From Bradyrhizobium sp. NFR13 (GTDB lineage: Bacteria; Pseudomonadota; Alphaproteobacteria; Rhizobiales; Xanthobacteraceae), in contig NZ_FOTP01000003.1 in assembly GCF_900114605.1 (NCBI RefSeq), positions 248,001-312,000 of the forward strand: a stretch of 64,000 nucleotides of DNA, read 5' to 3'. The notes under the pieces are model-generated. The model had not been told where the DNA came from and did no database searches. It saw nothing but the letters and a program-made list of their open reading frames with translations. Of the stretch, positions 1 through 64,000 are shown in pieces (positions within the stretch are counted from its first letter, which is position 1; each line of letters opens with the position of its first letter). The position numbers were made by a program, and so were the translations under genes.

Positions 1-1761
1 GTTGCCGTCGATGGACGCCGGCTCGACCATGAACATCGCGCGCGCAATGCGCCTGCTGCTGGCGCCTTCGCACGACGCATTATGTGCCTGCAGCCCCTTC
101 TTCAGACAGGCAAGAACCGCAGGATGTTTCACCACATCGGCAAATGTCGCCTCGGGCTCGCCGATCATGATGCGGCAGGCCGGCAGGTTGGGCCAGGCGA
201 GCACGCCGATATAGGGGCGATCCTGTCCCGTGATCAGCGCGTCCTGCACCACCGGCGTCGCCGCAGCGATCACATCGGTGCGCAACGAGCCGACATGCAC
301 GAAGGTGCCGGTCGTCAGCTTGAAGTCCTCCACCACGCGGCCGGAGAAGATCAGGCCCTGCACGGGGTCATTGTCGTCGACGAAAATGCCAGCGTCGCCG
401 ATCTTGTAGAAGCCTTCCTCGTCGAAGGCCGCTTTGGTGAGGTCCGGCTGGCGATAGTAGCCCGGCATCACGTTGACGCCGCGCAAGCGCAATTCGTATT
501 TCGAATCCACCGGCACCATCTTGAGTTCGACGCCGGGGAACGGCAGGCCGATCAGGCCGACGCGCTCTGTGTCCCAATAGGTGCCGGTCGAGGTCGGCGA
601 GGTCTCGGTGCAGCCCCAACCGGTATAGAACACGATGCGCTCGCCGGTGGCGCGCACGGCCAGCGCCTGCATCCGGTCGTAGAGATCATCCGGGAGACGC
701 GCGCCGCCATAGGCCATCAGATTCAGGTTCTTGAAGAACGAGCGCGCCAGCGCATCGTCTTTCTCCATCGCGCTGGCAATCGCCGCATAGCCGGCGGGAA
801 CATTGGCGTAATAGGTCGGCGAGATTTCGCGCAGATTGCGCAGCGTCTCGTCGATCATGCCGGGCATCGGCCGGCCGTCGTCGATATAGAGCGTGCCGCC
901 ATCGATCAGCAGCGGGTTGAACAAAGCGTTGCCGCCCATGGTGTGATTCCACGGCATCCAGTCGAGATAGACCGGCGGCTGCGCGTTCGGATCGCGCGGG
1001 CGCGTCTGCATCATCATCGCGGCATTCGCCGTCATCATCCGCTGCGTGTTGATGACCGCCTTGGGCATGCCGGTGGAGCCCGAGGTGAACAGCAGCTTGC
1101 CGACCGTATCGGGCATGATCTGCGCGAGCGATGCGTCGACCGTGGGCGTAACCATGGTCGCGACCATGTCGGCATAGGCGGTGCTGGCGATCCCCGTCGG
1201 CGGGCGCGCCACATGGATGATCTTGATGTCGGTGAGATCGAGCGCATCCAGCGCCTTCTGGAAGGTCGGCCCGTCCTGCACCATGACCGCGACAGGCTTG
1301 ATCAGGTCGAACAGATATTTGAGCTTGGCGTGATCCTGGCTCATCAGCGAATAGGCCGGCGACACCGGCGCTGCCGGATGCCGCGCCTGCATCGCCGCCA
1401 TGGTCATTAGTGCATGCTCGATGGAATTGCCCGAAAGGATCGCAACCGGTCCATCGGCCGCGAGCTTCATGTCGAGTAGCGCCTGGGTCAGCGCATCGGC
1501 GGTCCGCTTCGCCTCGCCATAGCTGAGCCGACGCCATTGCCGGTCATCGCCGGCGCGCTGGGCCAGCCAGGTGTGATCGGGACGCTCCTTGGCCCACTTC
1601 GCCAGAGACGCCGGCAGATGCGTCTCATAGGGCATCAACGGTATCAGCGACTTCATGACGATGACGCCGTCCGGCCGGCGCTCGACATCGATGTCGCGCT
1701 CCATCCAGTGGATCTTGCGGAAGGCGGGCTTTGTCAGCACCGCGGCAGCCTGGGCGTTCAT
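1..1761 (-). CDS. Feruloyl-CoA synthase-like acyl-CoA ligase (C-terminus cut by window edge)
   Basis: The reading frame is open from an ATG at 1761 to the left edge: 587 codons with no stop, so the C-terminus lies outside the window. It reads as an AMP-forming acyl-CoA ligase of the feruloyl-CoA synthase type. The start 'MNAQAAAVLTKPAF' is followed by the phosphate-binding loop FTSGSTGMPK (about residues 225-234), the adenylate-binding GWGCTETSP and the hinge-region GRVVEDFKL. A GGGAGA Shine-Dalgarno precedes the ATG. The family activates hydroxycinnamates (ferulate, p-coumarate) with ATP and CoA in the cytoplasm. It is the third gene of a minus-strand run after the SDR and hydratase, which fits side-chain shortening of a phenylpropanoid. 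The exact acid is not readable from sequence. Confidence 0.85.
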   Translation of the reverse strand, partial: MNAQAAAVLTKPAFRKIHWMERDIDVERRPDGVIVMKSLIPLMPYETHLPASLAKWAKERPDHTWLAQRAGDDRQWRRLSYGEAKRTADALTQALLDMKLAADGPVAILSGNSIEHALMTMAAMQARHPAAPVSPAYSLMSQDHAKLKYLFDLIKPVAVMVQDGPTFQKALDALDLTDIKIIHVARPPTGIASTAYADMVATMVTPTVDASLAQIMPDTVGKLLFTSGSTGMPKAVINTQRMMTANAAMMMQTRPRDPNAQPPVYLDWMPWNHTMGGNALFNPLLIDGGTLYIDDGRPMPGMIDETLRNLREISPTYYANVPAGYAAIASAMEKDDALARSFFKNLNLMAYGGARLPDDLYDRMQALAVRATGERIVFYTGWGCTETSPTSTGTYWDTERVGLIGLPFPGVELKMVPVDSKYELRLRGVNVMPGYYRQPDLTKAAFDEEGFYKIGDAGIFVDDNDPVQGLIFSGRVVEDFKLTTGTFVHVGSLRTDVIAAATPVVQDALITGQDRPYIGVLAWPNLPACRIMIGEPEATFADVVKHPAVLACLKKGLQAHNASCEGASSRRIARAMFMVEPASIDGN

Positions 1762-1839
1762 GTGGTTTCTCCCAAAACCGTTCTTGTCGAACCATGGTCT
1801 CGTTTGTCGGACCTTGTATTCGGTGCGTGAGATCACGCT

Positions 1840-2646
1840 TCAACGTGTGACGTAAACCGGCTTTCGTTTCTCGATGAATGCGCGAATGCCTTCCTCGAAA
1901 TCTTCCGAGCGACTGCACAGCACCTGATTGCGATCTTCCATGGCGATCACGGCCTCAATGGAGCCGGCATCGACGGACATGTTGATACATTCCTTCGACA
2001 GCCGAAGCCCAACCGGCGATGCCGTCATCATCGCATCCACATAGGGCACAGCTGCGGCTTCAAGCTGACCGTCCTCAACCACCTCCGACACCAGACCGAC
2101 GGCAAGCGCACGATCGGCGTAGATAAAGCGACCGGTGAGGATCAGTTCGGACGCAACGGAGACGCCGACGAGACGCGGCAAGAAATAACTGGAACCAATA
2201 TCGCAGCCGCCGAGGCCAAGCTTGATGAAGGCGCAATTCATCCGCGCCGACTTCGCGGCGATGCGGATATCGGCGGCGAGCGCCAGCGCGAAGCCTCCGC
2301 CGGCAGCCGCGCCCTGCACCAGCGCCACGATCGGCTGCGAGCAGCGGCGCATCAGCATCACGATATCGGCGATGCGGCGCTGGGAATCCAGCGATTCGGT
2401 GACGGTGCGCGGGGTGTTCTGGCCGGCGCGCGAAGCCATTGCATGTTTGAGATCTAGCCCGGCGCAGAAATTGGCGCCGGCGCCCTTGAGGACGACCACA
2501 CGCGTCTTGCGGTTACGCTGCAGGCTTTCGAAGTAATCGTTAAGCGCGTCGATCAGCGCAGGATCGAGGGCGTTGAGGCTCTCCGGACGATTGAGCGTCA
2601 CCCGGTCCACGCCGTCGTCATGTTCGATCAGCAGCGGCTCAGCCAC
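1840..2646 (-). CDS. Enoyl-CoA hydratase/isomerase family protein
   Basis: 268 residues, the normal length for a crotonase. The start is GTG, with AGGGAG 5-10 bases upstream. The oxyanion-hole segment NFCAGLDLKHA (about residues 59-69) and the GAAAGGGFALALAADIRIAA loop (about 113-132) are typical. The second acidic position is GCDIGSSYFLPR instead of the usual E in 'GLxPExG', as in several alphaproteobacterial acyl-CoA hydratases. It sits 78 bp upstream of the feruloyl-CoA synthase-like gene and probably shares its transcript. It could hydrate the cinnamoyl-CoA double bond. Whether it also cleaves, like a vanillin-forming Ech, cannot be decided here; the adjacent dehydrogenase and thiolase argue for beta-oxidation. 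Confidence 0.88.
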   Translation of the reverse strand: MAEPLLIEHDDGVDRVTLNRPESLNALDPALIDALNDYFESLQRNRKTRVVVLKGAGANFCAGLDLKHAMASRAGQNTPRTVTESLDSQRRIADIVMLMRRCSQPIVALVQGAAAGGGFALALAADIRIAAKSARMNCAFIKLGLGGCDIGSSYFLPRLVGVSVASELILTGRFIYADRALAVGLVSEVVEDGQLEAAAVPYVDAMMTASPVGLRLSKECINMSVDAGSIEAVIAMEDRNQVLCSRSEDFEEGIRAFIEKRKPVYVTR

Positions 2647-2696
2647 GTGTTACTCCCTACTCATTATTTGCGCATTCGAGGCGCTTATCGCAGCGC

Positions 2697-2867
2697 CCTC
2701 TCCCCTTGTGGGAGAGGGCAGCACAGGAGTCGGAAACAAACTCGGTTGGGAGAGGGAGAGCCACAAACAACAAAGCTTTTGGCTATCCTCTCCCGTCTCG
2801 ACCGCTTCGCGGTCGATCCACCCTCTCCCACGGCGCCGCTGCGCCGCGCTGGGGGAGAGGGGAAGTA
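2697..2867. repeat. Interspersed palindromic element of the CTCTCCC/GGGAGAGG type
   Basis: The 231-bp gap between the hydratase and the SDR is filled by an imperfect palindrome. It opens with CCCTCTCCCCTTGTGGGAGAGGG, split here as CCCTCTCCCCTTG and TGGGAGAGGG, and closes with CCCTCTCCCACGGCG...GGGGGAGAGGGG. The same outer words recur at 5851-6004 and, in a shorter form, at 27553-27608 and 28010-28065. On RNA it would fold into strong hairpins and may insulate or attenuate between the two genes. It has no coding potential of its own. Confidence 0.75.
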
Positions 2868-2877
2868 GAGCGCGTGG

Positions 2878-3636
2878 CTACCGCGGAGCCATACGGATGG
2901 CGCCGTCGAGGCGGATGGTTTCACCGTTCAGCATCGGGTTCTCGACAATGTGGACCGCAAGGTTGCCATATTCCGACGCATCGCCGAGGCGGGCCGGATG
3001 CGGGACCTGGGCGCCCAGGCTGGCGCGGGCTTCTTCGTTGAGGCCCATCAACAACGGCGTCAGGAACAGACCCGGCGCGATGGTATTGACGCGAATCTTG
3101 CTGGAGGCGAGATCGCGAGCGGCCGGCAGCGTGAGGCCGACAACGCCGCCCTTCGAGGCGGAGTAGGCGATCTGGCCGATCTGGCCTTCATAGGCAGCGA
3201 CGCTGGCGGTGTTGATGATGACGCCGCGCTCTTCACCAATCGGCTCAGCGGTAGCGAGCTGCTCGGCGAACAAACGGAGGCAGTTGAAGGTGCCGATCAG
3301 GTTCACCATGATGACATTGGTGAACTTCTCGAGCGGATAGACGCCCTGCTTGCCGACGATGCGCTGCGAACCGCCGATACCGGCGCAGTTCATCAGCACG
3401 CGCGCGGTACCATGCGCAGCCGCTGCCTTGGCGAGCGCCGCCTTGACGTCAGCTTCGCTGGTGACGTCGCCGACGGTGGCCACGCCCTTCACTTCGGCGG
3501 CGACCTTCTCGGCATTCTCAGCGGCGCGATCAAACACGGCGACCTTGGCGCCCTTGGCAGCCATCGCGCGTGCAGTCGCGGCGCCGAGGCCCGAGCCACC
3601 GCCAGTGATGAATACGGCTACGTCTTTCAACTGCAT
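2878..3636 (-). CDS. Short-chain dehydrogenase, type II 3-hydroxyacyl-CoA dehydrogenase-like
   Basis: 252 residues. A classical SDR: TGGGSGLGAA nucleotide-binding motif (about residues 11-20), NCAGIG (about 83-88), catalytic Ser in NTASVAAYEG and YSASKGG (Tyr/Lys about 155-159). The pattern, including APGLFLTPLL and a C-terminal RLDGAIRM, matches the HSD10/3-hydroxyacyl-CoA dehydrogenase type 2 subgroup, which oxidises 3-hydroxyacyl-CoA with NAD. The start ATG has AAGGAAAGG 8 bases upstream. It would supply the dehydrogenase step between the hydratase (1840-2646) and the divergent thiolase (4670-5842). Its 5' leader carries an unusual five-copy repeat. Confidence 0.88.
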   Translation of the reverse strand: MQLKDVAVFITGGGSGLGAATARAMAAKGAKVAVFDRAAENAEKVAAEVKGVATVGDVTSEADVKAALAKAAAAHGTARVLMNCAGIGGSQRIVGKQGVYPLEKFTNVIMVNLIGTFNCLRLFAEQLATAEPIGEERGVIINTASVAAYEGQIGQIAYSASKGGVVGLTLPAARDLASSKIRVNTIAPGLFLTPLLMGLNEEARASLGAQVPHPARLGDASEYGNLAVHIVENPMLNGETIRLDGAIRMAPR

Positions 3637-3648
3637 GGATAGAGCCTT

Positions 3649-3842
3649 TCCTTGGGCGTTTCTGATCGTTTCTTGAATTTTGGTCGCGACGAAGAAAAAG
3701 AAGAAGTGGTCCTTGGGCGTTTTCTTGGTTGTTGTTCTTGAAACTGATCCTTGGGCGTTTCTTATTTTTTGTTCTTGAATTTAGTTCCTTGGGCGCTTCC
3801 CGACGTTTTTGAATTTTCTTGGCAGTTTTCCTTGGGCCGTTT
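3649..3842 (-). repeat. Five-copy degenerate repeat in the SDR leader (minus-strand AAACGCCCAAGGA)
   Basis: The plus-strand word TCCTTGGGCGTTT occurs at 3649-3661, 3710-3722 and 3748-3760, with variants at 3786-3798 (GCTT) and 3829-3842 (GCCGTTT). Copy-to-copy distances are 61, 38, 38 and 43 bp. The spacers share 'GTTCTTGAATTT'-like text. On the minus strand each unit reads AAACGCCCAAGGA and so ends in a Shine-Dalgarno-like AAGGA; the copy nearest the SDR supplies its actual ribosome-binding site. The spacers are T-rich on the plus strand, unlike the GC-rich surroundings. No open frame of note follows the four distal AAGGA copies. Confidence 0.8.
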
Positions 3843-3859
3843 CTTCTGAGCTCGTGATG

Positions 3860-4528
3860 TCAGGCCTTCGCGGCCTTCTTGTTTGTCAGTATCCCGCCGA
3901 GCAACATCGCCTCCATATGGGCGACGTAGTCGCGGCAGACTTCATCCGTCACCGGGCCGACGCCAATGGCGCGCGACATGGCATGGCGGCTGAAGAAGAG
4001 GTTGTCGCAGGCGCCGATCAGGCTGGTGTAGAACAACACGGGATCGACCTTGCGGAATTCGCCGGAGTCGAGCCCCTCCGCCAGCAGGCGGCGATGGAAG
4101 CCGAGCAGCGGGCCCACGAAGAATTTCGACACTTCGTCGGCCGCCTCGTTGCTGCTTTCGTGCAGCAAATAGTGGATCAGCCGGTTCATGTAGGGAAACT
4201 GGTGATAGGCCTTGATGATGCCCGCGATGTGCAGCCGCAGCTTGGCGGTGGCCGAGATCGGCTGCGCCAGCAGATATTCCAGATTGGTCATCTCGGTGGC
4301 GGCGTCGCGCGCGAGCAGCGCCAGCAGCAGGCCGTCCTTGTTGCCGAAATGATATTTCACCAGCGCCGCATTGACCCCGGACTGCTGCGCAATCTCGCTC
4401 AGCGACACCTCGATGGAGTTGCTGGCGATCATGAGTTCGCTTGCCGCGAGAAGCAGCTTATCAGCTGTCGGATTGCGGCCGGCGGCAGTGCGCGAAGAAG
4501 AGGTGCTGGGGTTCACAGTCGGTGCCAT
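3860..4528 (-). CDS. TetR-family transcriptional regulator
   Basis: 222 residues from the ATG at 4528. A longer TTG-started form from 4552 is possible but has no better ribosome-binding site. The N-terminal helix-turn-helix is SLSEIAQQSGVNAALVKYHF (about residues 41-60), followed by the usual GNKDGLLLALL helix. The C-terminal two thirds form an all-helical ligand-binding domain with no obvious specificity motif. It lies divergently to the thiolase and just downstream of the SDR leader, so it probably represses the acyl-CoA catabolic genes on both sides until an acyl-CoA or aromatic ligand binds. That role is inferred from position. Confidence 0.88.
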   Translation of the reverse strand: MAPTVNPSTSSSRTAAGRNPTADKLLLAASELMIASNSIEVSLSEIAQQSGVNAALVKYHFGNKDGLLLALLARDAATEMTNLEYLLAQPISATAKLRLHIAGIIKAYHQFPYMNRLIHYLLHESSNEAADEVSKFFVGPLLGFHRRLLAEGLDSGEFRKVDPVLFYTSLIGACDNLFFSRHAMSRAIGVGPVTDEVCRDYVAHMEAMLLGGILTNKKAAKA

Positions 4529-4566
4529 TCGGAGAGCAGATAATACGAACAATCGGCCGCACTCAA

Positions 4567-4593
4567 GAGTTAATTGACCGATTGACTAAACTC
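4567..4593. promoter_or_regulatory. Candidate TetR operator between tetR and thiolase
   Basis: A 27-bp imperfect palindrome with 7-bp outer arms, GAGTTAA and TAAACTC, around TTGACCGATTGAC. It lies in the only spacer between the regulator and the divergent thiolase. It overlaps the -35 box proposed for the thiolase, the usual arrangement for a TetR repressor. The arms match at 6 of 7 positions and the centre is weak, so this is a candidate only. Confidence 0.35.
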
Positions 4594-4610
4594 TCCGCGG
4601 ACACTTAAAT
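4582..4610 (+). promoter_or_regulatory. Candidate sigma-70 promoter of the thiolase gene
   Basis: TTGACT at 4582-4587 and TTAAAT at 4605-4610 are separated by 17 bp, close to the housekeeping consensus. They lie about 60 bp upstream of the thiolase ATG. The -35 box overlaps the right half of the TetR-site candidate. Confidence 0.5.
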
Positions 4611-4669
4611 CCCGCGCATTCAACGGCACGAAAAACGCCGCCAAACAAGGCAAAAAAGGGAGATCACGC

Positions 4670-5842
4670 ATGGCCGAAGCCTATATCGTCGCCGCCGCAC
4701 GGACCGCAGGCGGGCGCAAGGGCGGTCGACTCGCCGGCTGGCACCCCGCCGATCTCGCAGCCTCGGTTTTGAATACGCTGGTTGAACGCACCGGCGCAGA
4801 TCCCGCTTCGGTTGAAGATGTCATCATGGGCTGCGTCGGCCAGGGCGGTGAGCAGGCCGTGAACGTCGCACGCAACGCAGTGCTGGCCTCCAAGCTCCCC
4901 GAAAGCGTGCCGGGTACCTCCATCGACCGCCAGTGCGGTTCATCGCAGCAGGCGCTGCATTTCGCCGCCCAAGCCGTGATGTCCGGCTCCATGGACATCG
5001 TGATCGCTGCGGGCGTCGAGAGCATGACCCGCGTGCCGATGGGATCTCCCAGCATCCTCGCATCTAAAGCTGGCATGGGTCACTACAAGAGCCCAGGCAT
5101 GGAAGCGCGTTATCCCAACATCCAGTTCAGTCAGTTCACCGGCGCCGAAATGGTCGCCGAGAAATACGGGCTCTCGAAGGATGACCTGGACGCATACGCC
5201 TTCCAGAGTCATCGGCGTGCCATCGCTGCGACCGAGGCAGGCCGCTTCAAGGATGAAATCATTCCGCTGCAGATCACCCGCGCCGATGGCTCGACGGATA
5301 CGCATCACATCGACGAGGGCATTCGTTTTGACGCGACGCTCGACGGCATCCGCGGCGTCAAGCTGATCGCCGAGAACGGCAAGCTCACCGCAGCATCTGC
5401 CAGCCAGATCTGCGACGGCGCATCGGGCGTCATGGTCGTCAACGAGAAGGGCCTCAAACAGCTCGGCGTCAAGCCGATGGCGCGCATTCACCACATGACC
5501 ATGATGGGCGGCGATCCCGTCATCATGCTGGAAGCCCCCCTGCCCGCCACCAAGCGTGCGCTGGAGAAGGCCGGAATGAAGATCGACGACATCGACCTGT
5601 TCGAGGTCAACGAAGCCTTCGCCTCGATTCCGACCGCCTGGCTAAAGGCAACCGGCGCGGACCCCAAGCGCCTCAACGTCAATGGCGGCGCCATCGCGCT
5701 CGGCCATCCGCTCGGCGGCTCCGGCACCAAGCTGATGACCACGCTGGTCCATGCGCTGCAGCAGACCGGCAAGCGCTATGGCCTGCAGACCATGTGCGAA
5801 GGCGGCGGCATGGCCAATGTGACGATCGTGGAGCGATTGTAA
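4670..5842 (+). CDS. Thiolase family acetyl-CoA C-acyltransferase
   Basis: 390 residues, standard thiolase length. The nucleophilic cysteine is in IDRQCGSSQQ (Cys89). The catalytic histidine is in NGGAIALGHPLGGSG near residue 345, and the second cysteine is in MCEGGGMAN near residue 377. AAGGGAG precedes the ATG with good spacing. The enzyme cleaves 3-ketoacyl-CoA with CoA to acetyl-CoA and a shortened acyl-CoA, or runs in reverse. With the hydratase and SDR across the TetR gene it completes a beta-oxidation set, and the next gene downstream encodes an acyl-CoA ligase. Chain or aryl specificity cannot be read directly. Confidence 0.92.
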   Translation: MAEAYIVAAARTAGGRKGGRLAGWHPADLAASVLNTLVERTGADPASVEDVIMGCVGQGGEQAVNVARNAVLASKLPESVPGTSIDRQCGSSQQALHFAAQAVMSGSMDIVIAAGVESMTRVPMGSPSILASKAGMGHYKSPGMEARYPNIQFSQFTGAEMVAEKYGLSKDDLDAYAFQSHRRAIAATEAGRFKDEIIPLQITRADGSTDTHHIDEGIRFDATLDGIRGVKLIAENGKLTAASASQICDGASGVMVVNEKGLKQLGVKPMARIHHMTMMGGDPVIMLEAPLPATKRALEKAGMKIDDIDLFEVNEAFASIPTAWLKATGADPKRLNVNGGAIALGHPLGGSGTKLMTTLVHALQQTGKRYGLQTMCEGGGMANVTIVERL

Positions 5843-5850
5843 TTTTCTTC

Positions 5851-6004
5851 CCCTCTCTCCCCTAGCGCTGCGTAGCAGCGCGACGTGGGAGAGGGTGGAT
5901 CGAACACGTGAAGCGAGTTCGAGACGGGAGAGGGCCCGCGACGGGCCATCCCCCTCTCCCGCCTTCGCTTCGCTCAGGCACCCTCTGCCACAAGGGGAGA
6001 GGGA
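5851..6004. repeat. Interspersed palindromic element of the CTCTCCC/GGGAGAGG type
   Basis: A second member of the family at 2697-2867. It runs from CCCCTCTCTCCCC to AAGGGGAGAGGG, with inner arms GGGAGAGGGTGGATCGA and CGGGAGAGGG. It fills most of the 233-bp gap between the thiolase and the ligase. Inner words shared with the 2697 copy include a TCGAACACG/GTGAAGCGAGTTCGA type hairpin. Confidence 0.75.
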
Positions 6005-6075
6005 AGTAAGAAAACTAAACCACACTACGAGCGGAAAAATCCGCCGGTCTTCGAGGAAACACCAAGGAATTCTCC

Positions 6076-7620
6076 ATGACGCATCCGTCGATTCACGCGA
6101 AGACCAATCCCGACAAGATTGCCTACCGCATGGCCGGCTCCGGCCAGGCGCTCACCTATCGCGAACTCGACGAACGCTCCAACCGCGGCGCGCAGCTGTT
6201 TCGCTCGCTGGGACTCAAGGCCGGCGATCATGCTGCGCTGCTGATGGAGAACCGGCTCGACTTCATGGAGATCTGCTGGGCCGCGCAGCGCAGCGGGCTC
6301 TATTACACGGCCATCAGCCGCTACCTCACGCAGGACGAGATCGCCTATATCGTGAAAGACTGCGGCGCACGCGTCGTCATCACCTCCGAGAAATGCGCCG
6401 ATGCGGTTGCGCCGCTGATCACCAACGCGGCCGAGCCGATGTTCTACATCGTCGACGGTTCGCGCGCCGGCTTCCGCGACTGGAATGCCGCCCTCGCCGC
6501 GCAGCCGGCCACGCCGATTGCCGACGAGATTGCCGGCTATGACATGCTGTATTCGTCGGGCACGACGGGCCGTCCGAAGGGCATCAAGCGTGCCTCGGAG
6601 AACAATCCGATCGACGTGCCCAATCCGTTCCTGAAGCTACTCTGCGCAAACATGTGCGGCATGACTTCGGACTCGATCTATCTGTCACCGGCGCCGCTGT
6701 ATCACGCCGCTCCGCTCCGCTTCAACATGATGGCGATTACGCTCGGCGGCACGTCCGTGATCATGGAGCATTTCGACGCCGAGGAATTCCTCAAGCTGGT
6801 CGAGAAGTACAAAATCACCCAGTCGCAGCTTGTGCCGACGATGTTCGTCCGCATGCTGAAACTGCCGGACGAGATCCGGTTGAAATACGATGTCTCGTCG
6901 CTGAAGGGCGCAATCCATGCCGCAGCGCCCTGCCCGGTCGAGGTCAAGGCGCGCATGATCGACTGGTGGGGACCGATCCTGATCGAATATTACGCCGGCT
7001 CTGAAGGCAACGGCGTGACCGTCTCGAACTCGCAGCAGTGGCTGTCGCATCGGGGCACAGTAGGCAAGGCCGTGGTTGGCAGCGTCAAGATCGTCAATGA
7101 AGAGGATCAGGAAGCGCCGACCGGCGAAATCGGCACGGTCTACTTCGCCGACACGCCGCAATTCAGCTATCATAATGATCCCGAGAAGACGAAACGCGCC
7201 TATAACGCGCGCGGCTGGTCCACGCTCGGCGATGTCGGCTATCTCGACGACGAGGGCTTCCTCTATCTCACCGACCGCAAGTCCTACATGATCATTTCCG
7301 GCGGCGTGAACATCTATCCGCAGGAGACCGAGGACGTTCTTATTACGCATCCCGCAATCGCCGACGTCGCAGTGTTCGGTGTGCCGAACGAGGAGATGGG
7401 CGAAGAGGTCAAGGCCGTCGTGCAGCCGCACGACATGAGCCGCGCCGGCAAAGCGCTGGAGGCTGAACTGATCGCTTTCTGCCGCAAGCATTTGTCGCCT
7501 ATCAAATGCCCCAAGAGCATCGACTTCGAGGCCGAACTGCCGCGCACGCCCACCGGCAAACTGGTGAAGCGGCATCTGCGCGACAAGTACTGGCCAAAGA
7601 AGGAAAAGGCGTCGGCCTAA
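6076..7620 (+). CDS. AMP-binding acyl-CoA synthetase
   Basis: 514 residues. ANL superfamily: phosphate loop YSSGTTGRPKG (about residues 158-168), YAGSEGNG (about 303-310), hinge YLTDRKSYMIISGG (about 397-410) and catalytic lysine in RTPTGKLVKR near the C-terminus. Cytoplasmic; activates a carboxylic acid with ATP and CoA. The length and the short N-terminus resemble FadD13/FadD19-like ligases rather than acetyl-CoA synthetase. It follows the thiolase on the same strand, separated by a palindromic repeat, and probably feeds the same oxidation pathway. Substrate unknown. Confidence 0.88.
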   Translation: MTHPSIHAKTNPDKIAYRMAGSGQALTYRELDERSNRGAQLFRSLGLKAGDHAALLMENRLDFMEICWAAQRSGLYYTAISRYLTQDEIAYIVKDCGARVVITSEKCADAVAPLITNAAEPMFYIVDGSRAGFRDWNAALAAQPATPIADEIAGYDMLYSSGTTGRPKGIKRASENNPIDVPNPFLKLLCANMCGMTSDSIYLSPAPLYHAAPLRFNMMAITLGGTSVIMEHFDAEEFLKLVEKYKITQSQLVPTMFVRMLKLPDEIRLKYDVSSLKGAIHAAAPCPVEVKARMIDWWGPILIEYYAGSEGNGVTVSNSQQWLSHRGTVGKAVVGSVKIVNEEDQEAPTGEIGTVYFADTPQFSYHNDPEKTKRAYNARGWSTLGDVGYLDDEGFLYLTDRKSYMIISGGVNIYPQETEDVLITHPAIADVAVFGVPNEEMGEEVKAVVQPHDMSRAGKALEAELIAFCRKHLSPIKCPKSIDFEAELPRTPTGKLVKRHLRDKYWPKKEKASA

Positions 7621-7643
7621 GACGCATCCTTCATATTCCCCCT

Positions 7644-7676
7644 CCGTCATGCCCGGCCTTGTCCCGGCCATGACGG
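7644..7676. repeat. Short inverted repeat after the ligase gene
   Basis: CCGTCATG at 7644-7651 pairs with CATGACGG at 7669-7676, with inner pairing CCCGG/CCGG around CTTGTC. It belongs to the 'GTCATxCCGG' class of dispersed palindromes seen also at 22106 and 24530. It could act as a weak transcript end but lacks a following T-run. Confidence 0.6.
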
Positions 7677-7748
7677 CGTTTCGACTATCGACCTTGCAGC
7701 CGATACGTCGCCGCGCTAATCCGCGGCCATGTCGCAAGTCCATCCATC

Positions 7749-9068
7749 ATGACCGCCGGCCTGCTGATCTCCGCAGCCCGGTCCGGCGCGGGCAAGACCA
7801 CGGTCACGCTGGGCCTGCTCGCCGCACTGGCGCGGCGCGGCGTGATACTGCGCGCCGCCAAGGCCGGGCCGGATTACATCGATCCTGCCTTTCATGCCGT
7901 GGCGACAGGCGCGCCCTGTATCAATCTTGACAGCTGGACCATGCCGCCGCCGCTGCTGCAGGCGCTCGTAGCCAATGCAACGGAGGCTGCCGACCTGCTG
8001 GTGGTCGAAGGCGTCATGGGCCTGTTCGACGGCGTGCCCAGCGTCGCCGACCGCGACGGCAGCAGTGCCAGCATCGCCGCACGATTCAAGTTGCCGGTGC
8101 TGCTGGCGCTCGATGTCACGGCGCAATCGCAATCTGCTGCTGCCATGGTGCGCGGCTTCGCCAGCCATCACCCTGACGTCCGCATCGCCGGTGTGATCCT
8201 GAACCGCATCGGCAGCGATCGGCACCGCCACCTCATCACGGATGCCATCGCGCCACTTGGCATCCCCGTCGTCGGCGCCATCCCGCGCGACGCGACGCTG
8301 GCACTGTCGGAACGGCATCTCGGCCTGATCCAGGCCGGCGAACATGGTGACCTCACCACCCGGATTGCCGTGCTCGCCGACATGGCGGAGAAGTACCTCG
8401 ATCTCGATGCCATCATCGCACTGGCCGCCCCCATCGAGCGGCAGCCAACACACAATGCCGCGCCGGCATTGCCACCACCCGGCCAGCGCATTGCGCTTGC
8501 CGTCGATGCCGCATTCACCTTCATCTATCCGCATCTGATCGATGGATGGCGTAGTGCGGGCGCAGAGATCGTCCACTTCTCACCGCTGGCCAATGAAACT
8601 CCGCCGGACGATTGCGATGCCTGCTGGCTGCCAGGCGGCTATCCCGAACTTCACGTGGCGACGCTTGCCTCGGCGCAAAAATTCCGCGACGGACTGATCC
8701 GCTTCGCACAGACACGTTCGATCCATGGCGAGTGCGGCGGCTATATGGTGCTCGGCGAAGGCCTGGAAGATGCCGACGGTAACCGGCATGCGATGACGGG
8801 GCTACTGGGACACACGACCAGTTTCCACAAGCGGCGCTTGCATCTCGGCTATCGCGAGGCGCAATTGCTATCCGACAGCCCTATCGGACCAAAGGGATCA
8901 CTCATCCGTGGCCACGAATTCCATTACGCGTCACTGATCGATCCGGGCAACGACGACCCGCTGGTCGATCTCCGCAACGCGCAAGGCGAACCGATGGCTG
9001 AGCGCGGCGGACGGCGCGGCCATGTCACCGGCACGTTTTTCCACGCGATTGCGCGGGTCGATGGCTAA
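7749..9068 (+). CDS. cobB: Cobyrinate a,c-diamide synthase (CbiA/CobB type)
   Basis: 439 residues. The N-terminal P-loop AARSGAGKTTVTLG (about residues 9-22) and KAGPDYIDPAFH mark the dethiobiotin-synthetase-like ATPase half; the C-terminal half is a class I-like glutamine amidotransferase with Cys in GECGGYMVLG (about residue 328) and a terminal HVTGTFFHA histidine. The enzyme amidates the a and c carboxylates of (hydrogeno)cobyrinic acid using glutamine and ATP in B12 synthesis. No other cob gene lies in the window, so it is either an orphan or a detached piece of the cob regulon. No cobalamin riboswitch was recognised in the 128 bp upstream. Confidence 0.92.
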   Translation: MTAGLLISAARSGAGKTTVTLGLLAALARRGVILRAAKAGPDYIDPAFHAVATGAPCINLDSWTMPPPLLQALVANATEAADLLVVEGVMGLFDGVPSVADRDGSSASIAARFKLPVLLALDVTAQSQSAAAMVRGFASHHPDVRIAGVILNRIGSDRHRHLITDAIAPLGIPVVGAIPRDATLALSERHLGLIQAGEHGDLTTRIAVLADMAEKYLDLDAIIALAAPIERQPTHNAAPALPPPGQRIALAVDAAFTFIYPHLIDGWRSAGAEIVHFSPLANETPPDDCDACWLPGGYPELHVATLASAQKFRDGLIRFAQTRSIHGECGGYMVLGEGLEDADGNRHAMTGLLGHTTSFHKRRLHLGYREAQLLSDSPIGPKGSLIRGHEFHYASLIDPGNDDPLVDLRNAQGEPMAERGGRRGHVTGTFFHAIARVDG

Positions 9069-9074
9069 CTGGAA

Positions 9075-9920
9075 CTAACGCCCCCAGCGATCCTGCCAGA
9101 TCTTCTCGCCGATCAGGCAATTCACCCGCGGCTCCTTCGTCGTGTTGGCGACAGGAATCGCGCGCGGCTCGGGCATCAATCCTGCGACTTCCAACACCAG
9201 TTTCGTGCGGATCGCTTCCTTGAACTTATCGCGCTCCTTGATCGGCACCACGAAGGAGCCCGCGCCGCCGATCACGCAGTCCTCGTAATAGAGGTCGAGA
9301 TTTTCGATATCCATGGTCGAGTAGGACAGTTCCTTGGCCATGATCGGCAGGCCGTTGATGACGATGCCTTTCGCGACTGCCTCGTCGCGCGCCACCGTCA
9401 CCGGTCCTCCATTGTTGTTCGGCCCATCGCCCGAAATATCGATGACGCGGCGCAGACCGTGCAGCGCATTTTCATCGAACAGCGGCATGGCATAGTAGAT
9501 CGCGCCCGAGATCGAGGTCCGCGATGCCCGGCGGATCGGCGTCTTCATGATTTCGGATGCCACCGCGTCGGCGGATTCAGGACCATCGATGACACGCCAG
9601 GGAATGATCAGCTTCTGGTCCGACGATGCCGCCCATTCGAAATAAGTGACCGCAATCTTGCCTGTCGGGCCGCTTTTGAGCGCGGTAAGAAATTCCTTGG
9701 AGACGATGGCCTGGGCATAGCCTTCACGCTGGATCGCCAGCTCGTCCATATCCATCGAGTAGGAGACGTCGACCGCCAGCACCAGTTCGACATCGACTAC
9801 GGGGTCCTGCTTGCTCTGGGCAAACTGCGCTTTCGGGCCCGTCGCCGCCATGCTCGCGACGTCGCCGCCGGCCATCGCTCCCGCGACGAGTACCGCTCCA
9901 ATCGAGACACACCAGCGCAT
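9075..9920 (-). CDS. Exported DUF1194 (VWA-like) protein
   Basis: 281 residues. The N-terminus has an arginine, a hydrophobic stretch and AAT/AQS positions consistent with a signal peptide cut near residues 26-35, so it is probably periplasmic. A VWA-like fold with the MIDAS word DVSYSMD follows at about residues 50-56, then SRTSISG (about 143) and DISGDGPNNNGG (about 169-180), all typical of DUF1194. Its function is not established. It converges on cobB with a 6-bp gap and stands alone. Confidence 0.82.
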   Translation of the reverse strand: MRWCVSIGAVLVAGAMAGGDVASMAATGPKAQFAQSKQDPVVDVELVLAVDVSYSMDMDELAIQREGYAQAIVSKEFLTALKSGPTGKIAVTYFEWAASSDQKLIIPWRVIDGPESADAVASEIMKTPIRRASRTSISGAIYYAMPLFDENALHGLRRVIDISGDGPNNNGGPVTVARDEAVAKGIVINGLPIMAKELSYSTMDIENLDLYYEDCVIGGAGSFVVPIKERDKFKEAIRTKLVLEVAGLMPEPRAIPVANTTKEPRVNCLIGEKIWQDRWGR

Positions 9921-10095
9921 AGCGGCCCTCCCGTTGAGAATCGAATGGTGACATGCAAATGACGAGCCGCAAAGCAGGAACCTGCAAGCATGTTCACAAT
10001 CCGGTCATGGCGGCTCTGCTGCTGCGGCAGAGTTAACGGGCGCCTGCCCCCGGATTTGAACGGTTTGCACGTTCGCGCGACAAAGCTAGCGCAGG

Positions 10096-11457
10096 ATGTC
10101 GCCAACGCCACATCCACCATTGCCGACCGGAATGGCCGACATGAGTGCCGCCTTGAACGCGCCGATGAACGGTGGCCGCCGGCCCGCAGCGCGGCACCCA
10201 ATCGTGTGGGCCGTACTGCTCGCTTGCATCGGCGCAGCGATCGCTTTGTTCGTTTCAGCACCTGCCGAACAGCGCAAGACAGGGGTCGCCGAACACGACG
10301 AACCTCTTCAGCCGTTCGGCGCCAACGCAGCCAACGAATGCCGCCGTCTTTTGCGGAACGCCACCGAATACCTCCCCGAGCAACAAGAGAAGCTGCGTTA
10401 CCGGATGCGCCAGGCCGCCTGCAGCGAAGCATTCGCTGCAGCTCCGGACGATGTCCGCAACAAGGTGGCCTTCGCTCAATCGCTGCCGCATGAACGGCGC
10501 GCCGAGGCGGTCGCACTGTTGCGCGAGGCCGCAGCCCGGAACGATAGCGAGGCAAATTACGCAATCTATGAGTCGCACAATTCATGGGACTATCATCTTG
10601 ATCGCCCGCAACTGATTGCGCGCGACGAGGCACAGCACGCGCTGATCAAGGCAGCCGAACTGGACAACCCGTCAGCGGTAAACAGGCTCGCCATCCTCTA
10701 TGGCCGTGGCGGCATCGTGAAGCGGGCCCCCTCGGCCGAACGATACTGGACCGAGCGCGCGCTTCGCCTGCCGCTGCCGGAGAACGTCACCCGTGCGGAC
10801 CAGCAGATCAGGCTTGCCCGGCTTCTCGCGCGATCCCCACGGCCGGACGAGCAGACCCTCGGCCGGGATTTACTCGAACGTCTCGCCCAAGGCGGCTCGT
10901 TTGGCGCTAAGGCGGCGCTGGCTGAAGCCACCCGTCTCAACGATCCGGTGCGCGCCCGCAAACTATTTGAAGAGGCCGCGCGCGATCATCTGGGAGGCGA
11001 TACCGAACTGGCGCAGATGCTGCTCGATGGCGAAGGCGGCCCGGCCGATCCAAAGCGCGCATTATCGATCTTGCAAAGCCAGCGCCATCAGGCGAGCGCG
11101 AGTGGCCTGCTCGGCCAGCTTTATCTCGATGGAAAGCTGGTGCCACGCGACGTGTCAAAGGGGATCGACTTGCTGATCACTGCCGGGGTCTGGGATTACG
11201 ACTCCCGACTGAAGGCCCTGCGGTTGCTGGCCAGCCATCCGCAGGCTCAGATTTCCTCGCTCAATATCGTTCTGTATGAGGCAATTCAGGCTGCGGAACT
11301 TGGCGAGCCTGACGCACTTGCCGCATTGGTCGATCTCAAACTATCGCAGAACCCGCAGTTTCGCGACGTCCCCGGAGCCTGTAAACTGAAACCAATAGCC
11401 GTGCAGCGCGGCGATCAGGATGCCGTGCAACGCCTCAAGGATTGCCCGGCCGAGTGA
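10096..11457 (+). CDS. Membrane-anchored Sel1-like repeat protein
   Basis: 453 residues from the first ATG; ATGs at 10132 and 10141 are alternative starts. A single transmembrane segment, WAVLLACIGAAIALFVSA (about residues 37-54), anchors an alpha-helical repeat domain. Short Sel1/TPR-like units (for example NPSAVNRLAILYGRGG and ASGLLGQLYLDGKLVPRD) are spread over residues 195-370. Such proteins serve as scaffolds for protein contacts at the envelope. There is no enzymatic motif. It lies 48 bp upstream of clpS, so co-transcription is possible. Confidence 0.7.
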   Translation: MSPTPHPPLPTGMADMSAALNAPMNGGRRPAARHPIVWAVLLACIGAAIALFVSAPAEQRKTGVAEHDEPLQPFGANAANECRRLLRNATEYLPEQQEKLRYRMRQAACSEAFAAAPDDVRNKVAFAQSLPHERRAEAVALLREAAARNDSEANYAIYESHNSWDYHLDRPQLIARDEAQHALIKAAELDNPSAVNRLAILYGRGGIVKRAPSAERYWTERALRLPLPENVTRADQQIRLARLLARSPRPDEQTLGRDLLERLAQGGSFGAKAALAEATRLNDPVRARKLFEEAARDHLGGDTELAQMLLDGEGGPADPKRALSILQSQRHQASASGLLGQLYLDGKLVPRDVSKGIDLLITAGVWDYDSRLKALRLLASHPQAQISSLNIVLYEAIQAAELGEPDALAALVDLKLSQNPQFRDVPGACKLKPIAVQRGDQDAVQRLKDCPAE

Positions 11458-11505
11458 TCATCGTCGCGTCGCCGCCACAGAGCGCGATCGTCCGGATGAG
11501 TATGC

Positions 11506-11817
11506 ATGCCCGTGAGTGTCACCGCCCCGCAGACCAAGACTAAGACCAAGCCGAAGGTCGAGCGGCCGAAATTGTACAAGGTTATCCTCGTCAATGATGA
11601 CTTCACGCCGCGGGAGTTCGTCGTGCGGGTGCTGAAGGCGGAATTTCGCATGTCCGAGGATCAAGCCGCCAAGGTAATGATGACGGCGCATCAACGCGGC
11701 GTCTGCGTCGTCGCCGTGTTCACCCGTGACGTCGCCGAGACCAAGGCGACCCGCGCGACAGATGCCGGCCGCGCCAAGGGCTATCCGCTTCTGTTCACGA
11801 CCGAGCCGGAAGAATAG
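11506..11817 (+). CDS. clpS: ATP-dependent Clp protease adaptor ClpS (stand-alone type)
   Basis: 103 residues. The N-degron pocket signature LVNDDFTPREFVV (about residues 28-40) and the MTAHQRGVCVVAVFTRDVAE core are intact. ClpS delivers proteins bearing N-terminal Leu/Phe/Trp/Tyr to ClpAP. No clpA follows, unlike the clpS1-clpA pair of this group, so it is best read as the second, ClpS2-type adaptor. The short lysine/threonine-rich N-terminus (KTKTKPK) is typical. Confidence 0.92.
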   Translation: MPVSVTAPQTKTKTKPKVERPKLYKVILVNDDFTPREFVVRVLKAEFRMSEDQAAKVMMTAHQRGVCVVAVFTRDVAETKATRATDAGRAKGYPLLFTTEPEE

Positions 11818-11889
11818 GACGTGGCGCTTCTGCTTTGGCCACCAAGACGATAAAAATTTAACGATCGGCTCAATCCGAGGTTGGGCGGC

Positions 11890-12663
11890 ATGTGGCAAGC
11901 TCGCCAGATGTCGATTGCACTCCGCAAGCAATATGTATCCCGGCCGGAATTGTCGTTCGGGCCTTTGCGCTTCATCGAATGCCTGCCTTGGCTCGTGCTG
12001 GCAGCGGGAATGCGCGTGATCGCGTTCAGCGGTGGCGTTATCGCCTTGCCGGCCATCTTCGTCGCCACGGTTGCCGTTCTTCTCGCGTTTCTGGTGACCG
12101 CACGGCGGTCGATCGAGCTTGCCGACGGCGAGACCCATCTCGGAGAGATGACGTTCGAGGATGAATTCCGACTATCGCTGCGCATTCTGGCGCGTATCGG
12201 CGCGCTGATGCTTGTAGCAAGCATGATCTCTGTATCGCTCGGGATCTCGCCGCTGGACCTGAACTTCATGGGCGGCATCGATGGCATGGCGTTCGATCAG
12301 CCGACGGCGGCCGGAAAGATCTGGAATGCCTCCATCGCCACGCTGATCTTGCTGATGATCGTCGGCGTCGAACGCCATGACAACAGGGTTCGTTTCTTCG
12401 CGGCTTGCCGTGAATTCGCCAGGCGAAGCGCGTGGCTCGGCGTGGGCCTTCTGGTCCTGACCGCCGCCTATTTCGGCCTCGGTTTTGTCCAGGGTCTCGT
12501 TCGCAACGCGATTGCGATCTACGGGCAGGCGCCAACGACGAACACCTTCATCCGAAACCTGATCTTCTTCGTCTTTATCTTCAGCTTCGCGATGCTGCGG
12601 CTTTGGGTGACCCTGATGATCCTGACCGCGGCCCTCAAGCAATCCCATCTGCGCGGCGACTGA
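11890..12663 (+). CDS. Conserved multi-span membrane protein of unknown function
   Basis: 257 residues from the ATG at 11890; ATG 11908 is an alternative start. Hydrophobic stretches suggest five or six transmembrane helices: CLPWLVLAAGMRVIAFSGG, IALPAIFVATVAVLLAFLV, IGALMLVASMISVSLGI, IWNASIATLILLMIVGV, AWLGVGLLVLTAAYFGLGF and LIFFVFIFSFAMLRLWVTL. No family motif was recognised. It converges on the cyclase gene, with stop codons almost touching. Confidence 0.6.
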   Translation: MWQARQMSIALRKQYVSRPELSFGPLRFIECLPWLVLAAGMRVIAFSGGVIALPAIFVATVAVLLAFLVTARRSIELADGETHLGEMTFEDEFRLSLRILARIGALMLVASMISVSLGISPLDLNFMGGIDGMAFDQPTAAGKIWNASIATLILLMIVGVERHDNRVRFFAACREFARRSAWLGVGLLVLTAAYFGLGFVQGLVRNAIAIYGQAPTTNTFIRNLIFFVFIFSFAMLRLWVTLMILTAALKQSHLRGD

Positions 12664-12665
12664 TC

Positions 12666-13871
12666 TCAGCCAGCGACCGCGGTTTCATCGCCCAATCCAT
12701 AGACCTGCTCGGCCTTGGCGAAGCCGGCGATGGGAAATTCACCGAGATCGGCCCAGTCGGCGCGTGTCGCATCAGCAAAAGCGGTCGACGCGACCACCGT
12801 CCGGTGCAGTTTGCCGGCGATCTTCTCCAGACGTGCGGCGAGATTCACCGCCGGGCCGATACAGGTGAAATCGAGCCGGTTGCCGCCGCCGATATTGCCG
12901 TAAAGCACCTTGCCGACATGCAGTGCCAGACCGAAGCGAAAGCGCTCTTCTGCACCTGCCGCATCCGACCAGCGCAGCGCTTCAACGGCAGCGCTGGCTT
13001 CACGCGCGGCCTCCAGCGCATGGCCGCAAACCGTCGAACGATCCGCATCGTCCTCAGCAATGGGAAACACGGCCAGCAGGCCATCGCCCATGAATTTGAG
13101 CACTTCGCCGCCATGCTTGAGGATCGCAGGCACCTGACAATCGAAGTAGTGGTTCAGAATCTCGACGACGCTTTCCGGCGGCAATCGGTCCGACAGCGCC
13201 GTAAATCCGCGCAGATCCGACAACCAGATCGCTGCGCGCATGGTCTCGGTGTGGCCGCGCCTGATCTGACCACCGAGAATACGTCCGCCAGCGCGATTGC
13301 CCACATAGGTATCGAGCAGTGTCACCGTCACTCGTCGTATGCCGATGACCTCGATCAACCGCGCCAATGTCGGCAGCACGGCTTTCAAGGCAGCAAGCTG
13401 CTCCTCGGTGAAACCGCCGGGCTGCTTGGTGGTCCAACTTGATGCGTGGAGCATGTTGTCGACGAAGGTGAGCGGGATCGCGATGTAATCGGTGACACCT
13501 TCGGCGCGCATATCGTCGAAAAAAGGAAAGGGTGTGGTTGATGGCTCATGAAGTCGGCTGCGGACCTCGACACCTTCACGGAAGACCAGCGCAAGCGGAC
13601 TGCTGAGGAATTCAGGCGCCTCCTGAATGTCGAAATCAACCGAGCTGAGGACCACCCCGGTCTCCGGACGCCAGATGAAATTGCGACCGAAGATTTCCGG
13701 GTGCAGGGTGCGGATGAAGATGCCCACGCGGTACAACGGCAGCCCCGCAGCGACAAGCCGTTCGCAACATTCCGCCATCATGCGCGATGGCGTCGGCGCG
13801 GATCGCGCACCGTCGCTGAGCCAGTCGATGATCTCTCTGAGCTTGTCGGGCAACACGGCTGGCACTTTCAA
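12666..13871 (-). CDS. Class III adenylate/guanylate cyclase, soluble
   Basis: 401 residues from a TTG at 13871; a GTG two codons later is also possible. The C-terminal catalytic domain has the first metal aspartate in WLSDLRGFTALSDRLP (about residues 218-233), the second in KFMGDGLLAVFP (about 264-275), and FTCIGPAVNLAARLE (about 340-354) with the transition-state Asn/Arg. The N-terminal ~190 residues have no transmembrane segment; they look like a small sensory domain (GAF-like by length and pattern, not proven). It would make cAMP or cGMP from ATP or GTP in the cytosol. It lies 36 bp downstream of aroC on the same strand. Confidence 0.86.
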   Translation of the reverse strand: MKVPAVLPDKLREIIDWLSDGARSAPTPSRMMAECCERLVAAGLPLYRVGIFIRTLHPEIFGRNFIWRPETGVVLSSVDFDIQEAPEFLSSPLALVFREGVEVRSRLHEPSTTPFPFFDDMRAEGVTDYIAIPLTFVDNMLHASSWTTKQPGGFTEEQLAALKAVLPTLARLIEVIGIRRVTVTLLDTYVGNRAGGRILGGQIRRGHTETMRAAIWLSDLRGFTALSDRLPPESVVEILNHYFDCQVPAILKHGGEVLKFMGDGLLAVFPIAEDDADRSTVCGHALEAAREASAAVEALRWSDAAGAEERFRFGLALHVGKVLYGNIGGGNRLDFTCIGPAVNLAARLEKIAGKLHRTVVASTAFADATRADWADLGEFPIAGFAKAEQVYGLGDETAVAG

Positions 13872-13907
13872 ACTCGCGCGAACGCGGGCTTCGGTCAGTC
13901 ACTTACT

Positions 13908-14993
13908 CTAGCCGACCTGTCCGCGATGCCGAATGAAATGATCGGCGAGCACACAAGCGGCCATGGCTTCCGCCACCGGCACGGCGCGGATGCCGACGCA
14001 GGGATCATGACGACCCTTGGTCAGAATGTCCGTATCGGCGCCATTGCGATCGACGGTCTTGCGCGGCGACAGGATCGACGAAGTCGGCTTCACTGCAAAA
14101 CGCGCCACGACCGGCTGGCCTGTGGAAATGCCGCCGAGGATGCCGCCAGCATGGTTTGAGAGAAATGACGGGCCGTGATTGGTCATGCGCATCTCATCGG
14201 CATTGTCCTCGCCGGACAATTCCGCCGCGCCAAAACCGTCACCGATCTCGACGCCCTTCACCGCATTGATGCTCATCAGCGCCGCTGCCAGATCGCCATC
14301 GAGCTTGGCGTAAATGGGCGCGCCCAAACCTGCGGGCACGCCGTCGGCGACCACTTCGATCACCGCGCCGATCGACGAGCCGGATTTGCGGATGCCATCG
14401 AGATAACCTTCGAAGAACGCGGCCTTGTCCTTGTCCGGGCAGAAGAAGGGATTGCGGGCAACCTCGTCCCAATCCCAATTGCCGCGGTCGATCTTGTGCG
14501 GTCCCATCTGCACCAGCGCGGCACGCACCGTCATTCCGGGCACGATCTTGCGCGCGATCGCGCCGGCCGCAACACGCGTCGCCGTCTCGCGGGCAGACGA
14601 GCGGCCACCGCCGCGATAGTCGCGCAACCCGTATTTGGCTTCATAGGTGAAGTCGGCATGGCCCGGCCGAAACTTGTCCTTGATGTCCGAATAGTCCTTC
14701 GAGCGCTGGTCGGTATTCTCGATCAAGAGCGCGATCGGCGTCCCCGTCGTGACCTGCACACCGGTTTCCGGATGCGCCATGACCCCGGACAGGATCTTGA
14801 CCGCATCGGCCTCCTGGCGCTGCGTGGTGAAGCGCGACTGGCCGGGACGGCGGCGATCGAGATCGGCCTGGATCTCGGCAACATCGAGCGGGATCAGCGG
14901 CGGACAGCCATCGACCACGCAGCCGATCGCCACCCCGTGGCTCTCGCCAAAGGTCGTGACGCGGAACATATGGCCGAAGGTGTTGTGGGACAT
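13908..14993 (-). CDS. aroC: Chorismate synthase
   Basis: 361 residues, full length. Family signatures: [17 protein letters not shown] at the N-terminus, GKFRPGHAD-type motif [12 protein letters not shown] (about residues 104-115), [19 protein letters not shown] (about 125-143) and near the C-terminus [18 protein letters not shown]. It converts EPSP to chorismate with reduced FMN, the last step of the shikimate pathway. It lies downstream of fabI and the phosphatase on the minus strand. Confidence 0.97.
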
Positions 14994-15086
14994 GGGGCGG
15001 ACAGTTCTCGTTATTGGTGAATGTCAACAACCTCGTCGTAACGCGGGCCGTCCGAGGGGTCAAATCGCCCCAATCGACCGAGACGC

Positions 15087-15686
15087 TTAACTAAACTTGT
15101 CCATCCCGTCGGCATTGAACACATAGACCGCGCCCTGCTGGATCGGCATTTCGCTGACGCTGTCAGGCGTTTCGACGCCCAGCGCCACCATCAGCGCCCG
15201 CGCCGTACCGCCATGGGCAACGGCAACGGTATCGCCCGTCAGACCGTCAACCCATTCACGCATCCGGAGTTGCACTTCAGCGTAGCTCTCGCCGCCCGGC
15301 GCCGGCAGGCTCCATTTGTCCTGCAGGCGCGCCGCGAAGACCTCGGGATGCGCAGCTTCCTGCTCGGCCAGCGTGAATCCTTCCCAGTGACCGAAGCCGA
15401 TCTCGCGCAGACGATCGTCGAGGCCGTAGTCATCATGCGGCAAATCGAGCTTGCCGCGCACCAGCTCCATGGTGTTGCGCGCGCGGCCGAGCGGACTGGA
15501 GACGAACGCGACGTCGCCGCTGGTCCGCCCATCCCGTGCCAGAATATCCTTCAGCACGGTGCCGGCATGTGCCGCCTGCTCACGACCGAGATCGTTGAGC
15601 GGAATGTCCTTCGAGCCCTGAAAGCGACCGGCGGCGTTCCACTCGGTCTGGCCGTGGCGAATATAATAAATCGTCGGCTTCGGCAT
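15087..15686 (-). CDS. Histidine phosphatase family protein (phosphoglycerate mutase-like)
   Basis: 199 residues from the ATG at 15686. A TTG-started form from 15698 would abut the fabI stop but is less likely. The RHG catalytic motif YIRHGQTEWNAAGR lies at residues 6-19, the second-arginine segment SSPLGRARNT about residue 63, and the second catalytic histidine in VAHGGTARAL (about 153-162). It is shorter than a cofactor-dependent mutase and more like a broad phosphatase. It is co-oriented with fabI and probably in its operon. Confidence 0.85.
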   Translation of the reverse strand: MPKPTIYYIRHGQTEWNAAGRFQGSKDIPLNDLGREQAAHAGTVLKDILARDGRTSGDVAFVSSPLGRARNTMELVRGKLDLPHDDYGLDDRLREIGFGHWEGFTLAEQEAAHPEVFAARLQDKWSLPAPGGESYAEVQLRMREWVDGLTGDTVAVAHGGTARALMVALGVETPDSVSEMPIQQGAVYVFNADGMDKFS

Positions 15687-15698
15687 GGAGGTCAGCAA

Positions 15699-16520
15699 TC
15701 AGTCCTTGCCGCCCATGCTGATGTCCGGCGCATCCGGCACCTTGGTGCCGAGCACGTGATAGCCGGCATCGACGTGATGCACTTCGCCGGTCACGCCGGT
15801 GGACATATCGGACAGGAAATACACCGCGCTCTGGCCAACTTCGTCGATGGAGACGTTCTTGCGCAGCGGCGCATTGACCTCGTTGTATTTCAGCAGATAA
15901 CGGGAGTCCGCAATCCCAGCGAAAGCCAGCGTCTTGATCGGGCCGGCGGAGATCGCATTGACGCGGATGCCCTTCTCGCCCAAGTCAGCCGCCAGATAGC
16001 GCACGCTGGCTTCCAGCGCAGCCTTGGCGACACCCATCACATTGTAGTTTGGCATCCACTTCTCGGCGCCGTAATAAGTCAGCGTGACGATGGAGCCGCC
16101 TTCGGTCATCAGCTTCTCGGCGCGCTGTGCGATGGCCGTCAGCGAGTAGCAGGAGATCAGCATGCTCTTGCTGAAATTCTCGGCCGATGTGTCGACATAG
16201 CGACCTTCGAGCTCGTCCTTGTCCGAGAAGGCGATGGCGTGGACGACAAAGTCGATCTTGCCCCATTTCTCCTTCACCCGGTCGAACACAGCATCGATGG
16301 TGGCTGCGTCGGTGACGTCGCAATGGCCCAAGAGCTCGGCGCCAAGTTCTGCTGCCAGCGGCTCGACCCGCTTCTTCAGCGCATCGCCCTGATAGGTCAG
16401 TGCAATCTCCGCGCCCTGCGCCTGACACGCCTTGGCGATGCCCCAGGCGATGGAACGGTTGTTGGCGACGCCCAGAATGACACCGCGCTTGCCCTTCATC
16501 AGGCCTGAAACTTCACTCAT
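15699..16520 (-). CDS. fabI: Enoyl-ACP reductase (NADH) FabI
   Basis: 273 residues. N-terminal GVANNRSIAWGIAKA (about residues 17-31) is the FabI NAD-binding signature, and the catalytic Tyr-x6-Lys pair is YNVMGVAKAALEAS (about 159-172). DAGYHVLGT closes the fold. It reduces the trans-2-enoyl-ACP double bond in type II fatty acid synthesis and is the triclosan target class. It heads a minus-strand run fabI - phosphatase - aroC. Confidence 0.95.
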   Translation of the reverse strand: MSEVSGLMKGKRGVILGVANNRSIAWGIAKACQAQGAEIALTYQGDALKKRVEPLAAELGAELLGHCDVTDAATIDAVFDRVKEKWGKIDFVVHAIAFSDKDELEGRYVDTSAENFSKSMLISCYSLTAIAQRAEKLMTEGGSIVTLTYYGAEKWMPNYNVMGVAKAALEASVRYLAADLGEKGIRVNAISAGPIKTLAFAGIADSRYLLKYNEVNAPLRKNVSIDEVGQSAVYFLSDMSTGVTGEVHHVDAGYHVLGTKVPDAPDISMGGKD

Positions 16521-16745
16521 ATCGCATCCTATTTACTTGGCTGACAGCCTTGGCAGTCCATATCGATCTGGCTTTGGGGTACACTAGCACTTGCGTCCGG
16601 TACAGCCCAAAAGCCCGGTTATGCGGCTGTTTACCGTTCGGGCCTAACGCCGGAATAGATGGTTCGCCAAGGTGTTATGATAGATGCGGCGTAATTGCGG
16701 GCCGCCCAAGGTACCGTCAGGATTGCAACGGATGGCACGAGCCCC

Positions 16746-17234
16746 ATGAGCGCCTTTCGCGAGAGCGTTGAGAGCATGATTCCGGCACTGCGCCGTTACG
16801 CGCGGGCGCTGGCGCGTGACACCGACATTGCCGACGATCTGGTGCAGGACACTCTGGTGCGTGCGTTGCGAGCAGAGAAGCTGTTCATCGGCGGCGACCT
16901 CAGAAGCTGGCTTTATACGATCCTGACCAATCTGAACCGCAACCGCCGTCGGTCGCTGGCACGTAAACCAGTCTTTACCGAGCTGTTCGATAACAATCCG
17001 GATGCCAGCGGGACTGAAGCCGAAGGGCGCGATATCTCGCGCGCCCTCGCCGCCCTCGTCGAAGAGCAGCGCTCGGTACTGCTGCTCGTGATGCTCGAAG
17101 GCCTGAGCTACCGCGAAGTCGCTGACATCCAGGGCGTGCCGATCGGCACCGTGATGTCGCGCCTCGCCCGCGCCCGCGCCCATGTCAAAGCCTATCTCGA
17201 CGGCGAGCGCCCGGCGCTGCGCGCGGTCAAATGA
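16746..17234 (+). CDS. ECF-type RNA polymerase sigma factor
   Basis: 162 residues from the ATG at 16746; an upstream in-frame start at 16695 has no better site. Sigma region 2 is ALARDTDIADDLVQDTLVRA (about residues 18-37) with LRSWLYTILTNLNRNRRR, and region 4 is VMLEGLSYREVADIQGVPIG (about 117-136). Region 3 is missing, as in all ECF sigmas. The next gene encodes its likely membrane anti-sigma factor. NepR/PhyR partners of the EcfG general stress system were not seen. The 225-bp upstream spacer probably carries an autoregulated promoter that I could not define. Confidence 0.9.
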   Translation: MSAFRESVESMIPALRRYARALARDTDIADDLVQDTLVRALRAEKLFIGGDLRSWLYTILTNLNRNRRRSLARKPVFTELFDNNPDASGTEAEGRDISRALAALVEEQRSVLLLVMLEGLSYREVADIQGVPIGTVMSRLARARAHVKAYLDGERPALRAVK

Positions 17235-17252
17235 TTTAAAGGAAAGATGATA

Positions 17253-18026
17253 ATGACCGGAACGAACATTCCCGTAACCGAAGACGAATTGCACGCCTTC
17301 GTCGACAATGAATTGCCGGCCGAGCGCCGCGCCGATGTCGAAGCATGGCTCGCGACGCATCCGGATGATGCCGAGCGCGTTGCGTCATGGCGCGCGATGG
17401 CCGAGCTGCTGCATGCACGCTATGATGCGATTGCCGACGAGGCCGTGCCACAGCGGCTGGAAATCGAGCGACTGGTTCAACAGCCGCGGCGCTGGATCTA
17501 CGGCGCCGTCGCGGCTACGCTGGTCGCCTTCGTTGCAGGTGGCAGCGCCGGCTGGGTCGCACGCGGCGCAGCGGCCGCGCCGTCGACATTCCGGAATTTC
17601 ACGGTGGATGCACTCGATGCGCACCGGACTTACGTGGTCGAAGTTCGCCATCCCGTCGAAGTCGCGGCGAACGAGCGCGCGCATCTGCAACAGTGGCTGT
17701 CGAAGCGGGTTGGCTATGAGATCAAGGCACCCGAACTCGAGGCGGCCGGATTGAAGCTGGTCGGTGGACGCCTGCTGCCCGGCCCTGAAGCGCCTGCGGC
17801 CTTCTTCATGTATGAGAGTCCGTCGGGCGAGCGCTACACGCTCTACACATCGCGCGCGGCGAAGGCTGACGCCACCCAGATGCGCTATGCCGCGCAGGAT
17901 AAGGATGGCGCCATGTTCTGGGCCGACAAGGGCGTCGGCTATGTTGTGTCAGGCCCGACCGACAAGGACCGGCTCAACCACGTCGCGCGGCAAATCTATG
18001 ACCAGACGGAGAAGGTCGGAGGATGA
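17253..18026 (+). CDS. Transmembrane anti-sigma factor
   Basis: 257 residues from the ATG at 17253, which is spaced 9 bases from AAAGGA; an ATG at 17247 is the alternative. The N-terminal cytoplasmic helix pair (ELHAFVDNELPAERR, then VEAWLATHPDDAERVASWRA) is the anti-sigma fold, but the HxxxCxxC zinc site of ZAS proteins is absent. One transmembrane segment, IYGAVAATLVAFVAGGSAGW (about residues 78-97), leads to a periplasmic domain. It follows the sigma gene by 18 bp, so both are translated from one transcript. It would hold the sigma factor at the membrane until an envelope signal. Confidence 0.85.
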   Translation: MTGTNIPVTEDELHAFVDNELPAERRADVEAWLATHPDDAERVASWRAMAELLHARYDAIADEAVPQRLEIERLVQQPRRWIYGAVAATLVAFVAGGSAGWVARGAAAAPSTFRNFTVDALDAHRTYVVEVRHPVEVAANERAHLQQWLSKRVGYEIKAPELEAAGLKLVGGRLLPGPEAPAAFFMYESPSGERYTLYTSRAAKADATQMRYAAQDKDGAMFWADKGVGYVVSGPTDKDRLNHVARQIYDQTEKVGG

Positions 18027-18051
18027 GACAGCGAGCTGATCGCTGCTCGCC

Positions 18052-19029
18052 TCACCCCAGATCGCTACGCGGATGATACGGGTGCCCGTCGCGCCATTTC
18101 TCCATCAGGGCTTCCAGTCCGGCATCGTTGCCGTCGGGCAGCATGATCCTGATGGTGAAGTAGAGATCACCCGCGGCGCCGCCGGCTAGCGGCAGGCCCT
18201 TGCCCTTCAGGCGAAACACCCGTCCGCTCGACGTGTTCTTCGGAATTGAGAGCTCCACGGCACCGGTGAGCGTCGGCGCGCGCACCTTGGCCCCCAGCAC
18301 GGCTTCGTAGAGCGTGATCGGCAGATCGACGCGCAGGTCGTTGCCATCCACCTTGAAGTGAGCGTGGGGCGCGACGGTGACCGTGATCATCAGATCGCCG
18401 GGACGGTGACCGGGCGCGGTTTCGCCCTGGCCGCGAAGCCGGATTTGCTGGCCCGACGTGACGCCCGCCGGTATCTTGACGTCCAATTCCTTGCCCGACG
18501 GTAGACGCACGCGCTTCTCGGCGCCCTTCACGGACTCTTCCAGCGTCACCGTCATGGCGACATTGAGATCCAGATCAGGCATCATCCCGCCGGCATAGCC
18601 GCCGCTGTCGAATTCAAAGCTCTGCGCACCTGGCCGCGCGCCGCGCGGACTGGCGCCACCGAACATGCTGTTGAGGATGTCCTCGAAACCACCACCGGCA
18701 CCGCCGGGAAAACCCTGCTGCGCGCCGGGACCGCCGCGGAAGGCGTGCTCGAAGCCGCGCTGCGACGTACCGGCACGGCCGCCGCCAGGGAAGCCCTGGA
18801 AACGCGGCTTGCCCTCGGCGTCGATCTCGCCGCGGTCGAACTGCTTGCGCTTGTCCTCATCGCCAACAATTTCGTTAGCCGAGTTCACTTCCGAAAACCG
18901 CTCGGCGGCCTTCGGATCGTCCTTGTTGTTGTCGGGATGATGCTTCTTGGCGAGCTTGCGATAGGCACTCTTGATCGCCGCAGCGCTGGCGCCCCGCTGC
19001 ACCCCCAAGACCTCATAGGGGTCGCGCAT
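18052..19029 (-). CDS. DnaJ-class co-chaperone, CbpA-like (no zinc finger)
   Basis: 325 residues from the ATG at 19029 (MRDPYEVLG); in-frame upstream codons to 19095 do not fit the J-domain start. The J domain is residues 1-70 with HPD in [12 protein letters not shown] Gly/Phe-rich linker (about 75-150) and two C-terminal substrate-binding beta domains follow. The four CxxCxGxG repeats of DnaJ proper are absent, hence CbpA/DjlB-like. It stimulates DnaK ATPase. It converges on the anti-sigma gene. Confidence 0.88.
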
Positions 19030-19169
19030 CCGTCGTCTCTCCTTCAGGTAACTAAAAGGCGGGCCACCGGCCCGCATGTTGGGTTTGCGGGCCAAGGCCC
19101 GCCTGCTTCTTCATCTGGTGACTTCGTGTCATTTTTGCAACTCGGCCGCAAGCGGCCGGCCAGTGAAAA

Positions 19170-19691
19170 CTAGCTCCGTTTCCACGGCTTCAGCGTATGC
19201 ACGTCCCAGCTGCCGCGCTCACCCTTACAGGCTGCACCTTGCATCCAGCTTTCGCTAGTGCCGTTGACATAGCTGGCGAGAAAATCCCTGCAGGTACGAC
19301 CTTCCGCGACATAGGCACTGGACAGAGGCGTTACCGATCCGCGCGCCCCGGTCGAGGGGTTTTCCCACGGCTGGCTGGAATCCTTGCTGCCTTTGGTGAG
19401 CACGTCCGAGGCCGCAGTGCGCGTCAGGACAAGATCGGCTTCGGTGGGCTCGTAATTGGTGGCCCGAACCGAGGCCGGCGAAATCGAGCCGGTGACGTCG
19501 CCGCCTTCCATCCTGGCCAGCGCGGACTCGTTTCGGCCCATGCTGCAACCACCGAGGGTGCCGCCGATAAGAATTGCTGTCAAAGCCGCACCGAGCGGGC
19601 AGATGGCCGATAGGCCAATGCGTTGCCGTATCCTATATAGGTCTTGCCTATGCAGGGGCAGCAGCAAGCTCTCTACAACAGGCCAACGCAA
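19170..19691 (-). CDS. Putative surface lipoprotein (RT0821/Lpp0805 family)
   Basis: Up to 173 residues. The only upstream start in frame is a TTG at 19691, so the true start may be one of several internal codons. A lipobox [10 protein letters not shown] (Cys about residue 49) predicts a lipid-modified protein at the outer membrane. The mature part has the [20 protein letters not shown] and TCRDFLASY words of the RT0821/Lpp0805 surface-protein family, with conserved cysteines in GRTCRDF and AACKGERG. The start region overlaps the pdxH promoter region, so the two divergent genes share control DNA, including CCTATATAGG at about 19632-19641. Confidence 0.72.
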
Positions 19692-19705
19692 GCGGAACTC
19701 CGGAC

Positions 19706-20356
19706 ATGACCGACACGACCTCCCCCATCAAAGACTCAACTCCGTTAACGTCAGGTGATTTTACGGCCGCTGCGGAACCATTTGCGCTGTTTTCCGAGTG
19801 GTTTACCGAGGCAAAGGCCTCAGAACCCAACGATCCGAACGCAATGGCGCTGGCCACCGTCGACGCTGACGGCCTGCCGGATGTGCGCATGGTGCTGATG
19901 AAGGGCTATGACGCCGACGGTTTCGTGTTCTACAGCCACATCGCCAGCCAGAAGGGTCAGGAGCTCGCCGCCAATCCCAAGGCCGCCTTGCTGTTTCACT
20001 GGAAGTCGCTGCGCCGGCAGGTCCGCATTCGCGGTCCCGTCACCCGCGTGACCGACGCCGAGGCCGACGAGTATTTCGCGACCCGCCCCAAACAGGCGCA
20101 GATCGGCGCCTGGGCGAGCAAACAGTCACAGCCGCTGGAAAGCCGATTTGCCTTCGAACAGGCCATCGCCAAGGAAGGCGCCAAACACCTGATCGGCACC
20201 GTTCCGCGTCCGCCAGGCTGGAGCGGATGGCGCATCGCGCCTGTTCGTTTCGAGTTCTGGCACGACCGGCCGTTCCGCCTGCACGACCGCATCGAATTCC
20301 GCCGCGACGCCGCGGCAGTAGATACGTCCTGGACCAAGGTGAGACTGTATCCGTGA
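19706..20356 (+). CDS. pdxH: Pyridoxamine 5'-phosphate oxidase
   Basis: 216 residues from the ATG at 19706 ([10 protein letters not shown]). FMN- and substrate-binding words: [20 protein letters not shown] (about residues 46-65), [20 protein letters not shown], and the C-terminal signature [18 protein letters not shown] with RLHDR. It oxidises PNP/PMP to pyridoxal 5'-phosphate with oxygen. Its stop overlaps the GTG start of the SDR gene (GTGA), indicating translational coupling. Confidence 0.95.
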
Positions 20357-21141
20357 ACGCCGACAACGAAACGAGAACCAGACCCGTGAGCCATCCAGGA
20401 TCGAACGCGCCCAAGCGCACCATGCTGCTGACCGGCGCAAGCCGCGGCATCGGCCATGCCACCGTGATGCGCTTTTCCAGCGCCGGCTGGCGTGTGCTGA
20501 CCTGCTCGCGGCATCCCTTTCCGGAAGTCTGCCCGTGGGATGCGGGCCCCGAAGATCACATTCAGGTCGACCTCGCCGACCATGACGACACCGCGCGCGC
20601 CATCGACGACATCAAGGAACGGCTGAACGGCGGCGCGCTGCATGCGCTGGTGAACAACGCCGCGATCTCGCCGAAGGCCGAAGGCGGCGCGCGCATGGGC
20701 TCGATCGATACTGACATTGCGACATGGAGCCACGTCTTCAACGTCAATTTCTTCGCGCCGATCATGATGGCGCGCGGGCTGATCGAGCAGTTGAAGGCTG
20801 CGAAGGGCTCGGTGGTGAATGTCACCTCGATCGCGGGCTCGCGCGTGCATCCGTTTGCCGGCGCGGCCTATGCCACATCGAAAGCGGCGTTGGCGTCGCT
20901 GACCCGCGAAATGGCGTCGGATTTCGGCCGCCTCGGCATCCGCGTCAACGCCATCGCGCCGGGCGAGATCGACACCTCGATCCTGTCGCCGGGAACCCAG
21001 ACCATCGTCGACCAGCAGATCCCGCTCCATCGGCTCGGCACGCCCGACGAAGTCGCCAAAATCATCTATGTGCTGTGTACGGAAACGAGTTCATACGTGA
21101 ACGGCGCCGAAATCCACATCAATGGCGGCCAGCACGTCTGA
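20353..21141 (+). CDS. SDR family oxidoreductase coupled to pdxH
   Basis: 262 residues from a GTG at 20353 that overlaps the pdxH stop; a GTG at 20386 is an alternative. SDR signatures: [14 protein letters not shown] (about residues 25-38), [11 protein letters not shown] (about 100-110), [24 protein letters not shown] (Tyr/Lys) and [12 protein letters not shown]. It ends in GGQHV. Substrate unknown. The tight overlap with pdxH is conserved-looking, but a role in vitamin B6 metabolism is only a guess. Confidence 0.85.
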
Positions 21142-21216
21142 TCAGCGGTAACAGGTGGGGAATAGTCATGCTGAGGACCGCGCCATTCTGGCGCTCCTCG
21201 AAACGCGCGGGATTTT

Positions 21217-21429
21217 CTAGTCCGCGTAAAATTTCCGCGGCATCGGCGCAGCCGCGCTGATCCCCGCGCTGGAACAATCATCTTCGGATTCGCCGTCCAT
21301 CAACCCGGCACCACAATGCCGGCAGGTGCGCGCAGACATCGCCTGCGCCCGACCGTTGGCCATGCGCGCCTGTTGATAGGACCTGAGATCGACGACGTTC
21401 CGTCCCGATGTTTCTGTTTTGTCAACCAT
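21217..21429 (-). CDS. Small cysteine-motif protein, unknown function
   Basis: 70 residues from the ATG at 21429, which has GAGGA 5 bases upstream; upstream in-frame starts to 21471 lack such a site. The centre reads RTCRHCGAGLMDGESEDDC, a CxxC followed by a third cysteine, like half of a zinc ribbon. The N-terminal segment RNVVDLRSYQQARMANG is amphipathic. I do not recognise the family. It stands alone after the SDR gene. Confidence 0.55.
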   Translation of the reverse strand: MVDKTETSGRNVVDLRSYQQARMANGRAQAMSARTCRHCGAGLMDGESEDDCSSAGISAAAPMPRKFYAD

Positions 21430-21614
21430 TGCTGTCCTCATCGCTTCTGACAGCGTTATGACAGCAACCATTAGCGCAACCGTTCAGCGGAACGCTCGAA
21501 TTTTACCGGATAAATTGTGGCGGGAATCGCGCCAAGCCTATGATCATTGGGCTTTTCGAACACGCATCATGAATGCGTTTTGATAGTTGGAAAAAGATTC
21601 AGACACTCGCGCGT

Positions 21615-21994
21615 TTATGGTCCCGCGAGCCAGCGCTCCAGGTTGTCAAAGCGGTGCCCCCTCCTGAAACATGAGGGGTAGCGGCGCGCCTGACGGCGCA
21701 AATGGTGGTAATTTTCGCGATCCGCTTCGCCGTCGGCGACGAAGCTGCAACCGCGCAACGCCATCAGGCGCGCCACCGCGACGATTTCTGTCCCCGGGAC
21801 CGTTCTTCCGGGCAAAGGCGCAGAGCTCCGCACTCCGCTGATCCCGACGGTTTCCCGCCGTTCACCAATGCCACGTCCAGCCAGCATGAGTGGCAGACCC
21901 CCGTAGTGGGGCCGGACGGTGACCCAGAACCTCCCGAGTGCGCAGGGTACATCACCCTACGCCCGCAGGCGCCGCAATCCAGATCCCACTTCAA
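21615..21994 (-). pseudogene. Possible frameshifted small Cys-rich gene
   Basis: Two overlapping minus-strand frames look like halves of one protein. The first (from 21994) begins MKWDLDCGACGRRVMYPAHS and has CGAC...CHSC zinc-knuckle spacing, but stops at 21764. The second continues with protein-like text (VARLMALRGCSFVADGEADR, then ENYHHLRRQARRYPSCF) to the stop at 21615. A +1/-1 shift near 21800-21815 would join them. Either this is a decayed gene or the frames are chance products of GC-rich DNA. Confidence 0.3.
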
Positions 21995-22105
21995 GACGCC
22001 TCATGAAGCGCCCCACGCGAACCGGATACGCGGAGAATAATCCTTATAGGCATATTGTCAATAGTGAGTAGGAAAAAAGTTTGGCGCCGGTTCGGCCCGC
22101 CCTCG
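21995..22105. other. Intergenic DNA, nothing identified
   Basis: AT-richer spacer between the possible broken gene and the palindromic element at 22106. No convincing frame, RNA gene or terminator was seen. Confidence 0.4.
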
Positions 22106-22248
22106 TCATTCCGGGGCGCCGGCCGGCACTTGCCGGACGTGAACCTCAGCCACTCCAATTGGAGTGGTGGGGAATCCCGATATGTTCGGCAAAACATGAG
22201 CAGATTCCGGTTCACGTGCGCGAAGGCGCGCCCGCGCCCCGGAATGAC
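22106..22248. repeat. Palindromic element, GTCATTCCGGGGCGC arms
   Basis: GTCATTCCGGGGCGC at 22106-22120 pairs with GCGCCCCGGAATGAC at 22234-22248, a perfect 15-bp terminal inverted repeat around about 113 bp. The centre contains smaller hairpins (GCCGGCACTTGCCGGAC; CCACTCCAATTGGAGTGG). It is a dispersed MITE- or REP-like element of this group, with no coding capacity. Confidence 0.75.
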
Positions 22249-22320
22249 AGTCTCTAAAGCGCGGCCCGCAATGACAAATGAGAAGTCAACGCGTCTACAC
22301 GCTTGTTGCTGCCGCTGTTC

Positions 22321-23301
22321 CTACAGCCACCGCTTCCACTTGAAGAACATGTAAGGCAGCACCGCTGCGAAGACCATCATGATCAGCGCCGCGGGATAGC
22401 CGAGGTCCCATTGCAGTTCCGGCATCAGTTTGAAATTCATGCCGTAGACCGATGCGATGAGCGTCGGCGGCATCAGGACGACGGCCATGACCGAGAACAG
22501 CTTGATGATGTTGTTCTGTTCGAGATTGACGACGCCGAGCATCGCATCGAGCGTGAAGGTGATCTTGTTCGACAGATAGGAGGCGTGGTCGGTCAGGGAC
22601 ACCACGTCGCGCTGCATGGTCTTGAGCTGGGCGCGCATATCCTTCGACCATTTCACACCCTCCGCTTCGGCGGTGACGAAGGTGACGAGACGGCCGATCG
22701 AGACCAGGCTTTCACGCACCTTCGAGGTCAGGTCGCCCTTGCGGCCGATGGCGATGAGGATTTCCGAATAGCGCTTGGCATGTCCGGTACGTAGCGACTC
22801 CTCCGGCTCGAAAATATCGTGGCTGACCTGATCGACGTCGGCGCCGACGCGTTCGAGAATGTCGGCGCAGCGATCGATCACGGCGTCGAGCAATTCCAGC
22901 AGCACCGTTTCGCCATTGGCGCCGGCCGGCGCATTACGGCCGAGCTTGAGTTCAACGGACAGGAACGGGCGTGGCGCATCGTAACGCACGGTCACCAGCC
23001 GCTGCCGGGTCAAAATGAACGTGACGGCGGTCACGCGCGGGGACTCCGTGTCGGAGCCGCACATCAAGCTCGCGGTCATGTAGCGGGCGCCATTCTCGAT
23101 ATAAAGACGGCTGGAGATTTCGATCTCCTGCATGTCTTCGCGGGTCGGAATCTCCACCCCCGCCAATTTCTCCACCGCCTTGTCTTCGCCCGGCGACGGT
23201 TTCAACATATCGATCCACACCGCATTATCCGGCAACGCCTCGAGATCGGTCGGCTCTGATTTTCTCAAGGCGTGGTCGGCAGGGGTGAAGACAGCGAGCA
23301 T
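22321..23301 (-). CDS. corA: CorA-family magnesium/divalent metal transporter
   Basis: 326 residues. A long acidic and helical cytoplasmic N-domain is followed by two C-terminal transmembrane helices (LFSVMAVVLMPPTLIASVYG and AALIMMVFAAVLPYMFF) bracketing the YGMNF selectivity motif (about residues 286-290). It ends in the basic FKWKRWL tail. It is a homopentameric channel for Mg2+ and sometimes Co2+/Ni2+ in the inner membrane. It is monocistronic as far as seen; no M-box was recognised upstream. Confidence 0.93.
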   Translation of the reverse strand: MLAVFTPADHALRKSEPTDLEALPDNAVWIDMLKPSPGEDKAVEKLAGVEIPTREDMQEIEISSRLYIENGARYMTASLMCGSDTESPRVTAVTFILTRQRLVTVRYDAPRPFLSVELKLGRNAPAGANGETVLLELLDAVIDRCADILERVGADVDQVSHDIFEPEESLRTGHAKRYSEILIAIGRKGDLTSKVRESLVSIGRLVTFVTAEAEGVKWSKDMRAQLKTMQRDVVSLTDHASYLSNKITFTLDAMLGVVNLEQNNIIKLFSVMAVVLMPPTLIASVYGMNFKLMPELQWDLGYPAALIMMVFAAVLPYMFFKWKRWL

Positions 23302-23743
23302 GGCAACTCCGGGACATTGAAAAGGCGGGAAACTGCAATACGGACGATCCGGGCAGAATCGGCAGGGCGACCGACAATGACCGACGCGGATGCAGCCGTC
23401 ATGACAGCCTTTGTGCGGCGCGCCAACCCCGCGCGAATCCCGGAAATTTTTCCCGCGAGATCGCGCGTTTTACGGTGCTCGATCTGATAAAATTGTCACG
23501 CGCGCATCACGGCTTCGCGAGGCATTACGCTTCTGCACAGGATTTGGCTGGAGGGTCGAAAATTCTGCGGCAAATATGACACAGGTTGTGCGCTGCATGA
23601 TGCGCAGCGCATCTAACCGCTGGAATTGCAGCGGATTTCAGCGATAGTAGCTTTAACGGAATCGTGGCGTTCGCAGGCTATTTTGGGTGTGTTTCCTTGC
23701 ACCAGCCTGTCTGAATCGGACCTCACGCAATTGGAACAATGAC
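23302..23743. other. 442-bp intergenic region between divergent corA and the L,D-transpeptidase gene
   Basis: This spacer holds the promoters of two divergent genes. Reading frames here are short and not protein-like. An imperfect palindrome TGCGCTGCATGATGCGCAGC lies near 23590-23610. No RNA gene or riboswitch was recognised. Confidence 0.4.
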
Positions 23744-24430
23744 ATGTCGCCGCTGAAGATTAAGCTTGGACTGATTGTCGCCGCCGGCCTGATGCTGTCG
23801 GGCTGCATGCAGACCGCCACACAATTCCAGCCCGCCCCGGAAGCCAGCCTCAAGCCCGCCGACAAGGCGCAGCTCGCCAAGGCACGTTATGCCAAGGTTG
23901 CCGTCGCCGAGCCGTTCCGCCGCGCCATTGTCGACTTCCACCGCAAGGAAGCGCCGGGCTCGATCGTGGTCGATTCCGACAACCACTATCTCTACTTCGT
24001 CCAGGACGGCGGCAAAGCGATCCGCTATGGCGTGACCGTCGGCGAAGAAGCGCTGGCCTTCTCGGGCGTTGCGCGCGTCGGCAACATGGCCGAGTGGCCG
24101 AAGTGGACCCCGACCGCCGACATCCACAAGCGTATCGAAGGTCTGCCGGCCTCGGTGCCCGGCGGCGTCGACAATCCGCTCGGTGCCCGCGCCCTCTATC
24201 TCTATCAGGGCAACAAGGACACGCTGTTCCGCATTCACGGCACCAACCAGCCGGAATATATCGGTGCCTCGATCTCGTCGGGCTGCATCCGCATGACCAA
24301 CGAAGACGTCATCGACCTCTACAGCCGCGTCAAGCCGGGCGCTGTGGTCGTCGTGCTCGAGCCGAAGGCCGGCGACTCGCCGTATAATTCGAAGCTGGCC
24401 CTGCAGGGCGGCGGCGGAACGCCGTACTGA
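23744..24430 (+). CDS. L,D-transpeptidase (YkuD domain) lipoprotein
   Basis: 228 residues from the ATG at 23744 (MSPLKIKLG). A lipobox LMLSGC gives a lipidated cysteine near residue 18. The YkuD catalytic motif is FRIHGTNQPEYIG...SSGCIRM, with His near 165 and nucleophile Cys near 180. These enzymes make 3-3 peptidoglycan cross-links or attach proteins to the wall in the periplasm. The gene is followed directly by a strong intrinsic terminator. Confidence 0.93.
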   Translation: MSPLKIKLGLIVAAGLMLSGCMQTATQFQPAPEASLKPADKAQLAKARYAKVAVAEPFRRAIVDFHRKEAPGSIVVDSDNHYLYFVQDGGKAIRYGVTVGEEALAFSGVARVGNMAEWPKWTPTADIHKRIEGLPASVPGGVDNPLGARALYLYQGNKDTLFRIHGTNQPEYIGASISSGCIRMTNEDVIDLYSRVKPGAVVVVLEPKAGDSPYNSKLALQGGGGTPY

Positions 24431-24454
24431 GCTGACAGAGCTTTATCCGATTAG

Positions 24455-24484
24455 AAAAAGCGCCGGTTTGTCCGGCGCTTTTTT
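24455..24484 (+). terminator. Intrinsic terminator after the L,D-transpeptidase gene
   Basis: AAAAAGCGCCGG pairs with CCGGCGCTTTTT across the loop TTTGT, followed by T residues. It lies 25 bp after the stop codon. Confidence 0.9.
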
Positions 24485-24529
24485 GTTGGGTGGATATCGG
24501 GTTGCCCGGCGATTACCCCAAACACCGGC

Positions 24530-24675
24530 GTCATCCCCGCGAAGGCTGGGATCCATACACTCCCGAGATCTGACGAAGCACAGCAGATGCGGCAGCCTGA
24601 CCGCCCCCACTACACCCGATGGCGGTAATGGATCCCCGCCCCGCGCACGCCTTCGGCCTGCTAGGCGGGGATGAC
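24530..24675. repeat. Palindromic element, GTCATCCCCGC arms
   Basis: GTCATCCCCGCGAAGGCTGG at 24530-24549 is inverted at 24658-24675 as CTGCTAGGCGGGGATGAC. A second inner pair, GGGATCCAT and ATGGATCCC, nests inside. This is the common 'GTCATCCCCGCGAAGGCGGGGAT' dispersed repeat of Bradyrhizobium-like genomes. It fills most of the gap between the transpeptidase terminator and the extensin-like gene. Confidence 0.8.
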
Positions 24676-24718
24676 AATCGATAGATTACTCAGCCTCACA
24701 AGTGGACTTCCTGTCCCC

Positions 24719-25810
24719 TCACCGCAAAAAGCTGAACGGCGATGGCGGCGCTGTCCGGCGTTTCTTCGGTTTGGGTTTTGGCTTCGGCTTGGGCTGCTCC
24801 GGCGCAGGCTCGGCCTCGGCCGCTTCAGGTTCGGGCTCCGTGACCGCGGACTGAGCTGTTGCAGGCTCAGCAGGCTTGGCGGCTTCAGTTTTCGCCTCCC
24901 CCGGCTTGCCCTCCGCCACTTCGCGCGGCGGCGCCTCATCCGGACGTAGCGCCGGCATCAGCGGCGCAATCCGCGGCCATTCATCCCAGACCTCCCACTG
25001 ACAGAGACGGTAATTGCCGCGCCGCTCGGCGATATCAAGATGGATGTGATCCTCGTGATAGCCGTCGGAGCCCGGCCCCAGCACGGTGGTGAACCGCGTG
25101 CAGACCGAATGCAGCACCGCCTCGCGCTGCTCTCGCGGCGTGTTGCGCTCGGTGAGCGCGATCGAGCGGCCATTGGCGAGCTTCAGTCCGCGCACATCCA
25201 GCGCATTGGCGCGGCCATGCTCCGACAGTTTCGCGCCCACGATACGGTTGCGGCCACGGCAGTCGAAGGAATCGAAATTGTCGAGTTCAACCAGTTTGGT
25301 GCCAAGACCGGTCGCGAGCGGGGCCATGTCGCTGCGGATCCATTCGGCGACGGCCGTGGCCATCGCGCAGCGCATCGTTCCTGCGGGCTTCAGCGGCACG
25401 CGCGTCTTGTCCGGCAGCACCACCGCTTCCAGCCGCACCATATCGGGCCCGCCGCAGGCGCCCGGCCCCTTGATGTCGGGAATGCTCGGCGCAATGGCGA
25501 CGGCATCGGTGAGCGCCAGGCGGCAGGCTGAAGACGGCGGCGGCTCTGGCGGGCGCGCTTCGGCAGCAGGCTTTTCAGGCTGGGCAGATGGCTCGGATTG
25601 CGCAGGCTCCTCGCCCGCCTTTTGCGCCGGCTCGATCACAGGCGCCTCTGCCGGGCGGGGCCTTGGCAGCGGCACGCGTGACGCGGTCAGATAGGCCTGC
25701 GCCGGCGCGGCCACCAACAGCAGTGCCAGAACCGCTCCAATTGTCCTTTGGTCGCAGCCGGATAGGCCAAAAGTCCATTTCCGGACCGCTTTCCCCGCGC
25801 TAAACTTCAT
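24719..25810 (-). CDS. Extensin-like C-terminal domain protein, exported
   Basis: 363 residues from the ATG at 25810 (MKFSAGKAV). A hydrophobic signal GAVLALLLVAAPAQA ends near residue 39, so it is probably periplasmic. A Pro/Glu/Ala-rich linker (about 45-95) precedes the extensin-like domain (about 95-290), which has paired cysteines and the metal-ligand-like words LSEHGRANALDVRG and GYHEDHIHLDIAERRGNYRLC. The tail is a low-complexity Pro/Lys/Glu stretch. The fold resembles peptidoglycan DD-carboxypeptidases (His/Asp/His), but activity is unproven. It is divergent from an acyl-CoA ligase. Confidence 0.83.
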   Translation of the reverse strand: MKFSAGKAVRKWTFGLSGCDQRTIGAVLALLLVAAPAQAYLTASRVPLPRPRPAEAPVIEPAQKAGEEPAQSEPSAQPEKPAAEARPPEPPPSSACRLALTDAVAIAPSIPDIKGPGACGGPDMVRLEAVVLPDKTRVPLKPAGTMRCAMATAVAEWIRSDMAPLATGLGTKLVELDNFDSFDCRGRNRIVGAKLSEHGRANALDVRGLKLANGRSIALTERNTPREQREAVLHSVCTRFTTVLGPGSDGYHEDHIHLDIAERRGNYRLCQWEVWDEWPRIAPLMPALRPDEAPPREVAEGKPGEAKTEAAKPAEPATAQSAVTEPEPEAAEAEPAPEQPKPKPKPKPKKRRTAPPSPFSFLR

Positions 25811-25898
25811 GCCAAGACCTAAAACAAGAACGCAGTCGAAGTTCCCCGGCAATGATCGGGGAACCGGCACGCCAATCACAAGACGGAGGAACGATCGA

Positions 25899-27527
25899 AT
25901 GCGTGGCTTGATGCAAGACTGGCCTTTGCTGTGTCACCGGATCATCGATCATGCGGCCCAAGTCCACGGCGAGCGCGAGGTCGTGACCAGATCAGTCGAA
26001 GGTCCCATCCATCGCACCAATTACGCCGAAATTCGTACCCGTGCCCTCAAAGTCGCGCAGCGCCTCGACCGCGAAGGCATCAAGATGGGTGACCGCGTCG
26101 CCACCATCGCGTGGAACACGTGGCGGCACCTTGAGACGTGGTACGGCATCATGGGCATCGGCGCCATCTGCCACACCGTCAATCCACGTCTATTCCCCGA
26201 TCAGATCGCGTGGATCATCAACCATGCGCAAGATCGCATCGTGATGACGGACCTCACCTTCATTCCGATCCTGGAAAAGCTCGCCGACAGTCTGCCGAGC
26301 GTCGAACGCTATGTCGTCTACACCGACAAGGCGCACATGCCGCAGACCACGCTGAAAAATGCCGTGGCCTATGAGGACTGGATCGCGGAAGTCGACGGCA
26401 ACTTCAAATGGAAGGAATTCGACGAGAATACCGCAGCGGCGATGTGCTACACATCGGGCACCACGGGCGATCCGAAGGGCGTGCTGTATTCGCACCGCTC
26501 CAACGTGATGCACGCGCTGATGGCCAATACCGGTGACTCGCTCGGCGCCAATGCTGCCGACACCATGCTGCCGGTGGTCCCGCTGTTCCATGCCAATAGC
26601 TGGGGCATCGCGTTTTCTGCGCCGTCGATGGGCACCAAGCTCGTACTGCCGGGCGCCAAGATGGATGGCGCCTCGATCTATGAGCTGCTCTCCACCGAGA
26701 AGGTCACCCATACCGCGGGCGTGCCGACGGTCTGGCTGATGCTGCTCAACTACATGTCCACCAACAACCTGAAACTGCCCGACCTGCGCATGGTGGTGTG
26801 CGGTGGCTCGGCGATGCCGCGCTCGATGATCAAGGCGTTCGTCGATATGGGCATCGGCGCGCGCCATGCCTGGGGCATGACGGAGATGTCGCCGATCGGC
26901 TCGCTGGCGGCGCTGAAGCCACCGTTCGACCAGCTCGAAGGCGAAGAGCGGCTCGACGTGCTGCAGACGCAAGGCTATCCGCCGTTCGGCGTCGAGATGA
27001 AGATCACCGACGACGCCGGCAAGAGCCTGCCCTGGGATGGCAAGACCTTCGGCCGCCTCAAGGTACGCGGTCCTTCGGTGGCACGTGCTTACTTCCGCAT
27101 CGAGGACGAGATCCTCGACGAGGAAGGCTATTTCGACACCGGCGACGTCGCGACCATCGACGCCCACGGCTATATGCGGATCACTGACCGCTCCAAGGAT
27201 GTCATCAAGTCAGGCGGCGAATGGATCTCGTCGATCGATCTGGAGAACCTGGCCGTCGGTCATCCGCAGGTGGCGGAAGCCGCCGTCATCGGCGTCTATC
27301 ATCCGAAGTGGGACGAGCGCCCGCTGCTGATCGTGCAGCTCAAGCAGGACCAGACCGCCACGCGCGAAGACATCCTGAAATACATGGATGGCAAGATCGC
27401 CAAATGGTGGATGCCGGATGACGTCGTGTTCGTCGACGCCATCCCGCATACCGCGACAGGCAAGATCCTGAAGACCGCACTGCGCGATCAGTTCAAGACC
27501 TATTCCCTGCCGACGGCGGCGGCTTAG
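25899..27527 (+). CDS. Medium/long-chain fatty acyl-CoA ligase (AlkK/DmdB-like)
   Basis: 542 residues from the ATG at 25899, preceded by GACGGAGGA; in-frame codons back to 25809 are not part of the family. ANL signatures: CYTSGTTGDPKGVLYSHRS (about residues 181-199), WGMTEMSPIG (about 325), YFDTGDVATID and the catalytic lysine in HTATGKILKTALRD. The length and motif spacing match the AlkK/medium-chain ligase group, which includes methylthiopropionyl-CoA ligases. Monocistronic, with palindromic repeats downstream. Confidence 0.88.
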   Translation: MRGLMQDWPLLCHRIIDHAAQVHGEREVVTRSVEGPIHRTNYAEIRTRALKVAQRLDREGIKMGDRVATIAWNTWRHLETWYGIMGIGAICHTVNPRLFPDQIAWIINHAQDRIVMTDLTFIPILEKLADSLPSVERYVVYTDKAHMPQTTLKNAVAYEDWIAEVDGNFKWKEFDENTAAAMCYTSGTTGDPKGVLYSHRSNVMHALMANTGDSLGANAADTMLPVVPLFHANSWGIAFSAPSMGTKLVLPGAKMDGASIYELLSTEKVTHTAGVPTVWLMLLNYMSTNNLKLPDLRMVVCGGSAMPRSMIKAFVDMGIGARHAWGMTEMSPIGSLAALKPPFDQLEGEERLDVLQTQGYPPFGVEMKITDDAGKSLPWDGKTFGRLKVRGPSVARAYFRIEDEILDEEGYFDTGDVATIDAHGYMRITDRSKDVIKSGGEWISSIDLENLAVGHPQVAEAAVIGVYHPKWDERPLLIVQLKQDQTATREDILKYMDGKIAKWWMPDDVVFVDAIPHTATGKILKTALRDQFKTYSLPTAAA

Positions 27528-27552
27528 CTGACAAGAGCGACAGCGTTCCTAA

Positions 27553-27608
27553 CCTCTCCCCGCCCTTCGCGGGGAGAGGTCGACCGGCGAAGTCGGTCGG
27601 GTGAGGGG
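27553..27608. repeat. CTCTCCCC palindrome upstream of the DUF559 gene
   Basis: CCTCTCCCCGCCC/TTCGCGGGGAGAGG forms a perfect hairpin, followed by the short hairpin CGACCGGCGAAGTCGGTCG and GTGAGGGG. It is an inverted relative of 28010-28065, so the pair brackets the nuclease gene. Confidence 0.8.
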
Positions 27609-27616
27609 CATGGCAC

Positions 27617-27967
27617 ATGCGTGGCCACATTCGCATCACCAACAGATCGCGCGAATTACGCGCCAACTCCACCGACGCCGAAACGAAACTCTGGAATCGT
27701 CTGCGCAACAGGCAGATTGCCGGCTGCAAATTCATTCGCCAAGAGCCGATCGGGCGATATATCTGCGACTTCGTTTGTCGGGAGAAGATGATCGTTATCG
27801 AGGTCGATGGCGGGCAGCATCTAGAGTCGCAACGGGACGCCATGCGCGATCGATATCTGCGCGAGCAAGGTTATTGCGTGCTTCGCTTCTGGAACAACTA
27901 TGTGCTGTCAAATATCGAAGGCGTGCTGTCGCTCATCGATGAGGAATTGCGCAAGACCTCGGATTGA
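27617..27967 (+). CDS. DUF559 / Vsr-like endonuclease-domain protein
   Basis: 116 residues. The pattern is that of the DUF559 family, related to very-short-patch-repair and restriction-like nucleases: LRANSTDAETKLWNRLRN, then KFIRQEPIGRYICDFVC, then the acidic-glutamine core IEVDGGQHLE (about residues 61-70), and RFWNNYVL near the end. Asp50, Glu62/Asp64 and Gln67 are candidate metal and catalytic residues. The target is unknown. It has no cytosine methylase partner, but is bracketed on both sides by CTCTCCCC palindromes in opposite orientation, starting 8 bp upstream. Confidence 0.85.
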   Translation: MRGHIRITNRSRELRANSTDAETKLWNRLRNRQIAGCKFIRQEPIGRYICDFVCREKMIVIEVDGGQHLESQRDAMRDRYLREQGYCVLRFWNNYVLSNIEGVLSLIDEELRKTSD

Positions 27968-28009
27968 TCCGAACCGATAGACTGCGTGCGTTGAAGCAGC
28001 GTGCTTGGC

Positions 28010-28065
28010 CCCTCACCCGCGCGCCAGGTGCGCGCGACCTCTCCCCGCAAAGGGCGGGGAGAGGT
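28010..28065. repeat. CTCTCCCC palindrome downstream of the DUF559 gene
   Basis: CCCTCACCC at 28010, the hairpin GCGCGCCAGGTGCGCGC, then CCTCTCCCCGCAAAGGGCGGGGAGAGG. The order of parts is the reverse of 27553-27608, so the two copies are inverted. It sits just before the yqeY-like stop. Confidence 0.8.
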
Positions 28066-28076
28066 TAAAGAGAGCC

Positions 28077-28532
28077 TCAGCCGTTGAGCGCAGCCTTGAC
28101 CAGACCGCTGGCTTTGCCGAAATCCATCTGGCCGGCATATTTCGCCTTCAGCGCGGCGATCACCTTGCCCATGTCTTTCATGCCGGCAGCACCCGTTGCT
28201 GCGATCTCGGCGGCGATGGCGGACTTGGTCTCGTCCTCCGACATCTGCTGCGGCAAATAGGCGGAGATGATCGCGATTTCCTCGCGCTCCTGGGTCGCGA
28301 GTTCGGCGCGGCCACCCTTGTCATAGAGCTCGACGGATTCCTGGCGCTGCTTGATCATCTTCTGCAGCAGGCTCAGCAGGTCGGCATCCGACAGCGGCGG
28401 CTTGCTCTGGCCGCGCGCTTCGATATCGGCATTCTTGATGGTCGAATTGACCATGCGAAGCGTCGAAAGCTTGCGCTCGTCCTTGGCCCGCATGGCGTCC
28501 TTGACGGCGTTGTTGATGTCATCGCGCAGCAT
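28077..28532 (-). CDS. GatB/YqeY domain-containing protein
   Basis: 151 residues from the ATG at 28532, with AGAGGAG upstream. Family words: MLRDDINNAVKDAMRAKDER, LSTLRMVNSTIKNADIEARG, and LPQQMSEDE. The C-terminal YqeY domain (about 95-150) resembles the tail of GatB, which helps bind tRNA during amidation. Single-gene YqeY proteins have no settled biochemical role. Its upstream neighbour on the minus strand is the glycosyltransferase. Confidence 0.9.
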   Translation of the reverse strand: MLRDDINNAVKDAMRAKDERKLSTLRMVNSTIKNADIEARGQSKPPLSDADLLSLLQKMIKQRQESVELYDKGGRAELATQEREEIAIISAYLPQQMSEDETKSAIAAEIAATGAAGMKDMGKVIAALKAKYAGQMDFGKASGLVKAALNG

Positions 28533-28674
28533 CTGCGTCTCCTCTTGCGGCCGCCAATCGCAGCGCCGGAACTCGGTTGGCCCCGATCTAAGCGTTTTAA
28601 GGGGTATGCACAACTGCACCCGCCAATTCTCGGGGACGCCGCCCGGAGCTGTTGCCCGAACCTACTGCCCAAAC

Positions 28675-30276
28675 CTATTGCCGATGGCTGGAGCTGAAAT
28701 CCTCAACGCCTGCGGACAGCGGCCCGGGCGCGCCGGCTCCAGCGACGTATGGCAGAACCATCAACGCCGATATGGTGGCCGGAATACCGGCCTGGCCCCA
28801 TAGCCGGGGCTGAACCTCGAAATCAAACCTGACGTGCCGCGGCTCGAGCATCGCGACTTTGCCCATCCACATCAGGCAATCGCTATCTGTCGCAAAACAC
28901 ATCGAAGCCCACCCCTTCTGCAGCGTCGTCGCGCGCGGCATGCCCCAAGTGTACTGGAACTGGAATGGCCGGCTGTAGAGCGGATGGTCAGGGCTGTAGA
29001 AAGCCATCGCGAATGCCAGCCCGTCGTCGCCACTGATCCGTGGCAGCGGCCGGCCGGCCATCTGGTGCCACCGGTCGGTCAGCTCTTGAACCGCCAGTCG
29101 ATAGTAAGTCCGCTCGTTAGGATTGATGCTGTTGCGGTAGATCGCGTGGATAGGCGCCGCCACAACGGTCGCGATGATGGCGATGCCGGCGACGAACACC
29201 ACCATATTGACCACATACAGGCGTTCAAGCGTGAAGCGGGCGCCGCAGACGATCAAAACGGCGGGCAGAAACAAGCCCTGGAGCGCCCACAGCGAAGGCA
29301 TGTCGGTGCCAAGCGTGACGGTGGTCACGAGCGGCAGCAGCACCGTGCCGATGAACACCCAGAACAGCAGCAGCAACCCCGGACCCATCGCATGGAAATC
29401 GGCCGAAAAGTACTTCAGGCGCAGCTCGGCCGATAAAACCCAGACAATGGCCGGCAGCGCCAGCGTCGCCGCGAGACCGAGCAAAAACATGCTGGCTTCG
29501 ATCAGTGACTGAACGAAGTCGATGCCGCCGTGAACCTGCATGGCATAGGCGAACGGCGCAGCACCGGTCGTCATCAGCCAATGGATGTGCGGCCCGAGGG
29601 CAACGAGCCCGGCGAGTGTCGAGACCCACGGCGCCCACGACTTGAAATAGACCGCCCGCTGCGGATGCACGATCGCCGCCAGCGCGAAGCTGCCGACTAG
29701 GAAGATCGAATAGTATTTGCCGAGCATGGCCAGCGCGGCCAGGACACCGGTGGCGGCGGCCCAGCCGATGGCACGTGTTTCGTAGGAGCGCAGGAAACAA
29801 TACGTCGCCAGTGGCCAGATCGCGAGCAGCACCGTGTTCGCATTGAAGCGCTGAGCGTGGAACTGATAGGCCGGGAGCAGCATCAGCAGCAGCAAGACGA
29901 CCGCCCGCGAATCGCCGCGCACGAAGCGGCGCGTAATCAGATCGACGGCCCAAAGCGCCACCGCAGCATTGGTCATCGACAGCAGCTGGAACGACCAATC
30001 GGTCAGCGGGAAAACCAGTGTCCACAGCCGCGCGACCCAGCCCATCAAGGGCGGATGTTTGGGATTCCCCCATGCGAATTCGCGGCCAAGCGTCCAGGTT
30101 TCGAGCGCATCCGCATGCAGATCGCCACTCTGATAGGCGATCACCAAAAAAAGCAGCCAAATTCCCGCAAAGCTGACGATCAGCGCAGGTATCGTCCAGC
30201 CCGTCTCGATACCATCGAGCCAAGTCAGGAACGGCCTGCGCCATCGGGCCGGCGCGATGGCCGAGCGCGCAGCCAT
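28675..30276 (-). CDS. Glycosyltransferase family 39/ArnT-like integral membrane protein
   Basis: 533 residues from the ATG at 30276; a GTG at 30300 or TTG at 30360 would lengthen it. About ten to twelve hydrophobic helices are visible, starting with PALIVSFAGIWLLFLVIAYQ. The first periplasmic loop carries DLHADALETWTLGREF and HPPLMGW, which fit the GT39/GT83 pattern of an acidic residue in loop 1. Such enzymes use polyprenyl-phosphate sugars to glycosylate lipids or proteins outside the inner membrane. A soluble ~120-residue tail (RISGDDGLAFAMAFYSPDHP) follows the last helices. Acceptor unknown. Confidence 0.8.
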   Translation of the reverse strand: MAARSAIAPARWRRPFLTWLDGIETGWTIPALIVSFAGIWLLFLVIAYQSGDLHADALETWTLGREFAWGNPKHPPLMGWVARLWTLVFPLTDWSFQLLSMTNAAVALWAVDLITRRFVRGDSRAVVLLLLMLLPAYQFHAQRFNANTVLLAIWPLATYCFLRSYETRAIGWAAATGVLAALAMLGKYYSIFLVGSFALAAIVHPQRAVYFKSWAPWVSTLAGLVALGPHIHWLMTTGAAPFAYAMQVHGGIDFVQSLIEASMFLLGLAATLALPAIVWVLSAELRLKYFSADFHAMGPGLLLLFWVFIGTVLLPLVTTVTLGTDMPSLWALQGLFLPAVLIVCGARFTLERLYVVNMVVFVAGIAIIATVVAAPIHAIYRNSINPNERTYYRLAVQELTDRWHQMAGRPLPRISGDDGLAFAMAFYSPDHPLYSRPFQFQYTWGMPRATTLQKGWASMCFATDSDCLMWMGKVAMLEPRHVRFDFEVQPRLWGQAGIPATISALMVLPYVAGAGAPGPLSAGVEDFSSSHRQ

Positions 30277-30610
30277 CTTGGCGAAATAGTCCAATTGCAC
30301 TGAAATATCCGGAAATACGGGAAGTCGTAGCTTGCTACCGGCGAAAGTGAGTTCCGGCAAGCATTCGTAATTATAATTAGTTGATTTTACATCTCATTCT
30401 GGAAATTACGCGCTATCGGCGTGCAGGTTTCTCCGGACAACCGGAACACCATAATTCTGCCAGATAAGATATTCTTCCTTCACGAAGCTCTATTCGGGCC
30501 TTGTGCATCGGGCAAAGCGCCGATTGCTACCCCTCCAGGCCGTGGCTGACGTGTGAATCCAGCCGTTCCGGCTTTGACGGCGGCGGATGCCCGGACTATG
30601 TAGTCCCCTC

Positions 30611-31801
30611 ATGACCCCCTCAGAAACATCTTCAGCTTGGCCGGACCACAAACCGACCGCGCTCCTCGTGCTCGCCGATGGCACCGTGCTGGAAGGCTTC
30701 GGCCTTGGTGCGGAAGGCCAGGCAGTGGGCGAAGTCTGCTTCAACACGGCGATGACCGGTTATGAGGAAATCCTCACCGATCCATCCTATGCCGGACAGC
30801 TCATCACCTTCACCTTCCCGCATATCGGTAATGTCGGCACCAACGACGAGGATATCGAGACGGTGAACATGGCGGCGACGCCAGGCGCCCGCGGCGTGAT
30901 CCTCCGGTCGGCGATCACCGATCCGTCGAATTTCCGCTCGTCCCGGCACCTCGACACCTGGCTGAAGGCTCGCGGCATCATCGGCATTTCCGGCATCGAC
31001 ACCCGCGCCTTGACCGCGCTGATCCGTAACAAGGGCATGCCCAATGCGGTGATCGCCCATGCCAAGGACGGCAAGTTCGACCTCCACGGCCTGAAGGAAG
31101 AAGCACGCGAATGGCCAGGCCTCGAAGGCATGGATCTGGTGCCGATGGTGACATCCGCCCAGCGCTTCACCTGGGACGAGACTCCGTGGGAATGGGAAAA
31201 GGGTTTCGGTCGCCAGACCGCGCCGGAATTCAACGTCGTCGCCATCGATTACGGTATCAAGCGCAACATTCTGCGCCTGCTGGCCGGCGAAGGCTGCAAG
31301 GTCACGGTCGTTCCGGCCACGACCTCGGCCGAAGAGATCATGGCGCTGAAGCCGGACGGTGTATTCCTGTCGAACGGGCCTGGCGATCCCGCCGAGACGG
31401 GCAAATATGCCGTGCCTGTCATCAAGCAGGTGATCGATTCCGGCGTGCCCACATTTGGCATCTGCCTCGGTCACCAGATGCTCGGCCTCGCAGTCGGCGC
31501 CAAGACCAAGAAGATGCATCAGGGCCATCACGGCGCCAATCATCCGGTCAAGGACGAGACCACCGGCAAGGTGGAAATCACCTCGATGAACCACGGCTTC
31601 GCGGTGGACGAAGCGACGCTGCCGAAGGGCGCGACACAGACCCACATCTCGCTGTTCGACGGATCCAATTGCGGCATCCAGCTCGACGGCAAGCCGGTGT
31701 TCTCGGTGCAGTACCACCCGGAAGCATCCCCCGGTCCGCGCGACTCGCACTATCTGTTCAAGCGGTTCGCGGATTTGATGCGGGCACAGAAGGCGTCGTA
31801 A
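30611..31801 (+). CDS. carA: Carbamoyl-phosphate synthase small subunit
   Basis: 396 residues from the ATG at 30611 (MTPSETSS). The N-terminal domain starts with [13 protein letters not shown] and holds [13 protein letters not shown]-type text ([20 protein letters not shown]). The class I glutamine amidotransferase half has nucleophile Cys in [11 protein letters not shown] (about residue 283) and [12 protein letters not shown] with His/Glu. It supplies ammonia from glutamine to CarB for arginine and pyrimidine synthesis. carB is not in the window. No attenuator was recognised in the AT-rich 250-bp leader. Confidence 0.97.
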
Positions 31802-31958
31802 AGCGCCTTTCGAAGACCATCCCAAACGTCGCCATGGCCGGGCAGCGCGAAGCAATCTTCGCTGGCTGTTCCGGCCATCTTCGTTTCAAGGCCGAAAAGA
31901 TGACACGTCGTCGCTCCGTTCGTACGATACTTATCATTGCAAACCGTCAGGACGCATT

Positions 31959-32459
31959 GTGACCGACACACCTGCCCCGACCGCCGTCTACGACGTCGTA
32001 CCCACTAGCCTGATGGCCTCGATGCCCGGGCTCGATTTCGTGCGCAAGATCTTCTCCGGCGAGCTGCCGCAGCCGCCGATCATGGAGAATGTCGAGCCGT
32101 TCGACTCCACAATCGAAGCCGGTGTTGTCGTGTTTCATAGCGTCCCAGGCTTCCGGCACTACAATCCGATCGGCTCGGTGCATGGCGGCTACGCAGCGAT
32201 CCTGCTGGATTCGGCGATGGGCCTCGCCGTGCACACCATGCTGCCTGTCGGCACCGGTTACACCACACTGGAATTCAAGATCAGCTTCATACGCGGCATG
32301 AGCAAGGATAGCGGCACCGTGCGCACCGAAGGCCGCACGCTGAATGTCGGCCGCCGCGCCGCAACGGCGGAAGCGCGCATCACCGACGCGAAAGGTCGCC
32401 TGCTGGCGCACGCGACCACGACGTGCCTCGTGTTCGAGATTCCGAAGGACGCGGCCTGA
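31959..32459 (+). CDS. PaaI-like hotdog-fold thioesterase
   Basis: 166 residues from a GTG at 31959 with AGGA 7 bases upstream. The hotdog motif is NPIGSVHGGYAAILLDSAMG (about residues 64-83), followed by TLEFKISFIRGM and RTLNVGRRAATAEARI. Such thioesterases hydrolyse acyl- or aryl-CoA. It stands between carA and the HerA-like ATPase with no clear operon partner. Confidence 0.88.
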   Translation: MTDTPAPTAVYDVVPTSLMASMPGLDFVRKIFSGELPQPPIMENVEPFDSTIEAGVVVFHSVPGFRHYNPIGSVHGGYAAILLDSAMGLAVHTMLPVGTGYTTLEFKISFIRGMSKDSGTVRTEGRTLNVGRRAATAEARITDAKGRLLAHATTTCLVFEIPKDAA

Positions 32460-32565
32460 CGACAATGTCCAAAGCCGTGTGGAACTCAGAGCGACTCGCC
32501 GCATACGCTCGACGGACCGCGCTCTGATTGGTAAGCCCTCTGCGCAAGGAGACCTGAGTCGAGAC

Positions 32566-34065
32566 ATGACCGTTGCGATCGAGATGGGGCATACGACGTC
32601 AGGCGCCCCGGCGGCTCTGGACCTTGAGGAACTGCTGGCAACGCGCCTGCTCGTACAGGGCAATTCGGGTTCCGGAAAATCGCATCTGCTGCGCCGGCTG
32701 CTCGAACAGAGCGCCCCCTGGGTGCAGCAAACCATCATCGACCCCGAAGGCGATTTTGTCTCCCTGGCCGAGCGGTTCGGTCATCTGGTGATCGACGCCG
32801 AGGCGCATACCGAACGCGGGTTGCAGGTCGCCGGCGAACGCGCGCGCATGCATCGCGTCTCCACTGTGCTCAATCTCGAAGGCCTCGACGCCGAGAACCA
32901 GATGCGCCGCGCAGCGGCCTTTCTTGGCGGACTGTTCGACGCGCCCCGCGACCACTGGTACCCGATGCTCGTGGTGGTGGACGAAGCGCAGCTGTTCGCC
33001 CCGGCCGTCGCCGGCGAGGTGTCCGACGAAGCGCGCAAACTATCGCTCGGCGCCATGACCAACCTGATGTGCCGCGGCCGCAAGCGCGGCCTTGCAGGCG
33101 TCATCGCGACACAGCGACTGGCGAAGCTTGCCAAGAATGTCGCGGCCGAAGCATCGAATTTCCTGATGGGCCGCACCTTCCTCGACATCGATATGGCACG
33201 CGCCGCCGATCTGCTCGGCATGGAGCGACGGCAGGCCGAATCCTTCCGCGACCTCGAGCGCGGCCAGTTCATGGCGCTGGGTCCCGCCCTCTCCCGTCGT
33301 CCGCTGGGCCTGCGCATCGGCGTCACCGAAACAAGTCCGCGCAACGCGACCCCACGCCTGATGCCGCTGCCGGAAGCGACACTCGACGACGTCCGCGCCA
33401 CGATTCTCGCAGCGCCCCCGCCGGAGCCGGTCCGGCCGCAGCGCCGCGCACCGTCATCGCCGGATCTGCTTGGCCAGCTCATGGCGGCGAAGTCCGCAGC
33501 GCTGGAAATCCGGCCGGACGTGGCGGAGACGCCGATCAGCGCCGAGGAACTGGCGGAGCGGCGCATGCGCGTCGACCGCGTATTGCAGGCCCTGATGGCG
33601 GAGCCCGATGCAGGCTTCCGAGTGGTCGGCGTGCTCTATCAGGAATTCGTGGTCCGCTGCCGCATCGAGGGGCTCGGCGCTGCCGTGCCGGACCTCGACG
33701 ACTTCCGCCGCATGCTGACACGCGCCCGCGCGGGGCTCGGCTCCGACATGACCAACGATGACGGCTGGCAAGACGTCTCGGTCCGCGCCTCGATTCTGCC
33801 GGAGGATATGCAGGGCGTTTTCATGATGATCGCCCGCGCCGCCAAGGAAGGCTGGCCCTGCCCGAGCAATGCCGCGATCGCCCGCGCCTACGGCTCGCAT
33901 TCGCTACGCCGCGCACAGCGCCTGCTGACCTATATCGAGGAGCAGGGTCTCATCGTGTGCCAGCTCGATGGCGCCGGCCGGCGCATCGTGACGCTCGTCG
34001 AACTGGCCTGGGCTACGGCACCTGGCGACCCCAATGCCGAGGAAGCTGCGGCCGAGCAGGCCTGA
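32566..34065 (+). CDS. HerA/VirB4-like ATP-binding protein (DUF87 type)
   Basis: 499 residues from the ATG at 32566 (MTVAIEMGHT). Walker A is VQGNSGSGKSHLLRRLLEQS (about residues 34-53), the HerA-type IIDPEGDFVSL follows, and Walker B is LVVVDEAQLFAP (about 135-146). A sensor-like RGRKRGLAGVIATQRLAKL precedes a C-terminal winged-helix-like part (about 385-490). HerA partners (NurA or a SIR2/nuclease) are not next to it. The role may be DNA translocation or a stand-alone defence or repair ATPase; this is open. Confidence 0.8.
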   Translation: MTVAIEMGHTTSGAPAALDLEELLATRLLVQGNSGSGKSHLLRRLLEQSAPWVQQTIIDPEGDFVSLAERFGHLVIDAEAHTERGLQVAGERARMHRVSTVLNLEGLDAENQMRRAAAFLGGLFDAPRDHWYPMLVVVDEAQLFAPAVAGEVSDEARKLSLGAMTNLMCRGRKRGLAGVIATQRLAKLAKNVAAEASNFLMGRTFLDIDMARAADLLGMERRQAESFRDLERGQFMALGPALSRRPLGLRIGVTETSPRNATPRLMPLPEATLDDVRATILAAPPPEPVRPQRRAPSSPDLLGQLMAAKSAALEIRPDVAETPISAEELAERRMRVDRVLQALMAEPDAGFRVVGVLYQEFVVRCRIEGLGAAVPDLDDFRRMLTRARAGLGSDMTNDDGWQDVSVRASILPEDMQGVFMMIARAAKEGWPCPSNAAIARAYGSHSLRRAQRLLTYIEEQGLIVCQLDGAGRRIVTLVELAWATAPGDPNAEEAAAEQA

Positions 34066-34071
34066 GCCGTT

Positions 34072-35511
34072 TCAGTCCGCCGAGAAACCGAACGGAACGT
34101 TCAGTGTCCTGAAATCATCGGGCAGCAGCTCGCGCCCGATCGGAAGCGCCGAGCGTGCCGCACAGCGCGGACGATGGCAGACACGGCACGCGACACCGAT
34201 CGGCGTGGGCGCATCCGCCCGCGGCGCCGATGCATCGCGCGTGTAAATCAGCTGGCCCGCATATTCGGCCGCGCAACCGATCGCGATGGCGCGCTCGACG
34301 CGTTGTGCGCCGTAAGCACCACCGCCGGCGGTGACGGTGCGGGCAATCGAAAAGAAGCGCTGGCCATCCGGCAATTCCAGCCACTGCGTGACGATCTGGC
34401 GCGGCGTCCGGAAGACATCGTGCACCGACCACAGCGGACATGCACCGCCGTGTTTCGCAAATGGAAAACCTGCGCCGTCGAGCAGCTTGGAAATATTGCC
34501 GGCGGGATCGACGCGGATCAGAAAGAACGGGACCTTTTCGGCGCCCGGCCGCTGCAGCGTCGTGATGCGATGCGCGGTCTGTTCGAAACTGGCACCGAAC
34601 TGACGCGCCAGCGCTTCGAGATCGTAGCGCCGCGTCTCGGCTGCACGCGCGAAGGCTGCATAGGGCATGATCAATGCTGCGGCGGCGTAGCCTGCAAGCG
34701 CGCGGCGTGCCAGCAGCTCTGCGCTCTTGGTGGTGAACTGGCCGTCCTCGAGCGCGGTGCCGATCTCGTTTTCCATTTCGAGATAAGCGAGTTGCTGCGC
34801 CAACTGGAAATGGAGGCTTGCGGTATCGAGCGAGTCTTCAAGCAACAACTGCTTGCGATGCAGATCCAGCCGCCTCACCGAGCCGAGCATGACATCCGGC
34901 GGCAGGTACCGGACCTGCAGCTTGTGCCGGGTCTTGAGGCGCTCGATAAAGCCACTCGGGCCTGACGTCGCCTGCGCGAGGCGCTCGGCGGCATCATCGA
35001 TCACAGCGAAATTGTTACGGCGTGCGGCAAGGAAGCGCCTGACCTCGGCCACGGGATCATTGGCATCGAAGCCCTCACTGCCCGCAGATGACGCGACACC
35101 TGCAAGCGCCGGAGCGCGCCGATCCGCCAGCGCGAGCTGCTCCTCGCGATAGGCCGTGTAGATGCGCAGGAACGCCTCGGCCATGCCGGGATAGCTCACC
35201 GCCAGATCGCTGATTTCGAGCGCGGGGATATCGATGTCCGAGAACATCGGCTCTTTCAGGATCGACTGCATCCGCGCCGTGTTGTCGGCGCCACCATCGC
35301 CGGCGAGATCAGCCAGATCGATGGTGTAGGTGCGCGCCAGACGCAGCAGCATGTCGGCCGTCATCGGCCGCTGGTTGCGCTCCAGCAGCGCAACGTAAGG
35401 CGCGGAAATCTCGAGATCAGCCGCCATATCGGCCTGGGTCAGGCCCAAATCGCGCCGAAGCCGCCGTAATCGGGGGCCCATGAACACCGAACGACCAGCC
35501 GAGGTGGCCAT
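34072..35511 (-). CDS. ScfR/RamB-type XRE regulator of short-chain acyl-CoA metabolism
   Basis: 479 residues. An N-terminal XRE helix-turn-helix (RRDLGLTQADMAADLEISAP, about residues 19-38) is followed by an ImmA/IrrE-like middle region and a DUF2083-type C-terminus with cysteines in GGACPLWSVH and GVACRVCHRPRC. This architecture matches RamB of actinobacteria and ScfR/MccR, which sense acyl-CoA state and control glyoxylate or methylcitrate genes. It is divergent from aceA with 147 bp between, which contain repeated TGTAA half-sites. Likely the aceA regulator, by position and family. Confidence 0.88.
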   Translation of the reverse strand: MATSAGRSVFMGPRLRRLRRDLGLTQADMAADLEISAPYVALLERNQRPMTADMLLRLARTYTIDLADLAGDGGADNTARMQSILKEPMFSDIDIPALEISDLAVSYPGMAEAFLRIYTAYREEQLALADRRAPALAGVASSAGSEGFDANDPVAEVRRFLAARRNNFAVIDDAAERLAQATSGPSGFIERLKTRHKLQVRYLPPDVMLGSVRRLDLHRKQLLLEDSLDTASLHFQLAQQLAYLEMENEIGTALEDGQFTTKSAELLARRALAGYAAAALIMPYAAFARAAETRRYDLEALARQFGASFEQTAHRITTLQRPGAEKVPFFLIRVDPAGNISKLLDGAGFPFAKHGGACPLWSVHDVFRTPRQIVTQWLELPDGQRFFSIARTVTAGGGAYGAQRVERAIAIGCAAEYAGQLIYTRDASAPRADAPTPIGVACRVCHRPRCAARSALPIGRELLPDDFRTLNVPFGFSAD

Positions 35512-35528
35512 TGCGCACTCCAGTACCT

Positions 35529-35565
35529 TGTAATTACCTTACAGAATTACACGTGATATTTGTAA
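35529..35565. promoter_or_regulatory. Candidate operator cluster between scfR-like gene and aceA
   Basis: Four half-sites alternate in direction: TGTAA (35529-35533), TTACA (35539-35543), TTACA (35547-35551), TGTAA (35561-35565). The first two make a perfect inverted repeat around 5 bp. The last is within TTTGTAAA, which resembles the RamB-type box AAAGTTTGCAAA. It is in the only spacer between the regulator and aceA. Confidence 0.55.
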
Positions 35566-35658
35566 AGTATGACAAGTTATCTGCGTTCCGTCTAGCGGCT
35601 GCCAATCCCGCGCTTACAACCAAGGACAGGTTTTTCGTCAGCCAAAGGGATCAAGACC

Positions 35659-37290
35659 ATGAACTTCCAGCCACGCGGAATCAGCAACCAGACCAGCCCC
35701 GGCTCCTATGCAAGCGAGGTCGAGGCGGCGGCAGCGCTGCTCAAGACCCAGCCGACCTGGAACGGCGTGGGCGCCGAGGCTGTCGCCCGCATGCGCCTGC
35801 AGAACCGATTCAAGACCGGCCTCGACATCGCCCGCTTTACCGCGGCGCAGATGCGGGCGGACATGGCGCGTTACGATCAGGATGCGACTAAGTATACTCA
35901 GTCCCTCGGCTGCTGGCATGGCTTCATCGCGCAGCAGAAGCTGATCTCGGTGAAGAAGCACTTCGGCACCACCGACCGCACTTATCTCTATCTGTCGGGC
36001 TGGATGATCGCCGCGCTGCGTTCGGAGTTCGGCCCGCTGCCCGACCAGTCGATGCACGAGAAGACCTCGGTGCCGGCGCTGATCGAGGAACTCTACACCT
36101 TCCTGCGCCAGGCTGACTCGCGCGAGCTCAACGACATCTTCCGCAGCCTCGACGCGGCCCGCAAGGCTGGCGACGAGGCAAAGGAAGAAGAACTGATCAG
36201 CAAGATCGACAACTTCCAGACCCACGTCGTTCCCGTCATCGCCGATATCGATGCCGGCTTCGGCAACGCTGAAGCGACCTATCTGCTCGCCAAGAAGATG
36301 ATCGAGGCCGGCGCCTGCGCACTGCAGATCGAGAACCAGGTCTCGGACGAAAAGCAGTGCGGCCATCAGGATGGCAAGGTCACCGTGCCGCACGAGGTTT
36401 TCCTGGCGAAGATCCGCGCCTGCCGCCACGCCTTCCTGGAACTCGGCGTCGAAGACGGCATCGTCGTCACCCGCACCGACTCGCTCGGCGCCGGCCTGAC
36501 GCAGCAGATCGCTGTCAGCCACCAGCCGGGCGATCTCGGTGACCAGTACAACAGCTTCCTCGACTGCGAGGAAGTCGATGCATCGAACATCGGCAATGGC
36601 GATGTCGTCATCACCCGCAATGGCAAGCTGATGCGTCCGAAGCGTCTGCCGAGCAATCTCTACCAGTTCCGTCCCGGCACCGGTGAAGATCGCGTCGTGC
36701 TCGATTGCATCACCTCGCTGCAGAACGGCTCCGACCTGCTCTGGATCGAAACCGAGCGCCCGAATGTCGAGCAGATCGCCAAGATGGTCGATCGCATTCG
36801 CGAGGTCGTGCCGAATGCGAAGCTGGCCTACAACAACTCGCCGTCCTTCAACTGGACGCTGAACTTCCGCTGGCAGGTGTTCGACGAGATGAAGGCGGCC
36901 GGCAAGGATGTCAGCAAGTACAACCGCGCCGAACTCATGAAGGCAGAGTACGACGAGACGGAGCTGGCAAAGCAGGCCGACGAGCTGATCCGGACCTTCC
37001 AGGCGGATTCGGCCAAGCGCGCCGGCATCTTCCACCACCTGATCACGCTGCCGACCTATCACACGGCCGCGCTGTCCACCGACAATCTCGCCAGGGAATA
37101 TTTCGGCGAGCAGGGCATGCTCGGTTACGTGAAGGGCGTCCAGCGCCAGGAGATCCGTCAGGGCATCGCCTGCGTGAAGCACCAGAACATGGCCGGCTCC
37201 GACATCGGCGACGAGCACAAGGAATACTTCGCCGGTGCGGCGGCCCTCAAGGCAGGCGGCACGCACAACACGATGAACCAGTTCGGCTAA
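35659..37290 (+). CDS. aceA: Isocitrate lyase (long form)
   Basis: 543 residues, the long bacterial subfamily. The active-site loop is DEKQCGHQDGKVTVPHE (Cys about residue 233); this subfamily has KQCGH where E. coli has KKCGH. TRTDSLGAG, YNNSPSFNW (about 392-400) and a C-terminal HNTMNQFG agree. It splits isocitrate to glyoxylate and succinate, opening the glyoxylate shunt for growth on acetate or fatty acids. No malate synthase gene is in the window. The flanking ScfR-type gene probably controls it, and a strong terminator follows. Confidence 0.97.
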   Translation: MNFQPRGISNQTSPGSYASEVEAAAALLKTQPTWNGVGAEAVARMRLQNRFKTGLDIARFTAAQMRADMARYDQDATKYTQSLGCWHGFIAQQKLISVKKHFGTTDRTYLYLSGWMIAALRSEFGPLPDQSMHEKTSVPALIEELYTFLRQADSRELNDIFRSLDAARKAGDEAKEEELISKIDNFQTHVVPVIADIDAGFGNAEATYLLAKKMIEAGACALQIENQVSDEKQCGHQDGKVTVPHEVFLAKIRACRHAFLELGVEDGIVVTRTDSLGAGLTQQIAVSHQPGDLGDQYNSFLDCEEVDASNIGNGDVVITRNGKLMRPKRLPSNLYQFRPGTGEDRVVLDCITSLQNGSDLLWIETERPNVEQIAKMVDRIREVVPNAKLAYNNSPSFNWTLNFRWQVFDEMKAAGKDVSKYNRAELMKAEYDETELAKQADELIRTFQADSAKRAGIFHHLITLPTYHTAALSTDNLAREYFGEQGMLGYVKGVQRQEIRQGIACVKHQNMAGSDIGDEHKEYFAGAAALKAGGTHNTMNQFG

Positions 37291-37314
37291 TCGTTACGGT
37301 TCAGTTCATCGCAA

Positions 37315-37352
37315 AAATCAGCCTGGGATCTTGTCGGGTCCCAGGCTGATTT
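37315..37352 (+). terminator. Intrinsic terminator after aceA
   Basis: AAATCAGCCTGGGA (37315-37328) pairs perfectly with TCCCAGGCTGATTT (37339-37352) across a 10-base loop. Both strands carry A/T runs, so it can also end transcripts from the convergent YciI operon. Confidence 0.85.
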
Positions 37353-37417
37353 CGTTTCGGCGTTCAAATGCCAAACGACAGTCTCGCCAGCAGGCGAGGC
37401 GTCGACCCCCACCGCGC

Positions 37418-37705
37418 TTATCCCTGTCGGCGCAGGAAGCCAGTGATCGTGACTGTCTGCCAGATGCCGGCGGCAAAGAACGGATCGGCGTGATGAAATC
37501 TCTTGACCGCCGCGCGGTCAACGGCCTCGACCAGAAACAGGCTGCCAATCATGGTCTGGCCGTCATCGGCTGTCAGCGGACCGGACATGACGATCGTCAC
37601 ATCATAGGCCGAGGTGTCGGACAAGAAGGCCTTGTGGGCCTCGTAGTGAGACAAGCGCTTGTCAAGCGACCCGGCATGATCGACGGCATGGATGGCAAAC
37701 AGCAT
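37418..37705 (-). CDS. YciI-family protein (candidate last gene of unit A)
   Basis: 95 residues. The fold pattern of YciI is clear: an N-terminal strand, then RLSHYEAHKAFL (His20/His24), DVTIVMSGPL, and HADPFFAAGIWQTV with the conserved Asp. His and Asp are the proposed catalytic dyad of the family. It lies 66 bp beyond the ABC binding-protein gene of unit A. A YciI member (TftG) acts on 5-chlorohydroxyquinol in 2,4,5-T degradation next to a hydroxyquinol dioxygenase (TftH) and maleylacetate reductase (TftE). The same trio of families is present here, so a role as a hydroxyquinol-derivative processing enzyme is a sound guess. Confidence 0.8.
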   Translation of the reverse strand: MLFAIHAVDHAGSLDKRLSHYEAHKAFLSDTSAYDVTIVMSGPLTADDGQTMIGSLFLVEAVDRAAVKRFHHADPFFAAGIWQTVTITGFLRRQG

Positions 37706-37771
37706 GTGTAGCTCCTGAAAGGCAGAAGACGGCCGCCGACCTGCAGCGACCGTCCTGAAGTGTCGAAGATA

Positions 37772-38743
37772 TTACTTGGTGCCGAGCTTGGCGGCCTCGT
37801 CCCAGCTCGGGCAGGTCCGCGATTCCAGTGGCACGTCGTAGGGCTGATAGTTCTCCTTGCCGATGACCGTGGGTTTGAGAACGATCTCGGTGATCACCGG
37901 TTCGTTGCGCAGCGAACGAATGGCGATCATCATGCCGAGGCATCCCTGCATGAAGCCATTGTAGTCGCCGCTCGCCAGCAACTTGCCGGCCTTGATCGCG
38001 TCGATCGCCTCCTTCGTGCCATTGACGCCAATGACCTGGGCCTTGCGATTGGCACCATCGAGCGCCTCGATCGCACCGATCGCCATCGCATCATTCGCCG
38101 CCAACACGCCGTCGATCTGAGTATTCGACTGCATGAGATTTTCCATGACCTGAAGCGCCTGCAGCCGCTGATAATTGCCCGGCTGTGACGCCAGCAACTT
38201 GGCCCCGGGGTTTTCCTTCAAGGCGTCGTTGAAGCCGCGAACGCGGTCGATGCTCGTCAAGGACCCTTTGACGCCCTCAATGATCACGAAATTGCCTTTG
38301 CCACCGAGCGTCTTCAGCAGATAGCGCCCGGTCTCCAGTCCGAGACTGTAATCATCGGCACCGACAAAGGCGACAAACTTGCCGCCGGCGGAACGATCGG
38401 TCACGTTGACCACCGGAATCTTGGCGTCGTTGATCTTCTCGACGCCTGGGACCATCGCCTTGTAGTCGACCGGGATGAAGACAATCGCCGACGGCTTCTT
38501 CACCACCACGTCCTCAATCTGGCTGAGCTGCTCCGGAATGCTGTCCGGCTTCGTCGGGATATAATGCAGCGTCTTTGCCTTCATCGCCTTGGCAGCTGCG
38601 TCGGACCCCACGCGCACGGTCTGGAAGTACGGATTGGTCTGGTTTTTCGTGAACACCGCGATCGTCTCACCGTCAGCGAGTGCGTGGGATGAGAGTGATG
38701 TCGTCAGAAGCAGTGCAGCAAGCGCGCCATAGGCTTTCTTCAT
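37772..38743 (-). CDS. Ribose-type ABC transporter substrate-binding protein (unit A)
   Basis: 323 residues from the ATG at 38743, with GGAGGGA upstream. A signal peptide (MKKAYGALAALLLTTS...HALA) directs it to the periplasm. The RbsB/periplasmic-binding-protein-1 fold shows in IAVFTKNQTNPYFQTVRVG, NVTDRSAGGKFVAFVGADDY and VIIEGVKGSLTS. It closely parallels the protein at 54135-55109 (shared FTKNQ, IEGVKGS, SQP-N-QRL, MENL-Q words), so both bind related ligands. Ligand not known; the family takes sugars, polyols and AI-2-like molecules. Confidence 0.9.
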   Translation of the reverse strand: MKKAYGALAALLLTTSLSSHALADGETIAVFTKNQTNPYFQTVRVGSDAAAKAMKAKTLHYIPTKPDSIPEQLSQIEDVVVKKPSAIVFIPVDYKAMVPGVEKINDAKIPVVNVTDRSAGGKFVAFVGADDYSLGLETGRYLLKTLGGKGNFVIIEGVKGSLTSIDRVRGFNDALKENPGAKLLASQPGNYQRLQALQVMENLMQSNTQIDGVLAANDAMAIGAIEALDGANRKAQVIGVNGTKEAIDAIKAGKLLASGDYNGFMQGCLGMMIAIRSLRNEPVITEIVLKPTVIGKENYQPYDVPLESRTCPSWDEAAKLGTK

Positions 38744-38779
38744 AGTCGTTCCCTCCGTTTTGTTTTTGAGATTGAACAC

Positions 38780-39754
38780 TTACGCCGCACGGCGCCGTGT
38801 TTTCATATCCAGCCATACTGCCAGAATGACGATGACGCCGGTCACCAGTGGCTGCCAACTTGCGTTGACAGACAACAGGTTCATGCCATTGAGAACAAGG
38901 GTCAAAATGAGCGCGCCGACAAACGTGCCGAACACTGTTCCAAGACCGCCGAACAGTGAGGTGCCTCCGATCAGAACCGCGGCGATCGCCGGCAGTGTCA
39001 GGCTTTCTCCGATGTCGGCTTCGGCAGAGTTTAATCGCGCAAGAAAGATGATCGAGGCGAGCCCGGCCATTGCGCCCGACACTGTGTAGACCAGCAGAAG
39101 CCGGCGAGCGACGGGAATGCCTGACAGTCGCGCGGCAACCGGGTTGGCGCCGATGGCGTAGATTTCCTGTCCCCATGTGGTGCGCTGCGCGAAAATGGTT
39201 CCTATCGCGAGGAAGACCAGCAGCAGATAGACCGGGATCGGAAGACCGAGAAAATAGCCGCTGCCGATCTGGCGAAAACCAGCCGGGAAGCCGTGCATGG
39301 TCTCTCCACCCATGTACCAATAAGTGATGCCGTGTAGCACCCACAGCATTCCGTAGGTCGCAATGAAAGATGGGATGCGAAGCGCCGTGACCATCACGCC
39401 GTTGAGCATCCCAACCGCGCCACCGACGCCGATGCCCGTCAGCACCCCCAAGGTCGGCGAGCCCGTCTGATGAATCACCGTTCCGGCGATACAGGCGGAA
39501 ATAGCGACATTGGCACCGATCGAAAGGTCGAGGCCACCTGTCAGCACCACCAGCGTCAGACCCGACGCAATGAAGAACAGCAGACTGGCCTGGCGCAGGA
39601 CGTTGAGGATGTTGCCGAGACTGAAGAACGAGTTGGTCAGGATGGTCAGCGCCGCACAGATCAGAAACGCGGCGAGCAGACGATAGAACACCTGGATCAT
39701 CTCGTCGGAAAGCAACATTCTGCCGCCTGTGATCGGTTTTGAGATATCGGTCAT
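38780..39754 (-). CDS. Ribose-type ABC transporter permease 1 (unit A)
   Basis: 324 residues, about eight to ten membrane helices. The family word GLTLVVLTGGLDLSIGANVA (about residues 64-83) and the EAA-like GGTSLFGGLGTVFGTFVGA near the C-terminus mark an RbsC/AraH permease. Its start overlaps the stop of the next permease by 4 bp (ATGA). It matches the permease at 53100-54080 better than its own neighbour (NxLNxLRQASLLF words). Confidence 0.92.
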   Translation of the reverse strand: MTDISKPITGGRMLLSDEMIQVFYRLLAAFLICAALTILTNSFFSLGNILNVLRQASLLFFIASGLTLVVLTGGLDLSIGANVAISACIAGTVIHQTGSPTLGVLTGIGVGGAVGMLNGVMVTALRIPSFIATYGMLWVLHGITYWYMGGETMHGFPAGFRQIGSGYFLGLPIPVYLLLVFLAIGTIFAQRTTWGQEIYAIGANPVAARLSGIPVARRLLLVYTVSGAMAGLASIIFLARLNSAEADIGESLTLPAIAAVLIGGTSLFGGLGTVFGTFVGALILTLVLNGMNLLSVNASWQPLVTGVIVILAVWLDMKTRRRAA

Positions 39755-40701
39755 GATCGGCTCCGCAATCCATCAACGAACAACGCTGCAATCACCAGCA
39801 AGCCGACGCTTGCCACCTGGATCGAAGACGGCAGCGCCAGCAGGTTCAATCCGTTGCGCAACACGCCGACGGTGACCACACCGAGCAAGGTACCGAGAAG
39901 CCAGCCATTGCCGCGCTCGAACGACGTGCCGCCAACGGCAACTGCCGCAATGGCATCGAACTCAAGACCGAGGCCAGCAGTCGGATGCCCGGAATTCATC
40001 CGCGCGGTCATCAGGAGACCGGCCAGACCGACCATGGCGCCGCCGAGTGCGTAGACGAGGATCAGCAAGCCTCGCGCCGAGATGCCCGCGAATTTCAGCG
40101 CTTCGCGGTTTCCGCCGAGCGCGAAAATGTAAGTCCCGAAACGCGTGTGATAGAGTAATCCGTGGAAGGCAAGATAACTTCCCAATGCGAGTATGATCGG
40201 AAGTGGAACGCCAGCGAGCGTTCCGGAATAGACGCCACGAACGGCTGCGGGCATACCGACGACGCTCTGGCCATCACTGACGATCAGCGAGAGCCCCTGC
40301 GCCATACCAAGCGTACCCAACGTGGCGACAAAGGGGGGAATACCGACAACGGCAACCAGCCAGCCATTGGCCACTCCGAACACAGTTCCAACGGCCAGCG
40401 CCGCAAGCAGGCCCATCACCATCGATCCCGTGGCCAAAGCGACAATAGCGACGATCAGCGAGGTCAGCGTCAACACCGCGCCCATCGACAGGTCGAGGCC
40501 TTCGGTCATGATGATGAGCGTCATCGGCAGTGCCAGCATCAGCAGGATCGTCGACTGGACGAGCACATTGGAAATATTCGGCATCGTCAGGAATCCTGGC
40601 GTCATCAGGCTGAAGACAACACATAGCAGCACCAGCATGACGGCGACGCCGGGAATCCGCTGCAGCGGATTGGTGTTCAACTGCATCGCTTGTTCACGCA
40701 T
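39751..40701 (-). CDS. Ribose-type ABC transporter permease 2 (unit A)
   Basis: 316 residues from the first ATG at 40701; Met6 (40686) is possible. RbsC-type signature LPMTLIIMTEGLDLSMGAVL (about residues 59-78) and GGTSFERGNGWLLGTLLGV near residue 260. Its start overlaps the ATPase gene end. It matches the permease at 52126-53094 (LPMTLIIxTEGLDLSxGA). It forms the heterodimeric channel with the 38780 gene product. Confidence 0.92.
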   Translation of the reverse strand: MREQAMQLNTNPLQRIPGVAVMLVLLCVVFSLMTPGFLTMPNISNVLVQSTILLMLALPMTLIIMTEGLDLSMGAVLTLTSLIVAIVALATGSMVMGLLAALAVGTVFGVANGWLVAVVGIPPFVATLGTLGMAQGLSLIVSDGQSVVGMPAAVRGVYSGTLAGVPLPIILALGSYLAFHGLLYHTRFGTYIFALGGNREALKFAGISARGLLILVYALGGAMVGLAGLLMTARMNSGHPTAGLGLEFDAIAAVAVGGTSFERGNGWLLGTLLGVVTVGVLRNGLNLLALPSSIQVASVGLLVIAALFVDGLRSRS

Positions 40702-42229
40702 GCTGCATCCCCAACTTCACGATGTTTTCCTCACTCAGTTCGTGACGCGCCAGTTCACCTGCGATCTGCCCGTCGCGCATGACATAAGCGCGATCGCAGA
40801 CGTGGCAGATTTCCGACTGCTCCGACGAGATCATCAGCGCAGCGGCACCATCTGCCACCAGCCGGTCGATGAGCGCAAAGATCTCGGCCTTCGCTCCGAC
40901 ATCGATGCCGCGTGTCGGCTCGTCGAAAATGAACAGCTTGGCGCCGGCCGCCAGCCATTTCCCGATGACAACCTTTTGCTGGTTGCCCCCTGACAGCAGA
41001 CCCACGGCCTGCTTGTCCGAAGGGGTAGCAATGCGTAGCTGGCGAACCAGATCATTGGCGATCTGCCTGGACTTGCCATGATCGAAGAGGCCGCGCGGAA
41101 AGATCTTGCGCAGCGCGGAAACAATCAGGTTGTCTCCGACGGAGCGGATCAGAGCCAGACCTTCAGCCTTGCGGCTTTCCGGAATCAGCGCGAGCCCCAG
41201 TCTGGCTGCTTCGTCAGGACCGCCGGATTTTGCCTGTCCGTTGAACAGGATCTGTCCCGCGGTCGCCTTGTCGGCCCCGAAAATGGCCCGCACCACTTCG
41301 GTGCGCCCCGAACCGACCAGCCCGCACAGCCCGACAATCTCGCCTTGCCGCACCACCAGGTCGATGCCCGTAATGCCCGAGGCAGAGGCGAGACCCTTCA
41401 CTTCGAGCATGACCTTGCCAGGGGCCTCGGCGAAAGTCCGAGGATAGCTCATATCGACGCTGCGACCGACCATCATCCGGACCAGATCGTCCGATGACAC
41501 GGCACCGGGTTTCACTTCATCGATACGACGCCCATCGCGCAGCACCGTGATGCGGTCACCGAGCGAGAACACCTCCGCCATGCGGTGCGAGATGTAGATG
41601 ATGGCGACGCCGTCCGCCTTGAGCCGTGCGATCAGTGCAAACAGCAACTCTGTCTCGCGATCGGACAGCGCGGCCGTTGGCTCATCCATCACGAGAATTC
41701 GCGCGTTCTGGCTGATGGCCTTTGCAATCTCCACCATCTGCTGCTGGGCAACGCCCAGCTTCTCGATCTGGATCGCCGGGTCTATGTCGAATCCGATCGA
41801 ATCCAGCACGCGCCTGGCATCAGCCAGGATTTTCTTGCGATCGATCGTGCCGGGAACGCGTCCTGCCGGCTCGCGTCCGAGGAAGATGTTCTGCGCGATA
41901 TCGAGATAGGGGACGAGCGAGAATTCCTGGAAAATGACGGCGATACCGAGCTTCCGTGCATCGGCCGGAGACGTGATCTCGACTGTCTCACCGTTGTAAT
42001 GGAACGAGCCGCTATCGGCGCGATAGGCCCCGCACAGTACTTTCATCAGGCTCGACTTGCCCGCCCCGTTCTCGCCGAGCAGCATGTGCACCTCGCCTGG
42101 CCAGACCGAGAACGACACATCGTCGAGTGCCTTTACCCCTGGGAATTCCTTGGAAATGCCACGCAGTTCGAACAGCGGCGGCGCTCGAACAATGGGCTCA
42201 GCAGCTTTGGACTGCGCGAGTTGCGTCAT
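40694..42229 (-). CDS. Ribose-type ABC transporter ATPase (unit A)
   Basis: 511 residues with two fused ABC domains, as in RbsA/XylG. First domain: Walker A GENGAGKSSLM (about residues 52-62), signature LGVAQQQMVEIAKA and Walker B ILVMDEPTAALS. The second domain has degenerate Walker A GLVGSGRTEV and signature LLSGGNQQKVVIGKWL with Walker B FIFDEPTRGIDVG. It powers the import with the two permeases and the periplasmic protein. Its start overlaps the FAD oxidase stop by 4 bp. Confidence 0.95.
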   Translation of the reverse strand: MTQLAQSKAAEPIVRAPPLFELRGISKEFPGVKALDDVSFSVWPGEVHMLLGENGAGKSSLMKVLCGAYRADSGSFHYNGETVEITSPADARKLGIAVIFQEFSLVPYLDIAQNIFLGREPAGRVPGTIDRKKILADARRVLDSIGFDIDPAIQIEKLGVAQQQMVEIAKAISQNARILVMDEPTAALSDRETELLFALIARLKADGVAIIYISHRMAEVFSLGDRITVLRDGRRIDEVKPGAVSSDDLVRMMVGRSVDMSYPRTFAEAPGKVMLEVKGLASASGITGIDLVVRQGEIVGLCGLVGSGRTEVVRAIFGADKATAGQILFNGQAKSGGPDEAARLGLALIPESRKAEGLALIRSVGDNLIVSALRKIFPRGLFDHGKSRQIANDLVRQLRIATPSDKQAVGLLSGGNQQKVVIGKWLAAGAKLFIFDEPTRGIDVGAKAEIFALIDRLVADGAAALMISSEQSEICHVCDRAYVMRDGQIAGELARHELSEENIVKLGMQHA

Positions 42230-43626
42230 GCCAGCACCGGTGCATTGGGCAAGAAGATCTTGCCTGGGTTCATCATGCCTCTCGGATCGATCGACACTTT
42301 AATGCCACGCATGATATCGACGGCATCGCCGAGCTCGTCCTGAAGGAAACCGATCTTGCCAGTGCCGATGCCGTGTTCGCCGGTGCAGGTCCCTTCCATC
42401 GCGATCGCACGTGCCACCAATCGCGCATGCAGCGCCTTGGCGCGCGCGACTTCATCGGCATTGTCCTGATCGATCAGGATCAGCAGATGGAAATTCCCGT
42501 CGCCGACATGGCCCACCACAGGCGCGATCAGTCCGTTGGCATCGATGTCCCGGCGCGTTTCGGTCAGACATTCCGTCAGCCGTGAGATCGGCACGCAGAC
42601 ATCCGTGATCATGGCCTTGGCGCCCGGCTTCAGGCTGAGACCCGCATAGAGCGTGTTATCGCGGGCATGCCACAGCTTCGTCCGCTCTTCCGCCGCACGC
42701 GCCCATTGGAAGCCCTGGCCGTCATGCTCGGCGGCGATGGCTTCCGCCAGTTCGGCCTGCTCCGCGACGCTCGCCTCGGTGCCATGGAATTCAAAGAACA
42801 GCGTCGGCGCCTCGCGGTAGCCGAGTTTGGAATAACCATTGATGCCGCGCATCATGACTTCATCCAGCAGTTCCATCCGCGCGACCGGGATGCCCGACTG
42901 GATCACTTCAATCGCGGCATCGATGGCCTGATCGAGTCGCCCGAAACTGCAGACCGCGGACGAGATCGCCTGCGGCCATGGATGCAGCTTCAGGGTGATT
43001 TCGGTGATGACGCCGAGCGTGCCCTCGGAGCCGACAAGCAGCCGGGTGAGATCGTAACCGGCTGACGATTTGCGGGCGCGCTGGCTGGTACGGATCACCC
43101 GCCCATCCGGCAGCACGACTTCGAGCGCCAGCACATTGTCCTTCATGGTGCCGTAGCGGACAGCCATGGTCCCGGACGCGCGCGTCGAGGTCATACCGCC
43201 GATCGATGCATCGGCGCCGGGATCGATCGGAAAAAACAATCCGGTGTCGCGCAGATGCGCGTTGAGTTGCTTGCGGGTGATGCCAGGCTGCACGACGACG
43301 TCGAGGTCCTTGTCATGCACCCGGAGCACGCGGTTCATCCGCGCAAAATCGATACAGACGCCGCCAGCCACCGATGCTGCATTGCCTTCGAGCGAAGTGC
43401 CCGCGCCGAACGGAACGACCGGCATGCCGAGTTCGCCGCAGAGCTTCACGATCTCAGCGACTTCCTGCGTGGTCTCCGGAAACACCACAACGTCCGGTGG
43501 ACGACTAGCGTGATAGGCCTCGCTGCGGCCGTGATCATCGAGCACGCCGCGCGCGATCGTCGCGCGCGCCCCAATGATCTCGTTCAGACGGACCACGGCC
43601 GTCTCGGCGCTCACTGGCGCTCCCAT
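42226..43626 (-). CDS. FAD-linked oxidase, GlcD/D-2-hydroxyacid dehydrogenase-like
   Basis: 466 residues from the ATG at 43626, which has AGGGGAGG 6 bases upstream; an ATG at 43644 adds six residues. The PCMH-type FAD domain has PFGAGTSLEGNAA (about residues 71-83) and DPGADASIGGMTSTRASGTM. The C-terminal signature is VGHVGDGNFHLL and GTCTGEHGIGTGK, typical of GlcD, D-lactate and D-2-hydroxyglutarate dehydrogenases. It oxidises a D-2-hydroxy acid with FAD. It is inside a ring-cleavage operon, so the acid may derive from the side chain of the imported compound; unproven. Confidence 0.88.
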   Translation of the reverse strand: MGAPVSAETAVVRLNEIIGARATIARGVLDDHGRSEAYHASRPPDVVVFPETTQEVAEIVKLCGELGMPVVPFGAGTSLEGNAASVAGGVCIDFARMNRVLRVHDKDLDVVVQPGITRKQLNAHLRDTGLFFPIDPGADASIGGMTSTRASGTMAVRYGTMKDNVLALEVVLPDGRVIRTSQRARKSSAGYDLTRLLVGSEGTLGVITEITLKLHPWPQAISSAVCSFGRLDQAIDAAIEVIQSGIPVARMELLDEVMMRGINGYSKLGYREAPTLFFEFHGTEASVAEQAELAEAIAAEHDGQGFQWARAAEERTKLWHARDNTLYAGLSLKPGAKAMITDVCVPISRLTECLTETRRDIDANGLIAPVVGHVGDGNFHLLILIDQDNADEVARAKALHARLVARAIAMEGTCTGEHGIGTGKIGFLQDELGDAVDIMRGIKVSIDPRGMMNPGKIFLPNAPVLA

Positions 43627-43685
43627 AGCATCCTCCCCTTCCATATCAGCGCTCAGGCTCTGCGGCCCGTGATGCGCATTGTTAG

Positions 43686-44570
43686 CTAGACAGCATGCGC
43701 CTTGTTGGCGTCTGGCTTCAAACCGAAATCGTAATTCAAATGATAGTAAGGCGTGTTCTGCATGCGCCCATCGGGAGCTTCGCCGGCATCTTTCCGGACG
43801 AATTCGCGAATGAGCGTATCTTTGACGCCGAAGACGACGTCGGATTCGAGATACTTGTCGCCCGCAACGAACACATGTGTCACCAGTTGCTCAAAGCCAG
43901 GTGCCGAGATCATGAAGTGAACATGGGCGGGCCGCCACGGATGACGCCCCTGAGCCGTGAGCATATCGCCGACCGGCCCGTCATGCGGGATCGGATAGGC
44001 CGCTGGCTTGATCGACCAGAACCGGAAACGGCCCTCGGCATCGGCATGAAACCGCGCGCGCATCGCCAGATCGCCGATCTTGTCGAGCTGCTGAACATCG
44101 TAATACCCGTCGTCGTCGGAGTGCCACACGTCGATTGTCGCATTTGCGATCGGCTTGCCATCCGGCGTCGAGACCGATCCCGTCACGATCATCGGATCGC
44201 CCTCCATGCCACCGGAGATGTCTTCGCCAAGCTTCTTCTCCGGGGCTGCCTGGACGAAGAACGGCCCGAGCACGGTCGTGTCCGTCACACCTTTTTCGGC
44301 ACCATGATTGATAGCATCGACCAACATCGACACCCCGAGCGTATCCGAAAGCAGGATGAACTCCTGGCGCTTATCGTCGCACATGTGACCGGTACGCGTC
44401 AGGAATTCGATGCCCTGCTCCCACTCCCTCTGGGTCGGCCGAATCTCCCCGACGAAGGCATGCAGATGGCGTACCAGCGCCTCGCTGATCTGTCTGATCC
44501 GCGGCTGGCCGGCATTCGTGATGCGATCCAGCACGGCGTCGGTGATGGTGTTCTCGTTGAAATTCCGCAT
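43686..44570 (-). CDS. Hydroxyquinol 1,2-dioxygenase (intradiol), unit A
   Basis: 294 residues with AGGGGAGG before the ATG. Intradiol dioxygenase N-terminal helical domain (about residues 1-105) with RPTQREWEQGIEFLTRTGHM, then the catalytic beta-sandwich. Fe(III) ligands: Tyr157 in DGYYDVQ, Tyr192 in AAYPIPHDGPVG, His216 and His218 in HPWRPAHVHFMI. The words match hydroxyquinol rather than catechol dioxygenases. The product would be maleylacetate (3-hydroxy-cis,cis-muconate tautomer). The maleylacetate reductase gene is in the same operon. Confidence 0.92.
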   Translation of the reverse strand: MRNFNENTITDAVLDRITNAGQPRIRQISEALVRHLHAFVGEIRPTQREWEQGIEFLTRTGHMCDDKRQEFILLSDTLGVSMLVDAINHGAEKGVTDTTVLGPFFVQAAPEKKLGEDISGGMEGDPMIVTGSVSTPDGKPIANATIDVWHSDDDGYYDVQQLDKIGDLAMRARFHADAEGRFRFWSIKPAAYPIPHDGPVGDMLTAQGRHPWRPAHVHFMISAPGFEQLVTHVFVAGDKYLESDVVFGVKDTLIREFVRKDAGEAPDGRMQNTPYYHLNYDFGLKPDANKAHAV

Positions 44571-44579
44571 GGCCTCCCC

Positions 44580-45497
44580 TCACCCAAGCTTCGGCTCGCC
44601 GAGACCCGACAGTCGCTCGACATGGCGCACGGTGGCGATGAAATCGGATTCGCCATCTCCTTGCGCAACAAGCGATCCGTAGATTTCCCGCACCTGCGCC
44701 GCGAGTTGCAGTGGCACGCCGACGTGATGGCCGGCCCCGATGATGAGGTCGAGATCCTTGGCCATCTGCCGGCACGAGAAAGTGGACTCGAAGTTGCGCG
44801 TGGCCAGTGGCGGCGTCTTGTACTTGACCATCGGCGAGGCGATCGCGCTATCGTCCAGGACCTTGAGGATATCCGGCCAGGAGATTCCGCCCTTGCGCGC
44901 CAGCGCGAGGCTTTCGGCCATCATTCCGGCGGACACCGCGATCATTAGATTGACCGCGAGCTTGGCAAATCGCGCCTCTTCAGCCACGCCGAGATAGGTT
45001 TGCGCGCGGGTGAACGTCGCCAGCACCGGCTGAACCGCATCGAACGCGTTGCGCGGCCCCGACACGAAGCAGGTCAGCGCGCCGGTATGCGCGATCGCTG
45101 CATTGCCGGACACCGGAGCGCGCAGATAGGCAATACCCGTTGCCTCCGCCGCGACACCAACCTCCGCTGATAATTCGGCGCTGACAGTGCTCGTCTCGAG
45201 CAGAACCGCACCACGTGTCAGCTTGTTCAGCAAGCCGTCTGGTCCGAGCACCACGGAACGCAACGCCGCATCGTCGGGCAGCGATGTGAAGATGATCGAG
45301 TGGTTTGCAGCGGCGTCCGCCGCGGAGTTAGCCGCCTGAAGCCCAAGCTGCTGTGCCAACACCATGCGCTGCTGGCCCGGGTCGTAACCGGTGACACGAA
45401 TGCCGGCCTCCACCATGCGGCCGGCAATAGGCAAGCCCATCTTGCCGACACCGATCCAGGCTACGGCCTGTGCTTGATCCTTCGATGGGGTCGTCAT
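44580..45497 (-). CDS. Beta-hydroxyacid dehydrogenase (3-HIBADH/6-PGDH superfamily)
   Basis: 305 residues. N-terminal Rossmann word WIGVGKMGLPIAGRM (about residues 14-28), substrate motif APVSGNAAIAHTGALT (about 127-142) and catalytic Lys in FAKLAVNLMIAVSAG (about 178-192). The family oxidises or reduces 3-hydroxy acids, or tartronate semialdehyde, with NAD(P). Its start overlaps the amidohydrolase stop. Its place between a dioxygenase and an amidohydrolase suggests it acts on the released side-chain acid. Substrate unknown. Confidence 0.86.
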   Translation of the reverse strand: MTTPSKDQAQAVAWIGVGKMGLPIAGRMVEAGIRVTGYDPGQQRMVLAQQLGLQAANSAADAAANHSIIFTSLPDDAALRSVVLGPDGLLNKLTRGAVLLETSTVSAELSAEVGVAAEATGIAYLRAPVSGNAAIAHTGALTCFVSGPRNAFDAVQPVLATFTRAQTYLGVAEEARFAKLAVNLMIAVSAGMMAESLALARKGGISWPDILKVLDDSAIASPMVKYKTPPLATRNFESTFSCRQMAKDLDLIIGAGHHVGVPLQLAAQVREIYGSLVAQGDGESDFIATVRHVERLSGLGEPKLG

Positions 45498-46861
45498 GCC
45501 GCCTTCTCCTGACGTTCGATCTCGGAGACGATGCGCATCCCTGATCGCTCAAGTTCATTCTTTTTGTGGTCGAGGTTCTCTGCCAGCAGGCGTCCGCCTC
45601 GCTTACGCCAGATGCCATCGATCATGACCGCCTCGATATTGGCAATGCTGGACTGCATCAGGACCGTCGAAACCGGGTCATGCACCGGCCAGAGGTTGAG
45701 GTCCGTGGCATTGATGACGACCAGGTCCGCCTTCTTGCCCGGTGTGAGCGAGCCGATGCTGCTGTCACGCCCGAGCATGCGGGCGCCCTCGATGGTGATC
45801 CAGCGCAAGGCCTCACGCGTCGTGATCGTCGTGGCGGCCGGGATGGCGCCCATGGCCTGCCTGCTCTCGGCATTGTCCAGCGCACGCTGCATCGACAGTG
45901 CGATGCGGCCAACGTTGAACATGTCGCCAGGCAGCACGGATTCCAGATCGACCCCGAGCGACGGCCGCGATCCCAGCTTCAACAGCCGCCCGGTGATCGG
46001 GTAGCCGTGACCCTGATTCATTTCATTTTCCGGCGTAACCGAGAACGACACGCCGAGATCGACAAGCTGACGCAGCAGATCGTCCGGAAGGTCGTTGCCG
46101 TGCACGATGTTGATGCCGGGACCGACGAGACCGGCTGCAATCAGCTTCGCCCAGCCACCCGGCGTCTTGGCCGGGCCTCCCCCCTGATGCATCGAAGCAA
46201 TCATATCGAACTCACGCGCTAGTTCGAAATCATGGATGGCAACATCCATGGTCGAATAATGTGGCCCAAGAATCGCCAGGCCGAGCGTGACTCGGTCGGT
46301 GCGGTTAGACAGTGCCCCTGCCATGAAGCGCTCGACCTCATGGCGCGGATGCGGAACCTCGGAGAAGTGCGGCTGCCCCGGCGCCGCCTCGGGCTTCGGC
46401 GAGCCGTGGAAGAAGGCAGCACGGATACCGCTTTCCTTCAGCGCCGAGACGGCGCTGTCACTGTGCGCAGGCGTCGGGTTGTTGTGACACCAATCAACCA
46501 GCGTTGTGGTGCCGCAATTGATCTGGTTCAGCGCGCCCATCAGCGTACCGATATGGATATCCTCGGGACGAAAGACCGTGGCCAGTCCCGCATGCATCCG
46601 GCGGAAATATTCGGGAAGCGTCCAGTTCGCGGAGAAGCCGCGCAAGGCGGTCTGCCACGTATGCATATGCGCGTTGACAAGGCCCGGAATGACGATGCGG
46701 CCACGACCATCAACGATCTCCGCATCACCGGCATCGAGGCCCGGCCGGATGTCGACGATGCGATCGCCATCAACCAGCAAGTCGGCTTGCGCGAGATCGC
46801 CGATCGTGTCGTCCATTGTCAGGATCGTGGCGGACTTGATGAGCGTGCGCGTCGCAGTCAT
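45494..46861 (-). CDS. Amidohydrolase (AtzB/TrzN/guanine-deaminase-like)
   Basis: 455 residues. Metal-dependent amidohydrolase: N-terminal metal site VNAHMHTWQTALRG with His65 and His67, SMHQGGGPAK (about residue 232), HGNDLP (about 258) and metal aspartate VDLES (about 305). C-terminal LTPGKKADLVVINATDLN is typical of the AtzB/TrzA/SsnA subgroup, which deaminate or dechlorinate aromatic and heterocyclic rings. The gene overlaps both neighbours by 4 bp. It suggests that the imported substrate carries an amide, amine or hydrolysable ring substituent. Confidence 0.88.
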   Translation of the reverse strand: MTATRTLIKSATILTMDDTIGDLAQADLLVDGDRIVDIRPGLDAGDAEIVDGRGRIVIPGLVNAHMHTWQTALRGFSANWTLPEYFRRMHAGLATVFRPEDIHIGTLMGALNQINCGTTTLVDWCHNNPTPAHSDSAVSALKESGIRAAFFHGSPKPEAAPGQPHFSEVPHPRHEVERFMAGALSNRTDRVTLGLAILGPHYSTMDVAIHDFELAREFDMIASMHQGGGPAKTPGGWAKLIAAGLVGPGINIVHGNDLPDDLLRQLVDLGVSFSVTPENEMNQGHGYPITGRLLKLGSRPSLGVDLESVLPGDMFNVGRIALSMQRALDNAESRQAMGAIPAATTITTREALRWITIEGARMLGRDSSIGSLTPGKKADLVVINATDLNLWPVHDPVSTVLMQSSIANIEAVMIDGIWRKRGGRLLAENLDHKKNELERSGMRIVSEIERQEKAA

Positions 46862-47937
46862 CGCAACGCCTCCGCTACGACCGGAGGTTCGCCCGCCCAG
46901 GCCCGCGCGATCAGATCGCGGATGGCATCGCGTTCCAGCGGCCGCGGGTTCCAGTAGGCATTGCTGACGGCAAGGTCGGCGGCGCGTTCGATGCCGTCCT
47001 TCGGCATTCCCAGATCGCGCAGCGCGACTTTGGCGCCAAGTCCCTGCGTAAGATCGAACAGTCCCTGCGCGGCCTGTCCGGCGCCAAGCGCGCGCGCGAC
47101 GCGAGCCGCCGCAACCGGCACGGCGGGAGCATTATAGGCCATCGCATGCGGCAGGATCACCGTGTGGGTTTCGGCATGTGGCAAATTGAACGTGCCGCCC
47201 AGCGTATGGCAGAGCTTGTGATGCAGACCCATGCCGACGGCGCCGAGACAGGCGCCGCACAACCAGGCAGCGCGCAGGGCATCATCGCGTGCCGCCGCGT
47301 TGTCCTCGCCAGCCGCAAGCTTCGGCAGCGCGCCGGCGAACAGGCGAATGCCCTCTTCCGCCATCAACGACACGACCGGATTGGCATCGCGCGCATAGAG
47401 CGCTTCGACAGCGTGAGCGATTGCATTGACGCCCGATGTCACGGCAAATGCAGGCGGCAATGTGCGTGTCAGGTCGACGTCGTAGATGACCGTTTCGGGG
47501 AGTATCTTCGGGCTCGATTGCGTGGTCTTCAGTCCCTCGCGGGTCTCACCCAGGATCGGCGTCATTTCGGACCCGGCATAGCTGGTCGGTACGACGATTT
47601 GCGGCAGGTCGGTCCGTAGCGCGATCGCCTTGCCTAGCCCGATGGTTGAACCACCGCCCACCGCGACGATGCCGTCGGCCTGCAGAGCCTTGACCTGCTG
47701 CATCGCAAGTTCGGTCACATCAACCGGCGTATGCATCACCGCACCGGCATAGACGCCCGCCGCTCTGTCACCGATCAGGGCGGCAATCTGCTCGCCGTGC
47801 GATTTCTGCTGGGCTGTCGTCAGAACGAGCGCGCGCTTGACACCGAGCCGGTCGAGCTCGGCGGCCAGATCTGCCAGCCGTCCCGCCCCGAACACGACCC
47901 GCATGGGCGCCGCCTGATAGACGAAGCTCTCCATCAT
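46858..47937 (-). CDS. Maleylacetate reductase
   Basis: 359 residues from the tandem ATG at 47937/47934; an ORF to 48027 runs upstream into the regulator spacer. Iron-containing alcohol dehydrogenase fold with VAVGGGSTIGLGKAIAL (about residues 92-108), VPTSYAGSEMTPILG, and the metal/His word MGLHHKLCHTLGG (about 238-250). It reduces maleylacetate to 3-oxoadipate with NAD(P)H. First gene of the operon opposite the LacI gene, so it is the promoter-proximal step that channels the dioxygenase product. Confidence 0.92.
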   Translation of the reverse strand: MMESFVYQAAPMRVVFGAGRLADLAAELDRLGVKRALVLTTAQQKSHGEQIAALIGDRAAGVYAGAVMHTPVDVTELAMQQVKALQADGIVAVGGGSTIGLGKAIALRTDLPQIVVPTSYAGSEMTPILGETREGLKTTQSSPKILPETVIYDVDLTRTLPPAFAVTSGVNAIAHAVEALYARDANPVVSLMAEEGIRLFAGALPKLAAGEDNAAARDDALRAAWLCGACLGAVGMGLHHKLCHTLGGTFNLPHAETHTVILPHAMAYNAPAVPVAAARVARALGAGQAAQGLFDLTQGLGAKVALRDLGMPKDGIERAADLAVSNAYWNPRPLERDAIRDLIARAWAGEPPVVAEALR

Positions 47938-48022
47938 TCCATCCCTGATCGTCGACGCCGTTAGGGCGCTTCTGCTGCATTGCACCAAGGCATGCAGCGG
48001 ATTTTCGCTACCATCATTCCCG

Positions 48023-48061
48023 TGCACACGTTTGTCAAGAAACTCTGCACACGTTTGTCAA
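48023..48061. promoter_or_regulatory. Tandem candidate LacI operators upstream of unit A
   Basis: TGCACACGTTTGTCAA occurs twice, exactly, at 48023-48038 and 48046-48061 (23 bp start to start). Each has a CG centre with partial symmetry (CACACGTTTG), the pattern of LacI-family sites. They lie in the spacer between the maleylacetate reductase gene and the divergent lacI-like gene. Confidence 0.7.
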
Positions 48062-48127
48062 TTTGTGCAAGATAAGGCATTCTCACGTGATCGTTAGCGG
48101 ATACGACGACGCGCGCGAGCAGGCTGG

Positions 48128-49279
48128 ATGGCGATGCCCAAAAAAACCAAGAACACCAAGAAGACGTCACCCGCGCTTCAGGAGCGGTCGTCGCGTAAGA
48201 CAATCATTGATGTCGCGAAGTGTGCTGGCGTCCATTGGTCAACGGTGTCACGCGGGCTCAATCCCGAGAAGCGCCACCTGATCTCCCCAGAAATGATCGA
48301 GCGTGTGGAAGCTTGCGCAAAGAAGCTGGGATATCGGGCCAACGCCATGGCATCGGCGCTTCGGACCCAGCGATCTCGCACCGTCGGCGTTATTGTTTCG
48401 AACCTTGGTGACCCCGTCCATCCCCCCATAGTGCGGGCGATTGAGGACCGGTTCGCCGAGATTGGATACGTCACGATCGTCGGCAATACCGACAACCATC
48501 CACTCAGACAGGCCGCGCTGATCGATCGTTTCATCCAGCAAGGCGTCGAGGGGCTGATCGTCGCGACCTTCGAGCGAAACGATCCGGGTATTGCGGCTTG
48601 CGTCGAGGCCAACATCCCCGTCGTCGCAGTGTTTCGCGATCCTGAAAGCGAATTCATTCCGAGCGTCCGGGTCGACGACGCGAAGGCAATGGAACTGGCG
48701 GTTCATCATCTCGCCGAGTGTGGGCACAGGCAAATTGCTCATGTCGGCGGCCCGCAAAATGTGTCGACGGGTTACCACCGCTATCGCGGCTTCCGGCGCG
48801 CTTGCAAAGTCTTGGCTCAAGACGGAGTTGCGCCCACTGCCGTCTTCGGTGAGGCTTTTACGGTCGAGGAAGGCGAGTTCGCTTGCGAACGTTTGCTGAC
48901 GGAGAACCCCAATATTACGGCGATTGTGGCTGGCAACGACATGCTGGCCGTAGGCTGCCTTCGGCACCTGAGAAACAAGGGCATTTCATGTCCCGGCAAC
49001 ATCTCGCTGGTTGGCATGAACGACATGCTGTTCATGGATGCGATAGCACCGGCGCTGACGACCATCAGTACGCCGACTGCGGAACTGGGAACGCAGGCGT
49101 CTCACATCCTTATTGCGATGATCAAGGGAACGCCGGTTCAAAACGATCGGATCGTACTGAAGCCGGTTTTGCTTGCGCGGGATTCTGTTGCCACGATCAA
49201 GCTGCCGACCAAGGCACGTTCGTCAGGTTTTCCTGACGCGGCCAAAGGAGAAGTCAGAATACAGCGTCGACAAAGCTAA
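48128..49279 (+). CDS. LacI-family transcriptional regulator (unit A)
   Basis: 383 residues. A basic N-terminal arm (MAMPKKTKNTKKTSP) precedes the LacI HTH IIDVAKCAGVHWSTVSRGLN (about residues 26-45), the hinge LGYRANAMASALRTQRS, and a periplasmic-binding-type effector domain (GVIVSNLGDPVHPP, HVGGPQNVSTGYHRY, GMNDMLFMDA). It faces the unit A operon, and two perfect repeats lie between. Its effector may be the imported compound or an intermediate. It is a paralogue of the regulator at 60218-61237. Confidence 0.92.
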   Translation: MAMPKKTKNTKKTSPALQERSSRKTIIDVAKCAGVHWSTVSRGLNPEKRHLISPEMIERVEACAKKLGYRANAMASALRTQRSRTVGVIVSNLGDPVHPPIVRAIEDRFAEIGYVTIVGNTDNHPLRQAALIDRFIQQGVEGLIVATFERNDPGIAACVEANIPVVAVFRDPESEFIPSVRVDDAKAMELAVHHLAECGHRQIAHVGGPQNVSTGYHRYRGFRRACKVLAQDGVAPTAVFGEAFTVEEGEFACERLLTENPNITAIVAGNDMLAVGCLRHLRNKGISCPGNISLVGMNDMLFMDAIAPALTTISTPTAELGTQASHILIAMIKGTPVQNDRIVLKPVLLARDSVATIKLPTKARSSGFPDAAKGEVRIQRRQS

Positions 49280-49369
49280 ACGAAACTTGACGCACTCTGC
49301 AGCGGTGGCATGGAGGGGCGTCAGCGACCGCCCAAAGTTGCCGAGAGCGGAGCGCTCAGAAGCGATCCG

Positions 49370-49876
49370 TTACAGATCTGGCTTCTCGACCGACATCAGA
49401 AGTTTCCGCAGCAACCGTGTGAGCGTTTGACGCTCGTTGGCCGTCAGTATCTCGTCGACCGACCGGGACAGCCTGAAGTGCTGGGCAATCGCCTTGTCGA
49501 CGGAATTTCGCCCCTTGGCCGTAAGCGTGATCCGCGCGCCGCGGCCATCTTCGGGATCCTGGCGCCTGACGATGAAGCCGTCCTGCTCGGCCCGCCGCAG
49601 CCGCGCGGTGAGCCCGCCCGACGACAGCAGACACTCCGCATAAAGGTCAGTCGGTCGAACACCGATACTGTCATCGGCCTCCCGACGGTAGATCGTCAGG
49701 AGCAGGTCGAACAATTCCCAATTGAAGCCCTGCTCCTCAAGTGCCGGCTCGATAGCGCTGCGCATATGCACGGATAGCCGGACAATCCGGCCGACGACGT
49801 CGAGGTGACCTGCGTCGAGGTCGGGTCGCCGCCGGCTCCAGCCGGCAATGATCTTGTCAATCGAATCGGTGGTCAT
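49370..49876 (-). CDS. MarR-family transcriptional regulator (unit B)
   Basis: 168 residues from the ATG at 49876; ATG 49888 is equally possible, and an in-frame start at 49933 lies inside the operator and is unlikely. Winged HTH: VRPTDLYAECLLSSGGLTAR (about residues 74-93), then the wing RRQDPEDGRGARITLTAKGR (about 103-122). It is divergent from the RidA/ABC operon. Two TATCTT-N6-AAGATA palindromes sit in front. Repression relieved by a phenolic or carboxylic ligand is the family norm. Confidence 0.9.
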   Translation of the reverse strand: MTTDSIDKIIAGWSRRRPDLDAGHLDVVGRIVRLSVHMRSAIEPALEEQGFNWELFDLLLTIYRREADDSIGVRPTDLYAECLLSSGGLTARLRRAEQDGFIVRRQDPEDGRGARITLTAKGRNSVDKAIAQHFRLSRSVDEILTANERQTLTRLLRKLLMSVEKPDL

Positions 49877-49922
49877 GGTGACGATCATATAGGCATGGCG
49901 CACCAATTCGATGCAACTCATG

Positions 49923-49961
49923 TATCTTTTCATAAAGATATTTTATCTTGACTCAAAGATA
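49923..49961. promoter_or_regulatory. Paired candidate MarR operators between marR and ridA
   Basis: TATCTTTTCATAAAGATA at 49923-49940 and TATCTTGACTCAAAGATA at 49944-49961 are 18-bp inverted repeats of form TATCTT-N6-AAGATA, 21 bp apart. This is the type of site used by many MarR proteins. It lies between the divergent marR and ridA genes. Confidence 0.75.
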
Positions 49962-50050
49962 GTTTGGCTTCACGCTTTATGACAGTTCAATGAGCGGTTG
50001 ACCCACGCAGGGCGGAAATCGCCGCAGCGTCCGCACCGATGGAGACGACC

Positions 50051-50515
50051 ATGACTGCCAAGCCGGCCTTCGCAACCTCGCCGACCAATCCGCACGTCAA
50101 GGAAATCCAGACGTTGCCGGAGCGCAAGCCGGACATGCCCTATGCACCGGCCATCCGCGTCGAAGTGCCCTGCGGCATGTTGTTCATTTCCGGGGCGACG
50201 CCCTCGCCGCTCTATCACAAGCATCCCCACGTCCTCGAAGAGCACGACCATCCCAACTCGATCGAGGAGCAGACCCACCGTGCCATGCAGACGATCCAGT
50301 CGATCCTGGATCACGAAGGTCTGGCCTGGACCGACATCGTCAAGGTGACGAAATATCTCACCGACATCCGCGACCAGGACGGCATGGTGAAGGTGATGAA
50401 AGAGTATTTTGGCGACTGGACGCCAGCCAGCACCACGATCTGCATCAACCAGCTCTCGACGCAGGGCGCCCGCGTCGAGCTCGACATGATCGCCGCCATT
50501 CCCCCGCAAAAATAA
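50051..50515 (+). CDS. RidA/YjgF/2-aminomuconate deaminase-family protein
   Basis: 154 residues from the ATG at 50051, preceded by GGAG; an ATG at 50039 is 4 codons upstream. RidA words: GMLFISGATPSPLY, LAWTDIVKVTKYLTDIRD, and YFGDWTPASTTICINQLSTQ with VELDMIAAI. It is longer than RidA proper (about 130) because of a His-rich insert (YHKHPHVLEEHDH), like subfamilies found in aromatic clusters, such as aminomuconate deaminase. The RidA Arg is missing at its usual place (TTICINQL), so imine hydrolysis is not certain. First gene of unit B. Confidence 0.83.
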   Translation: MTAKPAFATSPTNPHVKEIQTLPERKPDMPYAPAIRVEVPCGMLFISGATPSPLYHKHPHVLEEHDHPNSIEEQTHRAMQTIQSILDHEGLAWTDIVKVTKYLTDIRDQDGMVKVMKEYFGDWTPASTTICINQLSTQGARVELDMIAAIPPQK

Positions 50516-50566
50516 GCCGGCTGGGACTTCCCGCAGGCCCCGGGTCCCGGGCCGACGAGGCCGACA

Positions 50567-52129
50567 ATGATGCACGGCACTGAAGCGCAAGGAGATCAAG
50601 CGGTGCCCGCCGCAACGGCAGCCGGCGGGCACCCGGCGGACCACGCCGCTGCGCCGCTGCTGCGCCTGATCGACATCGACAAATCCTTTCCTGGCGTGCA
50701 TGCGCTCAGAAGCGTCTCGCTCGACATCCATGCCGGCGAGGTCCACGTCATTCTTGGACAGAACGGCGCCGGCAAGTCGACGCTGATCAAGACACTGTAT
50801 GGCGCCCATGCGGCCGACAAGGGCCACATCGAGGTCGAAGGCCGGCGTGTTGCTGTCGCTCGCCCTGCCGATGCGAGCGCGCTCGGCATCGCCGTGATCT
50901 TCCAGGAATTCTCGCTGGTCCCCTATCTCGACATCGCGCAGAACATCTATCTCGGGCGCGAAGCCGCCTTCGCGCGCTTCGGCCTCATCGATTCCGCGGC
51001 GATGCATGCTGCCGCGCGCACTATCCTCGACGATCTTGGGCTCGACTACGACACCCACGCTTATGCCGCCGACCTCGGCGTGGCGCAGCAGCAGATGGTG
51101 GAGATCGCCAAGGCGCTGTCGCAGAACGCACGCGTGCTCGTCATGGACGAGCCGACCGCGGCCATTTCCGAGCGCGAGGCGGAGCGACTGTTCGCGACGA
51201 TCGCGCGACTGACGCAGAAGAACGTCGCAATCGTCTACATCTCCCATCGCATGAAGGAAGTTCAGATGCTCGGCGACCGCATCACCATCCTGCGGGACGG
51301 CGCCGTGGTGACGAGCGTGCTGCGCGACGAGATGAGCCAAACCGAGATGGTCGGCGCGATGATCGGCCGCCCGTCGGGATCGCAGCTCGCACGCACGCCG
51401 CGTGCGCCGGGTGATCCCATCCTGTTCGCCAGGGGCATCAGCACGGCGAAGCTGTCGGATATTTCCATCGAAATCCGTGCGGGTGAGGTGGTGGGGCTCG
51501 CCGGCCTGGTTGGATCCGGCCGGACCGAAGTCGTGCGTGCTCTGTTCGGCGCCGATCCAATCACTGGCGGCGAGATCGCTCTTTCAGGATCGCGCGCGCC
51601 GACAACGCTGGATGCGCGGGTCCGCGCAGGCATGGCACTGTTGCCGGAAGACCGTAAACGCGAGGGGCTCGCGCTCCCGCTCGACATTCGCGACAACGCG
51701 ACCGTGGCCTCGTTGTGGCGCCGCTTCACATCCGGCTGGTTTTCGCCCGCGGCCGCAGAGCGGGATACGCGGGGATTGATAGCGCAGCTCGGCATCGCTG
51801 CGCATGGTACACACCAGACCGTCCGCACGCTCAGCGGTGGCAACCAGCAAAAAGTCGTGCTGGCGAAATGGCTAGCGGCAGGGTCCAGGCTGTTCCTGCT
51901 GGATGAACCGACGCGCGGCGTCGACGTCGGCGCCAAGGCAGAAATCTATCGCTTGATCGACCAGCTCGTCGACGGCGGAGCCGGCGTCGTCGTCATCAGC
52001 TCGGAACTGCCGGAGCTCGTCCAGCTCTGCGATCGCGCCTATGTCATGCGCGACCACCGCATCGTCGGCCATCTCGATGACGACGCATTGACCGAACGAG
52101 CCATTCTCGAACTGGTGGTGCACCAATGA
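50567..52129 (+). CDS. Ribose-type ABC transporter ATPase (unit B)
   Basis: 520 residues, two ABC domains. Walker A GQNGAGKSTLIKTLYG (about residues 63-78), LGVAQQQMVEIAKALSQNAR and LVMDEPTAAISEREA; second half GLVGSGRTEVVRALFG and LSGGNQQKVVLAKWLAAGS. Highly similar to the unit A ATPase, with the same second-half words. The N-terminal ~40 residues are Ala/Gly/His rich and look disordered. It follows ridA by 51 bp and overlaps the next permease by 4 bp. Confidence 0.95.
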   Translation: MMHGTEAQGDQAVPAATAAGGHPADHAAAPLLRLIDIDKSFPGVHALRSVSLDIHAGEVHVILGQNGAGKSTLIKTLYGAHAADKGHIEVEGRRVAVARPADASALGIAVIFQEFSLVPYLDIAQNIYLGREAAFARFGLIDSAAMHAAARTILDDLGLDYDTHAYAADLGVAQQQMVEIAKALSQNARVLVMDEPTAAISEREAERLFATIARLTQKNVAIVYISHRMKEVQMLGDRITILRDGAVVTSVLRDEMSQTEMVGAMIGRPSGSQLARTPRAPGDPILFARGISTAKLSDISIEIRAGEVVGLAGLVGSGRTEVVRALFGADPITGGEIALSGSRAPTTLDARVRAGMALLPEDRKREGLALPLDIRDNATVASLWRRFTSGWFSPAAAERDTRGLIAQLGIAAHGTHQTVRTLSGGNQQKVVLAKWLAAGSRLFLLDEPTRGVDVGAKAEIYRLIDQLVDGGAGVVVISSELPELVQLCDRAYVMRDHRIVGHLDDDALTERAILELVVHQ

Positions 52130-53094
52130 CCGCGCCGACTCAATCGCAGCAGCGGCCAGGCGCTGGCCAGTTCTTCAGCGCCATCCCCGGCGCAGGCATC
52201 CTCCTGATCTTGATGCTGGCGCTGTTCACGATCGCCAATCCGCGTTTCGTGTCGCAGACCAATCTTGTCAATGTCGGCCTGCAGGCGTCGCTACTGCTGA
52301 TGATCGCCTTGCCGATGACGCTGATCATCCTGACCGAAGGCCTCGATCTGTCGGCCGGCGCGCTGCTCGGCCTGAGCGGCGTGATCGTGGCTGAAGCGCT
52401 TCTCGCAGGCTGGAGCGTGTTCGCTGCCTGCGCGATGGCATTCGCGATCAGCACCGCCTTCGGCGCCCTCAATGGCGTCCTGATCGCCTATCTGACACTG
52501 CCCGCTTTCGTGGTCACCCTGGGCACCATGGGATTGATGCAGGGCATCGCGCTGGTCATGACCAATGGTGATCCGGTCGGCGGTTTCACGCCCGCCATCG
52601 AGACCTTCTACCGCTCCCAACTCTGGATTTTCCCGATGCCGATCGTGGTGGCCGTGGCCCTCTATGCCGCACTCTGGCTGCTGCTGTACCGGACGCGACT
52701 CGGCAACTATGTGATCGCCATCGGCGGCAACAAGGATGCGCTGCGCCTCGCCGGCATTCGCGCCAATCTCGTTCATCTCGCCGTCTATGTGCTCGGCAGC
52801 GCGATCGTCGGCCTCTCCGCCGTGCTGCTCATCGGGCGCACCAATTCGGCGCATCCGACCGTCGGTATCGGCATGGAGTTCGAGGCGATCGCCGCAGTCG
52901 TGCTTGGCGGCACATCTTTCGAAAAGGGCCAGGGCTGGCTGTTCGGCGCGGTGCTCGGCGCGCTCGCCATCACCGTGCTGCGTAACGGCCTCAACATCCT
53001 CTCCGTCGACTCGTCGCTGCAAGTGGTCTGTATCGGCATCCTGCTCATTCTCGCGTTGCTGATCGACCGGGCGCGGAAACATTATTCGAGGTAG
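52126..53094 (+). CDS. Ribose-type ABC transporter permease 1 (unit B)
   Basis: 322 residues, RbsC/AraH family. Signature LPMTLIILTEGLDLSAGALL (about residues 64-83), GGTSFEKGQGWLFGAVLGAL near residue 263 and the end RARKHYSR. Corresponds one to one with the unit A permease at 39751-40701. The ATGA start overlaps the ATPase stop. Confidence 0.92.
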   Translation: MTAPTQSQQRPGAGQFFSAIPGAGILLILMLALFTIANPRFVSQTNLVNVGLQASLLLMIALPMTLIILTEGLDLSAGALLGLSGVIVAEALLAGWSVFAACAMAFAISTAFGALNGVLIAYLTLPAFVVTLGTMGLMQGIALVMTNGDPVGGFTPAIETFYRSQLWIFPMPIVVAVALYAALWLLLYRTRLGNYVIAIGGNKDALRLAGIRANLVHLAVYVLGSAIVGLSAVLLIGRTNSAHPTVGIGMEFEAIAAVVLGGTSFEKGQGWLFGAVLGALAITVLRNGLNILSVDSSLQVVCIGILLILALLIDRARKHYSR

Positions 53095-53099
53095 GCAGC

Positions 53100-54080
53100 A
53101 TGACGATCCCGGCAACGCTCGACACCCGATCTCCATCCCTGTCGCCCGATGCGTTGGCTTTGCTCGGCCGGCTCATTCTGATCGTGCTGATCGCGGGCGC
53201 GCTAACCGCGGTCGATCCCGGCTTCGCCTCGGTGAGCAATCTTCTGAACATGCTGCGGCAGGCGAGCCTGCTATTTCTCGTCGCGTCCGGCCTCACGCTC
53301 GTCATCATCGGAGGCGGCCTCGACCTGTCGGTCGGCTCGAATCTGACGCTGTCGGCCTGTCTTGCGGCAGCCGCGATCAAGACTACCGGCAATCCGTGGT
53401 ACGGCGTCGCAGTCGCCGTCACCAGCGGCACGCTCATCGGTTTTACCAATGGGCTGATGATCAACCGTTTGCGGCTGCCGCCCTTTCTCGCCACGTTCGG
53501 CATGTTATGGGTCGCACAAGGTGCCGCCTACTGGTTCATGGCGGGACAGACGATCTATGGCATGCCGATGTCGTTCCGCTACTTCGGCACAGGTTTTTTC
53601 CTTGGCGTGCCGCTGCCGATCTGGATCACTCTCGTGGTCTGCGTCGTCTGCAGCATTATCCTGCACCGCACGACCTTCGGCCGTGAAGCGTATTTCATGG
53701 GCGCAAACCAGACCGCGGCGCTTCTCTCGGGCATTGCCGTGGAGCGCCGACGGCTGCTGCTCTACGTGCTCAGCGGCCTGACTGCCGGCATCGCGGCCCT
53801 GGTCTATCTGGCGCGCCTCAATGCCGCCGAACCGGGCATCGGCGAACCCTTGCTGCTCCCCGCGATCGCGGCCGTGCTCGTCGGCGGCACATCCTTGTTC
53901 GGTGGCAGCGGAAACATCGTTGGCACTGTGCTTGGCGCCATCCTGCTCACCATCATCGTCAACGGGCTCAATCTGCTCAACGTCGCCGCCACCTGGCATC
54001 CCTTCGTCAACGGCGCCGTCGTCCTCATCGCCATCCTCGCGGACTTCATCGTCAGTCGGCGCCGGTCGGAGAGCGGATAG
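53100..54080 (+). CDS. Ribose-type ABC transporter permease 2 (unit B)
   Basis: 326 residues. LRQASLLFLVASGLTLVIIG and GGGLDLSVGSNLTLSACLAA (about residues 55-85), GGTSLFGGSGNIVGTVLGA near 265. Corresponds to the unit A permease at 38780-39754. It starts 5 bp after the preceding stop. Confidence 0.92.
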   Translation: MTIPATLDTRSPSLSPDALALLGRLILIVLIAGALTAVDPGFASVSNLLNMLRQASLLFLVASGLTLVIIGGGLDLSVGSNLTLSACLAAAAIKTTGNPWYGVAVAVTSGTLIGFTNGLMINRLRLPPFLATFGMLWVAQGAAYWFMAGQTIYGMPMSFRYFGTGFFLGVPLPIWITLVVCVVCSIILHRTTFGREAYFMGANQTAALLSGIAVERRRLLLYVLSGLTAGIAALVYLARLNAAEPGIGEPLLLPAIAAVLVGGTSLFGGSGNIVGTVLGAILLTIIVNGLNLLNVAATWHPFVNGAVVLIAILADFIVSRRRSESG

Positions 54081-54134
54081 GTCCGGCATCACACCTCACC
54101 ACCGTCTCGTCATCCACAACCAAAAGGGGCCACC

Positions 54135-55109
54135 ATGCGAACCACCAGACCACGTCGATGCGTCCTCGCTGCAATCATTTGCAGCACGTTGTCCAGTCCG
54201 GCTGCGTGGGCCGATGGTGAAGTAATTGCAGCCTTCACCAAAAACCAGGTGGACCCGCATTTCGAGGGCGTGCGCGCCGGCGTAGCGCAGATGGCGCAAC
54301 GGATGAACGCGACGGTCAAGAACTACACGCCGACCAAGCCGAACAACATCACCGAAGGCATGTCACAGCTCGAAGACGTCGGCGTCACCAAGCCGAATCT
54401 GATGCTGTTCATGCCGATCGATGCCAAGGCCCAGTTGCCAACGATCAAGCGCCTGATCGATTCCGGTCTGCCGATCATCAACTACAATGACCGTGGCGGC
54501 GACGCGCCGTTCCTGTCTTTCATCGGCCAGGACGATTACAAGCTCGGCTATGATATCGCCAAGACCCTGTTCGACCACCTCGGCGGCAAGGGCAATGTGG
54601 TGATCCTCGAAGGCGTCAAGGGCTCCACGACCGGTGACGAACGCAAGCGCGGCTTCGACGCTGCGGCCAAGGACTATCCGAATATCAAGATACTGGCCTC
54701 GCAGCCCACAAACTTCCAGCGCCTGCTCGGCATGCAGACAATGGAAAACCTGATCCAGCAGTTCAGCACCATCGACGGCGTGATCGCCGCTGCCGACGCG
54801 TCGGCGCTCGGCGCCATCGAGGCACTCAATGCCGCCGGTCGCAAGAACGTCGCTGTGGTATCGATCAACGGCGTTCCGGAGGCCGTCGAAGCCGTGAAAG
54901 CGGGCAGCCTACTGGCGATCGCCGAGTTTGACGGCTTCAAGATCGGCTGCGTCGCCACTGCAGTCGGCCTCAACGCCATTCGTGGCCAGAGCGCACCGAA
55001 GCAGGTCACAATTCCAGGCGCGATCATCACCAAGGCGAACTACGCGCCGTGGCTCATCCCCTACAAGGATCGTACCTGCCCGACACCCGACGCCTATATC
55101 GCGAAATAA
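54135..55109 (+). CDS. Ribose-type ABC transporter substrate-binding protein (unit B)
   Basis: 324 residues with a signal peptide (CVLAAIICSTLSSPAAWA, cut near residue 26). RbsB-like fold: VIAAFTKNQVDPHFEGVRAG, PIINYNDRGGDAPFLSFIGQ, VVILEGVKGSTTGDERKRG and AAADASALGAIEALNAAG. Paralogue of 37772-38743. Periplasmic ligand receptor for the unit B importer; ligand unknown. It is the last gene of the operon, closed by a terminator. Confidence 0.92.
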   Translation: MRTTRPRRCVLAAIICSTLSSPAAWADGEVIAAFTKNQVDPHFEGVRAGVAQMAQRMNATVKNYTPTKPNNITEGMSQLEDVGVTKPNLMLFMPIDAKAQLPTIKRLIDSGLPIINYNDRGGDAPFLSFIGQDDYKLGYDIAKTLFDHLGGKGNVVILEGVKGSTTGDERKRGFDAAAKDYPNIKILASQPTNFQRLLGMQTMENLIQQFSTIDGVIAAADASALGAIEALNAAGRKNVAVVSINGVPEAVEAVKAGSLLAIAEFDGFKIGCVATAVGLNAIRGQSAPKQVTIPGAIITKANYAPWLIPYKDRTCPTPDAYIAK

Positions 55110-55113
55110 TGCC

Positions 55114-55155
55114 AGCGGGCCTGCGGACGCATCGCGTGCTGCAGGCCCGCTTTTT
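55114..55155 (+). terminator. Bidirectional terminator between unit B and unit C
   Basis: AGCGGGCCTGC (55114-55124) pairs with GCAGGCCCGCT (55141-55151) across a 16-base loop, then TTTTC. It separates the convergent unit B and unit C operons. The T-run is on the plus side. Confidence 0.85.
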
Positions 55156-55156
55156 C

Positions 55157-56125
55157 TTACTTGGCCGCCCCGTCCGTCGACATCGCGACGAGCTTTCCGT
55201 AACGCTCCGCATCGCTGCGCAGCTCCGTCTCGAAGGCCTCAGGCGTCGAGCTGGTGATGGTGACGCCCTGGGCCGCATACTGCTGGATCAGTGCGGGATC
55301 GGTCAGCAATTCGGCGAGATCTTTCGCGATCTGGCTGATGATGGGCTTAGGTGTCGCGGCCGCGGCGAGCATGCCGAACCAGCTGTCATAGGCGAAGTCC
55401 GGCAGGCCGGCCTCGGCGAAGGTTGGCACGTCGGGCAGCTGCGGCAGGCGCGCCTTGCCGGTGACGGCCAGCGCCCGCAGCTTGCCGGACTGGATCAAAT
55501 CGCCGCCGACATTGAAGAAGGTGAAGGCCATGTTGGTGTCGCCGCGCATGACGCTGATCTGGGATTCCGGCTGCCCGCGATGTGGGATCAGCACCATCTT
55601 GGTGCCGGTGAGGCTCTTGAACAGTTCGGCGGCGATGCCGGTCGATGAGCCGACACCCGCAGAACTGTAGCTCAAGCTATCCGGCTTCGCTTTCGCTGCG
55701 GCGATGAAATCGGCGAGCGTCTTGAACGGCGAGTCGGGCGGTACGATCAAGATCACGGCGGTGGTCGCGACGCGGCTGATGGCGGCAAAATCCTTGATCG
55801 GGTCGAAGTTGAGGCCCTTGTTGACCACGCCGACCACGCTATGGCCGTTTGAGGTCAACATGATCTGCGAACCGTCGGAGGGTCCCTTGGCAATGCTGCT
55901 GACGCCTGCGATTCCAGGCCGGTTCTCGACAATGACCTGCTGCTTCCATTTCGCAGTAAGCTTCTCGGCCACGGTGCGCGCGAGAATGTCGGTCATGCTG
56001 CCGCCGGAAAACGGCACCACGATGCGGATGAGTTGGTTCGGATAAGTCTGTGCGACGGCCCCGGTGCCCATCAACGCCGTCGTCGCGGCAAGGCCAGAGC
56101 CGATCATAAACTGGCGGCGATCCAT
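55157..56125 (-). CDS. TctC/Bug-family tripartite tricarboxylate-type binding protein
   Basis: 322 residues. The N-terminus MDRRQFMIGSGLAATTALMG carries a twin-arginine-like start and a hydrophobic signal. Mature words: YPNQLIRIVVPFSGGSMTDI (about residues 28-47), VIVENRPGIAGVSS, GSQIMLTSNGHSVV and PHRGQPESQISVMRGD are typical of Bug proteins. It binds a carboxylate in the periplasm. No tctA/tctB permease genes are adjacent, so it is an orphan receptor that may work with a remote permease or in signalling. Last gene of unit C. Confidence 0.9.
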   Translation of the reverse strand: MDRRQFMIGSGLAATTALMGTGAVAQTYPNQLIRIVVPFSGGSMTDILARTVAEKLTAKWKQQVIVENRPGIAGVSSIAKGPSDGSQIMLTSNGHSVVGVVNKGLNFDPIKDFAAISRVATTAVILIVPPDSPFKTLADFIAAAKAKPDSLSYSSAGVGSSTGIAAELFKSLTGTKMVLIPHRGQPESQISVMRGDTNMAFTFFNVGGDLIQSGKLRALAVTGKARLPQLPDVPTFAEAGLPDFAYDSWFGMLAAAATPKPIISQIAKDLAELLTDPALIQQYAAQGVTITSSTPEAFETELRSDAERYGKLVAMSTDGAAK

Positions 56126-56158
56126 GTGTTTCTCCCTGAAGTATCAAATGCCGGGCTT

Positions 56159-56509
56159 TCAGCCTCTTGCGGTGTTGGGCAGTGGCATTGCGAGCAATAC
56201 TACTGCCGATCGTTTCGTCTCATTGCGCAAGGCGCGCGTCTCGTTCGGCGCGATGCGGCAGGAATCCCAGGTACCGAGGGTGGCGATGCCATCGGGCGTC
56301 TCGAATGTGACCTCGCCTTCGAGGACCACATAGAATTTCTCTTCCGGCGAGGCCGAGGGCGTGATGCCGCCGCCCGGCAGGATCTGGCTCATCCCGAGCC
56401 ACATGACGTCGCCCGGCCCGGCGTCGCGGCCCTGCAGGCGGAACATCCGCATGTCATTGTGGCCGGGAGCCTCATAGCGCGGGGCATCGTTCAGGCGGAC
56501 GACATGCAT
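56159..56509 (-). CDS. Single cupin-domain protein
   Basis: 116 residues from the ATG at 56509, 4 bp after the stop of the upstream oxidoreductase gene. Cupin motif 1 is GGGITPSASPEEKFYVVLEG (about residues 47-66), in which the usual first two His are replaced by Pro/Ser/Ala; motif 2 is GTWDSCRIAPNETRALRNET. The metal site is therefore poorly conserved. Similar small cupins occur in aromatic and dicarboxylate operons as isomerases or regulators; none is proven here. Confidence 0.75.
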   Translation of the reverse strand: MHVVRLNDAPRYEAPGHNDMRMFRLQGRDAGPGDVMWLGMSQILPGGGITPSASPEEKFYVVLEGEVTFETPDGIATLGTWDSCRIAPNETRALRNETKRSAVVLLAMPLPNTARG

Positions 56510-56513
56510 GGCT

Positions 56514-57533
56514 TCACCCGTTCGGCTGAAAAACGAGACGGTCGCGCGAGGAGCCGAGCACGGCGACATAGGCTTCCGCGGCGCGCTCCAGCGGGTAAAT
56601 CGCGTCCGGCTTGATCGGAAACGGTTTCAACGCACCGCTGGCGAAACCCGGCACCAGCTCACGCAGGATCTCGCCGGCTTCAGGCGATGTCAGCGATAGC
56701 GAGTCGACGCCGAAGTAAGTGTGCTTGCCGCGGTAGAAGGCGAAGATATCGAACGGCACGGTGGCCTTGGTAGAGGCAATGAAGATCTGGCGGCCGAGAT
56801 GCGCGAGCGATTTCGTGCCGGCGTCGTAATAGGGTTCGCCGACGGTATTGTAGACGATGTCCACGCCCTTGCCGCCGGTGAGTTCGCGCACTGTCGCTGC
56901 GACGTCGTTGCGGCAAGAATCGATGACCGTCACCTCACCATGGGCATGGCCGGCATATGGTTCGTCTTTACGGACAACGCCGATCACGCGGGCGCCCTGC
57001 CATGATGCGATCTGCGTCGCCGCCTGCCCAACCTTGCCGTTGAGGCCGAGGATTAACACCGTCTCGCCGGGTTTCGGCATGCCGCTGCGGCGAAAACCCT
57101 CTTGCGCGGTGACGAAGGGCACACCGATTCCGGCGGCCTCGGCGAGGCTGATATTTGCCGGCTTCTCGACCAGCGCGGACGCCTCGACGACCAGATGCGT
57201 GGCATGGGTGCCGTCGCGGCCGATCCCGAGCTGGCCGGACGAGCCAAATACTTCCTTGCCGATCAGATCGGCCGGGCCTTCGATCACGACGCCGGCGAAG
57301 TCACGACCGGGCGTACGCGGAAATACGGCATGCGGCATCAGGCCGAGCGTCGCCTTGGCGTCCGACGGATTGATCGCAGCAGCCTTGATCTCGACCAGCG
57401 CATCGCCCGGCCTTGTGCAGGCGAGTGTGTGCTGCTCGATGCCGAGCACCACATTCTCGATGCGATCGGCCTTGGCGGCGACCCGCAGGCATGTTGCGAT
57501 GACGCTGGCGGAAGTCCTTGCGGCGGCAGTCAT
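56514..57533 (-). CDS. Zinc-type/quinone-type MDR oxidoreductase
   Basis: 339 residues from the ATG at 57533 (MTAAARTSAS). MDR fold: GDALVEIKAAAINPSDAKAT (about residues 43-62), PRTPGRDFAGVVIEG, and nucleotide site LILGLNGKVGQAATQIASWQ (about 160-179). No zinc-ligand Cys/His set was seen, so it is the quinone oxidoreductase type that uses NADPH. It may reduce a quinone or enone formed from hydroxyquinol. It follows the BKACE gene by 19 bp. Confidence 0.85.
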   Translation of the reverse strand: MTAAARTSASVIATCLRVAAKADRIENVVLGIEQHTLACTRPGDALVEIKAAAINPSDAKATLGLMPHAVFPRTPGRDFAGVVIEGPADLIGKEVFGSSGQLGIGRDGTHATHLVVEASALVEKPANISLAEAAGIGVPFVTAQEGFRRSGMPKPGETVLILGLNGKVGQAATQIASWQGARVIGVVRKDEPYAGHAHGEVTVIDSCRNDVAATVRELTGGKGVDIVYNTVGEPYYDAGTKSLAHLGRQIFIASTKATVPFDIFAFYRGKHTYFGVDSLSLTSPEAGEILRELVPGFASGALKPFPIKPDAIYPLERAAEAYVAVLGSSRDRLVFQPNG

Positions 57534-57552
57534 GTCAATCCTCGAATGCTGG

Positions 57553-58446
57553 TTATGCGGCGCTCGGCAAACCGAACAATGCGCGCGCCTCGGCAGGCGT
57601 CGCGATCTGTGCGCCAAGTTCCTCGATGATACGGCGCGCCTTCTCCACCATCACGGCGTTCGATGGCGCCAATACGCCGCGGCCGAGCATCACCGCATCT
57701 TCCAGGCCGGTGCGGGCATGGCCGCCGGCGAGGACCGACTGCGCCACCATGGGAAATGTGGAGCGGCCGATGCCAATGGCCGTGAAATGCGCATCCCGCG
57801 GCAGCAGGCCCCGCGCATACAGCACCGTTTCCGGCGACGGCTGGAATCCGTATTTCACGCCCATCACGAAGGAGGTGAGCGCCGGGCCGCTGAGTGTTCC
57901 ATCAGCGAGAAGATCGTGCAGCAGCGCGATATCGCCGGAATCGAACAGTTCGATCTCGGGTTTCACGCCGGCCTCGCGGATGACCTTCGCCATGCGGCGC
58001 ACGTTGCCGGGGGTGTTGATCACCACCTGCCCACCGGAATTCATGGTGTTGAGGTCGAGCGTACAGATGTCCGGCTTCAGCGCCGTGATATGGGCGACGC
58101 GTTCTTCCGGATTCATCAGCGTGGTGCCCGCGGCGGCGACCTTGGGGTCATCCTGCGACGGCACAAAGCGACCACCGGGGCCGGTGGTAATGTTGAGAAC
58201 CAGGTTGCGATTACGCGCGCGAATGCGCGCCACGACGTCCTGATAATATTCAAGCTTCATGGAGGGCGCGCCAGTGCCGGGCTCTCGCACATGGATATGC
58301 GCGACCGCCGCACCGGCTTCTGCGGCGCCGAGGCAGGCGTCGGCGATTTCTTCGGGCGTGATCGGCAGATGCGGGGTCTGGTCCGGCCGCGTCAGATTGC
58401 CGGTGACGGCACAAGTGATGACGATCTTGTCGAGCATCGGGCGCAT
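57553..58446 (-). CDS. Beta-keto acid cleavage enzyme (BKACE), unit C
   Basis: 297 residues from the ATG at 58446, preceded by AAGGAGAG. BKACE (DUF849) signatures: KIVITCAVTGNLTRPDQTPH, PITPEEIADACLGAAEAGAA, the zinc site HIHVREPGTG (His50, His52) and SMKLEYYQDVVARIR. The family condenses a beta-keto acid with acetyl-CoA to give acetoacetate and a new acyl-CoA; some members act on 3-oxoadipate. In this ring-cleavage setting 3-oxoadipate is the natural candidate: with acetyl-CoA it would give succinyl-CoA and acetoacetate. Confidence 0.92.
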   Translation of the reverse strand: MRPMLDKIVITCAVTGNLTRPDQTPHLPITPEEIADACLGAAEAGAAVAHIHVREPGTGAPSMKLEYYQDVVARIRARNRNLVLNITTGPGGRFVPSQDDPKVAAAGTTLMNPEERVAHITALKPDICTLDLNTMNSGGQVVINTPGNVRRMAKVIREAGVKPEIELFDSGDIALLHDLLADGTLSGPALTSFVMGVKYGFQPSPETVLYARGLLPRDAHFTAIGIGRSTFPMVAQSVLAGGHARTGLEDAVMLGRGVLAPSNAVMVEKARRIIEELGAQIATPAEARALFGLPSAA

Positions 58447-58456
58447 CAATCTCTCC

Positions 58457-59203
58457 TTACAACGCCCGGCCGCCGTCAACGACGATCAGCGAGCCGGTGG
58501 AATAGGTCAGGTGCGTGGCGCAGGCCGCGATTGCGCGGCCGACATCCTCGGCCGTCGCAACACGCTTGAGCGGAATGGTCCCCGCGACCTTATCAAGCGC
58601 GGCCGCATCGCGGCCCGGCACAAAGTCAGTGGCCACCACGCCCGGCGACACCGCCATCACGCGCACCACCGGCGCCAATGCCCGCGCGAGCGACTTGGTC
58701 ATGGTGTCGATGCCGGCCTTGATCGCCGCGTAAGCCAGATTGGAGCCGACGCCATTCAGCCCCGCAATCGAGGATACGTTGACGATGAGCCCATCGCCGC
58801 TCGCCTTGAGCAGCGGCGCGAAAGCACGGATGGCTGCAAATTGGCCGCGCCAGTTCACCTTGAACATATCGTCGATGAACTCGTCGGTCAGCGCGTCGAG
58901 ATCGCCGATCGGAATCGGTTTCGTGTAGCCTGCGGTATTGACGAGAATATCGCAGCGACCGAACGCTCGCTCCACCTCGCCGGCAAGCGCCTTAAGCGTT
59001 GCACTGTCTTCGACGACCGCGCGTCTGGCGAGATGGCCCTCGCCCGGAAGGCTGGCCAGCAATGCGTTGGCAGCTGCCTCGCCGGAGCGCCAGGTCACGA
59101 CGACATGGGCGCCTTCGGCGGCCAAGGCTTGCGCGGCCGCGGCGCCGATGCCGCCCGAACCGCCGATCACCACGGCTACCTTGTTCATGAGAGTATCCGA
59201 CAT
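58457..59203 (-). CDS. SDR family oxidoreductase, unit C
   Basis: 248 residues from the ATG at 59203 (MSDTLMNKV), 7 bp after the dioxygenase stop; the ATG at 59188 would trim five residues. SDR words: VVIGGSGGIGAAAAQALAAE (about residues 10-29), LVNTAGYTKPI (NAG variant NTAG), VSSIAGLNGVG and YAAIKAGIDTM with catalytic Tyr/Lys, and RVMAVSPGVVATDF. Ends GSLIVVDGGRAL. Substrate unknown; ring or side-chain ketone reduction is possible. Confidence 0.87.
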   Translation of the reverse strand: MSDTLMNKVAVVIGGSGGIGAAAAQALAAEGAHVVVTWRSGEAAANALLASLPGEGHLARRAVVEDSATLKALAGEVERAFGRCDILVNTAGYTKPIPIGDLDALTDEFIDDMFKVNWRGQFAAIRAFAPLLKASGDGLIVNVSSIAGLNGVGSNLAYAAIKAGIDTMTKSLARALAPVVRVMAVSPGVVATDFVPGRDAAALDKVAGTIPLKRVATAEDVGRAIAACATHLTYSTGSLIVVDGGRAL

Positions 59204-59210
59204 CGACAGC

Positions 59211-60101
59211 TCACTTGATGGGAGGATGCGGGAGCACGGCCTCGCCAGGCTCCATGACGAACGTGTAGTTAAGGCTGAACCATTCGCCCGTAACATCCGG
59301 TGCTGGCGGCGCGCCTTCGCCCTTGCGGAAATCGCCGATCAGCGCGCGCGTCACGCCGAATACGACGTCGCTCTCCAGATGTTCGTCGTCATCGACAAAG
59401 ATCTGCGTGATCAGCGTCTTGAAGCCTGGCCTGAAGGCAAGCACATGCAGATGCGCCGGCCGGAACGGATGCCGGCGCTGCGCGGCCAGCATCTCCCCGG
59501 TCGGACCATGGGTCGGCACCGGATAGCCAGCAGGCTTGACCGAGCGGAACGCGAAGCGGCCGTTCGCATCGGTCTCAAACACGCCGCGCAAATTCATGTC
59601 AGCCTGACCCGCGTCCTGGTTTTCGTACATTCCCGATGGCGAGGCCTGCCAGACATCAACGCTGACACCCGGGAGCGGCGCTCCCAGTGCGTCGGCGATG
59701 CGGCAATCGACGAACAGTGGCGCACCGGGCGTCGGCGAACGCAAGATCGAGGCACCATTCTCCACGCGCGGAGCGTTCGCCCGCCAGAACGGCCCTAGCA
59801 AAGCTGCGGCGGTCTCGCTCGCGCCATCCTGGCCGTTGTTCAACAGGCAGACCAATGTCGAGAGCCCGACTGCATCGCTGAACAACACGCCCTCGTTATG
59901 GGTGTCGTTTGTCGCCTGGCCGATGCGGTTCAGGAAATCGATAGCAAACTCGAATTCCGCCTCGGTCAGCCGAACCTCGCGGGCAAATTCGTGCAGATGA
60001 CGAACGAAAGTGGCCATGACCGTGCGCAACCGCTCGTTCGGCGCACCGCTCATGGCGGCAAGCACAACGTCGGTCACATCCTCCTGACGCGTGATGATCA
60101 T
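59211..60101 (-). CDS. Hydroxyquinol 1,2-dioxygenase-like intradiol dioxygenase, unit C
   Basis: 296 residues from the ATG at 60101 with GAGGGAG upstream; the longer ORF to 60191 runs through the operator and is not used. N-terminal helical domain (MATFVRHLHEFAREVRLTEA) and catalytic sandwich with Fe(III) ligands Tyr in PSGMYENQD, Tyr in AGYPVPTHGPTG, and both His in HPFRPAHLHVLAF. Same subfamily as 43686-44570 but clearly diverged. First gene of unit C, divergent from a LacI gene. It may act on hydroxyquinol or a substituted analogue. Confidence 0.92.
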   Translation of the reverse strand: MIITRQEDVTDVVLAAMSGAPNERLRTVMATFVRHLHEFAREVRLTEAEFEFAIDFLNRIGQATNDTHNEGVLFSDAVGLSTLVCLLNNGQDGASETAAALLGPFWRANAPRVENGASILRSPTPGAPLFVDCRIADALGAPLPGVSVDVWQASPSGMYENQDAGQADMNLRGVFETDANGRFAFRSVKPAGYPVPTHGPTGEMLAAQRRHPFRPAHLHVLAFRPGFKTLITQIFVDDDEHLESDVVFGVTRALIGDFRKGEGAPPAPDVTGEWFSLNYTFVMEPGEAVLPHPPIK

Positions 60102-60140
60102 CGACACTCCCTCACATTGCGATTTTTTGGCTGTCCACGC

Positions 60141-60179
60141 TGCGCAATCGATTGCACATTTAGTGCAATCGATTGCGCA
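60141..60179. promoter_or_regulatory. Paired LacI operators upstream of unit C
   Basis: The 12-bp perfect palindrome GCAATCGATTGC, with a CG centre, occurs at 60144-60155 and 60165-60176, 21 bp apart. The surrounding bases extend this into a near-perfect 39-bp inverted repeat (TGCGCAATCGATTGCAC and its complement). It lies between the dioxygenase gene and its divergent LacI gene, overlapping the latter's expected promoter. Confidence 0.85.
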
Positions 60180-60217
60180 AGTCAACCGCACCAGCTAGTT
60201 TGGAGATCGTGGCAGGG

Positions 60218-61237
60218 ATGACGACAATCAAAGATGTGGCGCGCGAGGTGGGAGTGCACCCCTCCACCGTGTCGCGCGCGCTCGACCCTGCCCGCCGCGG
60301 ACGGATCGGCGAGCCGGTCGTGCGCCGGATTCTGGAAGCAGCGGAGCGGCTGGGTTACCGTCCGGACACGGTGGCCGCGAGTCTGCGCAGTGGCCGTTCG
60401 AACATGGTCGGCATCATCGTCCCGGACATCGCGAACCCCGTCTTCTCGCCGATCATCGGCGGCCTCGAAGACGTGCTATCGGCGCGCGGCTACGCGCTGA
60501 TTGTCGCCGACCCGCAACCGCAACGGACGGGCACCGACGACATCGTTCAACGGCTCGTGGCGCGCCGCGTGGATGGCCTCGTGCTGGCGAATGTCGCGCT
60601 CAAGGATAATTCGATCGAGCGTTGTCTGAGTTGGAAAGTCCCTGTCGTGCTTGTCAATCGCGCGGAGGCTGAGGCGCGTGTGCCTTCGGTGGTCTCGGAC
60701 GATGTGGCCGGCATGCGGCTCGCGGTTGCGCATCTTCTCGAGCTTGGACATCGTCACATCCTCCACCTCGCCGGCCCGCAAATGCTATCGACCGGATCGC
60801 TTCGCCGCCGCGGTTTCTTGGAGGCAATGCACGAAGCCGGTTTCGCGCCGGCCGACAATGATATCGAAGAGGCTGAAGCCTTCACGCGCGAGGCAGGACA
60901 CGCTGCCGCACTCAGACTGCTCGCACGACAGCCTGAGGCCACCGCCATCGTCGCAGCCAACGATCTCCTCGCGCTCGGCATCTATGAAGCGTTGCGCGAA
61001 ACGGGCCGGCGATGTCCGGAAGATCTGTCAGTGATCGGTCACAACGACATGCCGCTGGTGGATCTGGTGGATCCGCCGCTATCCACGATCCGCATCAGCC
61101 ACCGCGAGATGGGTGAACAGACCGGCCAACTCATGCTCGACCTGATCGAAGGCGTCCGCGGCGATGTGCCTTATGTCGTTACAGCGCCCCTGCTCGTCGT
61201 GCGCCGCTCGACACAGCCACCAAGGATCTCGCGATAA
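60218..61237 (+). CDS. LacI-family transcriptional regulator (unit C)
   Basis: 339 residues from the ATG at 60218; an in-frame TTG at 60173 falls inside the operator and is rejected. HTH: TIKDVAREVGVHPSTVSRAL (about residues 3-22), hinge LGYRPDTVAASLRSGRSN, and effector domain GIIVPDIANPVFSPIIGGLE, HLAGPQMLSTGSLRRRG, GHNDMPLVDL. Paralogue of the unit A LacI (same AGPQ-STG words). Faces the unit C operon across the palindromes. Confidence 0.93.
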   Translation: MTTIKDVAREVGVHPSTVSRALDPARRGRIGEPVVRRILEAAERLGYRPDTVAASLRSGRSNMVGIIVPDIANPVFSPIIGGLEDVLSARGYALIVADPQPQRTGTDDIVQRLVARRVDGLVLANVALKDNSIERCLSWKVPVVLVNRAEAEARVPSVVSDDVAGMRLAVAHLLELGHRHILHLAGPQMLSTGSLRRRGFLEAMHEAGFAPADNDIEEAEAFTREAGHAAALRLLARQPEATAIVAANDLLALGIYEALRETGRRCPEDLSVIGHNDMPLVDLVDPPLSTIRISHREMGEQTGQLMLDLIEGVRGDVPYVVTAPLLVVRRSTQPPRISR

Positions 61238-61513
61238 GCCGGGATCTCAGCGATTGAGCCAATGTGATTGGTTTGCCCCCGCTTCGACCGAGGGTGGACT
61301 CGCATATCGGCAAGCAAAGCTCGAGCTTCGTTATCGATTCGGCCAGATGCAGAAGCAGCTGCGCGCAAAGGATAACAAGCAAGTGATCAGACTGGAACGA
61401 GTTGCATGACAGGTCTGACGTCATATGGGATGCATTGACCATTGATCTGCAGTAACTCGGCACTCTACATTCCACACGATGAAGCTGGGCGGTTCCCACG
61501 CTAGGGAACCAAG
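61238..61513. other. Intergenic DNA, nothing identified
   Basis: This 276-bp spacer after the LacI gene has no convincing frame or RNA gene. It probably holds the promoter of the small plus-strand gene that follows. Confidence 0.4.
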
Positions 61514-61687
61514 ATGTCTGATGTTTCTCGCCGCGCTCAACTTATCCTGTTGAAGAACGATCTGCACATCATGCGAGGCCGGGCTCAACGCCTGGATCTA
61601 GGCGATGTAGCCTTGTTGATCTCGCAAGCTGTTCTACTGCTCTCCAATCAGCCGGAGATTCCTAAATCTGACCAGCCCCGCGCCTAA
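61514..61687 (+). CDS. Small protein, 57 aa, unknown function
   Basis: ATG at 61514 to TAA at 61685-61687. The sequence MSDVSRRAQLILLKNDLHIM is followed by RGRAQRLDLGDVALLISQAV and a polar end; it is amphipathic and largely helical. The family is not recognised. It converges with the 31-residue membrane gene, and the two stop codons overlap. No strong Shine-Dalgarno (GGGAACCAAG) is seen, so coding status rests on protein-like composition. Confidence 0.4.
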   Translation: MSDVSRRAQLILLKNDLHIMRGRAQRLDLGDVALLISQAVLLLSNQPEIPKSDQPRA

Positions 61688-61779
61688 CTGCGCTGTTTGT
61701 CATCGGCGCGTTCGGTCGCCAGGACGAACATACCAACAGCTGCTGCGGTCACCAAAAACGGCATAACGATAAGAGCCAT
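61684..61779 (-). CDS. Tiny single-pass membrane protein, 31 aa
   Basis: ATG at 61779 with a good GGAGG 6 bases upstream. The peptide is one hydrophobic helix, MALIVMPFLVTAAAVGMFVL, with a charged tail ATERADDKQRS. That shape fits a small inner-membrane protein that might modulate a larger complex. It overlaps the stop of the 57-aa gene. Function unknown; the ribosome-binding site and composition are the evidence. Confidence 0.5.
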   Translation of the reverse strand: MALIVMPFLVTAAAVGMFVLATERADDKQRS

Positions 61780-62081
61780 GGACGCCTCCGTGTCGAAGTT
61801 GATCTTCGAGCATGACACAGCATCTCCTATGCGGCTCCCTACTTCCCTAAAGCGGATGGTGAACAGAATCATACAGAGAGATTTGGTTGAGAAATGCCAA
61901 ATTCACGAATGATAAAGTATGCGATCTGCGCGATGTCCAGCGCGCTAAATGTCTGCTTTGCGCCAGGAGCGGTAACCCACCACGACGACTTTGCGTCAGA
62001 AGCGGGCATTCGCCAGCGGGGTTCCCCTGAGGTAGAGGAGGCGGACATTTCTTGCACTGGCCGCCCCCCTCCAAAGATAGC
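61780..62081. other. 302-bp region, no supported gene
   Basis: Short frames exist on both strands (for example about 61894-62085 on plus) but none has a good ribosome-binding site or protein-like composition. The 3' part is GC-rich and abuts the second BKACE stop. Nothing else was recognised. Confidence 0.4.
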
Positions 62082-63005
62082 TTAAACCTCCAGCTTGTCC
62101 CCACCCTTCAGATCAAGCATCTCGCGCGCTTCATCCGGGGTCGCAATCTTAAGACCCAAACCTTCGACGATCTTGCGCGCGAGGGTGACCTGCTCGGCAT
62201 TCGAGGAAGCCATGCGACCTGGCGCCGCCCACAGCGAATCTTCCAGACCGACGCGGATATTGCCGCCCATGGCCGCGGCCATCGCCGCGATCGGCAGTTG
62301 ATTGCGACCAGCGCCGAGCACCGACCAGACATACTTGTCGCCGAACAAACGATCCGCCGTGCGCTTCATGTGCAACACGTCTTCGGGATGTGCACCGGTG
62401 CCGCCCTGCAGGCCAAACACCGTCTGGATGAACAGTGGCGGCTTCACCAGACCCTGGTCGAGGAAATAGGCCAGGTTATAGAGATGCGCGGTATCGTAAC
62501 ATTCGAATTCGAAGCGCGTGCCCGTCTCCGCCAGCGTCTTCAGGACGTATTCAATGTCCTGGAACGTGTTGCGGAACACGATGTCCTTGTTCTGCAGGTG
62601 CTTCAACTCCCAGTCATGCTCGAATTTCTTGAAACGGTTCAGCATGCCGAAGAAGCCGAAATTCATCGAGCCCATATTGAGCGACGCGACTTCCGGCTTG
62701 TAGACCGCCGCAGGCCGCACGCGCTCGTCCACCGTCATGGTCGGCGCACCACCGGTGGTCAGGTTGATCACCGCATTGGAGCGCTGCTTGATGATCTTCA
62801 GGAACGGCGCGAAGGCCTCTGGGCTTTGATCCGGCTGACCGGTTTTCGGGTTGCGCGCATGCAGATGCACGATCGCGGCGCCCGCTTCCGCCGCATCCAC
62901 GGCAGCATCAGCGATTTCCTGCGGCGTTACCGGTAATGCCTTGGACATCGAGGGCGTATGGATCGCCCCCGTCACGGCACAGGTGATGATGACTTTGCGG
63001 CTCAT
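62082..63005 (-). CDS. Beta-keto acid cleavage enzyme (BKACE), second copy
   Basis: 307 residues from the ATG at 63005, preceded by GGAGA. BKACE words: KVIITCAVTGAIHTPSMSKA, PVTPQEIADAAVDAAEAGAA, zinc site HLHARNPKTGQPDQ (His47, His49), NLTTGGAPTMTVDER and SVLGAGRNQLPIAAM. It resembles 3-dehydrocarnitine cleavage enzymes more than the unit C copy does, and is paired with a carnitine-dehydrogenase-like gene. It would join acetyl-CoA and a 3-keto acid to give acetoacetate and the matching CoA ester or betaine product. Confidence 0.92.
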   Translation of the reverse strand: MSRKVIITCAVTGAIHTPSMSKALPVTPQEIADAAVDAAEAGAAIVHLHARNPKTGQPDQSPEAFAPFLKIIKQRSNAVINLTTGGAPTMTVDERVRPAAVYKPEVASLNMGSMNFGFFGMLNRFKKFEHDWELKHLQNKDIVFRNTFQDIEYVLKTLAETGTRFEFECYDTAHLYNLAYFLDQGLVKPPLFIQTVFGLQGGTGAHPEDVLHMKRTADRLFGDKYVWSVLGAGRNQLPIAAMAAAMGGNIRVGLEDSLWAAPGRMASSNAEQVTLARKIVEGLGLKIATPDEAREMLDLKGGDKLEV

Positions 63006-63040
63006 GTCAGTCTCCGTCTTACTGTTGAGAGATCGTATGA

Positions 63041-63988
63041 TCAGGATTTGCCGCCCTGTGCGGCCTTGTGGGCCGCCAGTGCTGCAAGGCGTTCGTTGCG
63101 TTGCTGCGTCAGCGCCGCGATCCGGTCCGGCGACGGCTGATGCGGCCAGGCCGCTATCACCCGGTCGACATTCGGGCTTTGATAGACTTCGGGTCCTGCC
63201 GATGCGGCAGCCAGCTCTTTGTAGAAACCGGTATAGCGCGCGCAGTAATCGGGGATGCCACCGGGCGCATTGAGTTCGATGGTTTCCAGCGGGCCGAGAA
63301 ACGACCAGCGCAGACCAAGGCCGTCCTTTACGGTGTGGTCGAGATCTTCCGCAGAGACATAACCTTCGCCGACAAGACGAAACGCCTCTGCCAGCAACGC
63401 GCCCTGCAGACGGTTGAGAATGAAGCCGTTGATCTCGCGGTTAACTGTGACAGGCACCTGCCCGATCTCGCGATAGATCTCGCGCGCACGGTCGATGGTC
63501 TCATGCGAGGTCCAGGATGCGCCGCATAGTTCGACCAGCGGCACGAGATGTGGCGGATTGACGGGATGACCGACAAGACATCGCGCCCGCCCCGGAAGCA
63601 TTTCAGTAAAGCGGGACGCCACAATGGCCGAAGTCGATGACGCCAGCAACGCATCCGGAGGCGCAAGACGATCCAGCTCCGAAAAGATGGCGATCTTCTG
63701 ATCGACATTTTCAGGGCCATTCTCCTGTACGAAGGTCACGTCCTTGACGGCCTCTGCCAAACTTGCCGCGATCGATATTCTTGCAGCCGCGCCGTCTGGA
63801 TCACTGGCAAGCCCATGACGGGCCAGCGCATGCAGTTCATCGCGAATAAGCTGAGGCGCAGCTTCCAGCGTCGGGCGATGCGGATCGGTCAATCGCACGG
63901 TCCAACCTGCGCGGGCGAAGATCGTTGCCCAGGCCCGCCCAATCAAACCAACTCCTACGATCGCGACGTGCCGATTGTTCGTTGTCAT
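63041..63988 (-). CDS. 3-hydroxyacyl-CoA dehydrogenase-like (lambda-crystallin/carnitine dehydrogenase type)
   Basis: 315 residues from the ATG at 63988; an in-frame GTG at 64000 at the window edge adds four. Rossmann AIVGVGLIGRAWATIFARAG (about residues 9-28), SSSTSAIV (about 112) and catalytic HPVNPPHLVPLVELCGA (about 137-153), then NREINGFILNRLQGALLAEA. These match lambda-crystallin (L-gulonate 3-dehydrogenase) and L-carnitine dehydrogenase. It lies 35 bp upstream of the BKACE gene, so a 3-hydroxy acid is probably oxidised then cleaved. Confidence 0.87.
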   Translation of the reverse strand: MTTNNRHVAIVGVGLIGRAWATIFARAGWTVRLTDPHRPTLEAAPQLIRDELHALARHGLASDPDGAAARISIAASLAEAVKDVTFVQENGPENVDQKIAIFSELDRLAPPDALLASSTSAIVASRFTEMLPGRARCLVGHPVNPPHLVPLVELCGASWTSHETIDRAREIYREIGQVPVTVNREINGFILNRLQGALLAEAFRLVGEGYVSAEDLDHTVKDGLGLRWSFLGPLETIELNAPGGIPDYCARYTGFYKELAAASAGPEVYQSPNVDRVIAAWPHQPSPDRIAALTQQRNERLAALAAHKAAQGGKS

Positions 63989-64000
63989 TTCTATTCTCAC

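Follow-up and report, generated by a model that had tools for sequence, protein, structure and literature searches.

The window analysed here, a stretch of 64,000 nucleotides from Bradyrhizobium sp. NFR13, contains a compact gene group, unit C, whose genes, from the dioxygenase through the Bug receptor, are all minus-strand and separated by no more than 33 bases (Table 1). Gene calls were made with a simple script, and the start of the dioxygenase (DIOX-C) was picked to agree with its orthologues, the longest frame beginning at 60191. A previous, sequence-only reading of the window had placed an intradiol dioxygenase and a BKACE family member (BKACE-C) in one operon; the genes are present as described, and their pairing is conserved beyond chance.

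Table 1. Features of unit C and its surroundings (window positions).
Feature	Position	Strand	Remarks
Intradiol dioxygenase, predicted hydroxyquinol type (DIOX-C)	59211..60101	-	PF00775/PF04444; best PDB match 1TMX
SDR dehydrogenase	58457..59203	-	PF13561/PF00106
BKACE family member (BKACE-C)	57553..58446	-	PF05853, 324 bits
MDR family reductase, quinone/enone type, candidate C=C reductase	56514..57533	-	
Small cupin	56159..56515	-	without HxH metal motif
Bug/TctC periplasmic receptor	55157..56125	-	PF03401, 174 bits
LacI-family regulator, divergent from unit C	60218..61237	+	PF00356, PF13377
Palindrome GCAATCGATTGC, copy 1, likely operator	60144..60155	strandless	
Palindrome GCAATCGATTGC, copy 2	60165..60176	strandless	21 bases from copy 1
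RidA-like gene and sugar-type ABC importer (ATPase, two permeases, binding protein)	50039..55109	+	
Maleylacetate reductase of unit A	46858..47937	-	3HL0, 412 bits

Unit C is real and conserved, and operons of its type occur in many soil bacteria. Loci of BKACE relatives numbered 80, of which 15 were set aside for their short flanks. In 53 of the remaining 65, a dioxygenase is encoded no more than 4.5 kb from the BKACE gene, and near the BKACE gene of these 53 an SDR is found in 52, an MDR reductase in 51 and, within 4.5 kb, a LacI-family gene in 34. The strand is shared by dioxygenase and SDR in 52/52 cases, by SDR and BKACE in 52/52 and by BKACE and MDR in 48/51. Identity limits, which we set ourselves, were 45 percent for the dioxygenase, 47 for the SDR, 44 for the MDR, 45 for the cupin, 38 for LacI, 45 for maleylacetate reductase and 35 for amidohydrolase. 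In a further draw, 297 genomes from the order, the window's own among them, gave relatives of BKACE-C (cut-off E 1e-90) in 29 and the dioxygenase in 19; both were present in 12 genomes against 1.9 expected (Fisher p 2e-9, a value that ignores kinship, the 12 genomes spanning 5 genera). By printed coordinates, all 12 pairs are adjacent. Counted by genus, 16 of the 122 genera in the draw had a BKACE-C relative and 9 the dioxygenase. The tie of this BKACE clade to a hydroxyquinol-type dioxygenase is strong.

Some observations on the two genes count against the explanation proposed below: no dioxygenase is nearby in 12 of the 65 loci, and of the 29 genomes in which a BKACE-C relative was found at E 1e-90, 17 gave no dioxygenase at that cut-off. 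Four loci with SDR, BKACE, MDR and cupin genes and no adjoining dioxygenase (L054, L058, L060, L072) speak for it, since each of the four genomes holds a related copy elsewhere, 56-65% identical, the 56% of L054 being the level of the sister clade; this count omits L064 and L069 because both are cut by contig ends. A MAG (G041, locus L074) with SDR, BKACE and MDR genes gave no dioxygenase match genome-wide at 1e-40 and counts against it. Twenty other genomes whose locus has no dioxygenase were searched, and a copy of at least 54% identity occurs elsewhere in 11 and none such in 9.

Two exact GCAATCGATTGC palindromes, a likely operator, lie in the promoter common to unit C and the divergent LacI-type gene, and the spacing of the pair is similar in relatives. 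The 80 related loci hold 52 exact copies and none of the reversed word, an imperfect control; in their 1.40 Mb a random 12-mer would be expected 0.08 times. Unit C is probably under LacI control. Exact copies number three in the whole genome, two at unit C and one at C13:276259, in the gap ahead of a small minus-strand gene for which no catabolic link was seen; with three exact sites only, the idea of a wide regulon in this genome was rejected. Only exact copies were used because up to one mismatch gave 36 places in the genome against 4 for the reversed control, and up to two mismatches gave 8 places in the window against 7.5 by chance. Within the window, no palindrome precedes the ABC importer or unit A; in the related locus L071 one lies between RidA and the importer, and several relatives have amidohydrolases and RidA proteins beside the same LacI palindrome. 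The RidA-like gene and ABC importer are a possible importer for unit C. A RidA/ABC importer is likewise found near unit C in L038, L039, L071 and L080, and L172 has a diverged importer, without RidA.

The best PDB match of DIOX-C is the hydroxyquinol 1,2-dioxygenase 1TMX (200 bits). We take the pocket residue list of 1TMX, with two Tyr and two His iron ligands, as the criteria for this activity. The four iron ligands and Asp83, Gly109, Pro110, Phe111 and Arg218 (1TMX numbering) are found in 57/57 orthologues, which favours ring opening of a hydroxyquinol-type substrate; position 107 is Leu in all 57 versus Val in 1TMX, and position 108 is Leu versus Phe. DIOX-C agrees with the residue list, and its predicted activity is of the hydroxyquinol type. 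Six of the seven genomes with the dioxygenase and without BKACE-C were inspected (G084 was left out). Two near relatives without BKACE-C carry a same-clade dioxygenase between pcaF and pcaH, a point for the proposed ending; two sister-clade dioxygenases adjoin hydratase- and aldolase-like genes instead, a point against it.

BKACE-C belongs to the BKACE family by profile (PF05853, cut-off 24.8 bits), TIM-barrel fold and zinc ligands, and is predicted to have cleavage activity. Its AlphaFold model (pLDDT 92.6) superimposes on 3C6C with Z 42.5 and an rmsd of 1.6 over 290 residues. The zinc ligands H50, H52 and E249 occur in 56/56 dioxygenase-linked rows, and the loop arginine R93 in these and in 19/19 other rows; this invariant arginine could hold the second carboxylate of a substrate. 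The place of the amine-binding Glu14 of Kce is Leu in 50/56 BKACE-C rows and Leu or Val in 12/12 usable rows of the 3-oxoadipate family. These residues count for the proposed ending. F168 is found in 56/56 rows, and N136 is Asn in 54/56 and Thr in 2. The compared metal and catalytic positions of the window's BKACE are kept except for a change of Tyr to Phe. A passage of PMC12871164 says that the Tyr occurs in all BKACE sequences, with which our alignments disagree, and Table 7 of PMC4922564 reports some DUF849 groups as non-cleaving enzymes. We rejected the change as a mark of non-cleaving chemistry, since the 3-oxoadipate family (12/12 usable rows) and 3C6C also have Phe.

Clade placement points the other way. 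BKACE-C scores 171.5 bits with the 3-oxoadipate:acetyl-CoA acetyltransferase model NF053568 (curated cut-off 350) and reaches the cut-off of none of the substrate-specific NCBIfam models listed. In the tree, the 3-oxoadipate rows are set apart as a clade of their own (support 100/100), and BKACE-C groups with 3C6C and BsfD; L127, whose frame was misread, was omitted from the tree and is the odd row among 13 in the alignment. The sequence-only reading had suggested cleavage of 3-oxoadipate as the task of this BKACE: membership in the family stands, and the protein lies outside the 3-oxoadipate clade. A second BKACE of the same genome (C6:413k), 75-77% identical and with no adjoining dioxygenase, also counts against the proposed ending.

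The earlier claim that no pca gene occurs in the window holds. Its companion, that BKACE may act in place of PcaIJ/PcaF, is not supported by the genome, which elsewhere encodes PcaF (TIGR02430, 690 bits versus a cut-off of 597), adjoining pcaHG, and at least two PcaIJ/ScoAB-type transferase pairs, so unit C fills no gap. Among 33 unit-C genomes (L071 was left out; in the 32 loci behind the other genomes the dioxygenase is within 4.5 kb in 31 and slightly farther off in L097), PcaF occurs in 27 and a canonical 3-oxoadipate BKACE in 11, both counting against the proposed ending; in its favour, neither is over its cut-off in 3.

The classical hydroxyquinol pathway runs from a dioxygenase through maleylacetate reductase to PcaIJ/PcaF. 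Its dioxygenase is related to that of unit C, and unit A has both a dioxygenase and a maleylacetate reductase; unit C differs in having no iron-type maleylacetate reductase of its own, with MDR and BKACE genes instead. The unit A enzyme matches 3HL0 (412 bits) and 3W5S (398 bits), both named maleylacetate reductase, and its top match, 3JZD (423 bits), is named only an iron-containing alcohol dehydrogenase; its closest solved relatives with a specific name are thus maleylacetate reductases. The identity given to this enzyme in the sequence-only reading stood, but the need of unit C for it is weakened, because 11 of the 33 carriers have no homologue, a point for the self-contained route, and a candidate reductase is encoded in the operon itself. 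In 10 of these 11 genomes the MDR and BKACE genes are no more than 4.5 kb apart; in the eleventh (L099) the distance is about 9 kb. The MDR protein has Asn at the usual zinc-cysteine place and would be a zinc-free reductase, a candidate for C=C reduction. For the cupin (model pLDDT 94.1), the nearest fold is TM1459, a match that says little on function; a diketone-cleaving dioxygenase is not favoured, because the HxH metal motif is missing.

Unit C probably serves to cleave a hydroxylated aromatic ring, the product of which would pass to an acetoacetate-releasing enzyme. It would be a catabolic operon that acts on a trihydroxybenzene-type intermediate, probably under LacI control, and would work as follows: the dioxygenase, to judge from its pocket residues, would open the ring between two hydroxyls; the MDR reductase would take over from maleylacetate reductase by saturating the product's C=C bond; and BKACE, by the chemistry of its family, would convert a beta-keto dicarboxylate, most simply 3-oxoadipate, and acetyl-CoA to acetoacetate and succinyl-CoA. 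The SDR would serve either in upstream ring preparation or in forming the beta-keto acid. The conserved gene set and the co-occurrence of dioxygenase and BKACE in the separate draw count for this explanation, the best we have; that neither SDR nor cupin is needed for a 3-oxoadipate route counts against it. We hold it as a whole tentatively, at slightly below an even chance. Unit C would then offer an additional exit, under local regulation, next to the PcaF route rather than stand in for missing genes, and an acetoacetate-releasing ending beside the classical thiolase is plausible. An extension of the scheme seems to us unlikely, if worth stating: unit C may be a widespread and so far undescribed lower pathway through which nitrogen-containing compounds, aromatic or cyclic, are degraded. 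Amidohydrolases and RidA would deaminate these to a hydroxyquinol-type diol, and MDR and BKACE, the latter of a clade not previously tied to 3-oxoadipate, would finish without maleylacetate reductase, CoA-transferase or thiolase.

It is quite possible, though doubtful, that BKACE-C cleaves another beta-keto acid, for instance a 3-oxo dicarboxylate carrying a hydroxyl group or other substituent, which the adjacent SDR would form from a 3-hydroxy acid in the manner of the deoxyribonate pathway. The SDR stays near BKACE in 9 of the 12 loci without a dioxygenase as well as in 52 of the 53 with one, and the canonical 3-oxoadipate BKACE is separate in 11 of the 33 carriers. SDR and BKACE genes also stand together in the deoxyribonate oxidation cluster; there, unlike in unit C, the substrate is a sugar acid and no dioxygenase is among the genes described in the relevant part of PMC6365646. 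The strong association of BKACE-C with a ring-opening dioxygenase and a reductase of the enone type argues against such a substrate, as do L087 and L088, which have dioxygenase, BKACE and MDR genes and no SDR within 4.5 kb. That the 3-oxoadipate of units A and C leaves through PcaIJ/PcaF, with BKACE-C serving a side reaction or another route, agrees with the pca genes of this and most carrier genomes and is nevertheless improbable, given a BKACE-C inside the dioxygenase operon across genera and the 6 of 33 carriers without PcaF over cut-off. Very improbable is a chemistry like that of BsfD (flavophos cluster, 9ZSC; the closest PDB sequence match, 325 bits, 52% identity), in which BKACE-C would acetylate a beta-keto acid and the product would lose CO2 to give a beta-diketone rather than acetoacetate: Arg91 and Phe166 of BsfD, biosynthetic and non-cleaving as portrayed in sections of PMC12871164, are shared (R93, F168), but Phe is no marker of that chemistry, being present in the 3-oxoadipate family and 3C6C, Asn136 is Phe in BsfD (a criterion of our own choosing), and the operon looks catabolic.

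A BKACE has already been proposed, in parts of PMC8963497, PMC12379598 and PMC6449761, as the finish of the beta-ketoadipate route for protocatechuate and catechol. The pca operons of Methylobacterium (G4 BKACE, 'kce') and the cat operon of Cupriavidus necator (Ralstonia eutropha) H16, as outlined there, would yield succinyl-CoA and acetoacetate instead of using PcaIJ/PcaF, as proposed here. The 3-oxoadipate model family is another clade, however, whose solved members 3CHV and 3NO5 share 33-36% identity with BKACE-C and which has pcaHG-like genes next door in 3 of 11 fetched members (by sequence starts); unit C differs further in its hydroxyquinol-type dioxygenase, its own candidate reductase and its LacI gene. 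Our search of open-licence papers found none on such an operon. What is new is that the other BKACE clade is tied, in an operon flanked by a LacI gene, to a dioxygenase of the hydroxyquinol type; replacement of PcaIJ/PcaF by a BKACE had been proposed before. If the explanation is true, aromatic degradation can end in acetoacetate release outside the protocatechuate and catechol routes as well, by way of a second BKACE clade; this clade, of which BsfD with its different chemistry is the closest solved relative, gains a substrate; and the dioxygenase-SDR-BKACE-MDR mark, often with GCAATCGATTGC, predicts the trait for many members of the alphaproteobacteria and for some betaproteobacteria. One related locus (L041) is titled a cyanobacterial MAG; its BKACE is 93% identical to that of the window, and the contig is likely mis-binned.

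Unit C, an operon divergent from a LacI-family gene, joins an intradiol dioxygenase with a BKACE (BKACE-C), as the sequence-only reading had noticed, and the pairing recurs in its relatives. Among the best 80 of 122 related loci, 65 had enough flank, and in 53 of these the dioxygenase gene lies within 4.5 kb of the BKACE gene, accompanied by the SDR (52), the MDR (51), the cupin (40) and the LacI-family gene (34); a maleylacetate reductase gene lies within 10 kb in five. Since such a scan selects for BKACE, a separate set of 297 genomes of the order, the window's own included, was drawn: BKACE-C relatives occurred in 29, the dioxygenase in 19 and both in 12 versus 1.9 expected, the 12 coming from five genera and thus not being independent. 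SDR-BKACE-MDR-cupin lacked an adjoining dioxygenase in four loci, and all four genomes encode a related one elsewhere (56-65%). No dioxygenase match at 1e-40 was found in the MAG G041, where SDR, BKACE and MDR are present, and a BKACE-Bug-SDR arrangement in five genomes came without dioxygenase in four and with a 54% copy in one. The unit-C-type dioxygenase of G036 (63%; L171, 7184-9349) stands apart from that genome's SDR-BKACE-MDR-cupin set and adjoins a gene resembling, by its sequence start, a salicylate-hydroxylase-type FAD monooxygenase. Our search of open-licence literature found no paper on the unit C operon.

Features discussed, with positions in the window
Feature	Position	Strand	Remarks
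Unit C: intradiol dioxygenase, SDR, BKACE, MDR-type reductase, small cupin, Bug/TctC receptor	60101 to 55157	minus	short gaps
Palindrome GCAATCGATTGC, two copies	60144, 60165		21 bases apart; divergent promoter of LacI gene and unit C
Second BKACE	62082-63005		beyond LacI-family gene; curated model 3,5-dioxohexanoate:acetyl-CoA acetone transferase, 536.5 vs 430 bits
Second BKACE with 3-hydroxyacyl-CoA-dehydrogenase-like gene	62082-63985		resemble the dehydrogenase that forms triacetate, and the lyase, in phloroglucinol degradation
Unit A	37772-49279		sugar-type ABC importer, LacI-like gene, hydroxyquinol-type dioxygenase, amidohydrolase, maleylacetate reductase, GlcD-like oxidase; repeats theme of unit C

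The nearest PDB match of the unit C dioxygenase is the hydroxyquinol dioxygenase 1TMX (200 bits; 298 for the unit A enzyme). Iron ligands and most pocket residues, according to a list that we assume to hold for 1TMX, are kept in all 57 orthologues. A related dioxygenase occurs without BKACE-C in seven genomes, of which six were inspected. Its gene lies between pcaF and pcaH in two closely related genomes, which supports a beta-ketoadipate fate; in two others its neighbours are, judging by sequence starts, hydratase- and aldolase-like genes, which speaks against one single fate; the remaining two showed no obvious partner beside it. All six enzymes form one clade (99% SH-aLRT), which a quick tree seems to place within the unit-C group (85%). 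At L166 (9430-10275) and L167 (9836-10729) a sister-clade dioxygenase directly adjoins hydratase-like and HpaI-aldolase-like genes, suggesting that the cleavage product there meets another fate.

BKACE-C has the BKACE fold in a predicted model and, by alignment, the compared zinc and catalytic residues; the Kce positions used, except those named in PMC12871164 and PMC10470551, are ones we presume to be correct. A loop arginine is invariant in all 75 relatives compared; its counterpart in BsfD, Arg91, is placed near the phosphonate (PMC12871164), and the 3-oxoadipate family has an arginine in the same loop. BKACE-C has Phe at the position of a catalytic Tyr said to be carried by all BKACE sequences (PMC12871164), a statement that the DUF849 alignment contradicts, with Phe in 12 of 12 usable 3-oxoadipate-family rows, in 3C6C and in all 75 relatives. 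Within DUF849, beta-ketoadipate activity is listed for one subgroup of G3, and G4 is given negatively charged substrates (PMC4922564 Table 7). The proposal that BKACE-C ends a hydroxyquinol route, yielding succinyl-CoA and acetoacetate from 3-oxoadipate, is favoured by the dioxygenase pocket and the shared arginine, but BKACE-C falls under the cut-off of the 3-oxoadipate model (171.5 vs 350) and groups on the tree, which has some long branches, with 3C6C and BsfD. An ending of the 3-oxoadipate type has, in our judgement, not quite an even chance; that BKACE-C acts on another beta-keto acid is somewhat less likely, and further alternatives share the remainder. Dioxygenase linkage is clustered on the BKACE tree, yet it switched seven times or more when contigs that break off are scored as unlinked. 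A 75% identical BKACE-C paralogue in the window's genome (L031, 7470-8372; G000 C6:413k) has no dioxygenase; its neighbours resemble, by sequence starts, Ldh2-type dehydrogenase, quinone oxidoreductase and MFS transporter genes, and its substrate may differ.

A BKACE has been proposed instead of PcaIJ/PcaF in Methylobacterium pca operons (PMC8963497, PMC12379598) and in a catechol operon (PMC6449761). The same replacement, suggested earlier for unit C, was not borne out: a search elsewhere in the genome found PcaF encoded beside PcaHG, as well as two or more pairs of the PcaIJ/ScoAB family, whose models do not separate PcaIJ from ScoAB; a third alpha subunit passes the model in a scan of the alpha side only. 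Among 33 unit-C genomes (four are Tardiphaga or the window's own, hence not independent), PcaF occurs in 27, a canonical 3-oxoadipate BKACE in 11 and neither in three. BKACE-C therefore fills no missing step in the window's genome.

No maleylacetate reductase homologue was found at 1e-30 in 11 of the 33, and one more, G026, has a homologue at 39% identity only. The MDR gene lies within 4.5 kb of the BKACE gene in 10 of the 11 and about 9 kb away in the other. With Asn where a zinc cysteine usually stands, and a likeness to quinone and enone reductases, this reductase may saturate the ring-cleavage product.

The second BKACE adjoins a hydroxyacyl-dehydrogenase-like gene, a pair comparable to one that works in phloroglucinol degradation in Clostridium scatologenes (PMC10470551), and is taken as a system separate from unit C. 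Past the window edge come genes that by their sequence starts encode a branched-chain-type ABC importer, and two FAD monooxygenases.

Across the 1.40 Mb of the 80 related loci, exact GCAATCGATTGC occurs 52 times versus 0 for the reversed control, and 34 of these copies lie between LacI gene and dioxygenase. The palindrome is present in 36 of the 58 loci that bear the dioxygenase versus 0 of the 22 others. We infer binding at the palindromes of the unit C promoter, the only one so marked in the window. Elsewhere the palindrome lies between a RidA gene and an ABC importer (L071), between RidA and LacI (L100, L104), and beside amidohydrolase genes or an importer next to them (L043, L084, L115). 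Amidohydrolases (11 of the 65 loci), RidA-like genes (7 of the 80) and molybdenum-hydroxylase-like small subunits (three loci, by motif) recur, and hint at nitrogen-containing starting compounds. In a Bosea and several Rhodospirillales MAGs (L042, L053, L062, L070, L073), the surroundings of unit C include HyuA-like (hydantoinase/oxoprolinase) genes, identified by motif. Unit A enzyme genes adjoin unit C also in Tardiphaga robiniae (L037) and partly in Bradyrhizobium agreste (L081).
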